From Brachypterus glaber (taxonomy: Eukaryota > Arthropoda > Insecta > Coleoptera > Kateretidae), in contig OY294049.1 of NCBI GenBank assembly GCA_958510825.1, positions 31,152,774 through 31,216,773 on the forward strand: DNA of 64,000 bases, given 5' to 3'. The notes below the pieces were generated by a model. The model had not been told where the DNA came from, ran no database searches, and worked only from the letters and a program-made list of their open reading frames with translations. The translations under genes and the position numbers were made by a program. Below are positions 1-64,000 of the stretch, one piece after another (position 1 is the stretch's first letter; every line of letters begins with the position of its first letter).

Positions 1-190
1 GATATTAGATATAACAGGAATGTGGATTTATGATGTCACAAACACGTTATTTTCGGGATGTCATTGTGTGATGTTATTAGGGGCGGACTTAGGACATCCC
101 CACCATGCTACATTCTTGTTAAATGAGACTACAATATTAACATCACATGTCACATATTAACGTGGCTTTCACGTGAATGTCATGTTATTT

Positions 191-492
191 TGCTACCTGG
201 GTAGGGAATCGTCAGTTAAAAAATCAACAAAGGTGCTAATAGCTTTAAATTTTTTTGCGACTGGAAGTTGCCAAACCTCTGTGGGAAGCTCTGTCTATTG
301 CTCTGGTGTAAGCCAAGCTACGTAAGTAGAAGTATACAAGAATTGGTTGAAGCTTTAAACAACCCAGAAATATTTAACACATGGATTCACTTCCCCAGTA
401 CTTTGGCTGAACTTCAACGAAATAGAATACAATTTTTTGAAAAATACAGGATCCCAGGAATAATTGGTGTAATCGATTGCAAATCGACGTAA
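191..492 (+). pseudogene. PIF/Harbinger (HARBI1-like) transposase fragment, frameshifted
   Basis: The translation resembles the N-terminal half of HARBI1/PIF-type DDE nucleases. One frame (about 191-319) reads through a segment containing LIALNFFATGSCQ, which fits the family's conserved helix. The reading then continues in another frame from about 320, with VSRSIQELVEALNNPEIF and IPGIIGVIDC. The last motif matches the region around the first catalytic Asp of the DDE triad. The jump between frames at the GCTACGTAAG junction is consistent with a one-base loss. The remainder of the catalytic domain is absent after about 490. This is therefore a dead relic of a DNA transposon or of a domesticated relative. 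The assignment rests on remembered family motifs only. Confidence 0.6.
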
Positions 493-1207
493 ATACATAC
501 AAATTACTATCTTTTGGCTTTTATAAATATAACTCAAATCGAACAAAACCAAACACATGTCAAAATATAAACAATCAGTGTTGCCAAAATAATAATATAT
601 GAAATTATTAATTGAATCCAATGTTCTGATTGGTTATTATAAATCGAAACACGACGATGGATAGAATAGGTCACCGCCCACATTCACCAAAATCACTAGA
701 TTTGAAAATAACGGTTTTGCTGTACTAGAATAAAGAGCGTATACTCCATGTCATGAAATATTTTTTAAAACATAAACTGATACGATTTCTGATTGAATTA
801 AAAAAGTTATAATAATGTTTTCTAATATGCTGGTACTAATAGTTTGGTTTAAAACTTTGTTTTCAAAAATATACGTTTATTAATTAAATATTGGTATGTT
901 CCCATACCAGTAAATATTTTGACAGAAGTCAAAGATTTAACAAAGTGTATAAGAAATACGTTGAGAAAAGTTGCAGATATCTGAATTTAAATTGCAGAAG
1001 GTGTAATGGTCAACATTTAGAGAATATGTCTGTAAATTTTTGTATTTGTTAAAGGTAAGATATATTTTCATGCAATAAAATTAAGTTTAAAGTTTTTCAA
1101 CTGAAATTGTTATTAATAATCTAAGTAAATCATAAGTAAATAGATTCTTAATCTATTTAAAATTTCTGTCACTGAATATAAGATGGGTGAAGTCATGCAG
1201 TGGCACT
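493..1207. other. Intergenic AT-rich DNA, nothing recognised
   Basis: No reading frame, RNA gene or clear repeat structure was recognised here. The composition is AT-rich and every frame is interrupted by stops. Confidence 0.4.
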
Positions 1208-1664
1208 ACGCTGCAGCAGTGCAGTCATAATTTTATGTCATTTTAAATTGTGCTTGAAAGGGGCTATCCATATATTACGTAACGCACATATGGGAGGGGA
1301 GGGGTCACTGAAAATGTGACAGTTTGTAACAGAGGGAGGAAGGGGTCTAGGTGAATGTTACGTAACACAATTTTGTCTTCTACAAAGAATTGTGGCCTTT
1401 TCCTTTGGGATTTGTCTAGCTCGATATAAATATGTATTTATACCGTATTTTTTATTCCTGTAATCTAGGAATTCGGGTCACAATGAAGTGGTCTGGGAAT
1501 TTCCATCCCCGAATTTAACAGAATTTAATATTCATTAATGGAGCATTTTAACATTAATATGTTTTAGATAGGGGGTAGAGGGCTATAGGTCATGGGCCAT
1601 AGGCCACAGGCTACAAACAAAGTGATCTGGTTAGTGCTTGCTTTGATCATATAAGTGAATGCTC
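1208..1664 (+). repeat. Tandem duplication, copy 1
   Basis: This segment is repeated imperfectly right after it. Shared landmarks, in order, are CAGCAGTGCAGT, TTGTGCTTGAAAGGGGCT followed by an ATATTACGTAAC motif, GGTGAATGTTACGTAA, ATTCATTAATG followed by AGCATTTTAACATTAAT, and GATCATATAAGTGAA. The GGGGCT...ATTACGTAAC block looks like the end of a DNA transposon, but no matching inverted end was found. Confidence 0.7.
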
Positions 1665-1990
1665 CAGCAGTGCAGTGATAATTTTATGTTATTTCAAATT
1701 GTGCTTGAAAGGGGCTGTTCATATATTACGTAACATATCTAGGGGAGGGGGAGGGGGTTACTGAAAATGTGACAGTTGGAGGGAGGAGTCTAGGTGAATG
1801 TTACGTAAGAAAATTTTATATTCATTAATGTAGCATTTTAACATTAATGTTTTAGATGGGGGGGTAGAGGGCTGAAACTGTTACAAAAAAGTGTCCCAAA
1901 ATTGTGACGCTTCCGATATTAGGCTAAAGGCCACATGCTACAAACAAAGTAATCTGGTTAGCACTTGCCTCGATCATATAAGTGAACGCG
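1665..1990 (+). repeat. Tandem duplication, copy 2 (internally deleted)
   Basis: It carries the same ordered landmarks as the preceding segment. The offset falls from about 451 bp at the left to about 327 bp at the right, so roughly 125 bp have been lost internally. Substitutions are scattered throughout, so the duplication is not recent. Confidence 0.7.
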
Positions 1991-2061
1991 TGGTAGATAG
2001 AAAACCATGTCTGGTAACTGAAGGCTTAAAACATATTAATTTTATTGCGGTTTTGCTTTAC

Positions 2062-2090
2062 TTATTATTATTATTATTATTATTATTATT
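2062..2090 (+). repeat. (TTA)n microsatellite
   Basis: About nine to ten uninterrupted TTA/TAT triplets are visible. A shorter TAT run occurs near 3537-3556. Confidence 0.85.
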
Positions 2091-2439
2091 CGATGATAAC
2101 TGGTGTTTATCTTAAATATAAATTTATAGATTAAGATTTTAACTAAATTAAAACTAAAAGTACTAGCTAGGGTAATGGACCCATTGTTCTCTTAACAGTC
2201 CTAATTCTCTGTCCAGTCTGTTTTTATACTGGTTTACATTTAATGACATCACCGTATCTTCTCCCAGACTGTTCCACCTATACACAACCCTATTTGTTAT
2301 AAAATTTTTCCTCGGTTATCTTGTACAATAGAACTTTTTTTTATAGAAGCTTGGCAGTTGTACGTTTACTTCCACATAAATTATCATATAGTGGCCCTTA
2401 ATTTCCCTCTTCATAGAAAAATTGACGAAATTATGCATA

Positions 2440-2826
2440 GGGGCTGTTCAAGAATGACGTCACCTCCATAGAGTGAGGGGTGACGAAGGGGGGAGGGGGT
2501 CTGGCTAAAAGTGTCACCTTTAAAAAAAGTTATATTAAAAAAAAAATAGTGAAAATAGGCACTTTTAGAATTTTTATAAAAACAACTACCACATAAAAGG
2601 GAACGTTCAAGTATTACAAAACGCAAATTTTGATCATTTTGGACATTTTTCTAGTTAATTAAACATATTGAAAATTTATTTAAAACGTCCCCCTCTAGGG
2701 GGGGTCTTCCAAAAGGTGACGTATTTTTTTTCTATTTTATCAAGGCAAAAGTGATGAAAGGTGACAAAGGGGAGAGGGGGATAAAAAATTCGTCAAAAAT
2801 AGGTGACGTTATTCTTGAAAAGCCCC
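2440..2826. mobile_element. MITE-like inverted-repeat element (GGGGCTGTTCAAGAAT ends)
   Basis: The left end GGGGCTGTTCAAGAATGACG is matched by the reverse complement of the right end, GGGGCTTTTCAAGAATAACG; both continue into TCACCT. The element is about 387 bp and has no open reading frame that matters. Single related ends recur near 46622-46662 and 55981-56095, so this is a dispersed family. The target duplication is unclear; ATA flanks both sides. Confidence 0.75.
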
Positions 2827-2953
2827 ATATTATATTGTACTCAAATTTTAATAATAATAATTTGGACTTTCAGGTACTCCAAAGTAGTACAAAGCAACAA
2901 TATAAATGCAACACAACTAGCGTTTTAAAATGAAAAACTCAAATATGGGGGCC

Positions 2954-3196
2954 AAAAATTGATAAAGCTGAAGTTTGCAACGTTTTTTTGCAACGAAAAT
3001 TCAAATAGTATATTAAAGTACTAGTTTCATAACATACGTTTTTAGGGCACGGGTACAAGTTTAGAAAACAAGCCGCCTGCGGCGAGTTTTCTAAAGTACT
3101 AGTGCGCTAAAAACGTGTTATGGAATAAATGCTTTAATATACTATTTATATTTTCGATGCAAAAAAACGTTGCAAACTGCAGCTTCATAAAAATTG
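2954..3196. mobile_element. 227-bp palindromic MITE, copy 1, with 8-bp target duplication
   Basis: The element at 2962-3188 has long inverted ends (ATAAAGCTGAAGTTTGCAAC and its near reverse complement). The whole element folds on itself around the GCCGCCTGCGGCG centre. It is flanked by perfect 8-bp direct repeats AAAAATTG at 2954-2961 and 3189-3196. Eight-base target duplications are typical of hAT and P-type DNA transposons. A second copy with a different 8-bp duplication lies at 47204-47445. Confidence 0.88.
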
Positions 3197-4618
3197 AAGA
3201 TTATTTATCAGTTTTAAGTTGTTCTGAAACCTATACAAGAAAAATGCATAAAAAACAAAATCTTTTACCAAGGCTTGCACTAAAACAGGTACATATTAGA
3301 ATATATTATTCACATGGTACATATTTTTTGTATGTACTTTAACAACAACTGGCATGCTAAAATTTGGGTGAAAATTACCTGGTGATTCTACATCCAAAAA
3401 TATAAAAAAAAAGTTCCTAAAGAGGTTGGTCCAGAAATGAGCCCTAAGTGAGCTACAGCCCTTCAAAGATGGAATGGGGGAACAAAAAAGCACCAATAAC
3501 CAATAACATTTTTAATGCTGCAAGGTGATTTTTCATTTATTATTATTATTATTATAAAACTAAGCAAAAAGTATTCTTTACCGAAACCCATAAATTTAAT
3601 ATGAAAGGAGTAATAGCCTTTTAAAAACTTACATTTTGGGTGTCACTAAACATTTTTGATGTATTTTTACTCAAGAAAACTATATTTTTTACAAAAAGTC
3701 CAAAAAATACACTTAAAAAACATTGGATAAAAAATGTTTTAAGCTCAACATATTTTGTCCATATAGGCATATCTCTGAATAAACTAAAAAAATAACGAAC
3801 TATTATCCGTGTCTGAATTACACTGCAGTGACTCATTTGCGAAAATGTGCTAAAAAGCGAGGATCATACCAGTTCGGGTGCGGTTCGCGTAACTCCGTCT
3901 GAGGGAATCCCTTATACAAGAGCAGCATAATACGTTTTAGGTATGAGTTAATGCAGTATAATTCAGGCACGGATAATAATCGTCCTTAATACTAGTATAC
4001 ATGCAAAACCTCGTCGCTCTAGCTTAAAGGGTACCGGAGTTATTAATTAATAAACCTTATTTTTAGGACAATTTTAAAGGACAGGAGCTCCCTTAGCTCA
4101 TTTTCGGATCAACCTTTATAGGATTTTTTTTTTTTAATAATATTGGATGTAGAATCTTCTCTTAAATTTTGACATGCCATAACTGAACGCTGTATAATGT
4201 GATATATATCATAATATATAATATATTTAAAATATACACTTTTTAATGCAAAACTGGCATTAGCGATGAGTAAAATGCAAGAAAGCTGTGTGCGTTTTAC
4301 TGGCCACCGAGCTGTTGTACGTAGCAATCACTGGGCTTGTCGCGCACAACTCTAACAGAGGCGTGGCTTCAAACGAATAGTATTTTCTTTTCAAACTGTT
4401 CAGCACTTTATAATCGCACTGTATATCCTTAAAACTCTAAATAGGCGCTGTTCATAGGTATGTTATGACATTGTGGAGTATAAGTTGGTACATATTTTTC
4501 GAAAATTGGGTATATTTTTATTCAAAGCATGATAGTAGATTATTTAATTTCACAGGCCCACAAAAAAATTTTTCTGTGCTGGGGTTGAGACCCACCTATT
4601 CTTATGTATTTTGGGATG
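3197..4618. other. Intergenic DNA, nothing recognised
   Basis: Only short, low-complexity reading frames are present, with no recognisable domain. A TAT microsatellite lies near 3537-3556. No convincing gene, RNA or transposon ends were seen. Confidence 0.35.
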
Positions 4619-4775
4619 CTGAACACAAATCTGTCATAAAAAAGGCATTTCATGGGCGCATTTATTTTTGCTACATTGAAATAATAAGAGATTTTTACCA
4701 TTTTAGAAAAAGTTTTTTCAGTGTAGCAAAAAAATGAGCCCTGAAGTGCCTTTTTCATAACAGATTCGTGTTCAG
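4619..4775. repeat. 157-bp inverted repeat (hairpin/MITE-like)
   Basis: The left arm starts CTGAACACAAATCTGTCATA, and the reverse complement of the right arm starts CTGAACACGAATCTGTTATG. The arms continue to pair through GGCA..TCA and TTTTGCTACA-TGA, so nearly the whole segment is a hairpin. No target duplication was identified. Confidence 0.7.
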
Positions 4776-6418
4776 ATCAGGCTTTCGAACGTTTACTAGC
4801 GATCAGGTGCCGTGATGTAATAACATCACATGTGAATCGCTATCCTGAAGGTAAAAAAAAACGATATTTGAGTTTTTGCACAAATTGCACATTTTTTTTG
4901 CCTTTTAGCTCCATTTTCGCGTGAACACTCACATATTAAGTAATCATAATAAAACATTTGATATAAATCTTTTTTATAGGTCAGAAGAAAAATTAAGACA
5001 AAGAGACAGATTTTTAAGGAGGAAGTAAAAAGTCCAAACTTCAGATCAAGTTCACAGAAAAAAGTAGGCACACCCAAAATATAGAAAAATAAAAACACTT
5101 GCCAATCATTATGGTTATTATTGTTTTTACAAAGTAAGCAGCATAGCCAGTAATATCAAATCTTCCACCTGAATTCAGGTTCATGAATGAGAACTTAAAA
5201 GGTCACAATAAAAAGATACTATAAGAAAGATGCTGAAGTCTACCAAGAAAGAACTTTGTTTCTAATAGGGTTGTGTGCAGTTGAAAGTTTGAACTTGAAA
5301 CACCCAAAGTGTGGAGACAATTATTTTCATTAATATTAATCAGTTAAAAAATAGACTTGATTACTTAAAATGTATATTTATGTAAATTTCAAAACATTTT
5401 ATCTCAAAAAATTTTTTTTTGGTTCCTTGTGCTAATTAACTCTGTACATGATGACTGGTAATTTATACAAAGTCCAATTTATTACTCACATATAAGGTAT
5501 CTTAATTCATATATAAAATGAAGTTTTATAACTTTTGTATTTAATAAAATGGTCCTTAATATTAATTTACTTATATCTTTGAATACTATATAGTATAGTA
5601 TAGATATGTGTCACCCATTCTGATTCTTACTCTTCCAAATTTAACATCTTCAGTTCAAAAGCCTAAAGTTTTCGCGAAAAGACCGACAGACTTGATATTA
5701 TTACTTTTTTTTGTATATAAAACGTTAAGAATAAATAAGAAATATAATTAAAATAATATAAAAGATAGATAAACAGATTCAAATATTGGATGTGCGAATA
5801 TACTGCGTAGTTTATTTTATAAAACAACTAAATTCTATACACAAATATATACTATTCAAACCTGTTTTAAAAATATTTACTGTGCGATTTTTTAATTTAC
5901 TATCTTGCTTAAAAAAAACAGACCATAAATATATGATACCATCCTTTTAATTAAGGCAGAACTTTCCCTGGGGGAACGTGAAAATATAAAAAAAATTGAA
6001 AATATTAAAATGCTCATAGAGCTTGACTGCTACAATTAGATGTTCTGGACTTCTGCAATGTTTACTTTTTGCGTTTGGTTTGGCGCCTCTGACGGAAAAT
6101 TTTGACGACTTCAAAAAAGGCCATTACTTCTAAAAAAACCCTGATGGAAAAAAATTTAAAAAAATATTTGAAGACGTCACTCGCCGGCGCACCTGTTAGC
6201 TGGTGGCCTGTAGCATGCGGTTCAATCGGCGTCGTGCAAACTTCGGCTCCGCTTTTTACCAACTGTCAATTATTTACAGTTATTCGACTTAAATTAAAAA
6301 TTTATAAAATTAACCGCAGTTCTGAACTGTTACATCTCAAAAAATGCGAAAATGAGGTTCGACCATCCAATAATGGTATCTACTTTCATATGCACAAAAA
6401 AAAATTCAAAAATTTCTC
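4776..6418. other. Intergenic DNA, nothing recognised
   Basis: This is AT-rich sequence. Open frames on both strands around 6060-6506 have low complexity and no recognisable motif. They overlap each other and were not accepted as genes. Confidence 0.35.
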
Positions 6419-6655
6419 TCATAATTATGTAATAATTAGTTCAAGAAACTGTACAAGTCTCCGGGGGCATGATTCGCACACAAGTAACAGGTACGTGATT
6501 TTGTAAGTTCTTAACATATGTTATCACCAAAAATAGCTTTATAAATTTCTCTATCATATATAATAATTATATTATTATAATTATGTAATAATTAGTTTAA
6601 CAAACTGTACAAGTCCCCGGGAGCATGATCCGCACACAAGTAATACGTATTTTTT
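6419..6655 (+). repeat. Imperfect tandem duplication (~155-160 bp spacing)
   Basis: The motif TAATTATGTAATAATTAGTT, followed by CTGTACAAGTCYCCGGG and then CACACAAGTAA, occurs at about 6419-6490 and again at about 6575-6645. Differences are few. Confidence 0.75.
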
Positions 6656-8440
6656 TTGGACATTTTGTGTTTTAAACATATTTTTGTTTTTATTTTATAT
6701 TACTTTTTTTATTTTATATTACTAATGTACAAATATAACTTTTATTCAGTTTTTTTTGATTTATTTAAGTTTTATTTTTTGTTTTAAAAATATTTTTATT
6801 TTTATTTTATATTACTAATGTTAAAGAACTTTTATTAAAATTTTCTTTATTCATATTATTTTTTGTTTTAAACATATTTTTGTTTTTATTTTATATTACT
6901 TTTATTCAGATCTTTTTTTATTTATTAAAGTTTAATTTTTTGTTTTAAAAATATTTTTCTTTTTATTTTATATTACTAATGTAAAAAAAGAACTTTTATT
7001 AAGATTTTCTTTATTCATATTATTTTGTGTTTTAAACATATTTTTGTTTTTATTTTATATTACTTTTTTTATTTTATATTACTAATGTACAAATATAACT
7101 TTTATTCAGATCTTTTTTTATTTATTTAAGTTTTATTTTTTGTTTTAAACATATTTTTCCTTTTATTTTATATTACTAATGTATAAGAAGAACTTTTATT
7201 AAGGTTTTCTTTATTCATATTATTTTGTGTTTTAAACATATTTTTGTTTTTATTTTATATTACTTTTTTTATTTTATATTACTAATGTACAAACATAACT
7301 TATATTCAGATCTTTTTTTATTTATTTAAGTTTTATTTTTTGTTTTAAAAATATTTTTCTTTTTATTTTATATTACTAATGTAAAAAAAGAACTTTTATT
7401 AAGATTTTCTTTATTCATATTATTTTGTGTTTTAAACATATTTTTGTTTTTATTTTATATTACTTTTTTTATTTTATATTACTAATGTACAAATATAACT
7501 TTTATTCAGATCTTTTTTTATTTATTTAAGTTTTATTTTTTGTTTTAAACATATTTTTCCTTTTATTTTATATTACTAATGTATAAGAAGAACTTTTATT
7601 AAGGTTTTCTTTATTCATATTATTTTGTGTTTTAAACATATTTTTGTTTTTATTTTATATTACTTTTTTTATTTTATATTACTAATGTACAAACATAACT
7701 TATATTCAGATCTTTTTTTTATTTATTTAAGTTTTATTTTTTGTTTTAAAAATATTTTTCTTTTTATTTTATATTACTAATGTAAAAAAAGAACTTTTAT
7801 TAAGATTTTCTTTATTCATATTATTTTGTGTTTTAAACATATTTTTGTTTTTATTTTATATTACTTTTTTTTATTTTATATTACTAATGTACAAATATAA
7901 CTTTTATTCAGATCTTTTTTTATTTATTTAAGTTTTATTTTTTGTTTTAAACATATCTTTCCTTTTATTTTATATTACTAATGTATAAGAAGAACTTTTA
8001 TTAAGGTCTTCTTTATTCATATTATTTTGTGTTTTAAACATATTTTTGTTTTTATTTTATATTACTTTTTTTATTTTATATTACTAATGTACAAATATAA
8101 CTTTTATTCAGATCTTTTTTGATTTATTTAAGTTTTATTTTTTGTTTTAAAAATATTTTTATTTTTATTTTATATTACTAATGTAAAAGAAGAACTTTTA
8201 TTAAGATTTTCTTTATTGATATTATTTTTTGCTTTAAACATATTTTTGTTTTTATTTTATATTACTTTTTTTATTTTATATTACTAATGTACAAATAGAA
8301 CTTGTATTCAGATTTTTTTATTATTAAACTTATATTTTGTGTTTTAAACCTATTTTTCTTGTTCTTTTATATTATTAATGTATAAGAAGAACTTTTATTC
8401 CGATTTTTTTATTTATTTATTAAGGTTATATTTTTTAAAC
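6655..8440 (+). repeat. AT-rich satellite, ~200-bp units with a 400-bp higher-order period
   Basis: Units begin with GTGTTTTAAACATATTTTTG at about 7027, 7227, 7427, 7627, 7828 and 8029, giving a 200-201 bp period. Two unit types alternate. Type A has ACAAATATAACTTTTATTC, AAACATATTTTTCC and ATAAGAAG. Type B has ACAAACATAACTTATATTC, AAAAATATTTTTC and AAAAAAAG. Units 400 bp apart are virtually identical, while neighbours differ. The left and right edges of the array are more degenerate. Confidence 0.9.
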
Positions 8441-9240
8441 TGATATTTTATTTTATGTGTTTAATCCTGTCTTACGTAACGTAAGTCATGGTTGAACATT
8501 TTTGCAAACTGCCTATTTTTACCTGCACATTAGATTTTATTTAGTAAATGTAAAAAAAATAAAACACTCTTACTGGAGGATTGTTTAGTTTTGAGAAAAA
8601 TGTTGTAGTCAATTTTTTTATTTATTTAGCCTGGAGATATATATTTTTTACATTAAATAATAAATATTATAATACAATATATATATTTTTTAATTTTCCC
8701 TCAGAAAAGAAAAACACCTGTGTCTTGTTATTATAATTTTTAATTTGCTCTTTTATTTTTCTTTGCGGATGTATAAATGAAGTATAAACTGTTTATTATA
8801 AACTAAAAGATACTGTCGACGCCGGACTCCCCTCGAACCCGGGCCCCGGGGAAGCTTTCCCTCCCCTGAATCCGGCTCTGATTATAGTCATATGTAAAAA
8901 AAAATCTCGTATAAATCTCAATATTATTGTCAACACATTCAATTCCTTAAGTGAAATATACAGTGCGGTTCAAAAGTCACACCTCCTTTTAACTTTTTAA
9001 CAAGTTGAGATATGGAATTTAAATTTGGAGAACGTAAATAAGACAAAACAAACTATGTTTTTGCATATGTTTAATATTTACAGCTTTTAAAATTTGGGCA
9101 GGGGGCCATGGGGGCTATTTTTTTAAACTGAAAGGGGGTCGTGTTATACAACTCTCTATTTGACTATCAATTTTTTGCATTTTTTTTGGGGTTTAAATAA
9201 AGTTAAAAATGGAAATTTTTAACTAAATATGTTTAAAATA
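8441..9240. other. Intergenic DNA with one GC-rich patch
   Basis: No gene was recognised. The patch at about 8815-8880 (GACGCCGGACTC..., CCCGGGCCCCGGGG) is strikingly GC-rich against AT-rich surroundings and probably belongs to a dispersed repeat. CAGTGCGGTTCAAAAGTCAC at about 8962 looks like one end of a DNA transposon, but no partner end was found. Confidence 0.4.
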
Positions 9241-10260
9241 CACTCCCCACTAAAAAAGGTTTCTCATTTACCACCCCTGTGCGTGAAATGGATTTTTTAT
9301 TATTAGATTCACTTTTAGGAAATACAATAAGAAACCAATTTTCACGAAAATTACCCCTTGTCCCACAGGGGGTGGATTAATTTTTTTATTATCAGATTCA
9401 GTTTAAGCAACTACAAAACCCCCCATATACCAATTTTCACGAAAATCACCCCCCACCCCTCAGGGATGGAGTTAGAATTTTTATTATCAGATTTTGTTCT
9501 GTCGACCTCCAAAATCCCTCTACCAATTTTGAAGAAAATAATAAAAATATTTACCCCTCGCCCTGCGGGGGTGGAGTAAATTTTTTATTATCAGATTCTA
9601 TTTCAGCAACCCCAAAGCCTTTTATATAGCAATTTTAAATTTTTTGTATAAAAATATTTTATGTTTCCCTATTTGTCCCCCTTGCCCTACCCCAATATTT
9701 CCCGGACAGACGGATCGACCGACAGATCGAACGAATTTTTTTTTTTGACGAAATTAAATCTGATCTATTTTTTTAATTCCACCCCCTGAGGGGCGGGGGT
9801 AGTTTTTGTGAAAATTGGTATATTGGGGTTTTTGAGGTTGCTGAAAGTGAATCTGATAATAAAAAACTCCACCCCCTGCATGACGGGGGTATTTTTCGTA
9901 AAAATTGGTATATTGGTATTTTTGAGGTTACTGAAACTGAATCTGATAATAAAAAATCTAACTCCACCACCTGAGGGTCGGGAGTAGGTAGATTTAAAAA
10001 ATTGATATATTGGGGGCTTTAAGGTTGCTGAAAGTGAATCTGATATTTAAAAAATCTAACTCCACCCCTGAGGGACGGGGGTAGATTTTGAAAATTGATA
10101 TATTGGGGTTTTTGAGGTAGCTAAAACTGAATCTTCAATCATTTTTTTTTCTAATTCCACCCCCCGGAGGGGCGGTGGGTAATTTTCTTAAAATTGGTAT
10201 ATGAAACTCCAACCTCTAACTCCACCCCGGGGGGTGGGAGGCAATAAGTTTTAAATGTTT
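9240..10260. repeat. Degenerate ~120-bp repeats arranged as an inverted array
   Basis: Units containing CACCCC-box, GGGGTGGAGT and TTATTATCAGATTCA run on the plus strand from about 9280 to 9620. The same unit appears reverse-complemented (TGAATCTGATAATAAAAAA, CTCCACCCC) from about 9775 to 10230. The switch point lies near 9690-9740 and contains GACAGACGGATCGACCGACA. The array is therefore a large imperfect palindrome related to the satellite that follows. Confidence 0.75.
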
Positions 10261-13200
10261 TCAATATTTTCCTCACAATTATAATTGTAGTACTATAGTA
10301 GGTATATAGGGGTTTTGAGGTCTAAGAAACAGAATTTGAATTTGTTTATCATCGAGTTAAAATAAAAACCCCTACCCCCCGGGGTAAAGTTTGAAAATTT
10401 GTATTATCAGATTTAGTTTAAACGAACCTAAAAACCCTAATAAATATTTTTACGCAAATAAAAAATGATTACCCCTAACCCCATGGATTTATAAAATTGT
10501 TATTATCAGATTTAGTTTAAGCGACCTTAAAAAGTCTAATATAATAATTGTCACGTAAATAATGAAAATATTTAAAAACTATCACGATATATTACACGGG
10601 GTAAAGTTAGAAATGTTTATCATCGGGTTAAAATAAATACACCCCCCGGAGTGAAGTTAGAAAATTGTTACTATCAGATTCAGTTTTTATGAATTTAAAA
10701 AGCCCAATATACAATTTTTTACGCAAATAAAGTAAATAATTAAAAATGATTACCCCCAACCCCGGGGTGAAGTTAGAAAATTGCTATTATCAGATTTAGT
10801 TTAAGCGACCTTAAAAACTTCAATATACCTAGTAATTTTCACGTAAACATTGTAAATATTTAAAAAGAATACGATTTATCCCCCGGGGATAAAGAATAAA
10901 GTTTATATCATCGGATTAAAATAAATACCCCTACCTCCCGGGGTGAAGTTGGAAAATTGTTACCTACTATCAGATTTAAATATTTACATGTTTTTCGTGA
11001 CAATTAGTAGGAGTTTTTTATTGGAGTATTCAAGATGGCTTAAACTGAATCTGTTATAACAATTTTTTAACTCCCTCCCCGGGGTTGGGGGTAATAATTT
11101 TTAAATATTTACTTTATTTGCGTAAAAATGGTATATTAGGGTTTTTACGCAAATAAAGTAAATATTTAAAAATGATTACCCCAACCCCGGGGGTGGAGTT
11201 AGACAAATTATATTATCAGATTCAGTTTAAGCGATCTTAAAAAGTCCAATACACCTACTAATTGTCACGTAAATAATGTAAATATTTAAATTTATTACGA
11301 TTTATCCCACGGGGTTAAAGTAAGAAAATGTTTATCATCGGGTAAAAATAAATGCTCCCCCCCCCAGGGTGAAGTTAGAAAATTATTAATATCAGATTCA
11401 GTTTAAACGAACTTAAAAACCCAATATGTAATTTTTTACGCAAAGAAAGTAAATATTTAAAAATGATTACCCCCAACCCCTGGGGTAGAGTTAGAAAATT
11501 TTTCTTATCAGATTCAGTTTAAGCGAACTTAAAAAGTCCAGTATACCCACTAATTTTCACGTAAACGTTGTAAATATTTAAAAATTATTAGGATTTATCC
11601 TCCGGGGGTAAATTTAGAAAAAGTTTATCATCGGGTTAAAATAAATACCCCTACACCCCGGGGTGAAGTTGGAAAATTGTTACCATCAGATTCAGTTTAA
11701 ACGAACTTAAAATCCCCAATATACCATTTTTTACGCAAATAAAGTAAATATTTAAAAATGATTACCCACAACCCCGGGGGTTGAGTTAGAAAATTGTTAT
11801 TATCGATTTAGTTTAAGCGACCTTAAAAACTTCAATATACTAATAACTTTCACGTAAACATTGTAAATATTTAAAAAAAATACGATTTATCCCCCAGGGG
11901 CAAAATTATAAAATTTATATCATCGGATTAAAATAAATACCCCTACCTCCCGGGGTGAAGTTGAAAAATTGTTACCTAATATCAGATTTAAATATTTACA
12001 TTATTTACGTGACAATTAGTAGGAGTTTTTTATTGGAGTTTTCAAGATCGCTTAAACTGAATCTAATATAACAATTTTCTAACTCCACCCCCGGGGTTGG
12101 GGGTAATAATTTTTAAATATTTACTTTATTTGCGTAAAAATGGTATATTGGGGTTTTTACGCAAATTAAGTAAATATTGAAAATTGTTATATTAGATTCA
12201 GTTTAAGCGATCTTAAAAAGTAAACATTGTAAATATTTAAAAATTATTAAGATTTATCCTCCGGAGGTAAAGTTAGAAAATGTTTATCATCGGGTTAAAA
12301 TAAATACCCCTACTCCCCGGGGTGAAGTTGAAAAATTATTACCATCAGATTCAGTTTAAACGAACTTAAAATCCTCAATATACCATTTTTTACGCAAATA
12401 AAGTAAATATTTAAAAATGATTACCCCAACCCCGGGGGTGGAGTTAGAAAAATTTTATTATCAGATTAAGTTTAAGCGATCTTAAAAAGTCCAGTATACC
12501 CACTAATTTAAACGTAAACATTGTAAATATTTAAAAAATTATTAGGATTTATCCTCCGGAGGTAAAGTTAGAAAATGTTTATCATCAGGTTAAAATAAAT
12601 ACCCCTAAACCCCGGGGTAAAGTAGGAAAATTGTTACCATTAGATACAGGTTAAACGAACTTAAAATCCCGAATATACCATTTTTTACGCAAATAAAGTA
12701 AATATTTAAAAATGATTACCCACAACCCCTGGGGTTGAGTTAGAAAATTGTTATTATCGATTCAGTTTAAGCGACATTAAAGACTTCAATATACCTACTA
12801 ATTTCCATGTAAACATTGTAAATATTTAAAAATGATTACGATTTATCCTCCGGGGGTAAAGTTATAAAATGTTTATCATCAGGTTAAAATAAATACCCCT
12901 ACCCCCCGAGGTGAAGTTGAAAAATTATTACTATCAGATTCAGTTTAAACGAACTTAAAATCCCCAATATACCATTTTTACGCAAATAAAGTAAATATTT
13001 AAAAATGATTACCCACAAAATAAAGTTAAAAATGATTACATCAACCCCGGGGGTTGAGTTAGAAAATCGTTATTATCGATTCAGTTTAAGCGACATTAAA
13101 GACTTCAATATACCTACTAATTTCCACGTAAACATTGTAAATATTTAAAAATGATTACGATTTATCCTCCGGGGGTAAAGTTATAAAATGTTTATCATCA

Positions 13201-16200
13201 GATTAAAATAAATACCCCTACCCCCCGAGGTGAAGTTGAAAAATTATTACCATCAGATTCAGTTTAAACGAACTTAAAATCCCCAATATACCATTTTTAC
13301 GCAAATAAAGTAAATATTTAAAAATTATTACCCACAACCCCTGGGGTTGAGTTAGAAAATTGTTATTATCGATTTAGTTTAAGCGACTTTAAAAACTTCA
13401 ATATACCTACTAATTGTCACGTAAACATTGTAAATATTTAAAAATTATTACGATTTATACCCCGGGCGTAAAGTTAGAAAATGTTTATCATCGGGTTAAA
13501 ATAAATACCTTACCCCCCCAAGTGAAGTTAGAAAATTTTTACTATCAGATTCAGTTTTTACGAACCTAAAAAGCCAATATACCATTTTTTATGCAAATAA
13601 AGTAAATATTTAAAAATGATTACCCACAACCCCGGTGTGAAGTTAGAAAATTGTTATTATCAGATTCAGTTTAAGCGAAATTAAAAAGTCCAGTATACCC
13701 ACTAATTGCCACGTAAACATTGTAAATATTTAAAAATTATTAGGATTTATCCTCCGGAGGTAAAGTTAGAAAATGTTTATCATCAGGTTAAAATAAATAC
13801 CCCTACCCCCCGGGGTGAAGTTGAAAAATTATTACCATCAGATTCAGTTTAAACGAACCTAAAATCCCCAATATAAATTTTTTTACGCAAATAAAGTAAA
13901 TATTTAAAAATGATTACCCACAACCCCGGGGGTTGAGTTAGAAAATTGTTATTATCGATTTAGTTTAAGCGACCTTAAAAACTTTAATAAACCTACTAAT
14001 TGTCACGTAAACATTTAAAAATTATTACGGTTATTACGATTTATTCCCCGGGCGTAAAGTTAAAAAATGTTTATCATCGGGTTAAAATAAATACCTCTAC
14101 CCCCCGAAGTGTGATTTCTACCCCGGGCGTAAAGTTAGAAAATGTTTATCATCGGGTTAAAATAAATACCTCTACCCCCCGAAGTGTGATTTCTACCCCG
14201 GGCGTAAAGTTAGAAAATGTTTATCATCGGGTTAAAATAAATACCTCTACCCCCCAAAGTGAAGTTAGAAATTTTTTACTATTAGATTCAGTTTTTACGA
14301 ACTTAAAAAGCCATTTTTTATGCAAATAAAGTAAATATTTAAAAATGATTACCCACAACCCCGGGGTGAAGTTAGAAAATTGTTATTATCAGATTCAGTT
14401 TAAGCGAACTTAAAAAGTCCTGTATACCCAATAATTTTCACGTAAACATTGTAAATATTTAAAAATTATTAGGATTTATCCTCCAGAGGTAAAGTTAGAA
14501 AATGTTTATCATCGGGTTAAAATAAATACCCCTACCCCCCGGGGTGAAGTTGGAAAATTGTTACCATCAGATTCACATTAAACGAACCTAAAATCCCCAA
14601 TATACCATTTTTTACGTAAATAAAGTTAAAAATGATTACCCCAACCCCGGGGGTTGAGTTAGAAAATTGTTATTATCGATTCAGTTTAAGCGACATTAAA
14701 AACTTCAATATAACTACTAATTGCCACGTAAACATTGTAAATATTTAAAAAATTATTACGATTTATACCCCGGGCGTAAAGTTAGAAAATGTTTATCCTC
14801 GGGTTAAAATAAATACCTCTACCCCCCGAAGTGAAGTTAGAAAGTTTTTACTATCAGATTCAGTTTTTACGAACTCAAAAAGCCCAATATACCATTTTTT
14901 ATGCAAATAAAGTAAATATTTAAAAATTATTACCTACAACCCTGGGGTGAAGTTAGAACATTGTTATTATCAGATTCAGTTTAAGCGAACTTAAAATCCC
15001 CAATATGCCATTTTTTACGTAAATAAAGTTAAAAATGATTACCCCCAACCCCGGGGATTGAGTTAGAAAATTGTTATTATCGATTCAGTTTAAGCGACAT
15101 TAAAAACTTCAATATACCTACTAATTGCCACGTAAACATTGTAAATATTTAAAAATTATTACGAATTATCCTACGGGGGTAAAGTTATAAAATGTTTATC
15201 ATCAGGTTAAAATAAATTCCCCTACCCCCCGGGGTGAAGTTGGAAAATTATTACCATCAGATTCAGTTCAAACGAACCTAAAATCCCCAATATAAAATTT
15301 TTTGCGCAAATAAAGTAAATATTTAAAAATGATTACCCACAACCCCGGGGGTTAAGTTAGAAAATTGTTATTATCGATTTAGTTTAAGCGACCTTAAAAA
15401 CTTCAATATACCTACTAATTGTCACGTAAACATTTAAAAATTATTATGGTTATTACGATTTATTCCCCGGGCGTAAAGTTAAAAAATGTTTATCTTCGGG
15501 TTAAAATAAATACCTCTACCCCCCGAAGTGTGATTTCTACCCCGGGCGTAAAGTTAGAAAATGTTTATCATCGGGTTAAAATAAATACCCCTACCCCCCA
15601 AAGTGAAGTTAGAAATTTTTTACTATCAGATTCAGTTTTTACGAACTTAAAAAGCCCAATATACCATTTTTTATGCAAATAAAGTAAATATTCAAAAATG
15701 ATTACCCACAACCCCGGGGTGAAGTTAGAAAATTGTTATTATCAGATTTACTAATTTTCACGTAAACATTGTAAATATTTAAAAATTATTAGGATTTATC
15801 CTCCAGATGTAAAGTTAGAAAATGTTTATCATCGGGTTAAAATAAATACCCCTACCACCCGGGGTGAAGTTGGAAAATTGTTACCATCAGATTCACATTA
15901 AACGAAATTAAAATCCCCAATATACCATTTTTTACGTAAATAAAGTTAAAAATGATTACCTCCAACCCCGGGGGTTGAGTTAGAAAATTGTTATTATCGA
16001 TTCAGTTTAAGCAACTTTAAAAACTTCAATATACCTACTAATTGTCACGTAAACATTGTAAATATTTAAAAATTATTACGATTTATACCCCAGGCGTAAA
16101 GTTAGAAAATGTTTATCATCGGGTTAAAATAAATACCTTATCCCCCGAAGTGAAATTAGAAAATTTTTACTATCAGATTCAGTTTTTACGAACTCAAAAA

Positions 16201-16950
16201 GCCCAATATACCATTTTTTATGCAAATAAAGTAAATATTTAAAAATGATTACCCACAACCCCGGGGGTTGAGTTAGAAAATTGTTATTATATATAAATTT
16301 TTTTACGCAAATAAAGTAAATATTTAAAAATGATTACCCACAACTCCGAGGGTTGAGTTAGAAAATTGTTATTGTCGATTTAGTTTAAGCGACCTTAATA
16401 TACCTAGTAATTGTCACGTAAACATTTAAAAATTATTACGATTTCTACGATTTATACCCCGGGCGTAAAGTTAAAAAATGTTTATCATCGGGTTAAAATA
16501 AATACCTCTACCCCCCGAAGTGTGATTTATACCCCGGGCGTAAAGTTAGAAAATGTTTATCATCGGGTTAAAATAAATACCTCTACCCCCCGAAGTGAAG
16601 TTAGAAATTTTTTACTATCAGATTCAGTTTTTACGAACTTAAAAAGCCCAATATATCATTTTTTATGCAAATAAAGTAAATATTTAAAAATGATTACTCC
16701 CAACCCCGGGGTGGAGTTAGAAAATTTTTATTATCAGATTCAGTTTAAGCACCTTAAAAATTTCAATATACCCACTAATTGTCACGTAAACGTTGTAAAT
16801 ATTAAAAAAAAAATACGATTTATCCCCCGGGGGTAAATTTTTATCATCGGGTTAAAATAAATATCACTACCCCCCGGGGTGAATTTATAAAAATTTTATA
16901 ATTAGATTCAGTTTAAACGAACGAAAACAGGCCAAACATGAGCATATCAT
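10260..16950 (+). repeat. Degenerate satellite, ~295-bp units with CCCCGGGG boxes
   Basis: The landmark ATCATCGGGTTAAAATAAATA recurs roughly every 290-300 bp (about 11330, 11628, 11921, 12287, 12584, 12876, 13197, 13487, 13780 and on to 16850). Each unit contains two related halves with GTGAAGTTAGAAAATTGTTA and TCAGATTCAGTTTAA, plus CCCCGGGG-type boxes. Local amplifications include a ~71-bp unit repeated about three times at 14030-14240, with similar doublets near 15450-15610 and 16440-16590. Inverted units occur near 10985-11140 and 11995-12145. Short open frames here only translate the repeat. Confidence 0.9.
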
Positions 16951-17063
16951 ATACCAAAAATTTATTTGGGTTATGATATTTAAGTGTTTCACATTTAAAG
17001 GTAATATCTTAAGCCGCTCAAAAGTTAAGGAGTGTGGACTTAATTAAGTCTAAAGACATGCAC

Positions 17064-17087
17064 TGTACGCACTGTACAGTGCGTACA
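17064..17087. repeat. Perfect 24-bp palindrome
   Basis: The sequence is self-complementary around ACTGTACAGT, with flanks TGTACGC and GCGTACA. It belongs to the local repeat unit and has variant forms in the other units. Confidence 0.9.
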
Positions 17088-17162
17088 AGCACGCACATGT
17101 CTGGAGTAGAATCACCCGTTAAAATTTCGGACCCTGTTTCACATTTAAAGTTAATACCTTAA

Positions 17163-17308
17163 TTAAGGCCTATCCAGAAGCTTGCATAAGAACATAAGAA
17201 TGCGATGCCGTGATTGGCTCACAAGATACATGGCGGCCCATCAAGTCAATCACTTCATCGCATTCTTATGTACTATGTTGTTATGCGACCCTGTGGATAT
17301 GCCCTTAA
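17163..17308. mobile_element. 146-bp MITE with TTAA ends, copy 1
   Basis: The ends TTAAGGCCTATCCA and TGGATATGCCCTTAA are inverted repeats. An inner stem pairs CATAAGAATGCGATG with CATCGCATTCTTATG. It interrupts a satellite motif that reads CTTAAGCC in uninserted units, which fits TTAA-targeted insertion (piggyBac-like). The assignment to a superfamily is inference. Confidence 0.7.
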
Positions 17309-17546
17309 GCCGCTTAAAAGTTAAGGAGGGCGGACCTAATTAAGTCCCAAGACACGCACTGTACAGTGCGCGCACGCACATGTCTAAAGTAGAATCACCC
17401 GTTTAAATTTCGACCCTATTTCAAATACACCGTGTATATACCAAAAAATTATTTGGGTTATAATATTTAAGTGTTTTACATTTAAACTTAATAACTTAAG
17501 CCGCTTAATAGTTAAGGGGCCCCCTTAAAGGGGGTCGGACTTAAGA

Positions 17547-17576
17547 CACGCACTGCACAGTACTGTGCAGTGCGTG
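17547..17576. repeat. Perfect 30-bp palindrome
   Basis: The segment is fully self-complementary with core GCACAGTACTGTGC. It is a variant of the GCACTGTACAGTGC palindrome in the other units, and the changes are symmetrical so pairing is kept. Confidence 0.9.
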
Positions 17577-18056
17577 CACGCACATGTCTAAAGTAGTATC
17601 ATCCCTTAAAATGTCTACCCTATTTCAAATACACCGTGTATATACCAAAAAATTATTTGGGTTATGATATTTAAGTGTTTAAAATTTAAAGTTAATATCT
17701 TAACCCGCTTAAAAGTTAAGGAGGGCGGACCTAATTAAGACTTAGGACACGCACTGTACATTTTAAAGCTAATTAAATTTTCTTTTTGGTCATATAATTT
17801 TTAACTTTTTAAAAAGGTGTTGAATTTGCATTGTTAAACTAAAAAATTCGATTCTGGAAATCTGTGCTTCCATTATTTAAAACAGATAAAATTTAAGCGT
17901 ATACGCTCTTTTACCTGATTGCCGCATTATGTGTTTTCCCCCAAAACCACTAAGCAGGGTGCCACATAACCTACAAAATTCGATCCATCGTTACGTACTC
18001 TAGAATCACCCGTTAAAATTTCGGACCCTGTTTCACATTTAAAGTTAATACCTTAA

Positions 18057-18202
18057 TTAAGGCCTATCCAGAAGCTTGCATAAGAACATAAGAATGCGAT
18101 GCCGTGATTGGCTTACAAGATACATGGCGGCCCATCAAGTCAATCACTTCATCGCATTCTTATGTACTATGTTGTTATGCGAGCCTGTGGATATGCCCTT
18201 AA
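18057..18202. mobile_element. 146-bp MITE with TTAA ends, copy 2
   Basis: It is nearly identical to the copy at 17163-17308 and sits in the same sequence context. It was therefore copied as part of the larger direct duplication rather than by an independent insertion. Confidence 0.7.
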
Positions 18203-18420
18203 GCTGCTTAAAAGTTAAGGAGGGCGGACCTAATTAAGTCCCAAGACACGCACTGTACAGTGCGTGCACGCACATGTCTAAAGTAGAATCACCCGTTTAA
18301 ATTTCGACCCTATTTCAAATACACCGTGTATATACCAAAAAATTATTTGGGTTATATATTTAAGTGTTTTACATTTAAACTTAATAACTTAAGCCGCTTA
18401 ATAGGTAAGGGGCCCCCTTA

Positions 18421-18620
18421 NNNNNNNNNNNNNNNNNNNNNNNNNNNNNNNNNNNNNNNNNNNNNNNNNNNNNNNNNNNNNNNNNNNNNNNNNNNNNNNN
18501 NNNNNNNNNNNNNNNNNNNNNNNNNNNNNNNNNNNNNNNNNNNNNNNNNNNNNNNNNNNNNNNNNNNNNNNNNNNNNNNNNNNNNNNNNNNNNNNNNNNN
18601 NNNNNNNNNNNNNNNNNNNN
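18421..18620. other. Assembly gap (200 N)
   Basis: Exactly 200 undetermined bases separate the satellite from the body of the errantivirus 5' LTR. By comparison with the complete LTR, 49 bases of the LTR start lie in the gap. The round length suggests an arbitrary gap size. Confidence 0.97.
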
Positions 18621-18643
18621 TATCTAAGCATTGTCTATTTTTC

Positions 18644-18651
18644 TATATAAG
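18644..18651 (+). promoter_or_regulatory. LTR TATA box
   Basis: TATATAAG is the best TATA match in the LTR. The same motif lies at 27059-27066 in the 3' LTR. An ACAGTTT motif about 30 bp downstream (near 18674) could be the initiator. The functional reading is inference. Confidence 0.6.
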
Positions 18652-18782
18652 CAAATTGCTCTCGTGCCAATAGAACAGTTTGAATCTAGCCATCATAGAG
18701 CACGTTACTCTGTCAGTTTATTTTAAAGTTGTAATTAAAGTTGTAATAACCAACCAAGTGACTTATTTACCTAAATCTACCA

Positions 18783-18809
18783 AATAAATAACTTTCTAAA
18801 CTAAATAAA
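18783..18809 (+). promoter_or_regulatory. LTR polyadenylation signals
   Basis: Two AATAAA hexamers (18783-18788 and 18804-18809) lie in the downstream half of the LTR. They are repeated at 27198-27203 and 27219-27224, where they would act on the full-length transcript. Confidence 0.55.
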
Positions 18810-18902
18810 AACCTGTTGACTTACAAGTTGGTAACTTATAACCTGGTGTCAGAAAAACCTTTTTAAAAACTTTGTCTGTGTGTCGAGGCATACAACATAA
18901 AT

Positions 18903-18920
18903 TGGTGTCAGAAGTGGGAT
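18903..18920 (+). promoter_or_regulatory. Primer binding site, tRNA-Leu type
   Basis: TGGTGTCAGAAGTGGGAT is the exact complement of a tRNA 3' end reading ATCCCACTTCTGACA plus CCA. That is the 3' end I recall for eukaryotic tRNA-Leu (CAA/UAA types). It starts five bases after the LTR end. A partial match (TGGTGTCAGAA) also sits inside the LTR near 18844. Confidence 0.85.
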
Positions 18921-19251
18921 ACATCCGAGTTAAAAGTGACATTTTGACGTGAGTTTCAACTCTTTACGGTGAAGAAGCCACATCACGCCTTTCTCCTTTC
19001 TCCTGATTGTTTGGTGAAGTGAAGGTCGACTGGAACGAGGACGCATAGCTATCCGACGACTTCCAACAGTGGATTAATTTACATCGCTAAACGTAATTTT
19101 GGTAAGTCAATTTTTCAAGTTTTTCTTTTGGTATAAGAAAGTTCTAATTCCAATTCCAATTCCTATTCAAATTGCATCAATAAACTGATATTCAAACTCG
19201 AAATAAGTCACGATAACTCAAAATAATATTACAAATTCAAAGTCTAATTCT

Positions 19252-19314
19252 AAATCTACAAACTCTCTTAAATCTACAAACTCTCTTAAATCTACAAACT
19301 CTCTTAAATCTACT
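19252..19314 (+). repeat. 18-bp tandem repeat in the gag leader
   Basis: The unit AAATCTACAAACTCTCTT is present three times (19252-19305), plus half a copy, directly before the gag start codon. The flanking leader is also built from simple AATTCAAA/AACTC-like words. Confidence 0.9.
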
Positions 19315-19322
19315 AAATCAAG

Positions 19323-20447
19323 ATGTCACAAGACAACTTAAACTTATATCAAGATTCAAAAGAATATCATCCTGGTGGTTCACAAAAACCACTTGATTCT
19401 CAAATTCAAGATACTAATCTTAATCAAACTCAATACACAGATGAAGAATCTGTTAACTCCGTTAGGAGGCAACCAATAGAATTACCATTAACAGTTCTAT
19501 TTAAATTTATACAGCCATTTGCAGGTGATCGATTACAGTTGAGTACTTTCATTCAAAATACCAATAGTGCATTTTCCTTAGCGACGGAAAATCAAACCGA
19601 TAGTCTATTTTTATATGTAGTATCACAAGTTTCTAATAATGTTGTTAATGAAATCGAAATGTCGGAGATTGATTCTTGGTATCAATTAAAAACTAAATTA
19701 AAACAATACTATGGACAATCAAAACATCCAGTTCAGGCTCACGAGGAACTGGAAACCATTAAGCAATTCGCTAACGAATCAATAACCGATTTTTTCAAAA
19801 GAATGGAAAAAGTAAAAAATTGTTGCATACAGTCAGAGGTCAATAGTTGTGAGTCTCCTGAAGACTTGCCCGGACTAAAAAGGGCAATTCAAAGGACTGC
19901 ACTGCGTCGTTTCATTATCCATTGCAAGCCTGAAATTAGCCAAATGCTAAGGGCACGCGAAATTAGTACCTTAAATGATGCTTACAATTTAGCTCTCCAA
20001 GAGGAAAAAATTATAAACTATACAAAAAATAAACCTCATTCAAGTTCTAATATTTATTGTAAAAACTGCAAAAGCGGTACACATTCAACTCAAAATTGTC
20101 GAAAATCCCGTGGTCCTTATAGGCCACCTCCTGCAGCTACAGCAGGGCACTCAAATACAAATCATAACTCTTATAACTCTTATAACTCTTATCAAAATCC
20201 TAACTCAGCTCAAAATACTAGTTATAATCAAAAATTTTGCAATTACTGCAAAAAGAATGGACATTTAATTAACGAATGTCGTAAGCGACAATTCAATAAT
20301 AATCAAAGAAATCTACAAAATCCAAGAGTAAACCATATAAATACAAATCAAACAAATTCTAATTCTTTAAACTCGCAAGTTCCGACTGCGTCCAATGCCC
20401 CACAGTCTCAAGGAACCAACTTAGCGGCATTTCCTTCAAACCAGTAA
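19323..20447 (+). CDS. gag: Gag polyprotein, errantivirus copy 1
   Basis: This 374-residue protein would form the capsid shell and package the RNA. Residues about 52-240 resemble the Ty3/gypsy capsid region (FIQPFAGDR and a helical NESITDFFKRMEKVKN segment). Two CCHC zinc knuckles of the form C-x2-C-x4-H-x4-C follow at 246-259 and 306-319, separated by a Pro/Asn/Tyr-rich linker, and the C-terminal tail is Asn/Gln-rich. The Gags of the well-known Drosophila errantiviruses generally lack such knuckles, so this copy differs from them. The ATG is the first after the leader repeats. The pol frame is in the -1 phase relative to gag and is open back to about 20363, which gives an 85-base overlap for possible frameshifting. 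No classical slippery heptamer was seen. Confidence 0.93.
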   Translation: MSQDNLNLYQDSKEYHPGGSQKPLDSQIQDTNLNQTQYTDEESVNSVRRQPIELPLTVLFKFIQPFAGDRLQLSTFIQNTNSAFSLATENQTDSLFLYVVSQVSNNVVNEIEMSEIDSWYQLKTKLKQYYGQSKHPVQAHEELETIKQFANESITDFFKRMEKVKNCCIQSEVNSCESPEDLPGLKRAIQRTALRRFIIHCKPEISQMLRAREISTLNDAYNLALQEEKIINYTKNKPHSSSNIYCKNCKSGTHSTQNCRKSRGPYRPPPAATAGHSNTNHNSYNSYNSYQNPNSAQNTSYNQKFCNYCKKNGHLINECRKRQFNNNQRNLQNPRVNHINTNQTNSNSLNSQVPTASNAPQSQGTNLAAFPSNQ

Positions 20448-20455
20448 CCTTAAAT

Positions 20456-22060
20456 ATGTGCGATAACTCAAAATCTAACTTTAAAACAGTAAACTTCAAT
20501 CTAAATGATAACTCAAAATCTAATTTAAAAACAATAACTTTTCATATGTCAAACGCATTAAATGGTAAAATTACTTTTTTAATTGATACTGGTTCTACCT
20601 CAACAATTATAAAGTCAACGTCCCTTATTCCGCATTTAACTCCTTTAAATAAAAAAGATGTCATCGAAATCAACGGCATTGTTCCGTACACACCTATTTA
20701 TTCGTTTGGGTCAGCAGATCTGGAATTCAGTATAAACAATCTTAATATTCCACACAAAAGTCACGTAGTCAATGGACTAGAAATTCAAAGTATTTATGAC
20801 GGAATATTAGGAAATGATTTTTTAAAAAAACATAATGTGTTAATTGATTTCAGTAATGACTTAATAATTATAAATAATCAAAAAATTAAATTTAATAACT
20901 CAGAAAATATTCTTCTAGAAAATGAAAATAAAAATTCGAATGAGACTTCTATGAAAAATATTGTAGAAAACTCATTGGAAACTACTACAAATTCTACTGC
21001 TAAACTCAAAGTTCCTGCTAATTGTCATTATTTAGCTGAAATTAATATTTCAAATAATTCAAAATCAGGTCTTATAAAAAAACAAGAAATTTTTAAAAAT
21101 ACTTTTATACCTGATATTTTGGTAAACAATGACAATCAAAAAGCAATTGTTCCTATTTTGAACTTAAATCAAAAAGAAATAACAATTGATATTCCCACAG
21201 TAGAATTAGTAGACATCGCGACTTTTGCTGAGATAAATAATATTCAAACAGATAAAGTGAACTTGAACTCTAAAGATAGAGAAAATAAACTGTTACAATT
21301 ACTTCGCACAAATCATTTAACTAATAAAGAAAAAGATTATATTCTTACAGTTTGTAAAGAATTTTCCGATTTATTTCATATAAAAGGTGAATACTTAACT
21401 ACTACCAATATAATTAAACATGCTATTCATACAAAAAACGACGTTCCTATTTCTTGTAAACAATATAGATATCCTAGAATTCATGAAGATGAAGTCAATA
21501 TTCAAATAAAAGATATGCTGAATCAAAACATTATACGTAATTCAAAATCTCCTTACTCTAGTAACTTATGGGTCGTTCCTAAGAAACTAGACGCTTCCGG
21601 AAAAAGGAAGTGGCGTCTCGTAATTGATTACAGAAAACTTAATGAGATCACAATTGGTGATATTTATCCTCTTCCTAATATAGAAAATATTTTGGACAAG
21701 TTAGGTAACGCAAAATATTTCACTGTTATAGATCTTTCATCTGGCTTCCATCAAATCGAAATGGAAGAATCAGATAAACATAAAACTGCTTTTTCTACTC
21801 CTACAGGACATTACGAATTCAATCGAATGCCCTTTGGTTTAAAATCCAGTCCGAACACGTTCTGTCGTATGATGACGCTTGTCTTGTCAGATTTGTTAGG
21901 CATAGCTTGTTTTTGTTACTTAGACGATATAATTATTTTTGGAGTTGACTTAGAAAGTCACATTAAAAATATTAAATTAGTTTTTCAACGTCTACGTGAA
22001 CATAATCTTAAAGTACAGCCTGATAAATGTGAATTTTGCATCACGAAATTCAATTCCTAG
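20456..22060 (+). CDS. pol: Pol 5' part (protease and reverse transcriptase), frameshifted copy
   Basis: This holds the aspartic protease and the polymerase part of RT. The protease motif DTGST is at residues 44-48, and the second protease landmark ILGNDFL is near 117-123. RT landmarks are WRLVIDYRKLN (386-396), the catalytic Asp in VIDLSSG (D426), MPFGLKSSP (458-466) and the YLDD box (488-491). The last seven residues (528-534) are out of frame. A T run that has five bases in copy 2 has four here (22034-22037), so translation stops at 22060. The ATG at 20456 may not be the real start, because the frame is open upstream into gag and Gag-Pol frameshifting is usual. This copy cannot make full-length Pol as read, unless the missing T is a sequencing error. 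Confidence 0.92.
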   Translation: MCDNSKSNFKTVNFNLNDNSKSNLKTITFHMSNALNGKITFLIDTGSTSTIIKSTSLIPHLTPLNKKDVIEINGIVPYTPIYSFGSADLEFSINNLNIPHKSHVVNGLEIQSIYDGILGNDFLKKHNVLIDFSNDLIIINNQKIKFNNSENILLENENKNSNETSMKNIVENSLETTTNSTAKLKVPANCHYLAEINISNNSKSGLIKKQEIFKNTFIPDILVNNDNQKAIVPILNLNQKEITIDIPTVELVDIATFAEINNIQTDKVNLNSKDRENKLLQLLRTNHLTNKEKDYILTVCKEFSDLFHIKGEYLTTTNIIKHAIHTKNDVPISCKQYRYPRIHEDEVNIQIKDMLNQNIIRNSKSPYSSNLWVVPKKLDASGKRKWRLVIDYRKLNEITIGDIYPLPNIENILDKLGNAKYFTVIDLSSGFHQIEMEESDKHKTAFSTPTGHYEFNRMPFGLKSSPNTFCRMMTLVLSDLLGIACFCYLDDIIIFGVDLESHIKNIKLVFQRLREHNLKVQPDKCEFCITKFNS

Positions 22061-24852
22061 GTCATATAGTATCAGACAAGGGTATAAAACCTAATCCAGA
22101 AAAAGTAGAAGCAATAACAAAAATTCAACCTCCCAAAACTCAAAGAGAAATAAAAATATTTTTAGGACTAGTCAACTATTATCGTAAATTCATTAAAGAC
22201 TTTTCCTCTATCGCAAAACCCCTTACTTCTTTATTAAAAAAGGACACAAAATTTGTATGGACAAATAAATGTCAAGAATCCTTCGAATATTTAAAAACTA
22301 TTCTTACTAAAGAACCAATATTACAATTTCCAGTACACAGTAAAAAATATATTTTAACTACAGACGCTTCCAACGATGGTATTTCAGGAATCTTATCCCA
22401 AGGTGAAATAGGTAAAGATTTGCCTATTGCCTATTTTTCAAAAACATTAAATAAAGCACAAAGAGCATATTCGACAACGGATAAAGAACTCTATGCGATC
22501 GTAGAATCATGTAAACACTTTAGGCCATATCTCTTTGGCACAATTCCTTTTGACATAGTTTGTGACCATAGGCCTTTAGTATGGTTAAATAATTGTAAAG
22601 ATCCATGTAGTCGTCTTTTACGGTGGCGATTAAAATTAATGGACTATCAGTACGAAATCAAATATAAAAAAGGTCGTGAAAATTCAAATTGCGATGCTTT
22701 ATCACGTTTAGGTCATAACCAAAACTTATTCGAAGAAATTGTAAATAAAAATTTACAAATCGAAAACGATAACTTAAAAATCATTCCTGATGATTTATTT
22801 AACTCAAAAACTTCTCTAGCTCATTGCGTTTCTAAAGACTTTTACATGAACAAAGGCATAGCCTTAGAATTTAAAAATAAATTCAATTCAATAGATAAAC
22901 TAAAACGGCAAAATAAGCAAATAGGCGATGTTGCACATATTGAAATAGATAACAGAAATATTTATTATTTAATAACAAAAGATAAATTTCATGACAAACC
23001 TACGTACAAATCTCTTCATTCAACTCTTGAAAACTTAAAACTTTTATGTTATAAAAATAAAGAAAACGAAATCTCCATACCAAAAATAGGTTCTGGACTA
23101 GATAAACTAGACTGGGACATAGTACTAAACTTAATTAAATTCGTATTCAAAGATTCGCAAATACAAATAAGTATTTATACAAAACCAACCCCTAGTCATC
23201 AAATAAATTTTATAGATACTGATAATGACGAATTAACCTTTGAAAATTTCAAAAATTTCCATCAAAGGGAAATTCGCGTTCCAAAACCAAAAACAACTAA
23301 CTCTCCTCTAAATAAAATAAAAAATATCGTAATACCTATATCTTGCGATCTTTCAAATAATAATAAATATATCGATTATATATATAAAAATAATTTAACA
23401 CTTCCTCAAAAACCAAATATTAAAGAAATAAATGTAAAAAGGCTTCCACAGCAATCAATTTACATTGCATTTATAAAACCCTTTATAGACGAATCAGCAT
23501 TATACGAGGATCTTTTTGATACTTTGTACAATTTAAGAATTTTATTACAGCATAATAGCACACTTTGTTTTGCTATTCCTGATATCTCTATCGATAATAC
23601 AATAATTCAACAAGACACTTTTCATAGCTTACTTTACTTTCTTTTTAGGGAATTTAAATACGAAATTATACAGGATGTAAGAATAACCCTTACAGACCCG
23701 GATTTAATTAAACTTATTTTAAAAGAAAATCACGTTTTACCCACCGGAGGACATCAAGGTTTCGAAAGAACCTATGAAAAGATTAAAGACCAATTTTATT
23801 GGGACAATATGAAATCTCAAATTCGCGAATATATAAAAAGCTGTCCAATTTGTCAAAAATCAAAAACCGATTTTAAGCATAATAAAAGTCCAATGATAAT
23901 CACTACTACTTCTTCCAAATTTATGGAACAAGTAGCACTCGATATTGTCGGTCCAATTTCGGAAACACAAAACGGAAATCGATTTATTCTAACTTTACAG
24001 GACGATTTGACAAAATTTATCCAAGCATTTGCAATGCCAAATCATGAAGCTGCTACCACAGCTATACATTTTCTTAAATTTTGCACCCAATTCGGTTTTC
24101 CTACCTATATCTTAACAGATCAAGGAAAGGAGTTTACTTCCAATACATTTAAAGAAATGAATAAAATATTAACAATTAAACATAAAATGGCAAGTCCATA
24201 TAGGTCTATGACAAATGGTAGCCTAGAACGGACTCATTTAACCCTTAAGGATTATTTAAAATGTTACGTCAATAAAGATACAAATAATTGGGATGAATTT
24301 CTAAATCTAGCTATTTTTACTTATAATTCTAATATTCATAAATCTACTCATAAAACTCCATATGAGTTAGTATTTGGTCAAAGAGCAAGAATACCTAATT
24401 TTATAACTACCCCTAAAACAAAACCAAATTATTCCGACTTAGCAAACGATATTGCTAATAAATTAAGAATAATTCGAGAAACAGCTAAAGAAAGTCAAGT
24501 GCAATCTAAACAAAATTCTAAAACGTATTTTGATCAAACACATAACAGGGAATATAAATTCCATGTAGGACAATCAGTACTATTATACGATAGCCTCTCA
24601 AAAGTAAAAAATAAAAAGTTAGCAAAAAATTATAAAGGCCCCTATAAAATTATAGAAATAAATGACAACAATACTGCTTTATTAGAAATGAAACCTTTAA
24701 GTTTTAAAACTTATCATTTCGATAAATTAAAACCCTATACTATTGTTTCAGAAAACAATAGCAGCGGTCATGAAGATAACAACGACAGTCATTCCAGTAT
24801 TTCTCCTAATCCTAATCTCTACGAACCTCAACCAAGCACATCTCAATTATGA
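22036..24852 (+). CDS. pol: Pol 3' part (RT end, RNase H, macrodomain, integrase), copy 1
   Basis: This continues pol in the shifted frame and has no start codon of its own. Numbering is within this segment. RNase H: D110 (TTDAS), E151 (KELYA), D177 (CDHRP), D220 (NCDALSR). Residues about 247-385 resemble a TARG1/OARD1-type macrodomain: LAHCVSKD, MNKGIA, YYLITK (K315), KPTY and IGSGLDKLDW (D356). Residues about 428-550 look like a degenerate second copy. Integrase: zinc-binding HH..CC (H566, H573, C603, C606) and catalytic D636, D695, E731 with D,D35E spacing. S724 replaces a Pro found in copy 2. The end overlaps env by 110 bases in another frame. Confidence 0.92.
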   Translation: MHHEIQFLGHIVSDKGIKPNPEKVEAITKIQPPKTQREIKIFLGLVNYYRKFIKDFSSIAKPLTSLLKKDTKFVWTNKCQESFEYLKTILTKEPILQFPVHSKKYILTTDASNDGISGILSQGEIGKDLPIAYFSKTLNKAQRAYSTTDKELYAIVESCKHFRPYLFGTIPFDIVCDHRPLVWLNNCKDPCSRLLRWRLKLMDYQYEIKYKKGRENSNCDALSRLGHNQNLFEEIVNKNLQIENDNLKIIPDDLFNSKTSLAHCVSKDFYMNKGIALEFKNKFNSIDKLKRQNKQIGDVAHIEIDNRNIYYLITKDKFHDKPTYKSLHSTLENLKLLCYKNKENEISIPKIGSGLDKLDWDIVLNLIKFVFKDSQIQISIYTKPTPSHQINFIDTDNDELTFENFKNFHQREIRVPKPKTTNSPLNKIKNIVIPISCDLSNNNKYIDYIYKNNLTLPQKPNIKEINVKRLPQQSIYIAFIKPFIDESALYEDLFDTLYNLRILLQHNSTLCFAIPDISIDNTIIQQDTFHSLLYFLFREFKYEIIQDVRITLTDPDLIKLILKENHVLPTGGHQGFERTYEKIKDQFYWDNMKSQIREYIKSCPICQKSKTDFKHNKSPMIITTTSSKFMEQVALDIVGPISETQNGNRFILTLQDDLTKFIQAFAMPNHEAATTAIHFLKFCTQFGFPTYILTDQGKEFTSNTFKEMNKILTIKHKMASPYRSMTNGSLERTHLTLKDYLKCYVNKDTNNWDEFLNLAIFTYNSNIHKSTHKTPYELVFGQRARIPNFITTPKTKPNYSDLANDIANKLRIIRETAKESQVQSKQNSKTYFDQTHNREYKFHVGQSVLLYDSLSKVKNKKLAKNYKGPYKIIEINDNNTALLEMKPLSFKTYHFDKLKPYTIVSENNSSGHEDNNDSHSSISPNPNLYEPQPSTSQL
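22774..23190 (+). other. TARG1/OARD1-like macrodomain encoded in pol (copy 1)
   Basis: About 139 residues between RNase H and integrase follow the order of motifs in the TARG1 (OARD1/C6orf130) ADP-ribose-glycohydrolase macrodomain. These are LAHCVSKD, a glycine-containing MNKGIA, VAHIEIDNRNIYYLITK, KPTYKSL and PKIGSGLDKLDW. In human TARG1 the catalytic residues are Lys84 (end of YYLITK) and Asp125 (in GLD), and both positions are kept here (K315, D356 of the pol segment). The predicted activity is removal of ADP-ribose from proteins or nucleic acids. Activity in the element is inference, and the family match comes from remembered motifs. Confidence 0.85.
23317..23685 (+). other. Possible second, degenerate macrodomain in pol (copy 1)
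   Basis: Residues about 428-550 of the pol segment echo the preceding macrodomain. They contain IYIAFIKP (compare IYYLITK...KP), ALYEDLFDTLYNLRILLQ (compare PTYKSLHSTLENLKLL) and FAIPDISID (compare SIPKIGSGLD). The glycine loop is lost, so ADP-ribose binding looks unlikely. It may be a pseudo-domain from an internal duplication, or an unrelated spacer fold. Confidence 0.4.
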
Positions 24853-26776
24853 AATAAAGCAATTTGATACAACGTCAGGCTTATTATACAATAATCTAGG
24901 CAAAGCACATATATCAAATGACAGGCACGCTTTATTAACTTACTATAACTTATCGCAGATAGATATAAACATAAATAAAATATACAATTATTACTCTTTA
25001 TCTTTAGATATTTGCAACTTTGCATTATCGGATCATATTTCATTAGATTGTAAGAACCAATTAAGGTACATAAACACAAAGTTTCTTTCTATTCGAGAAT
25101 CTTACAAAATAATTTCTCACGAAATTAATATTTTATCAAGGAAAAAACGCGGCTTAGTAAATTTAGTCGGCGATGCATTTAAATGGTTATTCGGAACACC
25201 AGACGCTGAAGACGCACAATTTTATACCGATTCCATAAATCAAATTATTAATAATGAAAAACAAACAGACGTACTTATGCAGCAACAAGTTTCTATTATT
25301 TCGCAAACTATAACAAATTTCAATAACTCTATTGTGAAAATGAATGAAAATATTCTAACTCTAAATAAAAATTTGCAATATTTTAATAATTTTACTAACG
25401 AAGTAAAAGACTATAAAAAACAATTAGATTTTGAACTTGAAATATCAAATCACATGATATTATTAATCGAAATGACCGATGAAATACAAAATACTCTCGA
25501 AAATTATGTAAATGATGTATCACTGATACAACATGGCATAATCAATTATCGAATCTTAGCTCCAGAAATATTATACAGGGAGTTACAGAAAATCTCTACA
25601 AAATTTAATCTGCCAATTCCTTTATCAGTCGAAAACATTTATTTATATTACAAAATTATTAGTTTAAAATCATTTATAAAAGATAAATTATTGGTTATTT
25701 CATTCGAAATACCTATAGTTCTGTCAAACGAATACGATCTTTATCAAATCTTTTCATTGCCAAATCCACATAAAAATGATGCAAACCTATTTTCATACAT
25801 TGAACCATCAAAACCTTATATCCTTTTATCCTCCACCAGAACTTTCTTCATATTAATTGAGGATCTTGTAAATTGCAACCAATACGTTCCTTCGAAATGG
25901 CTCTGCAAAAACATGCCTACACTACGAAAATCCACATCAGACGAAAAAGTCCAGCTACTCATGAAAACCACAACGAAAATTCCTTCCACCTGCAAAACCA
26001 GAAATCTAATTGCAGATATGGAAATTTGGCATCAGCTACAAAATAACCAATGGTTCTTTGTCACGTCCAAACCACTTCAAATTTCAATCATCTGTGCTAA
26101 TCAAAACAGTCAAACAGATGTCATTCAAAATTCTGGCATTTTAAGTCTACACGAACACTGTCAGGCTTACACAAATCAAGTCACTCTACAAACTCAAAAT
26201 ATACTCTCAACTCAAAATCTCACCAACGAGATTCCACTAACCGACATCACAGAAGACGATTGTTGTAGGAGATTAAAGAAAAATCTTACAATAAACTCCA
26301 TCCATATGGAACCCATTAAACTCGCAAATTTGGATCTCCATGAACTCAGATATGCTCAACAAAAACTCTCAGAATTCGATGAGCAACTTCAACAACAATT
26401 GAACAAACCATTCATTGTAAAACAAACTTTTTGGTACACATCAATTCTTTCAATAATCTGTGGCCTTATTGCACTATTTCTCCTGTACAAACTTCTGAAA
26501 TACTTTGGTATTATCAATCTCTTATCAAAGTGTTTTAACTCCAGCAAATCATGTTCCAGTACACCATGTTTTCAAATTTTCAATCAGTGTCATAGAGAAC
26601 CGATTGAAAATCCAACTTTCATCCACTACGACTCCGAAACACAGCGGATCGATTACCCCGCAGTGTCCTACACGCAACCAGAACGAGAAGTTCGAGAAAA
26701 GCCGTCAACTTCTTCACAGGCATCATCCCTTAGACGTTCCACACGGATTTCGAAAAAGAAAATATTAACAGATTAA
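24743..26776 (+). CDS. env: Envelope glycoprotein, errantivirus copy 1
   Basis: This 677-residue protein has the layout of errantivirus Env, a relative of baculovirus F-type fusion proteins. A hydrophobic signal peptide lies at about residues 11-32. A furin-type site RKKR is at 133-136, followed by GLVNLVGDAFKWLFG, the usual segment after cleavage. A central helical region and a cysteine-rich stem follow. A membrane anchor lies at about 563-585, with a ~92-residue basic tail. The start overlaps the end of pol by 110 bases, so expression from a spliced RNA is likely, as in gypsy. Compared with copy 2 this protein lacks one residue, a cysteine, near position 410 (a net 3-base difference beside an A run). 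Binding partners cannot be inferred. Confidence 0.92.
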   Translation: MFQKTIAAVMKITTTVIPVFLLILISTNLNQAHLNYEIKQFDTTSGLLYNNLGKAHISNDRHALLTYYNLSQIDININKIYNYYSLSLDICNFALSDHISLDCKNQLRYINTKFLSIRESYKIISHEINILSRKKRGLVNLVGDAFKWLFGTPDAEDAQFYTDSINQIINNEKQTDVLMQQQVSIISQTITNFNNSIVKMNENILTLNKNLQYFNNFTNEVKDYKKQLDFELEISNHMILLIEMTDEIQNTLENYVNDVSLIQHGIINYRILAPEILYRELQKISTKFNLPIPLSVENIYLYYKIISLKSFIKDKLLVISFEIPIVLSNEYDLYQIFSLPNPHKNDANLFSYIEPSKPYILLSSTRTFFILIEDLVNCNQYVPSKWLCKNMPTLRKSTSDEKVQLLMKTTTKIPSTCKTRNLIADMEIWHQLQNNQWFFVTSKPLQISIICANQNSQTDVIQNSGILSLHEHCQAYTNQVTLQTQNILSTQNLTNEIPLTDITEDDCCRRLKKNLTINSIHMEPIKLANLDLHELRYAQQKLSEFDEQLQQQLNKPFIVKQTFWYTSILSIICGLIALFLLYKLLKYFGIINLLSKCFNSSKSCSSTPCFQIFNQCHREPIENPTFIHYDSETQRIDYPAVSYTQPEREVREKPSTSSQASSLRRSTRISKKKILTD

Positions 26777-26986
26777 AAGACTTTTAATAGTGACTTAATT
26801 TTAATTTTTATACTTATACATTTTTACATATTATATTCTATTACTTATATTATACTTAATTCTACAATTTTACATTGAAATATCTTAGTTATATTTATAT
26901 TTTCTACTAAGATTTTTGTTTTCAATTTTCAATTTTCTGTTCAAAAAATTTTCAAACCTTAACAAAAATCTCAAACACCCCGGAGG

Positions 26987-27312
26987 TGTTGGCACCCCCC
27001 ATAACAGAGCCCCCCTTTGTTATTTACTTTTCCCTTATCTAAGCATTGTCTATTTTTCTATATAAGCAAATTGCTCTCGTGCCAATAGAACAGTTTGAAT
27101 CTAGCCATCATAGAGCACGTTACTCTGTCAGTTTATTTTAAAGTTGTAATTAAAGTTGTAATAACCAACCAAGTGACTTATTTACCTAAATCTACCAAAT
27201 AAATAACTTTCTAAACTAAATAAAAACCTGTTGACTTACAAGTTGGTAACTTATAACCTGGTGTCAGAAAAACCTTTTTAAAAACTTTGTCTGTGTGTCG
27301 AGGCATACAACA
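26987..27312 (+). repeat. 3' LTR of errantivirus copy 1 (complete, 326 bp)
   Basis: It starts TGTTGGCACC and ends GGCATACAACA, so the ends form the 5-bp inverted repeat TGTTG/CAACA. A short purine stretch (GGAGG) precedes it, so the polypurine tract is weak. It looks identical in length and sequence to the LTR at 57569-57894. Confidence 0.95.
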
Positions 27313-27719
27313 ATATATATACGGGTGATTCATAAATAGTTTTAGAAAAAAAACTGCTGCATATTTGAGTTGTAAGTAGTCGAATTTTCTAGTGCTTATA
27401 TTTTTTTTCGATAAAAAAAAATATTTTCTAAAACCCCCTAAATTCTTTAGAAAACGACGCCTATGTTTATTTCGCTCTCGATTTGGCCTTGATATTCATC
27501 CGCTACATACAATTTTAATACGATGTTGTCAAATCTCCATAACCTCAAATATTTGTTTTTGACGCATAAATTTTAAAAAGACGTGCTTTAAAATTAACAA
27601 AAGATGTGTAGTTTACTAATGAAAGGCTTTTAGATTTGAAGATGTCACATTTAAGCCTTGTCCTGAACCGAAAAGTAAGGCTGATTTGTTTAATATGGAT
27701 ATATCCATATGTGGGAAGT
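27313..27719. other. Sequence between errantivirus copy 1 and the large inverted repeat
   Basis: No gene was recognised. It begins with an ATATATATA stretch, the insertion target side of the LTR element. GGATATATCC at about 27698 is a short palindrome. Confidence 0.4.
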
Positions 27720-27936
27720 CATCTATATAAAGTTGGTACCAAACTAGCCAGCACCCGGTTTAAGTGTCGTTCTAGTTATAAATTTGGTTATCAAAAATAA
27801 AAAATTCATTTAATATTGTTTTTATTATTTCTATTATTTAATATTTTCTAGTATTTTTATAGAAATGGTAAGTAAATAATTTTTTTTATTATGAGGTGTA
27901 TTTGAACAAAAATAATTAAATCAAATGTTGGTTGGA
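27720..27936 (+). repeat. Unique outer end of the large inverted repeat, left
   Basis: This is non-tandem sequence from CATCTATATAAAGTTGG to the first 158-bp unit. Its reverse complement is at 45796-46011 with very few differences, including GGTACC on the left against GGCACC on the right. Confidence 0.85.
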
Positions 27937-30900
27937 TCACAGCACCCAAGTCGAAAAAAAGCTAAAAAATATATCTTCCCGTAGTAGTGGGGTCCTAATT
28001 TTTTCAGAGTGGGTTTCTTATTACTGTTAGACTAATTTAAAATCATATTGGTTTTGGGTCAAAGTCTCTGAGAGGCTCAAAAAAATAAATTCAGTCACAG
28101 CACCCAGGTCGATAAAAAGCTAAACAATACATCTTCCCGTAGTAGTAGGGTCCTAATTTTTTCAGAGTGGGTTTCTCATCACTGTTAGACTAATTTACAA
28201 TCATATTGGTTTTGGGTCAAAGTCACTGAGAGGCTCAAAAAAATAAATTCAGTCACAGCACCCGGGTCGAAAAAAAGGTAAAAAATATATCTTCCCGTAG
28301 TAGTAGGGTCCTAATTTTTTCAGAGTGGGTTTCTCATCACTGTTAGACTAATTTAAAATCATATTGGTTTTGGGTCAAAGTCTCTGAGAGGCTCAAAAAA
28401 ATAAATTCAGTCACAGCACCCAGGTCGATAAAAAGCTAAAAAATATATCTTCCCGTAGTAGTAGGGTCCTAATTTTTTTAGAGTGGATTTCTCATTACTA
28501 TTAGACTAATTTAAAATCATATTGGTTTTGGGTCAAAGTCTCTGAGAGGCTCAAAAAAATAAATTCAGTCACAGCACCCAGGTCGAAAAAAAGCTAAAAA
28601 ATATATCTTCCCGTAGTAGTAGGGTCCTAATTTTTTCAGAGTGGGTTTCTCATCACTGTTAGACTAATTTACAATCATATTGGTTTTGGGTCAAAGACAC
28701 TGAGAGGCTCAAAAAAATAAATTCAGTCACAGCACCAAGGTCGAAAAAAAGCTAAAAAATATATCTTTCCGTAGTAGTAGGGTCCTAATTTTTTCAGAGT
28801 GGGTTTCTCATCACTGTTAGACTAATTTAAAATCATATTGGTTTTGGGTCAAAGTCTCTGAGAGGCTCAAAAAAATAAATTCAGTCACAGCACCCAGGTC
28901 GATAAAAAGCTAAACAATACATCTTCCCGTAGTAGTAGGGTCCTAATTTTTTCAGAGTGGGTTTCTCATCAATGTTAGACTAATTTAAAATCATATTGGT
29001 TTTGGGTCAAAATCTCTGAGAGGCTCAAAAAAATAAATTCAGTCACAGCACCCAGGTCGATAAAAAGCTAAAAAATATATCTTCCCGTAGTAGTAGGGTC
29101 CTAATTTTTTTAGAATGGATTTCTCATTACTATTAGACTAATTTAAAATCATATTGGTTTTGGGTCAAAGTCTCTGAGAGGCTCAAAAAAATAAATTCAG
29201 TCACAGCACCCAGGTCGAAAAAAAGCTAAAAAATATATCTTCCCGTAGTAGTAGGGTCCTAATTTTTTTAGAGTGGATTTCTCATTACTATTAGACTAAT
29301 TTAAAATCATATTGGTTTTGGGTCAAAGTCTCCGAGAGGCTCAAAAAAATAAATTCAGTCACAGCACCCAGGTCGAAAAAAAGCTAAAAAATATATCTTC
29401 CCGTAGGAGTAGGGTCCTAATTTTTTCAGAGTGGGTTTCTTATTACTGTTAGACTAATTTAAAATCATATTGGTTTTGGGTCAAAGTTTCTGAGAGGCTC
29501 AAAAAAATAAATTCAGTCACAGCACCCAGGTCGATAAAAAGCTAAAAAATACATCTTCCCGTAGTAGTAGGGTCCTAATTTTTTCAGAGTGGGTTTCTCA
29601 TCACTGTTGGACTAATTTAAAATCATATTGGTTTTGGGTCAAAATCTCTGAGAGGCTCAAAAAAATAAATTCAGTCACAGCACCCAGGTCGAAAAAAAGC
29701 TAAAAAATATATCTTCCCGTAGTAGTAGGGTCCTAATTTTTTTAGAGTGGATTTCTCATTACTATTAGACTAATTTAAAATCATATTGGTTTTGGGTCAA
29801 AGTCTCTGAGAGGCTCAAAAAAATAAATTCAGTCACAGCACCCAGTTCGAAAAAAAGCTAAAAAATATATCTTCCCGTAGCAGTAGGGTCCTAATTTTTT
29901 TAGAGTGGGTTTTTCATCACTGTTAGACTAATTTACAATCATATTGGTTTTGGGTCAAAGTCACTGAGAGGCTCAAAAAAATAAATTCAGTCACAGCACC
30001 CAGGTCGAAAAAAAGCTAAAAAATATATCTTCCCGTAGTAGTAGGGTCCTAATTTTTTCAGAGTGGGTTTCTTATCACTGTTAGACTAATTTAAAATCAT
30101 ATTGGTTTTGGGTCAAAGTCTCTAAGAGGCTCAAAAAAATAAATTCAGTCACAGCACCCAGGTCGAAAATAAGCTAAAAAATATATCTTCCCGTAGTAGT
30201 AGGGTCCTAATTTTTTTAGAGTGGGTTTTTCATCACTGTTAGACTAATTTAAAATCATATTGGTTTTGGGTCAAAGACACTGAGAGGCTCAAAAAAATAA
30301 ATTCAGTCACAGCACCAAGGTCGAAAAAAAGCTAAAAAATATATCTTCCCGTAGTAGTAGGGTCCTAATTTTTTCAAAGTGGGTTTCTCATCACTGTTAG
30401 ACTAATTTAAAATCATATTGGTTTTGGGTCAAAGTCTCTGAGAGGCTCAAAAGAATAAATTCAGTCACAGCACCCAGGTCGAAAAAAAGCTAAAAAATAT
30501 ATCTTCCCGTAGTAGTAGGGTCCTAATTTTTTCAGAGTGGGTTTCTCATCACTGTTGGACTAATTTAAAATCATATTGGTTTTGGGTCAAAGTCTCTGAG
30601 AGGCTCAAAAATATAAATTCAGTCACAGCACCCAGGTCGATAAAAAGCTAAAAAATACATCTTCCCGTAGTAGTAGGGTCCTAATTTTTTTAGAATGGAT
30701 TTCTCATTACTATTAGACTAATTTAAAATCATATTGGTTTTGGGTCAAAGTCTCTGAGAGGCTCAAAAAAATAAATTCAGTCACAGCACCCAGGTCGAAA
30801 AAAAGCTAAAAAATATATCTTCCCGTAGTAGTAGGGTCCTAATTTTTTCAGAGTGGGTTTCTCATCACTGTTAGACTAATTTACAATCATATTGGTTTTG

Positions 30901-33690
30901 GGTCAAAGTCTCTGAGAGGCTCAAAAAAATAAATTCAGTCACAGCACCCAGGTCGAAAAAAAGCTAAAAAATATATCTTCCCGTAGTAGTAGGGTCCTAA
31001 TTTTTTCAGAGTGGGTTTCTCATCACTGTTGGACTAATTTAAAATCATATTGGTTTTGGGTCAAAATCTCTGAGAGGCTCAAAAAAATAAATTCAGTCAC
31101 AGCACCCAGGTCGAAAAAAAGCTAAAAAATATATCTTCCCGTAGTAGTAGGGTCCTAATTTTTTCAGAGTGGGTTTCTCATCACTGTTGGACTAATTTAA
31201 AATCATATTGGTTTTGGGTCAAAGTCTCTGAGAGGCTCAAAAAAATAAATTCAGTCACAGCACCCAGGTCGAAAAAAAGCTAAAAAATATATATTCCCGT
31301 AGTAGTAGGGTCCTAATTTTTTCAGAGTGGGTTTCTCATCACTGTTAGACTAATTTAAAATCATATTGGTTTTGGGTCAAAGTCTCTGAGAGGCTCAAAA
31401 AAATAAATTCAGTCACAGCACCCAGGTCGATAAAAAGCTAAAAAATACATCTTCCCGTAGTAGTAGGGTCCTAATTTTTTCAGAGTGGGTTTCTCATCAC
31501 TGTTGGACTAATTTAAAATCATATTGGTTTTGGGTCAAAATCTCCGAGAGGCTCAAAAAAATAAATTCAGTCACAGCACCCAGGTCGAAAAAAAGCTAAA
31601 AAATATATCTTCCCGCAGTAGTAGGGTCCTAATTTTTTTAGAGTGGATTTCTCATTACTATTAGACTAATTTAAAATCATATTGGTTTTGGGTCAAAGTC
31701 TCTGAGAGGCTCAAAAAAATAAATTCAGTCACAGCACCCAGGTCGAAAAAAAGCTAAAAAATATATCTTCCCGTAGTAGTAGGGTCCTAATTTTTTTAGA
31801 GTGGATTTCTCATTACTATTAGACTAATTTAAAATCATATTGGTTTTGGGTCAAAGTCTCTGAGAGGCTCAAAAAAATAAATTCAGTCACAGCACCAAGG
31901 TCGAAAAAAAGCTAAAAAATATATCTTCCCGTAGTAGTAGGGTCCTAATTTTTTCAGAGTGGGTTTCTCATCACTGTTAGACTAATTTAAAATCATATTG
32001 GTTTTGGGTCAAAGTCTCTGAGAGGCTCAAAAAAATAAATTCAGTCACAGCACCCAGGTCGAAAAAAAGCTAAAAAATATATCTTCCCGTAGTAGTAGGG
32101 TCCTAATTTTTTCAGAGTGGGTTTCTTATTACTGTTAGACTAATTTAAAATCATATTGGTTTTGGGTCAAAGTCTCTGAGAGGCTCAAAAAAATAAATTC
32201 AGTCACAGCACCCAGGTCGATAAAAAGCTAAAAAATACATCTTCCCGTAGTAGTAGGGTCCTAATTTTTTTAGAGTGGATTTCTCATTACTATTAGACTA
32301 ATTTAAAATCATATTGGTTTTGGGTCAAAGTCTCTGAGAGGCTCAAAAAAATAAATTCAGTCACAGCACCCAGGTCGAAAAAAAGCTAAAAAATATATCT
32401 TCCCGTAGTAGTAGGGTCCTAATTTTTTTAGAGTGGATTTCTCATTACTATTAGACTAATTTAAAATCATATTGGTTTTGGGTCAAAGTCTCTGAGAGGC
32501 TCAAAAAAATAAATTCAGTCACAGCACCAAGGTCGAAAAAAAGCTAAAAAATATATCTTCCCGTAGTAGTAGGGTCCTAATTTTTTCAGAGTGGGTTTCT
32601 CATCACTGTTAGACTAATTTAAAATCATATTGGTTTTGGGTCAAAGTCTCTGAGAGGCTCAAAAAAATAAATTCAGTCACAGCACCCAGGTCGAAAAAAA
32701 GCTAAAAAATATATCTTCCCGTAGTAGTAGGGTCCTAATTTTTTCAGAGTGGGTTTCTTATTACTGTTAGACTAATTTAAAATCATATTGGTTTTGGGTC
32801 AAAGTCTCTGAGAGGCTCAAAAAAATAAATTCAGTCACAGCACCCAGGTCGAAAAAAAGCTAAAAAATATATCTTCCCGTAGTAGTAGGGTCCTAATTTT
32901 TTTAGAGTGGATTTCTCATTACTATTAGACTAATTTAAAATCATATTGGTTTTGGGTCAAAGTCTCTGAGAGGCTCAAAAAAATAAATTCAGTCACAGCA
33001 CCAAGGTCGAAAAAAAGCTAAAAAATATATCTTCCCGTAGTAGTAGGGTCCTAATTTTTTCAGAGTGGGTTTCTCATCACTGTTAGACTAATTTAAAATC
33101 ATATTGGTTTTGGGTCAAAGTCTCTGAGAGGCTCAAAAAAATAAATTCAGTCACAGCACCCAGGTCGAAAAAAAGCTAAAAAATATATCTTCCCGTAGTA
33201 GTAGGGTCCTAATTTTTTCAGAGTGGGTTTCTTATTACTGTTAGACTAATTTAAAATCATATTGGTTTTGGGTCAAAGTCTCTGAAAGGCTCAAAAAAAT
33301 AAATTCAGTCACAGCACCCAGGTCGATAAAAAGCTAAAAAATACATCTTCCCGTAGTAGTAGGGTCCTAATTTTTTCAGAGTGGGTTTCTCATCACTGTT
33401 GGACTAATTTAAAATCATATTGGTTTTGGGTCAAAATCTCTGAGAGGCTCAAAAAAATAAATTCAGTCACAGCACCCAGGTCGAAAAAAAGCTAAAAAAT
33501 ATATCTTCCCGTAGTAGTAGGGTCCTAATTTTTTCAGAGTGGGTTTCTCATCACTGTTAGACTAATTTAAAATCATATTGGTTTTGGGTCAAAATCTCTG
33601 AGAGGCTCAAAAAAATAAATTCAGTCACAGCACCCAGGTCGAAAAAAAGCTAAAAAATATATCTTCCCGTAGTAGTAGGGTCCTAATTTT
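27937..33690 (+). repeat. 158-bp satellite array, left arm (~36 copies)
   Basis: The motif TCACAGCACCCAGGTCGA recurs every 158 bp (for example 27937, 28095, 28253). Each unit also has CTTCCCGTAGTAGTAGGGTC, TTAGACTAATTTAAAATCAT and GAGAGGCTCAAAAAAATAAA. Copies are highly similar and fall into a few variants: TTTCAGAGTGGG or TTTTAGAGTGGA, CATCACTG or CATTACTA, and GTCGATAAAAAGC or GTCGAAAAAAAGC. Blocks of several units are themselves repeated near 31.7-33.3 kb. The array ends abruptly in a T-rich run at about 33690. Confidence 0.95.
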
Positions 33691-36600
33691 TTGTTTTTTT
33701 TTTTCGTTTTACGAAAAAAGAAACTTTTTTTTAAATTTTTTTTTTTAATATTTTTTTTGGTTTCGTTTTTTTTTCGCTCATCCTGCGCCCCCTATCAAAC
33801 TTTTTTCAATTTTTTTTCACTAAAATATGCATTTTACCAAAGTCCAATATGTACGCAGTCAACTCCTTTAAAAAAATGCATAATTTTTCCTCTATATGTT
33901 CTGGTCGATTCCAGGAGCTGGGCGGTTTTGCTTATTAAATTTATAAAAAAAAAAATTTTTTGAAAATATCGTTTGGTTTCGTTATTTTTTCGCTGATCCT
34001 TTTTTTTTTTTTTCGTTTTACGGAAAAAGAAAATTTTTTGAAAAAAAATTTTTTTTTTTAAATATTTCGTTTGGTTTCGTTATATTTTCGCTCATCCTGC
34101 GCCCCCTATCGAACTTTTTTCAATTTTTTTTTCACTAAAATATACATTTTACCATTGTCCAACATGTACATACCCAGCTCCTTAAAAAAAATTAATAGTT
34201 TTTCCTCTAAATGTTCTGGTCGATTCCAGGAGCTGGGCGGTTTTGCTTATTAAATTTATAAAAAAAAATTTTTCGTTTTTTTTTTCGTTTTATGAAACAA
34301 AAAACTTTTTTGAAAATATTTTTTTTTGAAAATATTTTGTTTGGTTTCGTTATTTTTCGCTCATCCTGCCCCCTATCAAACTTTTTTCAATTTTTTTTTA
34401 ACTAAAATATGCATTTTACCAAAGTCCAACATGTACATATTCAAAAAAAATGAATAGTTTTTCCTCTATATGTTCTGGTCGATTCCAGGAGCTGGGCGGT
34501 TTTGCTTATTAAATTTATAAAAAAAAAATTTTTTTGAAAATATCGTTTGGTTTCGTTATTTTTTCGTTGATCCTTATTTTTTTTTTCGTTTTACGGAAAA
34601 AGAAAATTTTTTGAAAAAAATTTTTTTTTTTAATATTTCGTTTGGTTTCGTTATATTTTCGCTCATCCTGCGCCCCCTATCGAACTTTTTTCAATTTTTT
34701 TTTTCACTAAAATATACATTTTACCATTGTCCAACATGTACATACCCAGCTCCTTAAATATATGTTCTGGTCGACTCCAGGTGCTGGGCGGTTTTGCTTA
34801 TTAAATTTATAAAAAAAATTTTTTCGTTTTTTTTTTTCGTTTTATGAAACAAAAAACTTTTTTGAAAATATTTTTTTTTTTTGAAAATATTTTGTTTGGT
34901 TTCGTTTTTTTTTTCGCTCATCCTGCGCCCCCTATCAAACTTTTTTCAATTTTTTTTTAACTAAAATATGCATTTTACCAAAGTCCAACATGTACATATT
35001 CAGCTCCTTAAAAAAAATGAATAGTTTTTCCTCTATATGTTCTGGTCGATTCCAGGAGCTGGGCGGTTTTGCTTATTAAATTTATAATTTTTTTTTTTCG
35101 TTTGATGAAAAAAGAACCTTAAAAAGAAACTTTTTTGAAAATATTTTTTTTTTGAGAATATTTCGTTTGGTTTCGTTTTTTTTTTTTCGCTCATCCTGCG
35201 CCCCCTATCAAACTTTTTTCAATTTTTTTTCACTAAAATATGCATTTTACCTAAGTCCAATATGTACACAGTCAACTCCTTTAAAAAAATGCATAGTTTT
35301 TCCTCTATATGTTCTGGTCGATTCCAGGAGCTGGGCGGTTTTGCCTATTAAATTTATAAAAAAAAATTTTTTTTGAAAATATCCTTTGGTTTCGTTATTT
35401 TTTCGCTGATACTTATTTTTTTTTCGTTTTACGGAAAAAAAAATTTTTTTGAAAAAAAATTTTTTTTTTTAATATTTCGTTTGGTTTCGTTATATTTTCG
35501 CTCATCCTGCGCCCCCTATCAAACTTTTTTCAATTTTTTTTTCACTAAAATATGCATTTTACCATTGTCCAACATGTGTATACTCAGCTCCTTAAAAAAA
35601 ATAATGTTTTTTCCTCTAAATGATCTTGAAAAAAAAAATTTTTAAAGTTGAAAAAAAAAATTAAATTTTTTTTTAATTTTTTTTATGTTTTTGATTTTAA
35701 TGAACTATAGGGGATTATTTTTTTGGCAGAAGTATTTTTTTTTGTTATCTAAAGATTTCGTTTGGTTTCGTTTTCTTTCGCTCATCCTTTTTTGAAAATA
35801 TATTTTTTTTTAAATATTTCGTTTGGTTTCGTTTATTTTTCGCTCATCCTGCGCCCCCTATCGAACTTTTTTCAATTTTTTTTTCACTAAAATAACATTT
35901 TACCAAAGTCCAACATGTACATACTCAACTCCTTAAAAAAAATTAATAGTTTTTCCTCTATATGTTCTGGTCGATTTCAGGAGCTGGGCGGTTTTGCTTA
36001 TTAAATTTATAATTTTTTTTGAAAATATCGTTTGGTTTCGTTATTTTTTCGCTGATCCTTATTTTTTTTTCGTTTTACGGAAAAAAAAAAATTTTTGAAA
36101 AAAATTTTTTTTTTAATATTTCGTTTGGTTTCGTTATATTTTCGCTCATCCTGCGGGGCGCAAACTTTTTTTTTAATTTTTTGTTTCACTAAAATATACA
36201 TTTTACCATTGTCCATGTGCATACTCAGCTCCTTAAAAAAAATAATGGTTTTTCCTCTAAATGATCTTAAAAAAAAAATTTAAAACTTAAAAAAAAAATT
36301 TGATTTTTTTTTTAATTTTTTTTTATGTTTTCGATTTTAATTAACTATAGGGGATTATTTTTTTGGCAGAAGTATTTTTTTTTTTGTTATCTAAAGATTT
36401 CGTTTGGTTTCGTTTTCTTTCGCTCATCCTTTTTTGAAAATATTTTTTTTTTTTAAATATTTCGTTTGGTTTCGTTTATTTTTCGCTCATCCTGCGCCCC
36501 CTATCAAACTTTTTTTAATTTTTTTTTCACTAAAATATGCATTTTACCAAAGTCCAACATGTACATATTCAAAAAAAATGAATAGTTTTTCCTCTATATG

Positions 36601-39600
36601 TTCTGGTCGATTCCAGGAGCTGAACGGTTTTGCTTATTAAATTTATAATTTTTTTTTTTCGTTTTATGAAAAAAGAAACTTAAAAAGAAACTTTTTTGAA
36701 AATATTTTTTTTTTTTGAGAATATTTCGTTTGGTTAGGTTTGGACTTTTTTTTTTCGTTTTATGAAAAAAGAAACTTAAAAAGAAACTTTTTTGAAAATA
36801 TATTTTTTTTTTGAGAATATTTCGTTTGGTTAGGTTTGGACTTTTTTTTTTCGTTTTATGAAAAAAGAAACTTAAAAAGAAACTTTTTTGAAAATATTTT
36901 TTTTTTTTTGAGAATATTTCGTTTGGTTAGGTTTTTTTTTTTCGCTCATCCTGCGCCCCCTATCAAACTTTTTTCAATTTTTTTTCACTAAAATATGCAT
37001 TTTACCAAAGTCCAATATGTACGCAGTCAACTCCTTTAAAAAAATGCATAGTTTTTCCTCTATATGTTCTGGTCGATTCCAGGAGCTGGGCGGTTTTGCT
37101 TATTAAATTTATAAAAAAAAAAATTTTTTGAAAATATCCTTTGGTTTCGTTATTTTTTCGCTGATCCTTATTTTTTTTTTCGTTTTACGGAAAAAAAAAT
37201 TTTTTTAAAAAAAATTTTTTTTTTTTAATATTTCGTTTGGTTTCGTTATATTTTCGCTCATCCTGCGCCCCCTATCAAACTTTTTTCAATTTTTTTATCA
37301 CTAAAATATGCATTTTACCATTGTCCAACATGTGCATATTCAGCTCCTTAAAAAAAATAATGTTTTTTCCTCTAAATGATCTTGAAAAAAAAAATTTTTA
37401 AACTTGAAAAAAAAATTAAATTTTTTTTTAATTTTTTTATGTTTTTGATTTTAATGAACTATAGGGGATTATTTTTTTGGCAGAAGTATTTTTTTCGTTA
37501 TCTAAAGATTTCGTTTGGTTTCGTTTTCTTTCGCTCATCCTGCGCCCCCTATCGAACTTTTTTCAATTTTTTTTTCACTAAAATAACATTTTACCAAAGT
37601 CCAACATGTACATACTCAACTCCTTAAAAAAAATTAATAGTTTTTCCTCTATATGTTCTGGTCGATTTCAGGAGCTGGGCGGTTTTGCTTATTAAATTTA
37701 TAATTTTTTTTGAAAATATCGTTTGGTTTCGTTATTTTTTCGCTGATCCTTATTTTTTTTTCGTTTTACGGAAAAAAAAAATTTTTGAAAAAAATTTTTT
37801 TTTTAATATTTCGTTTGGTTTCGTTATATTTTCGCTCATCCTGCGGGGCGCAAACTTTTTTTTTAATTTTTTGTTTCACTAAAATATGCATTTTACCATT
37901 GTCCATGTGCATACTCAGCTCCTTAAAAAAAATAATGGTTTTTCCTCTAAATGTTCTTAAAAAAAAATTTTAAAACTTAAAAAAAAAATTTGATTTTTTT
38001 TTATTTTTTTTTTATGTTTTTGATTTTAATTAACTATAGGGGATTATTTTTTTGGCAGAAGTATTTTTTTTTGTTATCTAAAGATTTCGTTTGGTTTCGT
38101 TTTCTTTCGCTCATCCTTTTTTGAAAATATTTTTTTTTTTAAATATTTCGTTTGGTTTCGTTTATTTTTCGCTCATCCTGCGCCCCCTATCAAACTTTTT
38201 TTAATTTTTTTTTCACTAAAATATGCATTTTACCAAAGTCCAACATGTACATACGCAACTCCTTTAAAAAAATGAATAGTTTTTCCTCTATATGTTCTGG
38301 TCGATTCCAGGAGCTGGGCGGTTTTGCTTATTAAATTTATAATTTTTTTTTTTCGTTTTATGAAAAAAGAAACTTAAAAAGAAACTTTTTTGAAAATATT
38401 TTTTTTTTTTGAGAATATTTCGTTTGGTTAGGTTTGGACTTTTTTTTTTCGTTTTATGAAAAAAGAAACTTAAAAAGAAACTTTTTTGAAAATATTTTTT
38501 TTTTTTGAGAATATTTCGTTTGGTTAGGTTTTTTTTTTTCGCTCATCCTGCGCCCCCTATCAAACTTTTTTCAATTTTTTTTCACTAAAATATGCATTTT
38601 ACCAAAGTCCAATATGTACGCAGTCAACTCCTTTAAAAAAATGCATAGTTTTTCCTCTATATGTTCTGGTCGATTCCAGGAGCTGGGCGGTTTTGCTTAT
38701 TAAATTTATAAAAAAAAAAATTTTTTGAAAATATCCTTTGGTTTCGTTATTTTTTCGCTGATCCTTATTTTTTTTTTCGTTTTACGGAAAAAAAAATTTT
38801 TTTAAAAAAATTTTTTTTTTTTTAATATTTCGTTTGGTTTCGTTATATTTTCGCTCATCCTGCGCCCCCTATCAAACTTTTTTCAATTTTTTTATCACTA
38901 AAATATGCATTTTACCATTGTCCAACATGTGCATATTCAGCTCCTTAAAAAAAATAATGTTTTTTCCTCTAAATGATCTTGAAAAAAAAAATTTTTAAAC
39001 TTGAAAAAAAAATTAAATTTTTTTTTAATTTTTTTATGTTTTTGATTTTAATGAACTATAGGGGATTATTTTTTTGGCAGAAGTATTTTTTTCGTTATCT
39101 AAAGATTTCGTTTGGTTTCGTTTTCTTTCGCTCATCCTGCGCCCCCTATCGAACTTTTTTCAATTTTTTTTTCACTAAAATAACATTTTACCAAAGTCCA
39201 ACATGTACATACTCAACTCCTTAAAAAAAATTAATAGTTTTTCCTCTATATGTTCTGGTCGATTTCAGGAGCTGGGCGGTTTTGCTTATTAAATTTATAA
39301 TTTTTTTTGAAAATATCGTTTGGTTTCGTTATTTTTTCGCTGATCCTTATTTTTTTTTCGTTTTACGGAAAAAAAAAATTTTTGAAAAAAATTTTTTTTT
39401 TAATATTTCGTTTGGTTTCGTTATATTTTCGCTCATCCTGCGGGGCGCAAACTTTTTTTTTAATTTTTTGTTTCACTAAAATATGCATTTTACCATTGTC
39501 CATGTGCATACTCAGCTCCTTAAAAAAAATAATGGTTTTTCCTCTAAATGTTCTTAAAAAAAAATTTTAAAACTTAAAAAAAAAATTTGATTTTTTTTTA

Positions 39601-41037
39601 TTTTTTTTTATGTTTTTGATTTTAATTAACTATAGGGGATTATTTTTTTGGCAGAAGTATTTTTTTTTGTTATCTAAAGATTTCGTTTGGTTTCGTTTTC
39701 TTTCGCTCATCCTTTTTTGAAAATATTTTTTTTTTTAAATATTTCGTTTGGTTTCGTTTATTTTTCGCTCATCCTGCGCCCCCTATCAAACTTTTTTTAA
39801 TTTTTTTTTCACTAAAATATGCATTTTACCAAAGTCCAACATGTACATACGCAACTCCTTTAAAAAAATGAATAGTTTTTCCTCTATATGTTCTGGTCGA
39901 TTCCAGGAGCTGGGCGGTTTTGCTTATTAAATTTATAAAAAAAAAAAATTTTTTCAAAATATCGTTTGGTTTCTTTATTTTTTCGCTGATCCTTATTTTT
40001 TTTTTTTTTCGTTTTACGGAAAAAGAAAATTTTTTGAAAAAAAATTTTTTTTCTTAATATTTCGTTTGGTTTCGTTATATTTTCGCTCATCCTGCGCCCC
40101 CTATCAAACTTTTTTTAATTTTTTTTTCACTAAAATATACATTTTACCATTGTCCAACATGTGCATACTCAGCTCCTTAAAAAAAAATAATGTTTTTTCC
40201 TCTAAATGATCTTGAAAAAAAAATTTGATTTTTTTTTTTTATTTCTTTTATGTTTTTGATTTTAATGAATTATAGGGGATTATTTTTTTGGCAGAAGTAT
40301 TTTTTTTTGTTATCTAAAGATTTCGTTTGGTTTCGTTTTCTTTCGCTCATCCTGCGCCCCCTATCGAACTTTTTTCAATTTTTTTTTCACTAAAATATAC
40401 ATTTTATCAAAGTCCTACATGTACATACTCAACTCCTTAAAAAAAATTAATAGTTTTTCCTCTATATGTTCTGGTCGATTCCAGGAGCTTATTAAATTTA
40501 TTTATTTTTTTTTTGAAAATATCGTTTGGTTTCGTTATTTTTTCGCTGATCCTTATTTTTTTTTTCGCTTTACGGAAAAAGAAAATTTTTTGAAAAAAAT
40601 TTTTTTTTTTAATATTTCGTTTGGTTTCGTTATATTTTCGCTCATCCTGCGCCCCCTATCGAACTTTTTTCAATTTTTTTTTCACTAAAATATGCATTTT
40701 ACCATTTTCCAACATGTACATACTCAACTCCTTAAAAAGAATGAATGGTTTTTCCTCTAAATGTTCTGGTCGATTCCAGGAGCTGGGTGGTTTTGCTTCA
40801 TTAATTTTTTTTTTGTTTTTTTTTAATTTTTTTCGTTTTACGAAAAAAGAAACTTTTTTGAAAAAAAAAATAAAAATAGTCGAAATGGTTTTTCCTCTGA
40901 ATGTTCTGGTCGATTCCAGGAGCTGGGCGATTTTGCTTCATTAAATTTATAAAAAATTTTTTTTTGTTTTTTTTTTTTAATTTTTTTTAGTTTTACAAAA
41001 AAAGAAACTTTTTTGAATTTTTTTTTTAAATTTCGTT
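33691..41037 (+). repeat. T-rich tandem repeat core between the two arms
   Basis: Units of a few hundred bases contain TCGCTCATCCTGCGCCCCCT, ATTTTACCAAAGTCCAACAT, TTCTGGTCGATTCCAGGAGC and GGGCGGTTTTGCTTATTAAA, spaced by long A and T runs. A variant unit adds CTATAGGGGATTATTTTTTT. All units lie in one orientation. Short open frames here are phenylalanine/lysine-rich translations of the runs and are not genes. Confidence 0.9.
36720..39930 (+). repeat. ~1.6-kb tandem duplication inside the T-rich core
   Basis: Landmarks recur at a constant offset of 1596-1597 bp (for example 37376/38973, 37685/39282, 38152/39748) with almost no differences. It is either a very recent tandem duplication or an assembly artefact in low-complexity DNA. 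Confidence 0.85.
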
Positions 41038-44000
41038 TGGACCGGTGCTGCGATAAAATTTATTTTTTTGAGCCTCTCAGAGACTTCGACCCGAAACCAA
41101 TATGATTTTAAATTAGTCCAACAGTGATGAGAAACCCACTCTGAAAAAATTAGAACCCTACTACTACGGTAGGATATTTTTTTTTTAGCTTTTTTTTGAC
41201 ATGGGTGCTGTGATTGAATTAATTTTTTTGAGCCTCTCAGAGACTTTGACCCGAAACCAATATGATTGTAAATTAGTCTAACAGTGATGAGAAACCCACT
41301 CTGAAAAAATTAGGACCCTACTACTACGGGAAGATATATTTTTTAGCTTTTTATCGACCTGGGTGCTGTGACTGAATTTATTTTTTTGAGCCTCTCAGAC
41401 TTCGACCCGAAACCAATATGATTTTAAATTAGTCTAACAGTGATGAGAAACCCACTCTGAAAAAATTAGAACCCTACTACTACGGTAGGATATTTTTTTT
41501 TTAGCTTTTTTTGACATGGGTGCTGTGATTGAATTAATTTTTTTGAGCCTCTCAGAGACTTTGACCCGAAACCAATATGATTGTAAATTAGTCTAACAGT
41601 GATGAGAAACCCACTCTGAAAAAATTAGGACCCTACTACTACGGGAAGATATATTTTTTAGCTTTTTTTCGACCTGGGTGCTGTGACTGAATTTATTTTT
41701 TTGAGCCTCTCAGAGACTTTGACCCAAAACCAATATGATTTTAAATTAGTCTAACAGTAATAAGAAACCCACTCTGAAAAAATTAGGACCCTACTACTAC
41801 GGGAAGATATATTTTTTAGCTTTTTTTCGACCTGGGTGCTGTGACTGAATTTATTTTTTTGAGCCTCTCAGAGACTTTGACCCAAAACCAATATGATTTT
41901 AAATTAGTCTAACAGTGATGAGAAACCCACTCTGAAAAAATTAGGACCCTACTACTACGGGAAGATATATTTTTTAGCTTTTTTTCGACCTTGGTGCTGT
42001 GACTGAATTTATTTTTTTGAGCCTCTCAGAGACTTTGACCCAAAACCAATATGATTTTAAATTAGTCTAATAGTAATGAGAAATCCACTCTAAAAAAATT
42101 AGGACCCTACTACTACGGGAAGATATATTTTTTAGCTTTTTTTCGACCTGGGTGCTGTGACTGAATTTATTTTTTTGAGCCTCTCAGAGACTTTGACCCA
42201 AAACCAATATGATTTTAAATTAGTCTAATAGTAATGAGAAATCCACTCTAAAAAAATTAGGACCCTACTACTACGGGAAGATATATTTTTTAGCTTTTTT
42301 TCGACCTGGGTGCTGTGACTGAATTTATTTTTTTGAGCCTCTCAGAGATTTTGACCCAAAACCAATATGATTTTAAATTAGTCCAACAGTGATGAGAAAC
42401 CCACTCTGAAAAAATTAGGACCCTACTACTACGGGAAGATGTATTTTTTAGCTTTTTATCGACCTGGGTGCTGTGACTGAATTTATTTTTTTGAGCCTCT
42501 CAGAGACTTTGACCCAAAACCAATATGATTTTAAATTAGTCCAACAGTGATGAGAAACCCACTCTGAAAAAATTAGGACCCTACTACTACGGGAAGATAT
42601 ATTTTTTAGCTTTTTTTCGACCTGGGTGCTGTGACTGAATTTATTTTTTTGAGCCTCTCAGAGATTTTGACCCAAAACCAATATGATTTTAAATTAGTCC
42701 AACAGTGATGAGAAACCCACTCTGAAAAAATTAGGACCCTACTACTACGGGAAGATATATTTTTTAGCTTTTTTTCGACCTGGGTGCTGTGACTGAATTT
42801 ATTTTTTTGAGCCTCTCAGAGACTTTGACCCAAAACCAATATGATTGTAAATTAGTCTAACAGTGATGAGAAACCCACTCTGAAAAAATTAGGACCCTAC
42901 TACTACGGGAAGATATATTTTTTAGCTTTTTTTCGACCTGGGTGCTGTGACTGAATTTATTTTTTTGAGCCTCTCAGAGACTTTGACCCAAAACCAATAT
43001 GATTTTAAATTAGTCTAATAGTAATGAGAAATCCATTCTAAAAAAATTAGGACCCTACTACTACGGGAAGATGTATTTTTTAGCTTTTTATCGACCTGGG
43101 TGCTGTGACTGAATTTATTTTTTTGAGCCTCTCAGAGACTTTGACCCAAAACCAATATGATTTTAAATTAGTCCAACAGTGATGAGAAACCCACTCTGAA
43201 AAAATTAGGACCCTACTACTACGGGAAGATATATTTTTTAGCTTTTTTTCGACCTGGGTGCTGTGACTGAATTTATTCTTTTGAGCCTCTCAGAGACTTT
43301 GACCCAAAACCAATATGATTTTAAATTAGTCTAACAGTGATGAGAAACCCACTTTGAAAAAATTAGGACCCTACTACTACGGGAAGATATATTTTTTAGC
43401 TTATTTTCGACCTGGGTGCTGTGACTGAATTTATTTTTTTGAGCCTCTTAGAGACTTTGACCCAAAACCAATATGATTTTAAATTAGTCTAACAGTGATA
43501 AGAAACCCACTCTGAAAAAATTAGGACCCTACTACTACGGGAAGATATATTTTTTAGCTTTTTTTCGACCTGGGTGCTGTGACTGAATTTATTTTTTTGA
43601 GCCTCTCAGTGACTTTGACCCAAAACCAATATGATTGTAAATTAGTCTAACAGTGATGAAAAACCCACTCTAAAAAAATTAGGACCCTACTGCTACGGGA
43701 AGATATATTTTTTAGCTTTTTTTCGAACTGGGTGCTGTGACTGAATTTATTTTTTTGAGCCTCTCAGAGACTTTGACCCAAAACCAATATGATTTTAAAT
43801 TAGTCTAATAGTAATGAGAAATCCACTCTAAAAAAATTAGGACCCTACTACTACGGGAAGATATATTTTTTAGCTTTTTTTCGACCTGGGTGCTGTGACT
43901 GAATTTATTTTTTTGAGCCTCTCAGAGATTTTGACCCAAAACCAATATGATTTTAAATTAGTCCAACAGTGATGAGAAACCCACTCTGAAAAAATTAGGA

Positions 44001-45795
44001 CCCTACTACTACGGGAAGATGTATTTTTTAGCTTTTTATCGACCTGGGTGCTGTGACTGAATTTATTTTTTTGAGCCTCTCAGAGACTTTGACCCAAAAC
44101 CAATATGATTTTAAATTAGTCTAACAGTAATAAGAAACCCACTCTGAAAAAATTAGGACCCTACTCCTACGGGAAGATATATTTTTTAGCTTTTTTTCGA
44201 CCTGGGTGCTGTGACTGAATTTATTTTTTTGAGCCTCTCGGAGACTTTGACCCAAAACCAATATGATTTTAAATTAGTCTAATAGTAATGAGAAATCCAC
44301 TCTAAAAAAATTAGGACCCTACTACTACGGGAAGATATATTTTTTAGCTTTTTTTCGACCTGGGTGCTGTGACTGAATTTATTTTTTTGAGCCTCTCAGA
44401 GACTTTGACCCAAAACCAATATGATTTTAAATTAGTCTAATAGTAATGAGAAATCCATTCTAAAAAAATTAGGACCCTACTACTACGGGAAGATATATTT
44501 TTTAGCTTTTTATCGACCTGGGTGCTGTGACTGAATTTATTTTTTTGAGCCTCTCAGAGATTTTGACCCAAAACCAATATGATTTTAAATTAGTCTAACA
44601 TTGATGAGAAACCCACTCTGAAAAAATTAGGACCCTACTACTACGGGAAGATGTATTGTTTAGCTTTTTATCGACCTGGGTGCTGTGACTGAATTTATTT
44701 TTTTGAGCCTCTCAGAGATTTTGACCCAAAACCAATATGATTTTAAATTAGTCTAACATTGATGAGAAACCCACTCTGAAAAAATTAGGACCCTACTACT
44801 ACGGGAAGATGTATTGTTTAGCTTTTTATCGACCTGGGTGCTGTGACTGAATTTATTTTTTTGAGCCTCTCAGAGACTTTGACCCAAAACCAATATGATT
44901 TTAAATTAGTCTAACAGTGATGAGAAACCCACTCTGAAAAAATTAGGACCCTACTACTACGGAAAGATATATTTTTTAGCTTTTTTTCGACCTTGGTGCT
45001 GTGACTGAATTTATTTTTTTGAGCCTCTCAGTGTCTTTGACCCAAAACCAATATGATTGTAAATTAGTCTAACAGTGATGAGAAACCCACTCTGAAAAAA
45101 TTAGGACCCTACTACTACGGGAAGATATATTTTTTAGCTTTTTTTCGACCTGGGTGCTGTGACTGAATTTATTTTTTTGAGCCTCTCAGAGACTTTGACC
45201 CAAAACCAATATGATTTTAAATTAGTCTAATAGTAATGAGAAATCCACTCTAAAAAAATTAGGACCCTACTACTACGAGAAGATATATTTTTTAGCTTTT
45301 TATCGACCTGGGTGCTGTGACTGAATTTATTTTTTTGAGCCTCTCAGAGACTTTGACCCAAAACCAATATGATTTTAAATTAGTCTAACAGTGATGAGAA
45401 ACCCACTCTGAAAAAATTAGGACCCTACTACTACGGGAAGATATATTTTTTACCTTTTTTTCGACCCGGGTGCTGTGACTGAATTTATTTTTTTGAGCCT
45501 CTCAGTGACTTTGACCCAAAACCAATATGATTGTAAATTAGTCTAACAGTGATGAGAAACCCACTCTGAAAAAATTAGGACCCTACTACTACGGGAAGAT
45601 GTATTGTTTAGCTTTTTATCGACCTGGGTGCTGTGACTGAATTTATTTTTTTGAGCCTCTCAGAGACTTTGACCCAAAACCAATATGATTTTAAATTAGT
45701 CTAACAGTAATAAGAAACCCACTCTGAAAAAATTAGGACCCCACTACTACGGGAAGATATATTTTTTAGCTTTTTTTCGACTTGGGTGCTGTGAT
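41038..45795 (-). repeat. 158-bp satellite array, right arm (~30 copies, inverted)
   Basis: The same unit as in the left arm appears reverse-complemented (GGGTGCTGTGACTGAATTTA, GACCCTACTACTACGGGAAG). The innermost units, 41038-41680, are more divergent (ACCGGTGCTGCGAT, GACATGGGTGCTGTGATTGA). They include a two-unit block that is itself duplicated. Confidence 0.95.
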
Positions 45796-46011
45796 CCAAC
45801 CAACATTTGATTTAATTATTTTTGTTCAAATACACCTCATAATAAAAAAAATTATTTACTTACCATTTCTATAAAAATACTAGAAAATATTAAATAATAG
45901 AAATAATAAAAACAATATTAAATGAATTTTTTATTTTTGATAACCAAATTTATAACTAGAACGACACTTAAACCGGGTGCTGGCTAGTTTGGTGCCAACT
46001 TTATATAGATG
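45796..46011 (-). repeat. Unique outer end of the large inverted repeat, right
   Basis: This is the reverse complement of 27720-27936, from the last 158-bp unit out to TTATATAGATG. Confidence 0.85.
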
Positions 46012-46859
46012 TAAGTGATTATAATCATCACACACTGAATAGTGTACGGGAATATACCAGTGCAGTGTTAATTTTCTTGTCCAAGAAGAAATTAGAGGAT
46101 CTCCATTAATATGAAGCAAAAAGTATGTAATTTTGTGAAAAGTGGTTCAAAAATGGCACCATCATGGTTTAAACAGAATTTGTTAGCTGCAAGGGTGCTT
46201 AAAGTTTTTCACAAAGAATATTGTGAAGCTCAGTATAAATTTATTGATCTTTCTATAATAAACAGATAAAAATATTACAATAGAATTGTGGCAAACGATT
46301 TTGTTGGATTAACATGTAAGCAGAATAAGCTCGTGCTCAGGGCAGCAAAAATTGGAGGGGCTGTGCTTGGAATGCACCTATAAGAAGAAATAAGGTTTGT
46401 TACATTTTTTTTTTAATCATCATGCCACAGGAGTCTGTGTATAGGCAGGCAGAACAACTGATCTCTGCTTAGGGCATTAGTAGACTTTAATCCGACACTG
46501 CACAAGATACTTATTTTAAATATTTTACTAAAAGTATTTCAGTGGGGGTTGATTTTTGACATGTCACTAATGTTGACCTTCCCTCTTTAAGTACACCTTT
46601 CATTAGCTTTTGAGCAACCCCTGCCTTATGGTGGTGACATCATTCTTGAACAGCCCCCCTATACAGATTTGAAAGAATTTTAACGTACTTGAGAAAATAA
46701 TAATTTATTTTTTTTAGAATGTTAAAGTTGGGGACAAAATGCAGGAGATAGAAAGAAAAAGCATCTGATGTACTAAATGTCAACTTAAGCAATCACCAAT
46801 TGTGAGAACGTTTTTAATGTTATGCACCCAATAAAACAGAAATGTGCAAGGTTTCCTTA
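46012..46859. other. Intergenic DNA with a transposon-end relic
   Basis: GGTGGTGACATCATTCTTGA followed by ACAGCCCC near 46629-46656 is a single right end of the family seen complete at 2440-2826. A short stretch near 46150-46270 could be a decayed coding fragment, but no family was recognised. Confidence 0.4.
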
Positions 46860-47634
46860 TTAACCCCTTCACAGTGCAGTGAAAATAAAGTTTTCGTGCC
46901 AAAAATGTGCTAATTAATTTTTTTAACATGATATTATCATGTTGTATGTTTTGGGGGTCGCTGAATCTGAATCTATCTATCATCTATCAAAAATAATACA
47001 TTCTTTTAGGCATTTATTTCTTCTATTGTGAATACTAAAAAAGTTATGCACAGAAACAATTTTTTACATTTTGGGGGAGGGGCTAGAAAACAATTATTAT
47101 TACACTTTTTGTGTAATTTTATTTTACCTTTTATATGTTTTTTAATTTTTCTCCTATTGTTAATAATAAAAAAAATACGACCAAAACAAAAATTTAACCC
47201 CCGTTTTACCATGAAGCTGAAGTTTGCAACGTTTTTTTGCAACGAAAATTCAAATAGTATATTAAAGTACTAGTTTCATAAAATACGTCTTTAGCTCACG
47301 AGTACAAGTTTAGAAAACAAGCCGCTTGCGGCGAGTTTTCTAAAGTACTAGTGCGCTAAAAACGTGTTATGGAATAAGTGCTTTAATATACTATTTGAAT
47401 TTTCGATGCAAAAAAACGTTGCAAACTTCAGCTTCATGTTTTACCCCCAACCGATTTAGCTGAAATACGAACTTGTACAATATAATATAAAAATACATCT
47501 GCATACCAAATTTCAAGTCGCTAGCTCAAAGCGTTCTTAAGTGATCGTGGATGCTACTATAGCGGTTTCACACATGAATGCATTCATGGCACAAAGTGTT
47601 TTTGCCTCTATGACAATCACTGTGAAGGGGTTAA
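46860..47634. mobile_element. piggyBac-like MITE with TTAA ends (775 bp)
   Basis: The ends TTAACCCCTTCACAGTG (46860) and CACTGTGAAGGGGTTAA (to 47634) are perfect inverted repeats. They begin and end with TTAA, the target site of piggyBac elements. No transposase is encoded. It contains a complete insertion of the 8-bp-duplication MITE at 47212-47437. Confidence 0.8.
47204..47445. mobile_element. 226-bp palindromic MITE, copy 2, with 8-bp target duplication
   Basis: The element at 47212-47437 has the perfect ends ATGAAGCTGAAGTTTGCAAC and GTTGCAAACTTCAGCTTCAT. It is flanked by GTTTTACC at 47204-47211 and 47438-47445. It is nearly identical to the copy at 2962-3188, whose flanking 8-mer differs, which shows two independent insertions. 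Confidence 0.9.
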
Positions 47635-48104
47635 GGTCTATTAGCCAATGGTATTTGCATGTAGTATTTACCAGGTAAAACACTAAAATGTTAAAATCCA
47701 AAATTTTAAAAAGTTCCGATACATGTAGATCCAAAAATTGTTTATAATAAATAAATACAGACTACTAAATATAAAACCTTTTATTTGGTGTAATATTATA
47801 TAACAAAAATAAGTAAAATGTTTTTTCCAACAAAAAAAATCAACCTAAAATAAAAAATAGAAATTGTTATAAAAAACCTAACATAGATATTCCTATCTGA
47901 AAATATGGACGAACAAAAAAAAAACAAAAAACTATTGACAAATGTTTAGTTTTCTTATTTTTTAGACAACAACCTCAGTTCCTACTGGGTTACTTTCACC
48001 TTAGAATGGGGTCCTCGTCAAACTAAGGCTCTATTAGAATATCCAGAATTATAATTTCTGCAAAATTATAAATAAACGTTCATCACTATCGGTAGGAAAC
48101 ATTT
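47635..48104. other. Intergenic DNA, nothing recognised
   Basis: AT-rich sequence without a recognisable gene, RNA or repeat. Confidence 0.4.
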
Positions 48105-49220
48105 AACACGTTGAACACCAAGGGGGGATCCAGGAATTCTTTTATAGCGATATCTGTGTTCCTAGTGATAGGACCCACACCATATTTATGAAAGTTTGTA
48201 CAATTTTCAGCCAACCAAATAAATACTGTATTTATTTGCATGGCTGAAAAGTGTAACTCGAAGCACATAGTTCAGTGTAGCACCAACGAACAAACCTACT
48301 GACATAAAGTATACAAATTTTGGCCAAGCAGAACTCAAATTGAAGTTTGCGAAAAAAGTTAGTTTTTCGGATCGCGCCCTGCAAAAACATTTTTATAAAA
48401 ACTTTTATGAAAGTATTGAATAATAAGTAGGACTCTATGCAAAAAATTATCGACCAATTTAAGTTAATTATTAACGGTACTATGTAAAAAAACTCAAAAC
48501 GTTGTAATTAACACTTACTAAACTTTTAAACTTGTCGATACTTATTTGCATACATTCCTACCTGTTTATTCAATACTTTTGTAAAAGTTTTTATAACTTT
48601 TTGTTTGATCGGGGGGGGGGGGGGGCGATCCCAAAAACTAACTTTTTTCGCAAACTTCAATTTAAGTTCTGCTGGAACAGAAATTGTCTACTTGGTGTCG
48701 GTATAAACCTACATAAATATGGTGTGGGTTCCATTACTTATAACCGACCCAGACAGCACAGTATAACTATTAGATATCCAGGGGATATACTTTCTGAATA
48801 TGGAGTATATCCAGTGGATAGCCTGGACTGCCATTAGATATCCCATGGACATCCAAATGTCCGCCTATATCCAGGATATCCACTGGACATCTATTTTTTA
48901 ACCTCCCTAAAGTATATCCATGGATATCCATTAGATATTCATCATAGATATCCAGGATATTCATGGATATATCCATGATAGATCTCTAATGGATATCCAA
49001 TTGAATATACTTTAGGAAGGTTAAAAAAAATAGATGTCCAGTGGATATCCTGGATATAGGCGGACATTTGGATGTCCATGGGATATCTAATGGCAGTCCA
49101 GGCTATCCACTGGATATACTCCATATCCAAAAAGTATATCCCCTGGATATCTAATAGTTATACTGTGCTGTCTGGGGAGATATCGATAATCCATAAACCT
49201 AGATCTGCCTTTGTTGAACA
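48105..49220. mobile_element. Imperfect palindromic MITE interrupted by a foldback element
   Basis: Left-arm pieces (GGATCCAGGAATTC, CGATATCT, ACCCACACCATATTTATG, AGTTTGCGAAAAAAGTTAG) recur reverse-complemented on the right (CTAACTTTTTTCGCAAACTT, ATAAATATGGTGTGGGT, AGATATCG, CAGATCTAGG read inverted). The right arm is split by the insertion at 48748-49176. The left end begins TTAACACGTTGAACACC at 48100, so a TTAA-type element is possible. Confidence 0.55.
48748..49176. mobile_element. 429-bp foldback element made of GGATATCC-type words
   Basis: The outer ends CCCAGACAGCACAGTATAAC and its reverse complement (ending CTGTCTGGG) are perfect. The arms of about 165 bp stay nearly fully complementary. 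Between them the sequence is a mosaic of short palindromic words (GGATATCC, CCATGGATATCC). A single-stranded copy would form one long hairpin. No coding capacity is evident. Confidence 0.85.
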
Positions 49221-49423
49221 CATTTTTATAATGATTAAATTTAGTATCAAAAAAGCTAAGAGCACGAATTTGAACTAACTGCACGCATTTGAACTAACTA
49301 CAAACACACAACAACAATCCACGACGTATCACTATTTTTATCACTATTGTATTTTCACGCCATAAATAAAACTTTCACTTTACTCACTTAACCCACTTCG
49401 CACTATGTTTAACACAAAAAAAA

Positions 49424-50470
49424 TTAAAGGAATTGTTGAAAATGGCCACCTCGAACATCAATGCACTTTTGTGCTCGCCTTATCATCGCTCCTCTTACGC
49501 GTGGGAAGATCTCCCGGTGTTGGTTGATATCCAAGGCGGCTTCCTCAACTCGTTGTCGTAATTCGGGTATGCTGTCAACTTGTGTTGAATAGACTACTTG
49601 CTTCATGTGTCCCCAGAGGAAAAAATCACACGGATTTAAGTCTGGGGATCTAGGTGGCCAAGCAATAGGGCCAAATCTCCCGATCCATCGATTGGCATAA
49701 TGCTCATCTAGCCACTCTGTCACATTTGCAGTAGTGTGGGGCGGTGCGCCATCCTGGAGAAACCACATTTCGTCAATGTTTCTAAAATTCTCCAGTGGTA
49801 CGTTATCCAGTAAATCGGGCAAAACGTTCGTTAAAAAATTCAAATAATTTTGTCTATTTAGCCGTTCTGGGAGGACATATGGACCAACTAATGAATTATT
49901 AAATATTCCCGCCCACACGTTGATAGAAAATTTTTCTTGAAAGCTCCTTTCAAGTACTCCGTGCGGGTTTTCATCACACCACAAATGGCTGTTATGATGA
50001 TTAAAAACACCCTCACGTGTAAAAGCAGCTTCATCTGTGAACAATACATTTTGCATGAAATTTTCGTTCTCCCTATTTTTATTTAAGAGCCATTGGCAAT
50101 ACTGTAGCCGTTTTGGCGGGTCCTGTTCATTTAATCCTTGCACAGTTGTAAGATGATAGGGATACAGTCCTTGTGCGCGTAATACCCTCCACACTGACGA
50201 CTGTGACACTGCAGATTGAGCCGATAATCTTCTCGTGCTTGTTTCTGGATTTTCTTCTACAGTTTCCAAGATGAGGGCTTCTGCCTCCGGATCTATCTGT
50301 TTAGGTCGTCCTCTCAATTGAGCTTGTGGCTTAAATGAACCGTAATCCCTCAAATGCTGTACTGTGTTGGTAAAGGTTGGACAACTTGGTAAGTTCCTAT
50401 TGGGGTATTTATCTTGGTATAATCTCCTAGCACGAGCACTATTGCCTCTAGCTTCTCCGTAGCACAACAC
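49424..50470 (-). CDS. IS630/Tc1/mariner-superfamily transposase, DD41D-like
   Basis: This 348-residue frame resembles a cut-and-paste transposase. Residues about 1-110 form a helix-turn-helix region with an AT-hook-like GRPK (54-57) between its halves. The catalytic DDE-type domain shows FTDEAAF (D146), FLQDGAPPHT (D240) and SPDLNPCDFFLWGHMK (D282). Forty-one residues separate D240 and D282. Such spacing is known from the rosa/Visitor-type DD41D lineage, though the D277 alternative would give 36. The C-terminus ends in GGHFQQFL, complete for the family. The frame has no ATG. A 14-bp tandem duplication upstream has put the likely ATG (50512-50514) out of frame. No terminal inverted repeats were found. 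Confidence 0.88.
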   Translation of the reverse strand: MLCYGEARGNSARARRLYQDKYPNRNLPSCPTFTNTVQHLRDYGSFKPQAQLRGRPKQIDPEAEALILETVEENPETSTRRLSAQSAVSQSSVWRVLRAQGLYPYHLTTVQGLNEQDPPKRLQYCQWLLNKNRENENFMQNVLFTDEAAFTREGVFNHHNSHLWCDENPHGVLERSFQEKFSINVWAGIFNNSLVGPYVLPERLNRQNYLNFLTNVLPDLLDNVPLENFRNIDEMWFLQDGAPPHTTANVTEWLDEHYANRWIGRFGPIAWPPRSPDLNPCDFFLWGHMKQVVYSTQVDSIPELRQRVEEAALDINQHREIFPRVRGAMIRRAQKCIDVRGGHFQQFL

Positions 50471-50481
50471 TATGTCACATT

Positions 50482-50509
50482 TTTCGTCGTTCGTATTTCG
50501 TCGTTCGTA
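50482..50509 (-). repeat. 14-bp tandem duplication at the transposase start
   Basis: TACGAACGACGAAA (minus strand) occurs twice in succession. Because 14 is not a multiple of three, it separates the upstream ATG at 50512-50514 from the transposase frame. One unit fewer would put them in phase. Confidence 0.85.
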
Positions 50510-50514
50510 TACAT

Positions 50515-51346
50515 TTTAAAACAAAACGAACACTATTATTTGAAACGGCACAAAGGTAAAATAATTATCACTTAAAAAACTAAACCACTCAGATTCTTGT
50601 TATTCTTCGTCTTCTTCAAATTTATAAATCGCCAAAATTGGCGCCAAATTAACGAATATAATTTCCACGAATCAAAAGCGATCCCAATAATAGGAAGGGA
50701 TGTTCTTGGGTGCGTTCCATTATTGCATAATGTGCATTAAATTTTAATTATTTGCCTTTATGTTATTTGTCTGAAGAAAAATACTTGACATTCCTAAATT
50801 TGGTAGAATGTCGTCCGACTTAAAGCTTTTTACCAGAAATATATTTTCCGTGTCTAGGTCATAAATATTTTTTAAACAAAAAATATTTTACATTTTCTAG
50901 TAGTGATAAAAACAATGTATTAACCACGGCCTATTAAAGCCTCGCAGCGTTGCGCTTCTTTAAAAATAATAGAACTCCGCCTTCTTTAAAAACTGTTATT
51001 AAAATAATCTTATGAAATAATTCGTTTGGTTTATTCTGGCGCATTCGCCAAAAATTTTAAATACTTTTTCCCACTCTAGTTTCATAAAAATAAATAATAA
51101 TTTTGGCTAAACATGTTCTTTAACATTACTACATAGAAACCGAATGTAAAGATTCCTTAATAATTTCATGACAAGAATTCCGAAATTTAAATGGACCAGA
51201 CTTTAATGAGCAAATATTTAGTATCTGCAAAACGGCACTGTGTTGGGCCCATGAGAGCTTTTGGTCAATTTACATGTAAAAGCTGCGGGGTCCTTTAGTA
51301 ACGTAAGAAATGCGGTAATTTGTACTTTTAATGGTGCTTGTAGAAA
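50515..51346. other. Intergenic DNA, nothing recognised
   Basis: AT-rich flank of the transposase. It probably includes the element's promoter side, but the outer boundary of the element was not found. Confidence 0.35.
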
Positions 51347-51481
51347 AAATAGTGTATGATACATGTGCTAAAAGTGATTTTATGTTGTTGGAAAGAACGG
51401 GACACTCCCCCTTTGGCGTCAAATTTCCCTTCTCACAAAATAAATTCTCACTTTTAGCACTTATATCATAAATAACTATTT
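51347..51481. repeat. ~135-bp inverted repeat
   Basis: AAATAGTGTATGATACATGT and GCTAAAAGTGA on the left pair with the right arm TCACTTTTAGCACTTATATC and ATAAATAACTATTT. The loop holds GGACACTCCCCCTTTGGCG. It is MITE-like, and no target duplication was seen. Confidence 0.55.
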
Positions 51482-52141
51482 TATACTTTCACTATAGAAA
51501 TTATTAAACATGTACCTAAAATTTATCAGTAAGTTATATTAATGAAAAGTACTTATATGGTACATGTAATTTAGTTTATATTATTAGTATTTTTAGGGAC
51601 ACACTCGGTTATACTGTTTCAATAATTTTTGTGATTTATTTGTAATGGGGTTTTCCCACCTAATAGAAATAAATAAATATATGGTTTATTTTTTTTCCTA
51701 TTACTTGAAAAATGCAAATTATTAGAATTTGTTCTAAATTTTATAGGTTTTAATGAACTATGTCTTTAAATATCCATGTATTTTAAGAAAATTACCTAAG
51801 AGTCATAGGTATTTGTTTTCTCAATAATGATATACTTAAGTTTTTGCAGAAATACTTCTTCCCGTTAATGGGTCATTTATAGTATTTAATAACAATACGC
51901 ACTTGTTAATAGTTTTTTTTTATATTTTAAAATTTAAGTCCTAAATATGATTTTAAAAAGCTACGTAACAATAAAATAATATTTATGTGATGTAAAAATA
52001 AAGGTATTATAAAACAAAGTAAAAAGCTTTAAAAATATCCAAACATATTAAAAACAAGAAAATTAGTGAATAGTTTATTAATGCTTAAAGTTAACATATC
52101 AAACGATTTAAGAGATTACATAAAAATAACATATTTATAAA
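51482..52141. other. Intergenic DNA, nothing recognised
   Basis: AT-rich sequence without recognisable genes or transposon ends. Confidence 0.4.
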
Positions 52142-52637
52142 CTATACATTAGGGTGCCTAGGACCTACGGAATTGTTTCGATCTCACACCTTAAAATTGT
52201 TCCTTTAGGTCAAAAAACAATCCTCAATTTTTTCAGATTTTTAAAAAAATATTTAGAGGTCGCGCCCCGCGTTTTTTGAGTAGAAAATCAGTTGAAGGTT
52301 TTTTCCTTTTTTAAAATATAATAACATTGATATTGGACATTTTTGTAACAAGAATGTGTTTCTGGATAATAAAAGAATATTCTTTTTTATTCCCCTCCAC
52401 AAAACGGCTTTTTTGTAGGGTAAAAATGCATAAAAACTGAGAATATTCCTTTATTATCCAGAAACACATTTTTGTTCCATAAATCTATACAAAAAAACGC
52501 CGGGCGCGACCTTTAAATATTTTTTTAAAAATCTGAAAAAAATTGAGGGTTGGTTTTTGACCTAAATGAACATTTATAGGGGGTGGGACCCTGAAAAAGT
52601 TCGTATTTTAATTTTGACCGGGCACCCTGCTATACAT
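52142..52637. mobile_element. hAT-like palindromic MITE with 8-bp target duplication
   Basis: The element at 52150-52629 (480 bp) has TAGGGTGCC and GGCACCCTG at its ends. It is flanked by CTATACAT on both sides (52142-52149, 52630-52637). YAGGGTG-type ends with 8-bp duplications are typical of hAT transposons. The arms pair along most of the length, for example GAGGTCGCGCCC with GGGCGCGACC and TGTGTTTCTGGATAATAAA with its complement. No transposase is encoded. Confidence 0.85.
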
Positions 52638-53023
52638 ATAAAAAAAATACACCAGAAAATAAAGGTAGGTACTTTAAACTATTTTTTCAGGTTTTCTTTT
52701 TTTCTTCACTTAAATTTTTGATAATTAGAGTTAATTAACAACTAATTTTTTTTTTTATAAAAGGACTGTCAAATAAGAATGCCCATAGAAATAAAAATTA
52801 TCGTAGCGTGGGTATAAAAAGTGAGGGGCCAAGGGCGATTAACCGTAAACGAGTTGTAAGAATCGAAATAAGTGTTCCAGGTGGTCCAAAAATAGTGGGG
52901 GCACTGCCCCCCTACGCTACGCCACTGAGCCTATTATAATGTTCTTATTTATTTTTTTATCATTTATAATTTTTTTCATTATTGTTTTCTCTATACAAAT
53001 TTATTTCCTTTAGCTTTTCTCAT

Positions 53024-53086
53024 AGGCGTAACGAGGGGAGGGCTTAGGGGGCTCAGCCCCCCCAAAATTTGGACCTGGTTACGCCT
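53024..53086. repeat. Short GC-rich inverted repeat
   Basis: AGGCGTAACGAGG and CCTGGTTACGCCT face each other across a GGGGGCTCAGCCCCC hairpin. This looks like a very small non-autonomous element or a relic of one. A related GGGGGCACTGCCCCC motif lies at about 52898-52915. Confidence 0.6.
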
Positions 53087-53108
53087 CTGGCTTTTTTTAA
53101 AAATATTG

Positions 53109-53285
53109 TACACTTGCGAGCAAAGAACTTGACTACACTTAAAATGTTCTTGTTTAAAACTGATTTCCATTAAAAGTTATCTTATCATCTTATCTATGAA
53201 TGTGATTACCTGTCAAAATACTTTTCCAAAATGCCAAAATTTATACTCAATTAGAAAACAAGAAAATTCTTTGCTCGCAAGTGTA
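53109..53285. mobile_element. Tc1/mariner-like MITE with TA duplication
   Basis: The inverted ends CACTTGCGAGCAAAGAA and TTCTTTGCTCGCAAGTG (53111-53283) are perfect for 17 bp and flanked by TA on both sides. The 173-bp interior is non-coding. Tc1/mariner elements target TA, but the source family is unknown. Confidence 0.8.
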
Positions 53286-53318
53286 CATCAGGTAAGTTTA
53301 ACAAATCCAAATTAATTT

Positions 53319-53504
53319 AATATTTTTTTTCTGTCATTTGGCTTATAAGCTTGTTTATTGCAAACAAAATTTATTATAAGGTTTATTAATAGTAAGTAAT
53401 AGGGTTATTAAGTAGTAATAGGTTTATTAATAGTAAGTAATAGGGAATTAAATAAAATTTGTTTGCAATATCAAACTTATAAGCTGATTTACGGAAAAAA
53501 TATT
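53319..53504. mobile_element. 186-bp inverted-repeat element
   Basis: AATATTTTTTTTCTGTCATT and GGCTTATAAGCTTG..TATTGCAAACAAA pair with CAAATTTG-like sequence, TTTGCAATATCAAACTTATA and AAGC...GGAAAAAATATT on the right. The loop contains a ~48-bp direct repeat (GGTTTATTAATAGTAAGTAA twice). Confidence 0.7.
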
Positions 53505-53524
53505 GAATAAAAATTAGTGCCTTG

Positions 53525-54016
53525 GGGGTCATCCATAAAATACGTCACACTTTTTTAGGTGATTTTAGACTCCTCCCCCTATGTCACACATTGTCACAAA
53601 GTCTTGACCCCCTACCCCTTGGTGACGTCACATTCTAATTTTACTAAAAAAAAACGAATTTTATTGAATTCGTTAAACATATGAACAATTAAAGGCATAT
53701 TTGTAGTAACACGTCTTTAAATTAAATATAACACTGCAAATTCACAATTTGTCAAAAATACTTATTACTAATGTTTTAGCAAAATTTTCAACACAGTGTA
53801 TAGTAAAACTATTAAGCAATTCCGAACGGCAAAATATGAATAGATAAATTGAACTATTCTAAAAAATTCTGTCAGAATCTAAAAAAATTAATTTTGAGTA
53901 GGTCAATAAAATGTTTGGTGTGACGTCATACTCGACGAATCCCTCCTCCATGTAACTCTTCGTCACAAATGCCTGACCCCCCCCCTAAAGGTGTGACGTG
54001 TTTTATGGACGACCCC
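53525..54016. mobile_element. 492-bp MITE (GGGGTC-TCCATAAAA ends)
   Basis: The left end GGGGTCATCCATAAAATACG and the reverse complement of the right end, GGGGTCGTCCATAAAACACG, match; both continue TCACAC. Subterminal TGACGTCA-type and CCCCCTACCCC-type stretches occur at both ends. It resembles the 2440-2826 family in layout but has different ends. Non-coding. Confidence 0.8.
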
Positions 54017-54071
54017 TTGTTCCGCCATGGTATCCTAATTGTAATCAAATAATTGTCAAAATCAATGACAA

Positions 54072-54134
54072 TGAGTAGAGATATGTGTGAGTAGAGATGT
54101 GCGTGAGTAGAGATGTGATGAGTAGAGTTGTGTG
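54072..54134 (+). repeat. ~17-bp tandem repeat
   Basis: About four imperfect copies of GTGAGTAGAGATGTGC-like units. Confidence 0.75.
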
Positions 54135-55387
54135 TCACCCTATTTCTTCAGTGTTGTTTTTGAACTATTTTAAGGTAAATTTTTCCGTTTTAGCATTTCT
54201 TAAATTGTATCTACTAGTGTAATAGCGGGATGTTGTCCATATAGAAAGTCTAGTTTCTCAGAAAGCTGAAAACATTATGCCCAGAACCACTTCTATTAAT
54301 TACTTGTTTTTTTCATATTTTAATTCAGTGCATAGTTCAGTCTAAATTTTAGACTCTAAAACGATTTTATTCTGTAAAGCCATCTGATCCATTCCATTTT
54401 TAAATAATCAATACTTCTCTAACATTCTTTTTAAAGCTGTAACTGTTGAATTTCATGTTAATGTCCATAGAGTCTGGATAGTACGGTACATCAAAGGTAT
54501 ATGTCTTACTAAGACTAAGACAGTCTTAGTATTTTTATTTTAAATTATTTGGCTAATGCAAGTATGATTTATTTTTTGTAATCCATGACTTTCAATTTCG
54601 TTTATGGTCAGTCTTAATATTTTGTTTACCTATAATAGAAAAGTAAATATTAAATTACATCTATTTTGGTTTTAAAAAATAGTATATTGCATTTCCCAAA
54701 TACTTGAAAAAATTATTTTTTTCGAAAAAGTTTTCAAAAAAAATTATTTTTTTTTTACAAATTTTTAATTTTTATTAAAACATTTTCTTTTTGCGAAAAA
54801 CAAAAAAACCTTTTTTTTAATTCTAAAAATTTTTCAATTTTTTTTTTAATTTTTTGTTTTTGTAAAATTTATCCTTATAATAAAAGTAATTTTTCCTGAA
54901 AAAATTACGTTAATCGGAGATCCCTTTCAGCCTTTTTCGATTTTTTTAAAAGTTCAACCCCCATAACTTTTTCGTTTTTGGGGGGATTACTTCCAAAAAT
55001 AATAGGGTTCTTCCTCTCGTAGAACTTGATTTTTCCTGAAAATTTCAAGTCGATCCGATTATTCGTTCTTGAGTTATCGTGACTACAAAAAACGTGACAT
55101 CAGACAGACGGACGGACGGACGGACATTTGAAAACAAAAATTGCTTATTTTTTCATGAAACAAATTTATATGCAAGAATTTTTTGTCTAGGACGATTTTT
55201 GATTTTTTTTGAAAATTTGAAACTACCGTATAATATTATTCTAGCGCAGGCGCTGTGAATAATATAATAAGGACTGAAGAAAAGACATATAATGTTGTGG
55301 ACTACTTTATACAAGCTTTTATTTAACTTGCAATGTTTGTTTGTTTTTTTGTTTAGGACAAATCTGCCAAGGGCTTTTTCGACCACT
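54135..55387. other. Intergenic DNA with a dispersed-repeat end
   Basis: AAATTTCAAGTCGATCCGAT, TTCGTTCTTGAGTTATCGTG and GACGGACGGACGGACGGACA near 55043-55130 look like a conserved end of a dispersed repeat, related in motif to the GACAGACGG stretch at 9705. Long A and T runs fill 54700-54880. No gene was recognised. Confidence 0.4.
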
Positions 55388-55830
55388 TAGAATTTACTTA
55401 ATTTGGTACACATGCTTAACTTGGCTGACAATACAATTTTATATAAAACTTACCCCCCAACCCCCCCTTAAAATTAAAAAAATCCATTTTTTTACCCACA
55501 CAAGATAATTTAAAACTAAAATTAGGGTACATACTCATTTAGTAATAATAAAATTTTACAATAAATTTTGCATCCCCCCTCATCTCCTCATAACCCCCAT
55601 ACGCGTATAAGGTTAAGTTAACCCCCCTCTGTTTCATCCACTTAGACTATACTTAGACAGCTTAAATTTGGTACACATGCTTATCTCGGCTAACAATATA
55701 ATTTTAAATAAAACTTACCCCCCAACCCGCCACCCATAAAATTAAAAAAATGAGAATTTAATATACTTAGAAAGGTAAGATTTGTAAGGCATGTGTAGCC
55801 TAACTTGGTTGACAATAAAATTTTATATAA
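55388..55830 (+). repeat. Degenerate direct repeats
   Basis: TTGGTACACATGCTTA, followed by GGCTRACAATA and ATAAAACTTACCCCCCAACC, occurs at about 55411 and 55672, with a weaker third copy near 55785. Spacing is irregular. Confidence 0.65.
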
Positions 55831-55980
55831 AACTAAAACTATTCTGTTTCGGCCCCTATTTGAAATAAAGTTTTTATCCTACAAAATTTTGACTACTAAA
55901 AAATGAAAAATAAATTTATAGTAACATTCTTAAAAATGTTTTTTTACTATACATTTTTTGTGATATCATTGAAATCCATT

Positions 55981-56095
55981 AGGGGCTGTTTAAGAATGAT
56001 GTCACCTCCATAGGGGGGAGGGGGTTGATCAAAAGGTGACAAAAAGTGACGAACGGGGTGGGGGGTCTGGCCTAAAGTGACGTCACCTTTAAAAA
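55981..56095 (+). mobile_element. Single end of a dispersed DNA-transposon family
   Basis: GGGGCTGTTTAAGAATGATG, then TCACCTCCATAGGGGGGAGG, matches the left end of the element at 2440-2826. No right end was found nearby, so this is a truncated copy. Confidence 0.55.
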
Positions 56096-56570
56096 AACGT
56101 AAATTTTTAAACAGGTTTAAAAAAAATACTTAAAGATTTGGTAACTAATACGATAAGCCTTTTACTTGTTTTATTATATGTACCTTAAACCTGAAATCCA
56201 AATTTTTCCTCTTTAAAACTAAATTTATGTACAAAAGATAGACCATCAGCAAAGTTCCATTTCAATTGAACAACCATCAACCTTTTTTTCTTTTTCATTT
56301 CAATTCACACTGTATAGCCTGGCATGGCTTCTGTCACAGTAACTGGGTCGCTATTTACTGTAAAATACATGTGAAAATCAATTTTTTCGGAGGTTATGCT
56401 ACGAATTTCTGGTACACTGGAACTAATGCTAACGCTACAGGTAACAGTGCTGGGTAATGTGACTCAACGTTTTCCCCTATTTCTTCAATTTCTGCCACAG
56501 GTTCTTGCCCCTTGAAAAAAACTAGTGTCCAATTCGTCCACGTTTTCGGCACTTATCCACAGATATCACA
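56096..56570. other. Intergenic DNA, possibly a decayed coding relic
   Basis: The minus strand at about 56390-56570 keeps short frames that could be a decayed protein fragment, but frames are broken and no family was recognised. Confidence 0.25.
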
Positions 56571-56779
56571 TGTTAGATTAGATTAGATTAGATTAGAGTT
56601 TATTAATAAATAAAAAATTACAATATATTTCTTATATTCTACATTTACATAATAAAATTATTATTTATTAATTATATTTAGTATAACTTAGTGGTTTTGA
56701 CAAAAACATGGTCTTAAAGCCATCAAGTGGCTTGTTAGCGACCATTCATTTAAATGGATGATTATTTAAATATTTATAT

Positions 56780-56935
56780 ATACACATACACATACATACA
56801 TACACACACATAGACATACACATAGTAAAGGCAAAGTGAAAGTTTATACGCATGTATATCTAAAAGAAAGAAAAAGAATATATATATATACATATATATA
56901 TATACACATATATATACATATATAATAATGCATAT
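56780..56935. repeat. CA/TA-type microsatellites in the LINE 3' UTR
   Basis: Runs of (ACATACAC)-like and (TATA)n words are present, not perfectly periodic. Confidence 0.7.
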
Positions 56936-56964
56936 AAAATTATATGTTAAAAGGTCATTAAATT

Positions 56965-57568
56965 TTATTGCATATTATTATTTGTTAGAGCATTTGTGAT
57001 TGTTTCTAAATTTTGTTTTATCCATTGGGAAGTAAGTTTCGTAAAATTTTTGACAGTACCTTTAAACTGTTTTAAATTATTGGGTAGAAGATTGTAAAGT
57101 TTATGTATATGATACAAAAAGTTTTTTTGATTTATTGCTTTTTTGGATTTTTCAAAAATTGACAAGTTATTTTCCATAGATCTGGTATTATACGTATTAT
57201 TTACTTTAGTAATAACATTTTTATTATTAAAGTAAAATTTTAGTAAACTTAAATAGTAGAGTTCTTTTATTGACATTACATTAAAATCTAGAAAAGTTTG
57301 TTCTGTAGAGTGTCTTTTGTTTTTTTCTAGAATTATTTTAATGATAGTTTTTTGTATTACATTTAATTTTTCTATGTAAGTTTTACCCACTGCACCCCAC
57401 CCTAGAATACCATAGCCTAGTATCGACTGCACAAGTGCAAAATACATATTTTTTAAATGTCGTTGTGAAAATATGTTTCTTATAGAGAGAAAGTACCATA
57501 TGAATTTTCTTAACTTGTTTGACAATTCGAAAGTTTGTTTTTCCCATCTCAGATGACAATCAATATAT
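56965..57568 (-). CDS. C-terminal part of a LINE reverse transcriptase (partial)
   Basis: About 200 residues survive, carrying the region after the RT fingers/palm. Landmarks are IDCHLRWEKQTFELSNKLRKF, ILGYGILGWGAVGKTYIEKL and NVIQKTIIKIILEKNKRHST. These match the thumb and C-terminal segment typical of jockey/CR1-like LINE polymerases. The exact clade is not resolved. The frame ends at a normal stop. Its first 8-9 codons, read beyond 57568, belong to the viral LTR and are not LINE sequence. The catalytic core (with the YxDD box) is missing, displaced by the errantivirus insertion. Confidence 0.75.
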
Positions 57569-57894
57569 TGTTGTATGCCTCGACACACAGACAAAGTTTT
57601 TAAAAAGGTTTTTCTGACACCAGGTTATAAGTTACCAACTTGTAAGTCAACAGGTTTTTATTTAGTTTAGAAAGTTATTTATTTGGTAGATTTAGGTAAA
57701 TAAGTCACTTGGTTGGTTATTACAACTTTAATTACAACTTTAAAATAAACTGACAGAGTAACGTGCTCTATGATGGCTAGATTCAAACTGTTCTATTGGC
57801 ACGAGAGCAATTTGCTTATATAGAAAAATAGACAATGCTTAGATAAGGGAAAAGTAAATAACAAAGGGGGGCTCTGTTATGGGGGGTGCCAACA
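57569..57894 (-). repeat. 3' LTR of errantivirus copy 2 (complete, 326 bp)
   Basis: The ends are TGTTG/CAACA, and by eye the sequence is identical to the 3' LTR of copy 1 (26987-27312). The flank outside the LTR begins ATATAT, as in copy 1. Confidence 0.95.
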
Positions 57895-58117
57895 CCTCCG
57901 GGGTGTTTGAGATTTTTGTTAAGGTTTGAAAATTTTTTGAACAGAAAATTGTAAATTGAAAACAAAAATCTTAGTATAAAATATAAATATAACTTAAGAT
58001 ATTTCAATGTAAAATTGTAGAATTAAGTATAATATAAGTAATAGAATATAATATAGAATATAATATGTAAAAATGTATAAGTATAAAAATTAAAATTAAG
58101 TCACTATTAAAAGTCTT

Positions 58118-60154
58118 TTAATCTGTTAATATTTTCTTTTTCGAAATCCGTGTGGAACGTCTAAGGGATGATGCCTGTGAAGAAGTTGACGGCTTTTCTC
58201 GAACTTCTCGTTCTGGTTGCGTGTAGGACACTGCGGGGTAATCGATCCGCTGTGTTTCGGAGTCGTAGTGGATGAAAGTTGGATTTTCAATCGGTTCTCT
58301 ATGACACTGATTGAAAATTTGAAAACATGGTGTACTGGAACATGATTTGCTGGAGTTAAAACACTTTGATAAGAGATTGATAATACCAAAGTATTTCAGA
58401 AGTTTGTACAGGAGAAATAGTGCAATAAGGCCACAGATTATTGAAAGAATTGATGTGTACCAAAAAGTTTGTTTTACAATGAATGGTTTGTTCAATTGTT
58501 GTTGAAGTTGCTCATCGAATTCTGAGAGTTTTTGTTGAGCATATTTGAGTTCATGGAGATCCAAATTTGCGAGTTTAATGGGTTCCATATGGATGGAGTT
58601 TATTGTAAGATTTTTCTTTAATCTCCTACAACAATCGTCTTCTGTGATGTCGGTTAGTGGAATCTCGTTGGTGAGATTTTGAGTTGAGAGTATATTTTGA
58701 GTTTGTAGAGTGACTTGATTTGTGTAAGCCTGACAGTGTTCGTGTAGACTTAAAATGCCAGAATTTTGAATGACATCTGTTTGACTGTTTTGATTAGCAC
58801 AGATGATTGAAATTTGAAGTGGTTTGGACGTGACAAAGAACCATTGGTTATTTTGTAGCTGATGCCAAATTTCCATATCTGCAATTAGATTTCTGGTTTT
58901 GCAGGTGGAAGGAATTTTCGTTGTGGTTTTCATGAGTAGCTGGACTTCGCATTCGTCTGATGTGGATTTTCGTAGTGTAGGCATGTTTTTGCAGAGCCAT
59001 TTCGAAGGAACGTATTGGTTGCAATTTACAAGATCCTCAATTAATATGAAGAAAGTTCTGGTGGAGGATAAAAGGATATAAGGTTTTGATGGTTCAATGT
59101 ATGAAAATAGGTTTGCATCGTTTTTATGTGGATTTGGTAATGAAAAGATTTGATAAAGATCGTATTCGTTTGACAGAACTATAGGTATTTCGAATGAAAT
59201 AACCAATAATTTATCTTTTATAAATGATTTTAAACTAATAATTTTGTAATATAAATAAATGTTTTCGACTGATAAAGGAATTGGCAGATTAAATTTTGTA
59301 GAGATTTTCTGTAACTCCCTGTATAATATTTCTGGAGCTAAGATTCGATAATTGATTATGCCATGTTGTATCAGTGATACATCATTTACATAATTTTCGA
59401 GAGTATTTTGTATTTCATCGGTCATTTCGATTAATAATATCATGTGATTTGATATTTCAAGTTCAAAATCTAATTGTTTTTTATAGTCTTTTACTTCGTT
59501 AGTAAAATTATTAAAATATTGCAAATTTTTATTTAGAGTTAGAATATTTTCATTCATTTTCACAATAGAGTTATTGAAATTTGTAATAGTTTGCGAAATA
59601 ATAGAAACTTGTTGCTGCATAAGTACGTCTGTTTGTTTTTTATTATTAATAATTTGATTTATGGAATCGGTATAAAATTGTGCGTCTTCAGCGTCTGGTG
59701 TTCCGAATAACCATTTAAATGCATCGCCGACTAAATTTACTAAGCCGCGTTTTTTCCTTGATAAAATATTAATTTCGTGAGAAATTATTTTGTAAGATTC
59801 TCGAATAGAAAGAAACTTTGTGTTTATGTACCTTAATTGGTTCTTACAATCTAATGAAATATGATCCGATAATGCAAAGTTGCAAATATCTAAAGATAAA
59901 GAGTAATAATTGTATATTTTATTTATGGTTATATCTATCTGCGATAAGTTATAGTAAGTTAATAAAGCGTGCCTGTCATTTGATATATGTGCTTTGCCTA
60001 GATTATTGTATAATAAGCCTGACGTTGTATCAAATTGCTTTATTTCATAATTGAGATGTGCTTGGTTGAGGTTCGTAGAGATTAGGATTAGGAGAAATAC
60101 TGGAATGACTGTCGTTGTTATCTTCATGACCGCTGCTATTGTTTTCTGAAACAA
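58118..60154 (-). CDS. env: Envelope glycoprotein, errantivirus copy 2
   Basis: At 678 residues it has one residue more than copy 1. The layout is the same: signal peptide, RKKR cleavage site at about 133-136 followed by GLVNLVGDAF, helical ectodomain, C-terminal membrane anchor and basic tail. Near residue 410 it has a cysteine that copy 1 lacks. Other differences are a few single substitutions, for example T for N near residue 76 and K for E in the NNKKQTD segment. The start overlaps the pol end by 110 bases, exactly as in copy 1. The frame is complete, so the protein could be made from a suitably spliced RNA. Confidence 0.93.
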   Translation of the reverse strand: MFQKTIAAVMKITTTVIPVFLLILISTNLNQAHLNYEIKQFDTTSGLLYNNLGKAHISNDRHALLTYYNLSQIDITINKIYNYYSLSLDICNFALSDHISLDCKNQLRYINTKFLSIRESYKIISHEINILSRKKRGLVNLVGDAFKWLFGTPDAEDAQFYTDSINQIINNKKQTDVLMQQQVSIISQTITNFNNSIVKMNENILTLNKNLQYFNNFTNEVKDYKKQLDFELEISNHMILLIEMTDEIQNTLENYVNDVSLIQHGIINYRILAPEILYRELQKISTKFNLPIPLSVENIYLYYKIISLKSFIKDKLLVISFEIPIVLSNEYDLYQIFSLPNPHKNDANLFSYIEPSKPYILLSSTRTFFILIEDLVNCNQYVPSKWLCKNMPTLRKSTSDECEVQLLMKTTTKIPSTCKTRNLIADMEIWHQLQNNQWFFVTSKPLQISIICANQNSQTDVIQNSGILSLHEHCQAYTNQVTLQTQNILSTQNLTNEIPLTDITEDDCCRRLKKNLTINSIHMEPIKLANLDLHELKYAQQKLSEFDEQLQQQLNKPFIVKQTFWYTSILSIICGLIALFLLYKLLKYFGIINLLSKCFNSSKSCSSTPCFQIFNQCHREPIENPTFIHYDSETQRIDYPAVSYTQPEREVREKPSTSSQASSLRRSTRISKKKILTD

Positions 60155-63100
60155 TAGTATAGGGTTTTAATTTATCGAAATGATAAGTTTTAAAACTTAA
60201 AGGTTTCATTTCTAATAAAGCAGTATTGTTGTCATTTATTTCTATAATTTTATAGGGGCCTTTATAATTTTTTGCTAACTTTTTATTTTTTACTTTTGAG
60301 AGGCTATCGTATAATAGTACTGATTGTCCTACATGGAATTTATATTCCCTGTTATGTGTTTGATCAAAATACGTTTTAGAATTTTGTTTAGATTGCACTT
60401 GACTTTCTTTAGCTGTTTCTCGAATTATTCTTAATTTATTAGCAATATCGTTTGCTAAGTCGGAATAATTTGGTTTTGTTTTAGGGGTAGTTATAAAATT
60501 AGGTATTCTTGCTCTTTGACCAAATACTAACTCATATGGAGTTTTATGAGTAGATTTATGAATATTAGAATTATAAGTAAAAATAGCTAGATTTAGAAAT
60601 TCATCCCAATTATTTGTATCTTTATTGACGTAACATTTTAAATAATCCTTAAGGGTTAAATGAGTCCGTTCTAGGCTACCATTTGTCATAGGCCTATATG
60701 GACTTGCCATTTTATGTTTAATTGTTAATATTTTATTCATTTCTTTAAATGTATTTGAAGTAAATTCCTTTCCTTGATCTGTTAAGATATAGGTAGGAAA
60801 ACCGAATTGGGTGCAAAATTTAAGAAAATGTATAGCTGTGGTAGCAGCTTCATGATTTGGCATTGCAAATGCTTGGATAAATTTTGTCAAATCGTCCTGT
60901 AAAGTTAGAATAAATCGATTTCCGTTTTGTGTTTCCGAAATTGGACCGACAATATCGAGTGCTACTTGTTCCATAAATTTGGAAGAAGTAGTAGTGATTA
61001 TCATTGGACTTTTATTATGCTTAAAATCGGTTTTTGATTTTTGACAAATTGGACAGCTTTTTATATATTCGCGAATTTGAGATTTCATATTATCCCAATA
61101 AAATTGGTCTTTAATCTTTTCATAGGTTCTTTCGAAACCTTGATGTCCTCCGGTGGGTAAATCGTGATTTTCTTTTAAAATAAGTTTAATTAAATCCGGG
61201 TCTGTAAGGGTTATTCTTACATCCTGTATAATTTCGTATTTAAATTCCCTAAAAAGAAAGTAAAGTAAGCTATGAAAAGTGTCTTGTTGAATTATTGTAT
61301 TATCGATAGAGACATCAGGAATAGCAAAACAAAGTGTGCTATTATGCTGTAATAAAATTCTTAAATTGTACAAAGTATCAAAAAGATCCTCGTATAATGC
61401 TGATTCGTCTATAAAGGGTTTTATAAATGCAATGTAAATTGATTGCTGTGGAAGCCTTTTTACATTTATTTCTTTAATATTTGGTTTTTGAGGAAGTGTT
61501 AAATTATTTTTATATATATAATCGATATATTTATTATTATTTGAAAGATCGCAAGATATAGGTATTACGATATTTTTTATTTTATTTAGAGGAGAGTTAG
61601 TTGTTTTTGGTTTTGGAACGCGAATTTCCCTTTGATGGAAATTTTTGAAATTTTCAAAGGTTAATTCGTCATTATCAGTATCTATAAAATTTATTTGATG
61701 ACTAGGGGTTGGTTTTGTATAAATACTTATTTGTATTTGCGAATCTTTGAATACGAATTTAATTAAGTTTAGTACTATGTCCCAGTCTAGTTTATCTAGT
61801 CCAGAACCTATTTTTGGTATGGAGATTTCGTTTTCTTTATTTTTATAACATAAAAGTTTTAAGTTTTCAAGAGTTGAATGAAGAGATTTGTACGTAGGTT
61901 TGTCATGAAATTTATCTTTTGTTATTAAATAATAAATATTTCTGTTATCTATTTCAATATGTGCAACATCGCCTATTTGCTTATTTTGCCGTTTTAGTTT
62001 ATCTATTGAATTAAATTTATTTTTAAATTCTAAGGCTATGCCTTTGTTCATGTAAAAGTCTTTAGAAACGCAATGAGCTAGAGAAGTTTTTGAGTTAAAT
62101 AAATCATCAGGAATGATTTTTAAGTTATCGTTTTCAATTTGTAAATTTTTATTTACAATTTCTTCGAATAAGTTTTGGTTATGACCTAAACGTGATAAAG
62201 CATCGCAATTTGAATTTTCACGACCTTTTTTATATTTGATTTCGTACTGATAGTCCATTAATTTTAATCGCCACCGTAAAAGACGACTACATGGATCTTT
62301 ACAATTATTTAACCATACTAAAGGCCTATGGTCACAAACTATGTCAAAAGGAATTGTGCCAAAGAGATATGGCCTAAAGTGTTTACATGATTCTACGATC
62401 GCATAGAGTTCTTTATCCGTTGTCGAATATGCTCTTTGTGCTTTATTTAATGTTTTTGAAAAATAGGCAATAGGCAAATCTTTACCTATTTCACCTTGGG
62501 ATAAGATTCCTGAAATACCATCGTTGGAAGCGTCTGTAGTTAAAATATATTTTTTACTGTGTACTGGAAATTGTAATATTGGTTCTTTAGTAAGAATAGT
62601 TTTTAAATATTCGAAGGATTCTTGACATTTATTTGTCCATACAAATTTTGTGTCCTTTTTTAATAAAGAAGTAAGGGGTTTTGCGATAGAGGAAAAGTCT
62701 TTAATGAATTTACGATAATAGTTGACTAGTCCTAAAAATATTTTTATTTCTCTTTGAGTTTTGGGAGGTTGAATTTTTGTTATTGCTTCTACTTTTTCTG
62801 GATTAGGTTTTATACCCTTGTCTGATACTATATGACCTAGGAATTGAATTTCGTGATGCAAAAATTCACATTTATCAGGCTGTACTTTAAGATTATGTTC
62901 ACGTAGACGTTGAAAAACTAATTTAATATTTTTAATGTGACTTTCTAAGTCAACTCCAAAAATAATTATATCGTCTAAGTAACAAAAACAAGCTATGCCT
63001 AACAAATCTGACAAGACAAGCGTCATCATACGACAGAACGTGTTCGGACTGGATTTTAAACCAAAGGGCATTCGATTGAATTCGTAATGTCCTGTAGGAG

Positions 63101-64000
63101 TAGAAAAAGCAGTTTTATGTTTATCTGATTCTTCCATTTCGATTTGATGGAAGCCAGATGAAAGATCTATAACAGTGAAATATTTTGCGTTACCTAACTT
63201 GTCCAAAATATTTTCTATATTAGGAAGAGGATAAATATCACCAATTGTGATATCATTAAGTTTTCTGTAATCAATTACGAGACGCCACTTCCTTTTTCCG
63301 GAAGCGTCTAGTTTCTTAGGAACGACCCATAAGTTACTAGAGTAAGGAGATTTTGAATTACGTATAATGTTTTGATTCAGCATATCTTTTATTTGAATAT
63401 TGACTTCATCTTCATGAATTCTAGGATATCTATATTGTTTACAAGAAATAGGAACGTCGTTTTTTGTATGAATAGCATGTTTAATTATATTGGTAGTAGT
63501 TAAGTATTCACCTTTTATATGAAATAAATCGGAAAATTCTTTACAAACTGTAAGAATATAATCTTTTTCTTTATTAGTTAAATGATTTGTGCGAAGTAAT
63601 TGTAACAGTTTATTTTCTCTATCTTTAGAGTTCAAGTTCACTTTATCTGTTTGAATATTATTTATCTCAGCAAAAGTCGCGATGTCTACTAATTCTACTG
63701 TGGGAATATCAATTGTTATTTCTTTTTGATTTAAGTTCAAAATAGGAACAATTGCTTTTTGATTGTCATTGTTTACCAAAATATCAGGTATAAAAGTATT
63801 TTTAAAAATTTCTTGTTTTTTTATAAGACCTGATTTTGAATTATTTGAAATATTAATTTCAGCTAAATAATGACAATTAGCAGGAACTTTGAGTTTAGCA
63901 GTAGAATTTGTAGTAGTTTCCAATGAGTTTTCTACAATATTTTTCATAGAAGTCTCATTCGAATTTTTATTTTCATTTTCTAGAAGAATATTTTCTGAGT
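60045..64000 (-). CDS. pol: Pol polyprotein, errantivirus copy 2 (5' end outside window)
   Basis: The frame is open from the window edge to its stop without interruption. The first ATG, at 63947, is internal and probably not the start; 1300 residues follow it. The protease motif itself lies beyond the edge. The order is RT with YLDD, RNase H (Asp/Glu set TTDAS, KELYA, CDHRP, NCDALSR), the TARG1-like macrodomain (about residues 609-747, with K677 and D718 at the catalytic positions), a second macrodomain-like segment, and then integrase with HHCC and D,D35E. Where copy 1 has a four-T run, this copy has five (62860-62864), so it reads through. PYRPMTNG in integrase has the Pro that is Ser in copy 1. 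Confidence 0.95.
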   Translation of the reverse strand, partial: SENILLENENKNSNETSMKNIVENSLETTTNSTAKLKVPANCHYLAEINISNNSKSGLIKKQEIFKNTFIPDILVNNDNQKAIVPILNLNQKEITIDIPTVELVDIATFAEINNIQTDKVNLNSKDRENKLLQLLRTNHLTNKEKDYILTVCKEFSDLFHIKGEYLTTTNIIKHAIHTKNDVPISCKQYRYPRIHEDEVNIQIKDMLNQNIIRNSKSPYSSNLWVVPKKLDASGKRKWRLVIDYRKLNDITIGDIYPLPNIENILDKLGNAKYFTVIDLSSGFHQIEMEESDKHKTAFSTPTGHYEFNRMPFGLKSSPNTFCRMMTLVLSDLLGIACFCYLDDIIIFGVDLESHIKNIKLVFQRLREHNLKVQPDKCEFLHHEIQFLGHIVSDKGIKPNPEKVEAITKIQPPKTQREIKIFLGLVNYYRKFIKDFSSIAKPLTSLLKKDTKFVWTNKCQESFEYLKTILTKEPILQFPVHSKKYILTTDASNDGISGILSQGEIGKDLPIAYFSKTLNKAQRAYSTTDKELYAIVESCKHFRPYLFGTIPFDIVCDHRPLVWLNNCKDPCSRLLRWRLKLMDYQYEIKYKKGRENSNCDALSRLGHNQNLFEEIVNKNLQIENDNLKIIPDDLFNSKTSLAHCVSKDFYMNKGIALEFKNKFNSIDKLKRQNKQIGDVAHIEIDNRNIYYLITKDKFHDKPTYKSLHSTLENLKLLCYKNKENEISIPKIGSGLDKLDWDIVLNLIKFVFKDSQIQISIYTKPTPSHQINFIDTDNDELTFENFKNFHQREIRVPKPKTTNSPLNKIKNIVIPISCDLSNNNKYIDYIYKNNLTLPQKPNIKEINVKRLPQQSIYIAFIKPFIDESALYEDLFDTLYNLRILLQHNSTLCFAIPDVSIDNTIIQQDTFHSLLYFLFREFKYEIIQDVRITLTDPDLIKLILKENHDLPTGGHQGFERTYEKIKDQFYWDNMKSQIREYIKSCPICQKSKTDFKHNKSPMIITTTSSKFMEQVALDIVGPISETQNGNRFILTLQDDLTKFIQAFAMPNHEAATTAIHFLKFCTQFGFPTYILTDQGKEFTSNTFKEMNKILTIKHKMASPYRPMTNGSLERTHLTLKDYLKCYVNKDTNNWDEFLNLAIFTYNSNIHKSTHKTPYELVFGQRARIPNFITTPKTKPNYSDLANDIANKLRIIRETAKESQVQSKQNSKTYFDQTHNREYKFHVGQSVLLYDSLSKVKNKKLAKNYKGPYKIIEINDNNTALLEMKPLSFKTYHFDKLKPYTIVSENNSSGHEDNNDSHSSISPNPNLYEPQPSTSQL
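61707..62123 (-). other. TARG1/OARD1-like macrodomain encoded in pol (copy 2)
   Basis: It appears identical in protein sequence to the copy-1 domain, in an intact polyprotein frame. The motifs MNKGIA, YYLITK, KPTY and GLDKLDW are all present, including both residues aligned with the TARG1 catalytic Lys and Asp. Confidence 0.85.

What the first reader, a model, noticed from the sequence alone, without database searches (positions are those of the whole stretch)
22774..23190. Macrodomain (TARG1/OARD1-like) built into errantivirus Pol between RNase H and integrase
The segment follows the motif order of TARG1-type macrodomains and keeps the positions of both catalytic residues (Lys at the end of YYLITK, Asp in GLD). 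Standard errantivirus Pol is described as protease-RT-RNase H-integrase. An ADP-ribose hydrolase inside Pol would suggest that the element counters host ADP-ribosylation (PARP-type defence or DNA-damage signalling at integration), much as macrodomains of some RNA viruses do. I do not know of a description of this arrangement. Similar elements may already be annotated in databases as OARD1-like.
Basis: partly seen in the sequence, partly recalled or inferred. Interest (0 to 1): 0.9.

Follow-up and report, generated by a model that had tools for sequence, protein, structure and literature searches.

The report
ADP-ribose-removing enzyme inside retroelement polymerase protein
A family of insect retrovirus-like elements carries, fused in front of its integrase, a copy of the animal enzyme TARG1 that strips ADP-ribose marks from proteins and nucleic acids, which hints that these elements have to disarm an ADP-ribose-based host response when they copy or insert themselves.

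The parts
18621..18897 (+). 5' LTR, cut by an assembly gap (N at 18421-18620)
   Evidence: 277 nt identical to 27036-27312; N run 18421-18620
26987..27312 (+). 3' LTR, 326 nt
   Evidence: matches the second element's LTR 57894-57569 over 326 nt at 100% and 18621-18897 over 277 nt at 100%
19323..20447 (+). gag
   Evidence: ORF; Retrotrans_gag E 5.6e-8
20456..22060 (+). pol, first part: protease and reverse transcriptase; the frame changes near the end of RT, so this copy of pol is split
   Evidence: RVP E 5.3e-4 at its cut-off, RVT_1 E 6.1e-37; ORFs
22042..22773 (+). pol: end of RT region and RNase H
   Evidence: PF17919 E 3e-33, PF17917 E 3.3e-33; translation
22774..23190 (+). TARG1-type macrodomain 1, catalytic residues present
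22978..22980 (+). codon of catalytic Lys (TARG1 K84)
23101..23103 (+). codon of catalytic Asp (TARG1 D125)
23326..23670 (+). macrodomain 2, decayed: no Asp at the aligned D125 position, glycine loop lost; borders set by eye
23731..24849 (+). integrase (H2C2 zinc finger with first His at 23731, core, C-terminal SH3-like region below cut-off)
   Evidence: PF17921 E 2.4e-21, PF00665 E 6.8e-13, PF24626 E 2.5e-4 below cut-off; first His
24743..26776 (+). env, Baculo_F type
   Evidence: PF12259 E 6.2e-33
61707..62123 (-). macrodomain 1 of a second copy of the element; protein identical
   Evidence: 1 of 417 nt differs; translation
60045..63947 (-). pol ORF of the second copy, open over at least 1300 residues; the match runs on to the window end
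57569..57894 (-). 3' LTR of the second copy
   Evidence: 326 of 326 nt identical

Best explanation
The segment is an ADP-ribosylhydrolase domain of the TARG1/OARD1 type, acquired by an insect Gypsy-type endogenous retrovirus lineage and kept as part of Pol. SHOWN by computation: fold, active-site residues, position in Pol, spread in a clade of related Pol proteins. INFERRED: after Pol maturation it stays on the N-terminal side of integrase and enters the nucleus with the pre-integration complex. There it uses the TARG1 mechanism (Lys forms a covalent intermediate with ADP-ribose, Asp resolves it) to remove mono-ADP-ribose that host PARPs put on viral proteins, chromatin, or the phosphate ends of viral RNA or cDNA, and so blunts a PARP-dependent block to reverse transcription, integration or gap repair. 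In the ladybird-type elements the domain was duplicated: copy 1 kept the active site, copy 2 next to integrase lost it and is probably a structural spacer. My confidence is about 0.97 that it is a TARG1-type macrodomain, 0.8 that it is catalytic, and 0.5 that its job is to counter host ADP-ribosylation in the nucleus.
Against: No activity was measured. The strict TARG1 signature is matched by only 14 of 23 related Pol macrodomains; the other 9 have changes in the TK or GxGxD stretches and may be weaker enzymes. The related proteins were found by similarity to the domain, so part of the conservation is built in. The catalytic residues of the other viruses' domains were not checked, and some are far (the entomopoxvirus one 23% identical). 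That the domain stays with integrase is read from linker lengths only; no cleavage site was mapped. Beetle elements have the decayed copy, not the active one, next to integrase. Insects have few PARP genes (recalled, no call), so a response as in mammals cannot be assumed. This window copy has a split pol.
Confidence: 0.55

Rival explanations
1. Reader, not eraser: the domain chiefly binds ADP-ribose and steers the integrase complex to PARP-marked chromatin or DNA breaks, so that it sets target-site choice, as chromodomains do in chromoviruses (comparison recalled).
For: Short fixed spacing to integrase in the single-macro elements; TARG1 accumulates at damage sites depending on PAR (PMC8053099); 9 of 23 Pol macros have altered loops.
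Against: Lys84 and Asp125 equivalents kept in 24 of 24; a pure reader would not need both.
Confidence: 0.2
2. Structural part of integrase: macrodomains took over the role of the N-terminal extension domain that some retroviral integrases have before the zinc finger (recalled), and catalysis is a remnant.
For: Macro 2 has lost the active site but not its place before H2C2; single macros sit 15-18 residues from H2C2.
Against: Macro 1 and the single macros keep the active-site residues.
Confidence: 0.17
3. The hydrolase acts outside the nucleus, on Gag, Pol or genomic RNA in the cytoplasm or particle, to undo host ADP-ribosylation there, like the macrodomains of coronaviruses and alphaviruses.
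For: Domains of this fold occur in RNA viruses of arthropods; TARG1 acts on RNA ends.
Against: Place next to integrase rather than in a separate ORF.
Confidence: 0.25
4. Assembly chimera or a chance host gene insertion with no role.
For: One assembly gap next to the 5' LTR; pol of this copy is split.
Against: Same domain in a second copy with 1 of 417 nt different and a different 3' flank, and in 23 Pol proteins from other sources, following the Pol tree in the main splits.
Confidence: 0.01

Closest known systems
TARG1 / OARD1 / C6orf130 (human; PDB 4j5q, 4j5r, 4j5s, 2eee, 2l8r, 2lgr)
   Same: Fold (0.7 A), 44-45% identity, K84 and D125, S35, signature pattern
   Different: Stand-alone host enzyme; here a domain inside a retroelement Pol
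DarG macrodomain (bacterial antitoxin that removes ADP-ribose from DNA; role recalled)
   Different: About 22% identity; bacterial; paired with a toxin
Viral macrodomains (alphavirus nsP3; arthropod RNA and DNA viruses; Kadipiro virus VP8)
   Same: Virus-borne macrodomain; the Kadipiro one is as close as human TARG1 (47% identity)
Fish epsilon-like endogenous retroviruses with macro-domain ORFs (Basta 2009)
   Same: A retrovirus with a macro domain
   Different: Described as additional ORFs (one passage of a review, PMC4977317; Basta 2009 itself not held); whether they are of TARG1 type was not seen
Lentiviral dUTPase between RNase H and integrase (recalled)
   Same: An extra enzyme at the same place in Pol
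   Different: Other enzyme, other fold
Ladybird and aphid Pol proteins among P0004-P0008, P0011-P0028, one named 'Integrase, Macro domain' (Cinara cedri, P0024)
   Same: The same architecture
   Different: In 22 of 23 BLAST found one macro place; only the ladybird one (P0004) has two

Membership tests
TARG1/OARD1-type macrodomain | Sequence and fold closest to TARG1 | tested here: met
TARG1/OARD1-type macrodomain | Catalytic Lys84 and Asp125 | tested here: met
TARG1/OARD1-type macrodomain | Signature TKx(30,35)Px[IL]GxGxD | tested here: met
   window matches; 14 of 23 related Pol macros do
TARG1/OARD1-type macrodomain | Hydrolysis of mono-ADP-ribose | not testable with these tools
   needs an assay
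TARG1/OARD1-type macrodomain (macro 2 at 23326-23670) | Macro fold | tested here: met
TARG1/OARD1-type macrodomain (macro 2 at 23326-23670) | Catalytic Asp125 | tested here: not met
   T in window, S in P0004 at the aligned column; the alignment is loose there and the window has an Asp two residues before, P0004 none near
Metaviridae, Ty3/Gypsy type | LTRs; gag; pol order PR-RT-RH-IN | tested here: met
   (with the macrodomains between RH and IN)
Genus Errantivirus (insect endogenous retrovirus) | env of baculovirus F type downstream of pol | tested here: met
   PF12259 E 6.2e-33; PMC12992720 describes F-type env in this clade (passages)
Genus Errantivirus (insect endogenous retrovirus) | Reverse transcriptase tree places it with Drosophila errantiviruses | not tested
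   no protein named as a Drosophila errantivirus came up in the protein searches
Integrase N-terminal extension domain (role of macro 2) | Lies directly before the HHCC/H2C2 finger and is part of mature integrase | tested here: inconclusive
   position met, 20 residues from macro 2 to first His; maturation unknown

The most novel reading that the evidence does not exclude
A 'macro-integrase': an insect endogenous retrovirus lineage took TARG1 from an animal host once, fused it to integrase, and uses it to clear ADP-ribose from the ends of its own cDNA or from the strand gaps at the insertion site. This would mean that ADP-ribosylation of nucleic-acid ends is a barrier against retroelements in insects. 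In the ladybird branch a duplication then split the job between an active copy and an inactive structural copy.
Probability: 0.18. Interest if true: 0.88.

Novelty: new variant of a known kind. Interest (0 to 1): 0.7.

Why it matters
Viral macrodomains are known from RNA viruses, where they undo PARP-based defence (PMC8053099, passages). An ADP-ribosylhydrolase that is part of a retroelement's Pol, beside integrase, would point to ADP-ribosylation as a barrier to retroelement replication or integration in insects, and gives a defined protein with which to test that. Domains of the same fold in unrelated arthropod viruses make the question wider than one element.

Tried and rejected
Chimera or chance: rejected (second copy; relatives). 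A host OARD1 gene lying beside the element: rejected, since the domain is in frame inside pol in both copies. One duplicated segment instead of two insertions: the 1000 nt after the second copy's 3' LTR match nothing else in the window, and the first 407 nt after the first copy's 3' LTR match nothing else, so the copies look like separate insertions; but the satellite arrays, with 217 nt of flank, are an inverted pair.

Independent second capture as the source of macro 2: less likely. Profile scores of macro 2 (window / ladybird) are 34.2 / 39.0 bits with 22 Pol macros (window and P0004 left out), 8.1 / 21.2 with 11 OARD1-like proteins (human included), 7.2 / 13.5 with 12 viral-contig rows; best shuffle in any of the three 7.7. 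A tree of 37 rows puts macro 2 with the Pol clade (99/95) but on a branch of length 6.45, so its place inside is meaningless, and the AU test does not decide whether it pairs with the beetle macro 1 (p 0.459). The order of duplication and loss is open. Window macro 1 scores higher with the OARD1-like profile (187.5) than with the other Pol macros (168.2; the ladybird one the other way, 170.1 and 186.4), and the Pol clade has only 88/76 support in the tree without macro 2, so a fresh second capture as macro 1 is not excluded.

Origin: Pol macros are one side of a branch, nearest to OARD1-like stand-alone proteins of unnamed organism and human OARD1, away from 12 rows taken from the 52 viral-contig loci, labelled phage by assumption. 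No insect OARD1 was recovered by name. Bacterial relatives were fetched (80 loci) but not put in the tree.

Led nowhere: RNase H scan of viral contigs, no relative; no RNase H in the 52 viral loci; no named errantivirus Pol among the 50 rows seen of the viral structure library, which does not exclude one. Whether Drosophila errantiviruses have a decayed macrodomain there could not be tested. Target-site duplication of the first copy could not be checked because of the N gap; that of the second lies outside the window. Selection on DNA (dN/dS) was not computed.

Papers (ten searches): errantivirus + macro domain 0; macro domain + LTR retrotransposon + ADP-ribose + integrase 0; macro domain + Kadipiro virus 0; macro domain + gypsy + retrotransposon 1, the fish review; macrodomain + retrotransposon + ADP-ribos 21, judged from the listing only; macro domain + endogenous retrovirus 7, of which the aphid virome paper tells of a macro-like region in a flavivirus polyprotein (passages); mixed-term listings, which show only 25 of 679, 15 of 18, 20 of 945 and 25 of 1,569 papers. 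The library lacks most subscription papers and all bioRxiv preprints, so a description elsewhere is possible.

Full report
What is there. The finding lies in an LTR element. LTR copies are at 18621-18897 (cut on its 5' side by an N gap, 18421-18620) and 26987-27312 (326 nt). Between them are gag (Retrotrans_gag), pol in two overlapping frames, and an env of baculovirus F type. Pol domains in order are protease, reverse transcriptase, RNase H, macro, integrase zinc finger and core. The frame changes near the end of reverse transcriptase, so this copy of pol is split; a second copy on the minus strand has pol open over at least 1300 residues.

Second copy. Pieces of pol and env match 58121-63998 on the minus strand at 99-100% protein identity; gag lies beyond the window end. 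Its 3' LTR (57569-57894) is identical over 326 nt; its macrodomain differs by 1 of 417 nt and gives the same protein. The 3' flanks of the two copies do not match each other, so these look like two insertions rather than one duplicated segment, and the domain is not an assembly accident. The element seems to have moved recently in this genome; the whole genome could not be searched, as that tool did not complete.

Relatives. Two region-limited searches gave 23 Pol proteins and two others (P0009, P0010). By BLAST, RNase H lies before the domain in 22 of 23, H2C2 after it in 22 of 23, both in 21 of 23. S35, K84 and D125 are kept in all 23 and the window (24 of 24); T83 in 22 of 24. The strict signature is met in 14 of 23 relatives, 11 of 11 stand-alone proteins (P0029-P0039) and 10 of 12 viral-contig rows. 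The relatives were found by similarity, so this is not an unbiased sample, and two of the macrodomains (P0006, P0027) are identical.

Inheritance. In the tree of 49 rows (P0039 and the macro 2 rows left out) the 24 Pol macros are one side of a branch (support 88/76, not strong), next to OARD1-like proteins; window and ladybird pair at 98/94. For 21 of 24 rows (P0019 and P0025 lacked an integrase piece by my pattern, P0027 dropped as a near-copy; P0024 kept although BLAST had found no RNase H in it) the RNase H + integrase tree and the macro tree agree on the main splits: window + ladybird, then P0005/P0006/P0028, then the rest. Several inner branches differ or are unresolved (P0008, P0020, P0021 among them). 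Pairwise identities correlate at 0.68 over 210 pairs. Mean identity is 0.75 for RNase H, 0.64 for integrase and 0.51 for macro. This fits one acquisition followed by inheritance with Pol, with faster change outside the active site.

Position. In 20 of 23 relatives the macrodomain ends 15-18 residues before the first His of the zinc finger (mean 16.0, SD 0.6), while the stretch from RNase H varies from 28 to 96 residues (mean 59, SD 19; n = 23; 22 in the window). In window and ladybird, macro 2 stands 20 residues before that His. A variable tail on one side and a fixed short link on the other suggest that the domain belongs to integrase after Pol is cut. This is inference.

Function. TARG1 removes mono-ADP-ribose from acidic residues and from 5' or 3' phosphates of DNA and RNA, and gathers at DNA damage (PMC8053099, passages). 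That suits an element whose life includes RNA, cDNA ends and strand gaps. The same fold is found in Kadipiro virus VP8 (a seadornavirus), thrips-associated flavi-, virga- and negev-like viruses, a Cressdnaviricota member, iridescent viruses and an entomopoxvirus, at 23 to 47% identity; their catalytic residues were not checked. P0009 joins a PHD-like finger (below cut-off), a macro and a GDSL-lipase domain, which is the make-up of some non-LTR retroelement ORF1 proteins (recalled). Repeated presence in unrelated arthropod parasites favours a counter-defence role. Which bond it cleaves, on what, and with what gain is unknown.

Novelty. The domain family is known, viral macrodomains are known, and fish endogenous retroviruses with macro-domain ORFs are on record (PMC4977317, one passage). 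A database record already names macro and integrase together for an aphid protein. The ICTV summary of Metaviridae lists Pol as protease, reverse transcriptase, RNase H and integrase (PMC7879559, passages). I saw no paper describing a TARG1-type domain in a retroelement Pol in what the searches listed. I file it as a new variant of a known kind.

Noticed in passing
window 57569-63998 (-): Second copy of the same element, cut by the window end, with pol open in one frame; LTR identical over 326 nt; 3' flank unlike that of the first copy.
   Followed up: yes
window 27937-33692 and 41057-45794: Arrays of a 158-bp satellite, about 36 and 30 copies, in opposite orientation, with 217 nt of shared flank; further tandem arrays around them.
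   Followed up: partly
window 18421-18620: Run of 200 N directly before the 5' LTR; the LTR is cut there.
   Followed up: partly
window 49424-50470 (-): 348-aa ORF resembling a Tc1/mariner-type transposase (HTH and DDE_3 matches; type name recalled).
   Followed up: no
P0009: PHD-like, macro and GDSL-lipase-like domains in one protein, like a non-LTR retroelement ORF1: perhaps another retroelement with a TARG1-type domain.
   Followed up: partly
L001-L052: 52 viral-contig loci encode TARG1/DarG-like macrodomains at 27-42% identity; their neighbours were not read.
   Followed up: no
BFVD hit A0A8E0KJF2: Kadipiro virus VP8 holds the viral domain closest in structure to this one (TM 0.96, 47% identity).
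   Followed up: no
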